Part shown: positions 1 to 13,898 of the stretch, piece by piece
Layout: each line of letters opens with the position of its first letter
Position numbering within the stretch: position 1 is the stretch's first letter
NCBI GenBank assembly: GCA_024683255.1
Contig: JAIKYL010000039.1
Coordinates: 1 to 13,898, forward strand
Length of the DNA stretch: 13,898 nucleotides
Direction: 5' to 3'
From: Bacteroidales bacterium
Lineage (GTDB): Bacteria > Bacteroidota > Bacteroidia > Bacteroidales > UBA932
Program-made: the position numbers and the translations under genes
The notes under the pieces: model-generated
Database searches by the model: none
What the model was told of the DNA's origin: nothing
Seen by the model: only the letters and a program-made list of their open reading frames with translations

Positions 1-273
1 CTCTATCCCGAGGGTGTGGACACCATCAGCAAGCTCTATGAGGTTGCCGGCGGAGAAGCTGCCACCGTGGGCACTACCGTGGATCCTTCCGTAGTGGCCG
101 CCAATCCCACCATGATGACCGTCATCAGCGCCCTGGCGCTCGTTACCAACGTCATCGCCATCTGCTACATCATCGCCGTGTCCAAGAAGCGCCACATCAA
201 CCCGTACAAGGAAGATGTCTTCGTGGACCAGAAGTACTACAAGGACTCCATGGCCCGTGCCGATGTGAGCTAG
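1..273 (+). CDS. C-terminal fragment of a polytopic membrane protein, probably a transporter
   Basis: The reading frame is open from base 1 to a TAG at 271-273, so the gene starts before the window. The visible 90 residues contain a short soluble stretch (D-P-S-V-V region), then one clear membrane helix (from M-M-T-V-I-S-A-L to I-I-A-V-S), followed by a basic K-K-R-H and a roughly 30-residue hydrophilic tail with several Lys and Tyr. A last helix followed by positive residues and a cytoplasmic tail is typical of secondary transporters, but no family signature remains. A two-way terminator lies 18 bp beyond the stop. I cannot name the family; 'transporter' is an inference from topology only. 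Confidence 0.6.
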   Translation, partial: LYPEGVDTISKLYEVAGGEAATVGTTVDPSVVAANPTMMTVISALALVTNVIAICYIIAVSKKRHINPYKEDVFVDQKYYKDSMARADVS

Positions 274-290
274 CCGGCGTTTTGCTATTA

Positions 291-325
291 ATGAAAAAAC
301 CGTCCTTTCCGGACGGTTTTTTCAT
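291..325. terminator. Bidirectional intrinsic terminator between convergent genes
   Basis: A perfect 15-bp stem (291-305 with 311-325) closes a 5-nt loop TTTCC. The inner stem CCGTCC/GGACGG is flanked by six A on the left and six T on the right, so each strand gives a GC stem followed by a U tract. It lies between the plus-strand membrane protein gene ending at 273 and the minus-strand gene ending at 454, and can serve both. Confidence 0.9.
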
Positions 326-332
326 TTTCTCG

Positions 333-422
333 CAATCTTGGTCACGTTTTGGGCCGTTTTCATGACTTAGCTCGTCAGTAACGACAATCTTGGTCACGTT
401 TTGGGGCAAAAACGTGACTTAG
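333..422. repeat. Two-unit direct repeat with internal inverted repeat
   Basis: Unit 1 is 333-370 and unit 2 is 385-422, a period of 52 bp. The first 21 bases of each unit are identical (beginning CAATCTTGGTCACG) and the last ten differ at one position (CATGACTTAG and CGTGACTTAG). The seven bases between differ. In unit 2 the outer parts form a 10-bp hairpin, GTCACGTTTT (393-402) with AAAACGTGAC (409-418). In unit 1 only GTCA/TGAC is kept. It lies in the convergent intergenic region, suggesting a REP-like dispersed element or paired binding sites. Function is unknown. Confidence 0.75.
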
Positions 423-453
423 ACGGTAGAAGTGGGGGCCAATCGGCCGAAAA

Positions 454-1602
454 TTATATGAGACTCACCAGCAGGTAGAGGAAATGGGCGATGATGCCGG
501 CGCAGAGGCCCGCTATGGCGTGAGCGCCCAGGGCCTTGGAAATGCCCTTGCGGAAGCCCAGGGAGTCGAACATGGCGGTGTGGGTGGAGAGGAAGCCGCT
601 CCAGCACATGCCGATGGCGGTGAAGACGGCCACGGCGTTGCCGTCCAGGATGCCGGCGGCGTTAAAGGTGGGCAGAAGGCCCAGAGCAGCGCCCACGGCA
701 CCGAGGGCTGTCATGGGGAAGGCGATGAGTTCCATGCTGCTGAAGCCGAAGAGCCATTCAAACAGCCAGTGCACCTTGCCGGCCAGCCAGGGCAGCACCG
801 GAACGCCCTGCGAAGAGGCGCCGGTATAGCCTTCCGGACCCGGGCCGAAGGTGAGCAGGATCACGATGGTGGTGATGATGAGAACGCCCGGAATAATTTG
901 CAGACCCAGCTCTACACCGTTCTTGCCGCCGTCCAGGATGGCGTTGAGAAAACGCATGAAAATGCCGTCCTTCTGCTCCTTATCCTCTTCCTTAATCTCT
1001 TCTTCCACAGGCGTTTCCGCCGCTATCGGCGTATCCAGCTGCGGCCAGGTCTTCAGGAGCGAGCGCTGCATCAGGCGGGTAGAGATGATGGAACCGCAGA
1101 CGGCCCCAACCAGGCCCACGAGGGCTCCGGCCGTCTGGCCGTAGCTCATCATGGTGATGATGACCACGAAGCCCATGCCGAAAGCCGTGCCGAAGTTGGT
1201 GAGGGAATAGAGCTGGTATTTCTTGAAATACGAGGCGAACGTACGGTCTTTGCTGAGGGCGATGATGGCGGGGTTGTCCGACAGGAACGTCATCACGCCG
1301 CCCAGGGCCGCCACGCCGGGCAGATTATACAGCGGCTTCATCAAAGGCCGAAGGAGCTTCTCCAGCAGCGTAACCACGCCGAACTCCACAAAGAGTTTGG
1401 ACAGGGCACCCGTGATAACGGTAATGCCCATGAGGAAGAACACCGTATTGAGCAGCAGGTCGTGCGCGGTGTTCATAATGGTCTTGAGGAGGTTCTCGCT
1501 GCCCATCCGGCTGCCCAAAGCCCAACAGCAAAGGAGGAGGACGGTGAGGAAAACCACCGCCTCCACCAGGCTTCTGTTTTTGATTTTCAACTTTTTGCCC
1601 AT
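454..1602 (-). CDS. Polytopic membrane protein with nucleoside-recognition (Gate-type) domains, CD0519/CD1768-like
   Basis: This 382-aa protein has about eight to ten hydrophobic helices, including residues ~13-30, 47-67, 130-150, 155-175, 236-255 and the last 20 residues. A strongly charged linker (~195-212, rich in E and K) separates two homologous-looking halves. The glycine-rich stretches in each half (F-L-S-D-N-P-A-I and I-G-M-C-W-S-G-F-L-S-T-H) resemble the nucleoside-recognition/Gate membrane domain, also found in spore maturation proteins SpmA/SpmB and in a family annotated CD0519/CD1768. The substrate is not known for that family. The ATG at 1602 gives a basic N-terminus (G-K-K-L-K-I-K) before helix 1. 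It starts 51 bp after the htpG stop with no terminator between, so cotranscription with htpG is plausible. Family assignment is from recall of motifs. Confidence 0.7.
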   Translation of the reverse strand: MGKKLKIKNRSLVEAVVFLTVLLLCCWALGSRMGSENLLKTIMNTAHDLLLNTVFFLMGITVITGALSKLFVEFGVVTLLEKLLRPLMKPLYNLPGVAALGGVMTFLSDNPAIIALSKDRTFASYFKKYQLYSLTNFGTAFGMGFVVIITMMSYGQTAGALVGLVGAVCGSIISTRLMQRSLLKTWPQLDTPIAAETPVEEEIKEEDKEQKDGIFMRFLNAILDGGKNGVELGLQIIPGVLIITTIVILLTFGPGPEGYTGASSQGVPVLPWLAGKVHWLFEWLFGFSSMELIAFPMTALGAVGAALGLLPTFNAAGILDGNAVAVFTAIGMCWSGFLSTHTAMFDSLGFRKGISKALGAHAIAGLCAGIIAHFLYLLVSLI

Positions 1603-1653
1603 GGCCGACTTTCAATTCGGCACTAAGTTACGGCAAAATGTTGAAATAAGCAA

Positions 1654-3579
1654 TTATTTGAGGTATGCGTCGTTCACCACTTTCTGGCTGCGGGCAATGA
1701 AGTCGGAGAGGGCTTTGCCCTTTAGCATGCCGTTGGCCAGGAGGGCCAGGTCCACAATCTGGTGCAGCATCTCACAGCCATCGGCATAAGTCTTAAGCTC
1801 GGCCTTGTGCTCGTCGGACTTTACGTCGCCCGTGGGCTTGGCACCAACGATCTTGGCCACCAGCGGGTTCTCCAGGTTCACGGTGATGTTGTAGCTCTCC
1901 GGCATGGAGCCGTAGAAGTTCATTCCGCCGCCCAGGGCGCTCATTTCCCTGTATCGGCGCATGAATTCGTTCTGGGTGATGAGGATGGGCGCGGCGTTCT
2001 CTCCCAGATTGTCGCCCTGCACAAAGTAGTCGTTGCCCTCCGGCAGCACGGCCTTGAAGAGGTTCTCCAAGTCGTAACGCTCGTCTTCCTTCATCTCCGG
2101 CTTCACCTTGTCCTCCTTGGGGATGAGGTTCTCCACGGCGTCCGAATCCACGCGGGCAAAACGGGTGTCCGTGAGTTTCTGCTCCAGCAGGTTCACATAG
2201 TGGGAGTCCAGCTCGCAGTCCATCAGGAGCACGTCGTAGCCCTTGTTCTTGGCCGCTTCAATGTACGCGTACTGGTCCTCCACGTTGGTGGCATAGAGGT
2301 ATACCAGCTTCTTGTCTTTATCCGTTTGAGCGCTCTCCACGGCCGATTTGTACTCGTCGAAGGAGAAGTACTTGCCGTCCGTGTTCTTGAAGAGGGCGAA
2401 CTTGAGCGCCCGCTCGCAGAACTTCTCGTCGGAGAGCATGCCGTATTCTATGAAGAGCTTCAGATTGTCCCACTTGGCCTCCAGCTGGGCACGCTCGTCC
2501 TTGAAGATACCTTCCAGACGGTCGGCCACCTTCTTGGTGATGTAAGTGGAGATCTTCTTTACGGCTGCGTCGCTCTGCAGATAGGAACGGCTAACGTTAA
2601 GCGGGATGTCCGGGGAGTCGATTACACCGTGCAGCAGCGTCATGAAATCCGGCACGATGTTGTCCACATGGTCCGTCACAAACATCTGGTTGCAGTACAG
2701 GGAAATCTTGTTCCGCTCAATGGCCACGCGGTCCTTGAGCTTGGGGAAATACAGGATACCGGTGAGGTTGAAGGGGTAATCCACGTTCAGATGGATGTAG
2801 AACAGCGGCTCCTCGTTCATGGGGTACAGCGTGCGGTAGAAATTGAGGTAATCCTCTTCCTTGAGCTCGCTGGGCGCCTTTGTCCAGAGCGGTTCCACGG
2901 CGTTGATAATCTTGTCCTTATCCGTATCCACGTACTTGCCGTCCTTCCATTCCTGCTCCTTGCCGAAGACAATGGGAACGGGCATGAACTTGCAGTATTT
3001 CTGGAGGAGGCCCTCGATGCGGGACTTCTCTGCATACTCGGCCGAATCGTCATCCAGGTACAGGGTTATCACGGTGCCCCTGTCGGCCTTTTCAATCTCT
3101 TCCATCTCATAGGCCGGGGAGCCGTCGCAGCTCCATTTCACGGCCTTTGAGCCCTCCTTCCAGGAAAGGGTCTCGATGGTAACCTTCTTTGCCACCATGA
3201 AGGCGCTGTAAAAGCCCAGGCCGAAGTGGCCGATGATATTCTGGATCTGGTCCTTGTACTTCTCCAGGAACTCTCCGGCGCTGGAGAAGGCAATCTGGTT
3301 GATGTACTTGTCCACCTCATCGGCCGTCATGCCGATACCGTTATCGATGACCTTGAGGGTCTTCTCCTTGGGATCCAGTTCCAGGTGCACCTGCAGGTCC
3401 CCCAGCTCTTCCTTGCAGTCTCCGGAGGCCGCCAGGGCCTTCATTTTCTGCGTTGCGTCCACGGCGTTGGCCACCAGTTCCCTAAGGAAAATCTCATGGT
3501 CGCTGTACAAAAACTGCTTGATCACCGGGAAGATGTTCTCGGTGGTTACACCAATCTGACCTTTAGTTTGCTTTGCCAT
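1654..3579 (-). CDS. htpG: Molecular chaperone HtpG (bacterial Hsp90)
   Basis: The protein is 641 aa, in the usual HtpG range. It is a cytoplasmic ATP-dependent dimeric chaperone. The GHKL ATPase domain is intact: R-E-L-V-A-N-A-V-D-A near residues 33-42 with the catalytic Glu and Mg-binding Asn, D-N-G-I-G-M at ~79-84, and the lid/G-H-F-G-L-G-F-Y-S-A-F motif at ~117-127. The middle domain carries the conserved L-Y-F-P-K and S-R-S-Y-L-Q motifs, and a C-terminal dimerisation region follows. The ATG at 3579 gives the standard start M-A-K...G-Q-I-G-V-T-T-E-N. A candidate -7/-33 promoter lies at 3620-3653 on the minus strand, divergent from the next gene. The membrane protein gene downstream may share the transcript. 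Confidence 0.97.
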   Translation of the reverse strand: MAKQTKGQIGVTTENIFPVIKQFLYSDHEIFLRELVANAVDATQKMKALAASGDCKEELGDLQVHLELDPKEKTLKVIDNGIGMTADEVDKYINQIAFSSAGEFLEKYKDQIQNIIGHFGLGFYSAFMVAKKVTIETLSWKEGSKAVKWSCDGSPAYEMEEIEKADRGTVITLYLDDDSAEYAEKSRIEGLLQKYCKFMPVPIVFGKEQEWKDGKYVDTDKDKIINAVEPLWTKAPSELKEEDYLNFYRTLYPMNEEPLFYIHLNVDYPFNLTGILYFPKLKDRVAIERNKISLYCNQMFVTDHVDNIVPDFMTLLHGVIDSPDIPLNVSRSYLQSDAAVKKISTYITKKVADRLEGIFKDERAQLEAKWDNLKLFIEYGMLSDEKFCERALKFALFKNTDGKYFSFDEYKSAVESAQTDKDKKLVYLYATNVEDQYAYIEAAKNKGYDVLLMDCELDSHYVNLLEQKLTDTRFARVDSDAVENLIPKEDKVKPEMKEDERYDLENLFKAVLPEGNDYFVQGDNLGENAAPILITQNEFMRRYREMSALGGGMNFYGSMPESYNITVNLENPLVAKIVGAKPTGDVKSDEHKAELKTYADGCEMLHQIVDLALLANGMLKGKALSDFIARSQKVVNDAYLK

Positions 3580-3619
3580 AGTATATATTGTTTTATTTCT
3601 TTTCCGCCGGGAATTCAGT

Positions 3620-3653
3620 CAAATTATAAGCCAGGGCCTTTCCTGCTGACAAA
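3620..3653 (-). promoter_or_regulatory. Candidate htpG promoter (Bacteroidota type)
   Basis: Read on the minus strand, TTTG (3653-3650) is followed 21 bases later by TATAATTTG (3628-3620), close to the Bacteroidota pattern TTTG...TAnnTTTG but one base longer in the -7 box. It would place the start point near 3613, giving a leader of about 33 nt before htpG. The match is imperfect. Confidence 0.4.
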
Positions 3654-3666
3654 TTGGCAGAGGTAC

Positions 3667-3697
3667 TTGACAATAATAATGAAAAACCTTATCTTTG
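3667..3697 (+). promoter_or_regulatory. Promoter of the CarboxypepD_reg-like/GH95 operon
   Basis: TTG at 3667-3669 and TATCTTTG at 3690-3697 are separated by exactly 20 bases. This is a perfect fit to the Bacteroidota primary-sigma consensus (TTG, then TAnnTTTG). The predicted transcription start near 3704 supports the ATG at 3719 as start codon and excludes the longer frame beginning with TTG at 3695. Confidence 0.8.
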
Positions 3698-3718
3698 AGG
3701 AGAGTAAAACGAACTGCC

Positions 3719-4969
3719 ATGAAAGCGCTCAATATTAACAGGTTCCTGGCCGTCCTCGCAGGGCTCCTCCTTGGGACTTTCGGCCTTTATGCCCAGACGG
3801 ATTCCGTCCGGCTGGGATACACCGTCCGGGGCAACGTGGTAGATGCCCTTTCCGGAAAGGTGCTGGAGTCCGTCCACGTGTCCATCCCGGAACGGCATTA
3901 TGCAACCGTTACCAATGCAGACGGAGATTTTGTTATCAAGAGCGATAGCCGCATCGGTACCCTGGTCTTTTCCTATGTGGGCTATAAAACCGTCTATCAG
4001 CGCGTTGGGGACGGAGATATGAAGGTGAGAATGACCCCGGAGACGCTCCAACTGGCTGAAGCCATGATCATATCGGCCGATCCGCTGGAGGTGGTCCGCT
4101 CGGCCATCTACAAGATTCCGGAGAACTACAGTTCCAAGCCGGAACTGCTGGAGTGCTTCTATCGGGAGACCATCCGCAAGGGTTCGCGCTACACGTACAT
4201 TTCGGAGGCTGTGGCGCGCATGTATAAGAATTCCTACAAGGGAAGCCTGGCGGCCGACAGGACGGCGCTGGAAAAGAGCCGCGTGCTCCTTAGCCAGCGG
4301 AAGCGGGATACCCTCAGCATCAAGGTGCAGGGCGGTCCCACGCTGGCCATGACCTTCGACCTGGTTAAGAACCGGGACCTGCTCCTCAACGAGAGGGACA
4401 TGGACAATTATTACTTCGAGATGGAAACGCCCACCTACATTGAGGACAGGCCTCAGTTCGTGATAAGCATCCATCCCGTCAGAGCCCAGGACCATGAATA
4501 TGCCATGTATTCCGGTACGCTTTACATAGACACGGAATGGCTTTCCTTCACCCGGATAGAACTGTCCCTGGACGTAAGTGACAAGGCCAAGGCCACCCGT
4601 ATGATGCTGGTTAGAAAGCCCCTCACCCTGCGCTTTACGCCCCGGGAAGTCTCTCTGCTGGTCACCTACCGGAAAGGAGAGGACGGCAAATTCCGCCTGG
4701 GCTATTTCCGCTCCACCATGCGCTTTGGCTGCGACTGGAGAAGACGTCTCTTCCAGACCAATTACACCGCAGTGAATGAACTGGTTATCACAGACTTGCG
4801 GGAACCGGCCACGCCCATTGACCGCAAGGATATCTTCCGGACAAGCGACATAATGAACGACAAGGCCACAGAATTCCTGGATCCGGATTTCTGGGAGGAC
4901 TACAATATAATTGAACCGTCCGAAAGCTTGGAACACGCTATCGGACGGCTAAAAAAGCAGATTAAATAA
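3719..4969 (+). CDS. Secreted CarboxypepD_reg-like domain protein
   Basis: The protein is 416 aa from ATG 3719, chosen because it follows a consensus promoter and starts directly with a signal peptide (basic M-K-A-L-N-I-N-R, hydrophobic core, A-Q cleavage region near residue 26). After it comes a ~75-residue carboxypeptidase-regulatory-like beta-sandwich (V-R-G-N-V-V-D through F-S-Y-V-G-Y-K-T), the domain that also opens SusC/TonB-dependent receptors. The remaining ~300 residues form a conserved Bacteroidota extension with R-E-T-I-R-K-G and beta-rich segments, but no plug or barrel, so it is not itself a receptor. The stop is 6 bp before the GH95 start, so the two are almost surely cotranscribed and both exported to the envelope. 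The precise role is unknown. Confidence 0.85.
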   Translation: MKALNINRFLAVLAGLLLGTFGLYAQTDSVRLGYTVRGNVVDALSGKVLESVHVSIPERHYATVTNADGDFVIKSDSRIGTLVFSYVGYKTVYQRVGDGDMKVRMTPETLQLAEAMIISADPLEVVRSAIYKIPENYSSKPELLECFYRETIRKGSRYTYISEAVARMYKNSYKGSLAADRTALEKSRVLLSQRKRDTLSIKVQGGPTLAMTFDLVKNRDLLLNERDMDNYYFEMETPTYIEDRPQFVISIHPVRAQDHEYAMYSGTLYIDTEWLSFTRIELSLDVSDKAKATRMMLVRKPLTLRFTPREVSLLVTYRKGEDGKFRLGYFRSTMRFGCDWRRRLFQTNYTAVNELVITDLREPATPIDRKDIFRTSDIMNDKATEFLDPDFWEDYNIIEPSESLEHAIGRLKKQIK

Positions 4970-4975
4970 TAATCC

Positions 4976-7342
4976 ATGAAAAAGATTCCGTTTCTCTTAT
5001 GCCTCATTCTGACGGCATTAGTTTCCTGTTCCCAATCCGCCACTCCCTCCAGCCGGGAGATGGTCCTGTGGTACGATGAACCCGCCGGCGAAGTGTGGCT
5101 GGACGGCCTTTTCATCGGCAACGGTTACATGGGCGGCAATGTGTTTGGAAGGGTTGAAAATGAGCGGATTGCGCTCAACGAATCCACTTTCTGGTCCGGT
5201 CGGCCCCACGACTACAACGATCCGGAGGCCCACAACTACTATGACCAGATCAAGCAGCTCATGTATGAGAAAAAGTACAAGGAGGCGGAGAAACTGGTGG
5301 ATGAACATTTCTACGGAAAACCCGCCAACCAGCAGACCTATGTGCCGGTGGGAGACCTGCTGCTGGATTTCCAGAAAGGAGAAGAAGTTAAGGACTACTA
5401 CCGGGAACTGGACATGGAAACGGGCATAGTGACGGTGCACTATACCCAGGACGGCGTAAAGATGACCCGCGAGGTGTTCATGTCCTATCCGGACCATGTG
5501 ATGGTAATGAAGGTATCGGCCGATAAACCCGGCAGCGTGAATGTGGAAGCCAGGCTCCAGAGCCCCTTCCGGCGGAAGATTGCCGCTCAGGGGAACCGCC
5601 TCACCATGAACGGCACCTGGAGCTATCTCCCCACCCGCATCTTCGACCTCATTGCCAAGGTGGAAGGCGACGGAATGAGCTTCCAGACGGATGTGGTGGC
5701 CCTTCCGGAGAAGGGAAAGCTGGAGGCCACGGATTCCAGCCTGGTGGTTAGCGGCGCCAACTCCGTAACGTTCGTGCTCACCATAGCCACGGACTTTGTG
5801 AATTACAAGGACATCAGCGGAGATCCATCGGCCCGCTGCGAAAAGATTCTGGCCGATGTGAAGGGTAAGAATTATAAGCAGCTCAAAGCCACGCACCTGA
5901 AGGATTTCTCCGGCCTCATGAGCCGGGTGCACCTCACCGTGGGAGACGGCGCGGAGAATGCCAAGCCCACCAATGTGCGCGTTGCGGCCCTCAAGCAGGG
6001 AGAGCCGGATTCGGACCTGCAGGCCAAGCTCTTCCAGTTCGGCCGGTATATTACGGTTTCCAGCAGCCGGGAAGGCAGCGAACCCAGCAACCTCCAGGGC
6101 CGATGGAGCCAGGATCTCCTCCCCAACTGGGGCAGCAAATATACGCTCAACGTTAACACGGAAATGAACTATTGGCCCTCCGAGGTAACCAATCTCTCCG
6201 AATGCACCGCTCCCCTGTTCCACCTGCTGGAAGACCTGGCGGAGAACGGCGCGGAGACGGCCAGACTTTATTACGATGCCGACGGCTGGGTATCCCACCA
6301 CAACACGGACCTCTGGAGAGGAACGGCGCCCGTGGACGCCGCCCGCTACGGCATGTGGCCGATGAGCGGCGTATGGCTCTGCCAGCACGTCTGGGAGCAC
6401 TATCTGTTCACGGAAGACCTGGACTTCCTCCGGAAGTATTATCCCATCATGAAGGGAGCCGCAGAGTTCCTCCTGGACATCCTGGAGGAGAATCCCAACT
6501 ACGGATACCTCACCATCCCCTTCTCCATGTCCCCGGAACAGGGCTATTTCATTGACGGCAATCCGGAAGAGATGTTCCTGGCACCTTCAACCACCATGGA
6601 CAACGCCTTAATCCGTGACCTCTTCCCGCACCTCATTGAAGCATCCAAACTCCTGGGCGTGGACAGTGACTTCAGCGAAAAGCTGGCCGATGTCCTGGAG
6701 AAGATTCCGCCTTACATGATTGGCGAAAACGGCATGCTGCAAGGCTGGATTGAGGATTGGACCCGCGGACGGGAGAACCACAACTGGTCCGGCACCTTCG
6801 GCCTGTATCCTGGCAATTCCATCACCCTCAGGGGAACGCCGGAACTGGCCAAGGCCGTGGAAACCTGGCTGGAGCCGCGTCCGGTTACGGTTTTCTGGAA
6901 CAGCGCCATTGACATCTGCCAGTGGGCCCGTCTGGAGAACGGAGAGAAGACGGACGAGATTCTCCGGAAGATCTTCATGACCCCTCCCGGCCGACGCCGT
7001 TTTGGCCCCAGCGGCTTTGGCAACAACCTGCATTTCTCCGGTTCCAACCAGTCGGACATCAACTTCGGCCTCACGGCTGCCATGGCGGAAAGCCTGCTGC
7101 AGAGCCATGCGGGAGAGATTTCCATCCTGCCTGCGCTTCCTGTAAGCTGGAAAGACGGCTCCGTGAGCGGCCTCAAAGCCCGGGGCGGCTATGAGGTTAG
7201 CATCAGCTGGGCCGATGGAAAGATGACCTCCTGCGAGATCAAATCCCTGCTGGGCCATCCGTTTACGGTCCGTTATGCCGGCAAGACCAAAGATTTCACT
7301 TTGGCCGCCGGTAAATCTGTTAAGCTGGGTCCGGAGCTTTAA
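4976..7342 (+). CDS. GH95-family glycoside hydrolase lipoprotein (divergent alpha-L-fucosidase-like)
   Basis: The 788-aa length is normal for GH95. The N-terminus has a lipoprotein signal with lipobox L-V-S-C (Cys18). No acidic export signal follows the Cys, so a periplasm-facing anchor is likelier than surface exposure. GH95 signatures run in order: L-W-Y-D-E-P-A (~31), I-A-L-N-E-S-T-F-W-S-G, Y-V-P-V-G-D-L, L-N-V-N-T-E-M-N-Y-W-P (N392, N394), T-T-M-D-N-A-L-I-R-D-L-F, G-L-Y-P-G (609-613), Q-S-D-I-N-F-G (D694) and L-L-Q-S-H-A-G-E-I. The family hydrolyses alpha-L-fucosides or alpha-L-galactosides. Oddities: the usual L-Q-E-W is L-Q-G-W here (G590), and the usual H-R-H-x-S-H-L block is N-H-N-W-S-G-T (601-607). 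The pocket therefore differs from classical members and substrate is uncertain. It is second in a two-gene operon. Confidence 0.9.
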   Translation: MKKIPFLLCLILTALVSCSQSATPSSREMVLWYDEPAGEVWLDGLFIGNGYMGGNVFGRVENERIALNESTFWSGRPHDYNDPEAHNYYDQIKQLMYEKKYKEAEKLVDEHFYGKPANQQTYVPVGDLLLDFQKGEEVKDYYRELDMETGIVTVHYTQDGVKMTREVFMSYPDHVMVMKVSADKPGSVNVEARLQSPFRRKIAAQGNRLTMNGTWSYLPTRIFDLIAKVEGDGMSFQTDVVALPEKGKLEATDSSLVVSGANSVTFVLTIATDFVNYKDISGDPSARCEKILADVKGKNYKQLKATHLKDFSGLMSRVHLTVGDGAENAKPTNVRVAALKQGEPDSDLQAKLFQFGRYITVSSSREGSEPSNLQGRWSQDLLPNWGSKYTLNVNTEMNYWPSEVTNLSECTAPLFHLLEDLAENGAETARLYYDADGWVSHHNTDLWRGTAPVDAARYGMWPMSGVWLCQHVWEHYLFTEDLDFLRKYYPIMKGAAEFLLDILEENPNYGYLTIPFSMSPEQGYFIDGNPEEMFLAPSTTMDNALIRDLFPHLIEASKLLGVDSDFSEKLADVLEKIPPYMIGENGMLQGWIEDWTRGRENHNWSGTFGLYPGNSITLRGTPELAKAVETWLEPRPVTVFWNSAIDICQWARLENGEKTDEILRKIFMTPPGRRRFGPSGFGNNLHFSGSNQSDINFGLTAAMAESLLQSHAGEISILPALPVSWKDGSVSGLKARGGYEVSISWADGKMTSCEIKSLLGHPFTVRYAGKTKDFTLAAGKSVKLGPEL

Positions 7343-7347
7343 CGGCC

Positions 7348-7938
7348 TTATCGGCCAATAAGCTGTAAGAATTCGTTCCTTGTCCTGGCGTCCCGGAGGA
7401 AGGCGCCGGAGAAGGCCGATGTGGTGGTGATGGCGTTGGACTTCTGCACGCCGCGCATGGACATGCAGGTGTGCATGGCTTCAATGACCACGGCAACGCC
7501 CAGCGGCTTCAGAGATTCCTGGATGCAGTCCCGGATCTGTTCCGTGAGGCGCTCCTGCACCTGCAGGCGGCGGGCATAAGTCTCTACCACGCGGGCCACT
7601 TTGCTGAGGCCCGTGATTTTACCGTCCGGGATATACGCCACATGTGCCTTGCCGATGAAGGGCAGCATGTGATGCTCGCACAGGGAGAACAGTTCAATGT
7701 CCTTCACAATGACCATATGGTCGTACGGCTCCTCGAAGAGGGCGCTCTTCACAATTACCTCTCCGTCCTGGAAATAGCCCTGGGTGAGGAACTGCATGGC
7801 CTTGGCCACGCGTTCCGGAGTCTTCTGCAGGCCTTCCCGGTCCGTATCCTCTCCCAGCAGCTTAAGGATGGCCTTGATGTGCCCCGCAAGCTCCCGGGTG
7901 GTGTTTTCGTCGTATTCTTCAATCTTTCTGTATGCCAT
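7348..7938 (-). CDS. folE: GTP cyclohydrolase I (FolE)
   Basis: This 196-aa protein converts GTP to 7,8-dihydroneopterin triphosphate, the first step of folate (and queuosine precursor) synthesis, in the cytoplasm. Zinc ligands are visible as C87 and H90 in [10 protein letters not shown], and C158 in H-T-C-M-S-M-R-G-V. The G-L-S-K-V-A-R-V-V motif and the C-terminal T-R-x-E-F-L end are also present. I chose ATG 7938 (M-A-Y-R-K-I-E-E) over the in-frame ATG at 7965. The upstream one would add nine atypical residues and would sit only about 6 nt after the transcription start implied by the -7 box at 7979-7986. The stop lies 5 bp from that of the convergent GH95 gene, with no obvious terminator between. 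Confidence 0.96.
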
Positions 7939-7978
7939 GGTCTGTTCTTTGTAGCGATGCCGCATTAAAAATAGTGTG

Positions 7979-7986
7979 CAAAATTA
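7979..7986 (-). promoter_or_regulatory. folE -7 promoter element
   Basis: On the minus strand the sequence reads TAATTTTG, a perfect match to TAnnTTTG, about 40 bases before the chosen folE ATG. No TTG is found at the expected -33 position. Confidence 0.55.
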
Positions 7987-8018
7987 ACGAAAAAAAATCA
8001 TTCTATTGTTTTTTTTTC

Positions 8019-8026
8019 TATCTTTG
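8019..8026 (+). promoter_or_regulatory. -7 promoter element of the DUF2795-like gene
   Basis: TATCTTTG matches TAnnTTTG exactly and follows a long T tract. No TTG at the right spacing. The start point would be near 8033, so the hairpin at 8035-8052 would form the extreme 5' end of the mRNA. Confidence 0.6.
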
Positions 8027-8034
8027 CAGCCCCA

Positions 8035-8052
8035 AACGGAGGACGCTCCGTT
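8035..8052 (+). promoter_or_regulatory. 5' leader hairpin
   Basis: AACGGAG (8035-8041), loop GACG, CTCCGTT (8046-8052) is a perfect 7-bp stem about two bases after the predicted transcription start. There is no T tract of terminator type after it. It may protect the 5' end or bind a regulator. Confidence 0.5.
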
Positions 8053-8072
8053 AAAAGTCAAGATAAAAGCTT

Positions 8073-8096
8073 GATTATTAACAAGATTATTAACAA
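8073..8096 (+). repeat. Tandem 12-bp repeat in the leader
   Basis: GATTATTAACAA occurs twice head to tail (8073-8084 and 8085-8096), 17 bases before the start codon of the DUF2795-like gene. The unit is AT-rich and lies in the untranslated leader. Confidence 0.85.
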
Positions 8097-8113
8097 TTAG
8101 AACACTATAGACT

Positions 8114-8335
8114 ATGTATTGGACACTCGAACTTGCCAGCTCCCTGGACGATGCTCCGTGGCCGGCTACCAAAGAGGAACTCATCGACTACGCAACCCGC
8201 ACCTGCGCTCCCGACGAGGTGATCGAGAATCTGGAAGAGCTGGACGATGATACGGAAATCTACGAATCCATCGAAGACATCTGGCCGGACTACCCCACCA
8301 AGGATGACTTTATGTGGAATGAGGAAGAATATTGA
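8114..8335 (+). CDS. Small acidic DUF2795-like protein
   Basis: The 73-aa protein is strongly acidic with no signal peptide. Its middle (W-P-A-T-K-E-E-L-I-D-Y-A, then A-P-D-E-V-I-E-N-L-E-E-L) matches the DUF2795 pattern, a short helical domain of unknown function. A Bacteroidota-specific tail follows (I-W-P-D-Y-P-T-K-D-D-F) ending W-N-E-E-E-Y. It has its own promoter and an 80-nt structured leader, as expected for a well-expressed housekeeping gene. Its last 19 bases before the stop are repeated downstream (9092, and core at 13431), so its 3' end appears to serve as an integration site. An inserted element supplying its own end would leave the protein intact, as seen. The family call is from motif recall. 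Confidence 0.85.
   Translation: MYWTLELASSLDDAPWPATKEELIDYATRTCAPDEVIENLEELDDDTEIYESIEDIWPDYPTKDDFMWNEEEY
8315..8333 (+). repeat. att-like direct repeat, copy 1
   Basis: TGGAATGAGGAAGAATATT forms the last codons (W-N-E-E-E-Y) of the DUF2795-like gene plus the first base of its stop. It is identical to 9092-9110, and its last 13 bases are identical to 13431-13443. Confidence 0.85.
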
Positions 8336-8361
8336 TTTGATAATCAATAAGTTACAGATAT

Positions 8362-8390
8362 AAGCTAAGGTTTTTGCCTTGGCTTTTTCT
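8362..8390 (+). terminator. Intrinsic terminator after the DUF2795-like gene
   Basis: Stem AAGCTAAGG/CCTTGGCTT (one G-T pair) with a 6-nt loop TTTTTG (8371-8376), continuing into a run of T to 8388. It lies 27 bp after the stop codon. Confidence 0.75.
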
Positions 8391-8478
8391 GTCTATTTAC
8401 TTCCCCAAACACTTCCCATTTTTGGAGGGAATCATCCTGGAGAAGGAGGAGGAATAGTTAAGAATCGGATAAAAAGAG

Positions 8479-8486
8479 TATCTTTG
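8479..8486 (+). promoter_or_regulatory. -7 promoter element of the 135-aa ORF
   Basis: TATCTTTG fits TAnnTTTG exactly. The predicted start near 8493 leaves a ~15-nt leader to the ATG at 8508. The -33 region has only a weak match (GTTA at 8457-8460). Confidence 0.6.
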
Positions 8487-8507
8487 AGCAGTTAATCGAT
8501 AATTGGA

Positions 8508-8915
8508 ATGGGAATCCAGAAACAATCAACTAAAAGAATAGCAAAGTTTATTGGGATTATCCTCCTGGTAATTGTTGTTCTATGTGTCACCATATCAATA
8601 ACACCCACATTCGGCCGGCAGGTTCCTTTCAACGAGTGGGTTTGGAAGCATCATCCCGTTCATAAGGTTCGCTACTTTATGTCGGATGACCTTGTTGAGA
8701 AACTTAACACGGAAGAACCGACTATTGAGCAGGTGGCAGAACTGTTAGGTCATCAAATGATGGGAGGCCACCACATTCAAGTTGGTGACAGGTGGGTATC
8801 ATACTTTTTAAGAACTCCTCCATTTCTTCTTATTGGACTTGATATGTATACACTAGATATTTGTTTTGAGGAGGATGGTTCGTTCATAAAAGCGAGTGTG
8901 AACTTCTCAGATTAA
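8508..8915 (+). CDS. Small membrane-anchored protein, possible BamE/SmpA-like fold
   Basis: The 135-aa protein starts at ATG 8508, just after a good -7 box. Residues 1-12 are basic (K-Q-S-T-K-R) and residues ~13-32 form one membrane helix (F-I-G-I-I-L-L-V-I-V-V-L). There is no lipobox. The ~100-residue soluble part has the order helix (T-I-E-Q-V-A-E-L-L-G), beta strand (W-V-S-Y-F-L), and a final D-I-C-F-E-E-D-G-S-F strand pair. This order is seen in BamE/SmpA-like small envelope domains, but similarity is at the level of fold pattern only. It is the sole gene of module 1, and no partner is visible. Function is unknown. Confidence 0.7.
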   Translation: MGIQKQSTKRIAKFIGIILLVIVVLCVTISITPTFGRQVPFNEWVWKHHPVHKVRYFMSDDLVEKLNTEEPTIEQVAELLGHQMMGGHHIQVGDRWVSYFLRTPPFLLIGLDMYTLDICFEEDGSFIKASVNFSD

Positions 8916-9091
8916 AGTCCCATTCTTATTGACAGAATCCTGAGCATACACTGGGGGAAGTAACTAAGATTTGTTATTGTCATTGCAAGCTATCCCAGCC
9001 AGTCTCAAACTATCCCTGTGACTATCCCAAGTTTGTGAATACAAGTGTAAATTGTTGATAATAAGCATTTTATCTCAAACTGCACTTTTTC

Positions 9092-9110
9092 TGGAATGAG
9101 GAAGAATATT
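9092..9110 (+). repeat. att-like direct repeat, copy 2
   Basis: TGGAATGAGGAAGAATATT is identical to 8315-8333. Similarity extends left through ACTTT with two mismatches in the next three bases. In frame it reads F-F-W-N-E-E-E-Y-stop (TAA), i.e. a detached C-terminus of a DUF2795-like gene with no gene body upstream. Two bases past the repeat it also matches copy 3 (TAA). Confidence 0.85.
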
Positions 9111-9153
9111 AAGTCAATCAACTAACTGAAATACAATTACTTGAACAAGTTAA

Positions 9154-9188
9154 ACGGCAGGACTTTTGGGTCCTGCCGTATTGTTTTT
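9154..9188 (+). terminator. Strong intrinsic terminator
   Basis: A perfect 10-bp stem ACGGCAGGAC (9154-9163) with GTCCTGCCGT (9170-9179), loop TTTTGG, followed by ATTGTTTTT. It lies 44 bp after copy 2. This is the distance and form expected for the original terminator of a DUF2795-like gene ending at copy 2. Confidence 0.88.
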
Positions 9189-9270
9189 AGATATTAAATT
9201 ATCACAAAAATCAAACTTTTTCAGGCCATTTTGGGGACCGATGGTGCTCTTCGAGTTGTAAGGAAGAAGA

Positions 9271-9732
9271 GTGGTTCTCGAAGTTGAAAGAGAGCCTTAC
9301 CCGGACTTCTATATTGCAATCACTTTGGATGTAATCGGCATAGACCTTTCCCGTGACACTATATTCGCTATCATGATACACGAAGATGAATTGCCTGCCT
9401 TCATGGAAGAGGTCAGAAGACGCGCGCTGCTTGCATGTGACAACAAGCCTGAGTATGTACGGGCATTACGGGAGAGTCCGACTTGGTCCCGGTTCGGGAA
9501 CGGTGAAATCGGTTACTGGAAGAACACTGGCTATCGGTACGATTTCTTTGAGAAGCCAAATGAGTTCAGGGAGTTGATGATGCAGAACATAATTGCCGCA
9601 TACTTGTCGGATAGAAGACAAGGCTGTAGCAATCTTATAGACCATCTCCCTTTACTGACGTTCAAGAATGAGAATGTGGAAGGTGAGTATCTGCATTTCT
9701 ATTGTATTGAGGATATTGTACAACGAAGATAA
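9271..9732 (+). CDS. Hypothetical protein, 153 aa, possibly 5'-truncated
   Basis: The frame is open from GTG 9271 (preceded by GGAAGAAGA) to a TAA at 9730-9732. An in-frame TAA at 9259 blocks any longer version, and the first ATG in frame is not until 9373. The protein is soluble, mixed alpha/beta, with strands Y-I-A-I-T-L-D-V-I and T-I-F-A-I-M-I at the start, a helix L-P-A-F-M-E-E-V-R-R-R, an aromatic patch W-K-N-T-G-Y-R-Y-D-F-F, and helix R-E-L-M-M-Q-N-I-I-A-A-Y-L. I recognise no family. A short in-phase-like remnant (ATG at 9241, M-V-L-F-E-L-stop) resembles the V-V-L-E-V-E start, so the 5' end may be rearranged. It lies 101 bp upstream of the endonuclease gene. Confidence 0.55.
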   Translation: MVLEVEREPYPDFYIAITLDVIGIDLSRDTIFAIMIHEDELPAFMEEVRRRALLACDNKPEYVRALRESPTWSRFGNGEIGYWKNTGYRYDFFEKPNEFRELMMQNIIAAYLSDRRQGCSNLIDHLPLLTFKNENVEGEYLHFYCIEDIVQRR

Positions 9733-9802
9733 GGCCGGCAAAAGACTTCCTCATCATCTCGATTTTCATTGATAGTTGCCTATCTCACAGAAAAGTTGTA
9801 AA

Positions 9803-9823
9803 TTGCGTTGCATTGTAACGCAA
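9803..9823 (+). promoter_or_regulatory. Inverted repeat in front of the endonuclease gene, candidate operator
   Basis: TTGCGTT (9803-9809), spacer GCATTGT, AACGCAA (9817-9823) is a perfect 7+7 inverted repeat ending 10 bases before the ATG at 9834. It is placed where a regulator or an RNA hairpin would limit nuclease expression. No controller (C) protein gene is visible nearby. No convincing TAnnTTTG element was found for this gene. Confidence 0.5.
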
Positions 9824-9833
9824 CTTATTTGCA

Positions 9834-10799
9834 ATGAAGAAGTATGTAATTAATAGGAATAACACCGAACAGTGGAAAGAAGATGTCAAGAAGTCCGTCA
9901 TGTTCTATAATGATTGGTTCTTGGCATTTGCCCCCTCAACCTATATCAACGCACGTCAAGATGCCATCAACAGAGTGAACAATGCCTTCCAGAAAACGGA
10001 TTGTTTTAATTTGTTGTCAACAGACATATTAAAGTCTGCGCCAGAAGCGATCACCATTCTACGGATGGCGACTACGCCCCCGTTAGCGAGAGACAGATTA
10101 GTGGGCCTTTCTGAAGTCCCAAAATCCTTGATTACATCGCTGGAGGACGGAAAACTACCTGCGAAGATGGCGGTATCTGCTCTGGATAAACACCTTAAGA
10201 GTATTATTGCTGTTATCAATAAGCTTTTAGATGTTGATATCATGCCTTGGTTAGCGGACAAATCTTCTCCTAAAGAGATAGATCGGCTTTTGGCAACTCA
10301 TGTTATTGGCGACCGTGTTTGTGGTTCGCTATCTGACCCAATTATCCGCAATGAACAAGAGCGGAGACAGCTTAACAGCATCGCAAAGTATCTTACCGCC
10401 AAGGGTTATCAATTCGTGGAATCCAAATCCATCGAAGATTTCAGAAAGATGGAGAAGGGCTCCTTCTCCTTTCATCTTAACGTTCCCGTCACAATGGATA
10501 GAATTCAGACAGTGAATATGCCAATTGATGCTGTCATTATGCGACAGTCGGCTAATAAAGGGGATTATCCTGTCTTAATTGAATGTAAGTCGGCTGGTGA
10601 TTTTACAAACACTAATAAACGCCGGAAAGAAGAAGCCACAAAAATTGAACAATTAAAAAACACATACGGAAAGAAAATCGAATTCATCTTGTTTCTCAGT
10701 GGCTATTTTGATAGTGGTTATTTGGGATACGAAGCCGCAGAAGGCATTGATTGGGTTTGGGAGCATAGGATAAGTGATTTACAGCGAGCTGGAGTATAA
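9834..10799 (+). CDS. XamI-family type II restriction endonuclease
   Basis: The 321-aa protein resembles the XamI restriction endonuclease family, whose founding member cuts GTCGAC. A mostly helical N-terminal half (residues ~1-190) precedes a nuclease core of PD-(D/E)XK type. Its candidate metal ligands are D232 in M-P-I-D-A-V and E250-x-K252 in P-V-L-I-E-C-K-S-A-G-D. The next strands (I-E-F-I-L-F-L-S-G) and the closing G-I-D-W-V-W-E-H-R motif fit the family. The core looks intact, so activity is likely. The start codon follows an inverted repeat by 10 bases. The stop is 4 bp before the methyltransferase ATG, a normal R-M operon layout. That its site is GTCGAC is only an inference from the family name. 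Confidence 0.85.
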   Translation: MKKYVINRNNTEQWKEDVKKSVMFYNDWFLAFAPSTYINARQDAINRVNNAFQKTDCFNLLSTDILKSAPEAITILRMATTPPLARDRLVGLSEVPKSLITSLEDGKLPAKMAVSALDKHLKSIIAVINKLLDVDIMPWLADKSSPKEIDRLLATHVIGDRVCGSLSDPIIRNEQERRQLNSIAKYLTAKGYQFVESKSIEDFRKMEKGSFSFHLNVPVTMDRIQTVNMPIDAVIMRQSANKGDYPVLIECKSAGDFTNTNKRRKEEATKIEQLKNTYGKKIEFILFLSGYFDSGYLGYEAAEGIDWVWEHRISDLQRAGV

Positions 10800-10803
10800 T
10801 ACA

Positions 10804-12336
10804 ATGGATGAGATAGAGATTAGACGCAAAGCTTTGCAGGATAGCTTGGATGCGGGGAAGACCCAAAAGGAACGCAATATATTGGGTCAGTTCTCGACTC
10901 CATTCCCACTAGCATCTGATGTGATGCTTTATTTGCGTCGATTGATGGGGCGGGATGATATTTCGCTAATTGAACCCTCTATCGGAACCGGGGTTTTCTA
11001 TTCAGCGTATAGGGATTTGTTTGTAGATAGTAAGGAGCGAGTCCTTGGATTTGAGATAGACCCGTATTACTTTAAACCGGCTCAGCAATTCTGGAATGGG
11101 ACGAATTTGGAGATTAGGTGTGCAGATTTCCTATCCCAACAGCCAGATAGAAAATTTGACATGCTAGTCGCTAATCCTCCGTATGTGCGCCATCACCATA
11201 TTGAGAGTACAGTTAAACAGCATTTAAAAGGAGAAGTCTTTCGAGAGTCAGGATTGAAGATTTCTGGATTGGCAGGGTTGTATTGCTACTTTATGATATT
11301 GTCCTCAAAGTGGCTAAAAGATGGTGGAGTTTCTTGTTGGCTTGTCCCTAGTGAATTTATGGATGTCAATTATGGCGTGGCTGTTAAACAGTTTCTTCTT
11401 CAAAATGTAGAACTGATTCATATTCACCGATTTGGTCTTAATGACTTGCAGTTTAGCGATGCTTTGGTAAGTTCTTGCGTCGTCGTATTTCGTAACCATA
11501 AACCATCTGATGGCCATCCAATCCGGTTTTCCTTGGGTGGGAGTATCAACAATCCGGAAACATGCAAATTATTAGATCGGAACCAGCTATCATCTAAAAC
11601 AAAATGGACCAGTCTCTTTGGGAATGATGTCGTTTCTGATGTTTCCGGAGCCATATTAGGTGATTTTTTTACAGTTAAGCGGGGCGTTGCAACTGGTGAT
11701 AATGACTTTTTTATATTGGATAAAGAAACAATTACCAAATACAGTATCCCGGCGAAATTCCTTCGCCCTCTTATACCCAGTCCTCGTTATATTAAGGGTA
11801 ATCGAATAGATAGCGAAAATGGTTTACCCGTTGTCGATCGGCAACTCTTCCTTTTTTGTTGTAGTCTTCCAGAGGATATTCTGCGAAGGGAGTATCCGAA
11901 GGTGTGGGAGTATATCTGCGTAGGCTATGAGCGAGGTGTTCAAGGCGGTTATATTTGTAGCCGTCGATCTCCATGGTATTCCTGTGAAGAAAGAGAGCCT
12001 GCCTCCATTATTATGCCTTATATGGGGCGGTCTGAGACGAATAACCAGATGTTCCGTTTCATTCTTAATTCTTCTTCGGCGATCACGACTAATGTATATC
12101 TTTTGCTATATCCCAAACCGCAATATGTTCAATGTATGAGAGATGAAAGTGTACTATTGGATGTATGGCGTGAGTTAAACGCTATCCCTGCAGAAACCCT
12201 TTCCCGAAATGGCCGTTTTTATGGCGGTGGTTTGAGGAAAATAGAACCGAAGGAATTGATGAATACTCCGGTTAATGGCATAGCTTCATTATTAATTCCG
12301 CATACTTCGGGTTATCAGTTATCCTTATTTGATTAA
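10804..12336 (+). CDS. N6-adenine DNA methyltransferase (gamma class, Eco57I/TaqI-like), partner of the XamI-type nuclease
   Basis: The 510-aa protein uses ATG 10804. It transfers a methyl group from S-adenosylmethionine to adenine in the recognition site and so protects host DNA. Motif X-like G-Q-F-S-T-P is at ~28-33, motif I E-P-S-I-G-T-G-V-F at ~57-65, motif II E-I-D-P at ~84-87, and catalytic motif IV N-P-P-Y at 124-127. The order X-I-IV with a C-terminal target domain makes it gamma class. The C-terminal half has the TaqI-type specificity region (V-K-R-G-V-A-T-G-D-N-D-F-F; later Y-G-G-G-L-R-K-I-E-P-K-E-L). All catalytic motifs are intact. A GTG in frame at 10774 would overlap the nuclease and is less likely. 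No separate promoter was identified. Confidence 0.93.
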   Translation: MDEIEIRRKALQDSLDAGKTQKERNILGQFSTPFPLASDVMLYLRRLMGRDDISLIEPSIGTGVFYSAYRDLFVDSKERVLGFEIDPYYFKPAQQFWNGTNLEIRCADFLSQQPDRKFDMLVANPPYVRHHHIESTVKQHLKGEVFRESGLKISGLAGLYCYFMILSSKWLKDGGVSCWLVPSEFMDVNYGVAVKQFLLQNVELIHIHRFGLNDLQFSDALVSSCVVVFRNHKPSDGHPIRFSLGGSINNPETCKLLDRNQLSSKTKWTSLFGNDVVSDVSGAILGDFFTVKRGVATGDNDFFILDKETITKYSIPAKFLRPLIPSPRYIKGNRIDSENGLPVVDRQLFLFCCSLPEDILRREYPKVWEYICVGYERGVQGGYICSRRSPWYSCEEREPASIIMPYMGRSETNNQMFRFILNSSSAITTNVYLLLYPKPQYVQCMRDESVLLDVWRELNAIPAETLSRNGRFYGGGLRKIEPKELMNTPVNGIASLLIPHTSGYQLSLFD

Positions 12337-12388
12337 GCAGTATTGTTTGTACTATACTTTTTCACTGGATAAAAACGCGATTCACCAT

Positions 12389-13228
12389 ATGGCCAGAGCA
12401 TTAGATTTAGTAGTTAATACAGAGGATGTCTCTCTGATTATTAATGCTCGTCAGAGTAAGGTTTCTACAACTGACTTGATAAAGTACCTGTCTAATTATG
12501 AGCAGCTATTGAAGTCTATTAATTATGTGCTAAATGCCAAGTACTGTATTGGTTATGATATGGTACAAGTTGACATTGAAGGACTGAAAGAAGGGAGTTT
12601 TGAGATTAAATCTAAGATTAAGAAGTTCTCAGAAAAGACATTAGAAATCTTATTTGGCATTTTCCTTACGAAGATTCTTACAAATGATCCAACGCCTATT
12701 ACTCTTAACATCAATGGCGATAATGTTGTTGTTAATGTTTCTGATATAAATACGGATAGAAGAGTTGTAGTTCAAAGAAGCAAGCTTGCTAGAACAGCAA
12801 ATGATGACCAAGAAGTTGATGGGATTGCTATTGAACTGGAAAGAGAGGATGGTAAGCGAGAAAAAGTAGACATTACCCGAAATGAACTTAGTGGAATTAT
12901 AGTTGATGAAGAGGACTTGTCCAACATGGAATCTAGTTGGGTGCACAATGTTACCATGGTAATAGTTGCGCCTGTCCTTGAAAGTGAACCAGCAAGTTGG
13001 AAAATCCGAATTGGAGACAAAAAATTTTCTGCGAGAATGACTGACGAGTCTTTTCTGGCATTAATGAATGAAGAAAAAATAGCATTTGGTAAAGGAGATA
13101 CTATCGTTGCCGATTTAGAAACACAGATTACAACAAAAGAAGGGTCTACTCCAAGCGTCAAGCATTTTATTAGAAAGGTGCACAAGTATCCCCGCTATGG
13201 ACAACCAAATAATCATACTTTATTTTAA
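12389..13228 (+). CDS. Unknown protein downstream of the R-M genes, 279 aa
   Basis: From ATG 12389 the protein has 279 residues. An in-frame TTG at 12329, overlapping the methyltransferase end by 8 bp, would add 20. It is 52 bp behind the methyltransferase on the same strand, with no terminator or promoter between, so it is probably cotranscribed. Seen features: an N-terminal alpha/beta part (L-D-L-V-V-N-T-E-D-V-S-L-I-I), a strand-turn-strand V-D-I-E-G-L-K-E-G-S-F-E-I, then a hydrophobic helix E-I-L-F-G-I-F-L-T-K-I-L (too short to be a sure membrane span). A beta strand (T-L-N-I-N-G-D-N-V-V-V-N-V) and a beta-rich charged C-terminal half follow. I recognise no domain and no nuclease, helicase or ATPase motif. 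It could be an accessory, inhibitor or effector part of the system, or an unrelated passenger. Confidence 0.75.
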   Translation: MARALDLVVNTEDVSLIINARQSKVSTTDLIKYLSNYEQLLKSINYVLNAKYCIGYDMVQVDIEGLKEGSFEIKSKIKKFSEKTLEILFGIFLTKILTNDPTPITLNINGDNVVVNVSDINTDRRVVVQRSKLARTANDDQEVDGIAIELEREDGKREKVDITRNELSGIIVDEEDLSNMESSWVHNVTMVIVAPVLESEPASWKIRIGDKKFSARMTDESFLALMNEEKIAFGKGDTIVADLETQITTKEGSTPSVKHFIRKVHKYPRYGQPNNHTLF

Positions 13229-13430
13229 GATCGCATACTTGAATTGAAACTCAAATGAGTAATATCGTTTTTAAGTCATTATTAGAAGTTGTTATGCCAT
13301 GTTATGTTTCCGCCTATTTTAGCTTGTAGAAGTGTGAAATAAGTCATGCCAGATCTGGGGCCAGACCATAATAACGCTACCTAACCACTTGATAATCAGT
13401 CAGTATTCTTTTATTCGCAACCAATTTAAC

Positions 13431-13443
13431 GAGGAAGAATATT
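13431..13443 (+). repeat. att-like direct repeat, copy 3 (core)
   Basis: GAGGAAGAATATT is shared by all three copies; copies 2 and 3 continue with AA. The codon before is AAC instead of AAT, so the frame again reads N-E-E-E-Y-stop, here after Q-F. This preservation of coding sense, not just of bases, supports a common origin from the end of a DUF2795-like gene. Confidence 0.7.
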
Positions 13444-13530
13444 AATGGCTTAACTACCTGAAAATAAGCAATTTAAGGACACTGAGGGCCAGGTACGGAA
13501 ACAAAAGTGAACTCAAAAACAGACGCAATT

Positions 13531-13561
13531 CCGTGAGGGGGTCAAATTGACCCCCTCACGG
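13531..13561. repeat. Perfect 31-bp palindrome
   Basis: Two 15-bp arms around a single central A: the left arm begins CCGTGAGGGGGTCAA and the right arm is its exact complement. It ends one base before the -33 box of the next gene. No U tract follows on the plus strand. On the minus strand it is followed by a T-rich stretch after about 10 bases. It could be an operator, a transcription barrier, or a recombination or protein-binding site. Confidence 0.85.
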
Positions 13562-13562
13562 C

Positions 13563-13593
13563 TTGCAAGGGTTTGGATATTTAGCTATTTTTG
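13563..13593 (+). promoter_or_regulatory. Promoter of the Bro-N fragment gene
   Basis: TTG at 13563-13565 and TATTTTTG at 13586-13593, separated by 20 bases, fit the Bacteroidota consensus exactly. The start point near 13600 makes the ATG at 13614 the real start and excludes the ATG at 13596. Confidence 0.75.
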
Positions 13594-13613
13594 TAATGGC
13601 TACATTTGTTGTT

Positions 13614-13865
13614 ATGTCTGATATAGAGAAAATACAGTTGTTTGAGGACCAGAAAATCCGGACAATATGGGTTGAGAGCGATGAGAAATGGTATTTCTCT
13701 ATCAAAGATGTAGTCCTGATACTCGCCGATGCGAAGGATCCAAAAGATTACCTTTCCAAAATGAGGCGCCGCGAACCGGAACTTGCCAAAGGGTGGGGAC
13801 AAATTGTCCACCCCCTTGTTGTACGCACCCCTGGAGGCCCTCAGAAAGATAATTTCGCTGTCTGA
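13614..13865 (+). pseudogene. Truncated Bro-N domain protein
   Basis: From ATG 13614 the frame encodes 83 residues, ending at TGA 13863-13865. It matches the start of Bro-N domain proteins (DNA-binding domain of phage antirepressors and related Bacteroidota proteins): I-Q-L-F-E-D-Q-K-I-R-T-I-W, W-Y-F-S-I-K-D-V-V, D-P-K-D-Y-L-S-K-M-R-R-R-E-P-E-L, W-G-Q-I-V and T-P-G-G-P-Q-K. Complete members continue with a conserved N-C-A...L-F-R-I-I-Q-S-I-P-S-P-K-A-E-P-F-K segment, which is missing. After Q-K the frame reads D-N-F-A-V-stop. Base composition turns GC-rich just after this point, suggesting a recombination junction, not a single frameshift. The promoter is intact, so a short peptide may still be made. 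Confidence 0.75.
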
Positions 13866-13898
13866 GCATGCCCGAGTTGCCGAGCGCGGCGAATCCGT

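Follow-up and report, generated by a model that had tools for sequence, protein, structure and literature searches.

The 3' end of a small gene conserved in gut bacteria, encoding a DUF2795 protein, looks like a docking site in Bacteroidales genomes. Short cassettes are stacked behind it, somewhat in the manner of integrons; defence genes are among their cargo, and the majority lack an insertion enzyme of their own. In the 13,898 nt stretch of DNA analysed here (the window), this gene is followed by two complete integrase-less cassettes and the start of a third. We consider it probable that the gene end is an attachment site accreting integrase-less cassettes by the following mechanism. The DUF2795 3' end would be targeted by site-specific tyrosine recombinases encoded on integrative elements of Bacteroidales, the exchange probably falling within a short core; recombination there would restore the last codons of the gene and so keep it intact, placing the new element behind it and displacing the previous gene end downstream as an orphan copy. 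Integrase-bearing elements would sit directly behind the gene. Others, lacking an integrase and in at least some cases derived by deletions that spared both ends, would persist as cassettes of one to a few genes that accrete in tandem. We infer that the integrases of other elements could move these cassettes in trans. A sequence-only reading had proposed that the window contains a modular integration hotspot, an interpretation that is supported overall, with the qualifications given below.

Structure of the cassette array

The left flank of the site is formed by folE, encoding GTP cyclohydrolase I (7348..7965, reverse strand; PF01227, E 7.5e-76), and several relatives likewise have a folE-like gene ahead of DUF2795. 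The gene hosting the attachment site (8114..8335, forward strand) has an intact frame and matches PF11387 (E 6.7e-18), in agreement with its earlier description as DUF2795-like; a relative is present in 54 of 61 genomes. All of the features described below are on this same strand. The core, TGGAATGAGGAAGAATATT, occurs exactly at the 3' end of this gene (8315-8333) and again at 9092-9110, a 19 bp repeat, and a third copy at 13425-13443 has three mismatches to the first, its last 13 bases (13431-13443) being exact. No match with three or fewer mismatches was found in 200 dinucleotide shuffles of the window, confirming the repeat as originally reported. In frame, each of the three copies encodes N-E-E-E-Y followed by a stop codon, and the consensus at DUF2795 3' ends is approximately TTY/TGG-AAY-GAR-GAR-GAR-TAY-TRR. 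The in-frame residues directly ahead of the second and third copies differ from those of DUF2795, so these copies do indeed lack a preceding gene body.

The first element is a 777 bp one-gene cassette between the first two cores (8333..9109). Its left end, which includes a terminator-like hairpin just behind the first core (8362..8385), is 84-87% similar to left ends in three other genomes (G122, G070 and G017), where other cargo follows. The cassette encodes a 135 aa ORF (8508..8915) that matches no Pfam family and for which 16 relatives were found; it has a weak BamE-like fold, and its best structural match is a type VI secretion system (T6SS) immunity protein. Near the right end is the motif TTGATAATAA (9055..9064), 40 bp ahead of the AAT of the second core.

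The second element, a 4.3 kb restriction-modification (RM) cassette (9110..13442), extends to the third core. A terminator scan recovered the hairpin previously placed at 9154 in its left end (9154..9179), the scan of the window finding ten terminators against 4.4 expected from shuffling. There follow a 153 aa ORF with no Pfam family (9271..9732), a XamI-type restriction endonuclease (9834..10799; PF09572, E 1.4e-95; PADLOC REase_II), an Eco57I-type N6 DNA methyltransferase (10774..12336; PF07669, E 2.8e-16; PADLOC MTase_II) and a 299 aa ORF related to the defence candidate PDC-S42 (12329..13228; PADLOC E 3.5e-18; no Pfam family). The end motif, here TTGATAATCA (13389..13398), lies 39 bp ahead of the AAC of the third core.

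Beyond this core begins a third element, the left end of which (13447..13477) is identical at 31 of 31 bases to that of an integrase-bearing element in genome G035. Its cargo starts with a short ORF of 100 aa (13563..13865), which has no Pfam match, before the element leaves the window. By eye, the ORF resembles the start of a Bro-N protein in a cassette of genome G006, and the DNA of the element matches that cassette, the Bro-N assignment having been made on the G006 protein.

Base composition changes at the DUF2795 gene: G+C is 56% over positions 1-8113, whereas the six ORFs measured behind it have 36-45%, with only one below 41%; these ORFs are co-directional. The earlier claim that AT-rich genes lie exactly between the core copies therefore stands as regards the low G+C content behind the gene, but not as regards its limits: AT-rich DNA continues past the third core and off the window, so the array comprises at least three elements, not two. 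The window contains no integrase, and a Pfam scan of its ORFs found no relaxase or conjugation domain. The first two elements thus resemble cis-mobilizable elements (CIMEs) in being flanked on both sides by attachment sites and devoid of integration and transfer genes.

Distribution of cores and cargo

An 18 bp core was matched in 103 of 151 genomes of the same genus, as against two matches of the backward pattern. By hand count, 40 of these 103 genomes have at least two matches, a figure that includes cases with two DUF2795 genes (G031 and G161) and matches of another kind (G033 and G168). The fetched loci contain 33 complete elements between core copies, around 0.78-20 kb in length and with unrelated cargo, each bounded on both sides by the direct repeat of the gene end. 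Fourteen of the 33 are shorter than 1.45 kb, and 26 of the 28 shorter than 6 kb, including both complete elements of the window, have no integrase-like stretch. Small cassettes mostly consist of one ORF on the DUF2795 strand, as counted with a crude longest-ORF caller. Cargo across the site includes RM, toxin-antitoxin (TA) and helicase genes, as well as one barstar cassette. Variable cargo between copies, as the sequence-only reading had anticipated, is therefore found in related genomes, and neither a gene order fixed everywhere nor a dispersed repeat unrelated to DUF2795 was seen.

Omitted from the 33 elements were G040 and L159, in which the core starts with CAC, and L068, in which a 90 bp tandem duplication of the gene end also repeats part of the gene body; because of the latter, a second core copy alone is not proof of an element. 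Beyond the genus, cores in two or more copies are far less frequent and overall near the chance level: at least two matches were found in 19 of 295 genomes of the order, compared with around 27 matches of the backward control in the same genomes (both hand counts), so part of these repeated cores is attributable to chance. Within the genus, a contig end falls within 250 bp behind nine of 31 DUF2795 genes and within 250 bp before none of them, leaving aside G047, where the contig cuts the gene.

Integrases at the probable attachment site

Elements with integrases that start at this very site, for which the sequence-only reading had suggested searching, are found outside the window. A tyrosine recombinase frame begins within 0.7 kb behind the core in 26 of 239 distinct copies, on the same strand in 25 and on the opposite strand in G131. 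The other 213 copies have no integrase match, and some of them may nevertheless be integrase-bearing, because only 172 have around 1.5 kb or more of downstream sequence. Close relatives of the integrase in G092 are present in 16 genomes of the genus, 13 of them adjoining the DUF2795 end when coordinates are compared; those in G020, G078 and G121 lie elsewhere. Phage_integrase and SAM-like domains were detected by Pfam in all three integrases tested, and an arm-binding domain in two. The description of the modules as integrase-less accordingly holds for what the window displays, but the hotspot takes integrase-bearing elements too.

Some occupants are dead, because integrases in L065, L094, G458 and G459 are broken or truncated. 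The Bro-N element of G012 retains a 49 aa integrase C-terminus that is absent from G006 and from the window, an observation that counts in favour of the mechanism proposed above. Such remnants are also what would be expected if integrase-less modules were CIMEs formed by decay alone, dead in place and moved only by homologous recombination or along with a neighbour, in which case the array would be a fossil record; CIME accretion is an established route, as described in the parts of PMC5704250 drawn on here. We regard this as a possible but rather unlikely account of the whole, since stretches of cassette DNA are 94-95% identical between species in which the folE-DUF2795 flanks are only 71-77% identical, the high proportions of very short and integrase-less elements noted above also argue against it, and elements without an integrase keep an end motif at a set spacing. 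The identities show that cassette DNA has been transferred between species.

A second, integron-like alternative is that the integrase element beside the gene is a platform by which single-gene cassettes are captured and shuffled at the shared attachment site, with the cassettes forming a population of their own. The G092 contig has the corresponding order of gene, integrase element and four further core copies, and both the ends shared between cassettes and integrase elements and the prevalence of single ORFs on the DUF2795 strand are in keeping with it. However, of six contigs with at least three copies, only G092 and G093 have an integrase match, and terminator-like sequence was noted by eye behind many cores (by the scan, behind two in the window), which makes a common promoter unlikely. 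This alternative we judge to be unlikely.

Shared cassette ends

Accretion of cassettes at an attachment site is also consistent with the ends of the elements. The motif TTGATAATNA, chosen by eye from early copies, is found with at least 9/10 agreement at -27/28 or -38 to -42 relative to 40 of 69 orphan copies, these being defined by non-DUF2795 in-frame residues ahead of the core and still including at least two likely chance matches (L284 and L285). At the same spacings it is found in 0/173 gene copies and 2.1% of shuffles. Among 24 orphan copies read later, it is present in 12, always at 28, 39 or 40; 29 of the 69 lack it at 9/10. If orphan copies had instead arisen by tandem duplication of the DUF2795 gene and subsequent loss of the bodies, as the duplication in L068 might suggest, neither this upstream motif of their own nor the unrelated residues ahead of them would be expected, and no gene-body remnants were found ahead of orphan copies by the residue test, which is the same criterion that defined them; this origin is extremely improbable.

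Ends are common to integrase-less cassettes and integrase-bearing elements. For example, the right end of the integrase element in G451 is 96.8% identical to that of a 1.2 kb one-gene cassette in an Alistipes MAG (L023). Left ends of around 180 bp share 92-98% identity across G103, G139, G066 and G077, and could in principle allow cargo to be shuffled by homologous recombination between shared ends of 60-180 bp, rather than by site-specific recombination. This appears improbable as the principal process, as it leaves unexplained why elements in distant families have come to lie at this one gene end, why integrases are present there and how the insertion in Segatella copri described below arose.

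Occupied and empty sites

In two Prevotella-group loci (L010 and L034), the DUF2795 gene is followed after around 0.1 kb by a porP-like gene, with no second core copy. In S. copri (L014), an 8.5 kb integrase element and a second core copy lie between the DUF2795 gene and the same porP-like gene, giving one comparison of an occupied with an empty site in the same flank. Two further loci (L050 and L070) have around 2 kb of other genes in this interval and no recognisable second copy. The empty sites that the sequence-only reading had envisaged thus exist in the Prevotella group, but the loci compared include no pair of an occupied and an empty site from the genus of the window or from a single species. 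Neither circular forms nor excision were observed, and a fixed core-plus-left-end pattern had no matches in viral contigs.

Implications

It is conceivable, and we put it forward tentatively, that Bacteroidales maintain an integron-like cassette economy that does without attC. Several tyrosine recombinase families would act on a single conserved gene end as their attachment site, and one-gene defence and immunity cassettes with standard ends would form a common pool from which they are captured, to be stacked and traded between species in trans. If so, this economy may also build rAID-type immunity arrays, the biogenesis of which is described as an active research area in passages of a 2025 preprint (PMC12247911). 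Trans movement of integrase-less cassettes in Bacteroidales, and the assembly of small defence or immunity gene arrays, are thereby made testable. The DUF2795 3' end together with TTGATAATNA provides a sequence handle with which mobile cassettes of this class can be retrieved from gut bacteria; contigs of the genus often end at them. Besides restriction, TA and candidate defence genes, the class includes several cassettes with cargo of unassigned function.

Comparison with known systems

In staphylococci, SCC and pseudo-SCC elements, some of them lacking a recombinase, are arranged in tandem at the 3' end of orfX/rlmH; SCC elements use serine Ccr recombinases, are larger and belong to Firmicutes. 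Integrons likewise combine tandem small gene cassettes with a common recombination site and a tyrosine integrase, a likeness to be read in light of the integrases here being known from matches to the general Phage_integrase model. Unlike in integrons, the site here is inside a conserved chromosomal gene, and terminator-like sequence follows the cores.

The closest parallels are CIMEs, the Dehalococcoides ssrA islands and rAID arrays. CIMEs, as set out in the relevant parts of PMC5704250, have attachment sites on both sides, have lost their integration and transfer genes and accrete in tandem at one site, as do the cassettes here; they are described there from other phyla and other target genes, whereas many of the present cassettes are single genes of around 1 kb with ends common across species. 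In the available passages on Dehalococcoides, tandem islands with diverse cargo lie at a 20 bp gene-end repeat of ssrA, 15 of them without an integration module (PMC3146451), but there the enzyme is a CcrB-like serine recombinase and the target ssrA, in place of tyrosine recombinases and a protein gene. PAISt of Streptomyces turgidiscabies, from the portion of PMC4057263 considered, similarly involves a gene 3' end, an internal repeat, modular excision and a tyrosine recombinase, differing in being a single large island with an 8 bp palindrome.

The rAID arrays, as portrayed in the passages drawn on, resemble the present system in occurring in Bacteroidales, in having a tyrosine recombinase and, in part, in comprising co-oriented arrays of short, low-GC genes with conserved intergenic motifs; rAID arrays have two or more co-directional genes of less than 41% G+C, and the window's co-directional ORFs include one such gene among the six measured. 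The barstar cassette and the cassette protein with a T6SS immunity protein as its top structural match may be further rAID-like features. By contrast, RM, TA and helicase genes are among the present cargo, the Pfam scans made found no SUKH domain, those passages make no mention of a DUF2795 end, and in three Bacteroides loci (L032, L039 and L051) no array was seen by eye within 5-9 kb behind DUF2795. Tandem occupation by integrase-less modules, which the sequence-only reading had taken to be undescribed, is thus known in kind from CIMEs and the Dehalococcoides ssrA islands, to judge from the parts of those sources considered; the apparent novelty lies in the site, in cassettes of single-gene size and in the end motif that they share.

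Repeat copies and cargo in the window

The 3' end of the DUF2795 gene (PF11387, E 6.7e-18 in Pfam; next to folE) is probably a site at which integrative elements accrete. The sequence-only reading had noted that this gene end recurs downstream, as was borne out: the 19 bp at 8315-8333 have a perfect copy at 9092-9110 and another, differing at three bases, at 13425-13443, and the 19-bp repeat occurred in none of 200 shuffles of the window. Terminator-like hairpins follow the first (8362-8385) and second (9154-9179) copies. Element 1, behind the first copy, is 777 bp long with a single 135-aa ORF; element 2, behind the second, spans 4.3 kb and encodes an endonuclease of the XamI type (PF09572), a methyltransferase of the Eco57I type (PF07669) and a protein related to the PADLOC defence candidate PDC-S42; element 3, behind the third, extends past the window end. 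Inspection by eye also showed, in the left part of element 3, a long inverted repeat (13531-13562) that is rich in G+C and lacks a T-run. Close to the window's left edge, a 16-bp inverted repeat with perfectly matching arms and two direct repeats of 38 nt, 82% alike, were found (290-326 and 333-422).

Distribution of the gene and its repeated end

Of the 61 genomes sampled, 54 have a DUF2795 relative, as do 32 of the 33 better ones. Within the window's own genus, represented most closely among the genomes compared by G001, the core pattern formed by the gene end was matched in 103 of 151 genomes, against two matches for the backward pattern used as a control. Orphan copies, lacking a gene body, numbered at least one in 34 of the 64 genus genomes with copies read (window counted), which were picked mostly for having several core matches. 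The loci used for counting elements held 129 copies, comprising 75 gene ends and 54 orphans, which delimited 33 complete elements, the smallest 777 bp and the largest 20 kb. At least three copies stand on each of six contigs. One of these, in G092, has five: the DUF2795 gene comes first, next a 20-kb integrase element whose genes include some that by eye resemble type I restriction genes, and behind it the other four copies. Beyond the genus, 19 of 295 genomes of the order had at least two core matches and the backward pattern gave about 27 matches; repeated cores are rare there, at a count not far from chance expectation, and the spread outside the genus therefore rests on individually read loci. 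At one locus (L068:10219-10330) a 90-bp tandem duplication covers the closing portion of DUF2795, body residues included, and is not a cassette.

Integrases and element ends

An integrase-like frame starts within 0.7 kb behind 26 of 239 distinct core copies, on the same strand in 25; the integrase at L217 (G131) is alone in lying beside the DUF2795 end on the opposite strand. All three site integrases searched against Pfam have Phage_integrase and SAM-like domains, and two have an arm-binding domain. Close relatives of the G092 integrase are present in 16 genus genomes, at the DUF2795 site in 13 and away from it in G020, G078 and G121. Integrase-led elements spanning two copies were also read in other genera, measuring 14.3 kb (L025, G176), 19.2 kb (L040, G177) and 27.7 kb (G451). 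A further integrase frame (L271:2362) lies behind the orphan copy closing the L025 element, such that G176 may hold two integrase elements in tandem.

The 10-base motif TTGATAATNA, at nine or more matching bases, lies 27-28 or 38-42 bp ahead of the core in 40 of 69 orphan copies, in none of 173 gene copies at the same spacings and in 2.1% of shuffles. The motif was chosen by eye from early-read copies, 28 of 45 of which have it; among 24 orphan copies read later it was present in 12, every one at 28, 39 or 40 bp. Both orphan copies in the window have it at 10/10, 40 and 39 bp ahead of the core. The two spacings are about one helical turn apart, and the boxes would represent arm-type integrase sites on one face of the helix.

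Left ends cluster across elements of unlike cargo, and eight of 14 clusters of at least three mix copies with and without an integrase match; about 1.5 kb or more was readable behind 172 of the 213 copies without a match, and the remainder could hide an integrase. The left end of window element 1 has counterparts in G122, G070 and G017 that are 84-87% alike, and the opening 31 bases of element 3 are identical to those of the G035 integrase element. Right ends are similarly shared, that of element 2 having 69% identity to those of G034 and G106 elements with other cargo. An Alistipes MAG (L023) has a cassette of 1.2 kb with one gene, and its right end is 96.8% identical to that of the G451 integrase element.

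Occupied and empty sites

The sequence-only reading had called for a search for empty sites, and these were found in the Prevotella group: at L010 and L034, a porP-like gene begins about 0.1 kb behind the DUF2795 gene and the core is not repeated. At an occupied site of the same group, in Segatella copri (L014), an 8.5-kb integrase element and a second copy precede the same porP-like gene. Among the genes of this element (1175-9689, strain Indica) are one for a beta-lactamase (PF13354), two for DDE transposases and a pair resembling AbiEi/AbiEii. At L050 and L070, about 2 kb of other genes separate DUF2795 from the porP-like gene, with no recognisable second copy. Tannerella forsythia (L028) has the plain order, DUF2795 then the porP-like gene, followed by gld-like type IX secretion genes; the order common to L028, L010 and L034 is perhaps the old one. 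In the window's genus, contigs end within 250 bp behind the DUF2795 gene in nine of 31 cases and within 250 bp ahead of it in none; the corresponding counts in other families are none and one of 23. The breaks fit mixed occupancy or repeats, other causes being possible.

Exchange of cassettes and apparent loss of integrases

Shared cassette stretches are more alike than the folE-DUF2795 regions of their hosts: 94.2% (966 bp) against 76.7% for G006/G012, 95.2% (815 bp) against 74.8% for G092/G106, 94.6% (684 bp) against 70.7% for G031/G106 and 95.1% (672 bp) against 74.0% for G092/G094. One G092 element (22062-24485, L195 and L196 joined) looks composite: the middle part matches a TA unit of YoeB type from G106, the end part a G094 cassette. 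In pairs alike at one end but not at the other (43 and 108, non-independent), bases ahead of -3 follow the right end and those past +16 mostly the left, and third-position variants at +8 and +11 track neither; this pattern weakly suggests an exchange point inside the core.

No integrase-like stretch was detected in 26 of 28 elements below 6 kb (E 0.01). A shortened integrase frame remains in one such element (G055), 49 residues of an integrase C-terminus remain in the Bro-N element of G012 and are absent from that of G006, to which it is 94% identical over the shared 966 bp, and integrase fragments are still present behind the gene in G458 and G459. Given these remnants, some cassettes at least seem to have arisen by internal deletion with both ends kept. 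A bolder reading, an integron-like system whose cassettes are mobilised in trans, is conceivable yet doubtful.

Relationship to known systems

The probable accretion at the DUF2795 end has several counterparts. Tandem integrase-less islands at gene ends are already known as cis-mobilizable elements (CIMEs), defined by internal deletion with both ends kept (PMC5704250), and from the ssrA islands of Dehalococcoides (PMC3146451); modular excision is described for PAISt (PMC4057263). Within Bacteroidales, the 5-9 kb read downstream of DUF2795 at three Bacteroides loci contained no array. The systems of this order most alike in form are the rAID immunity-gene arrays, described as having a tyrosine recombinase, co-oriented short low-GC genes and conserved intergenic motifs (PMC12247911).
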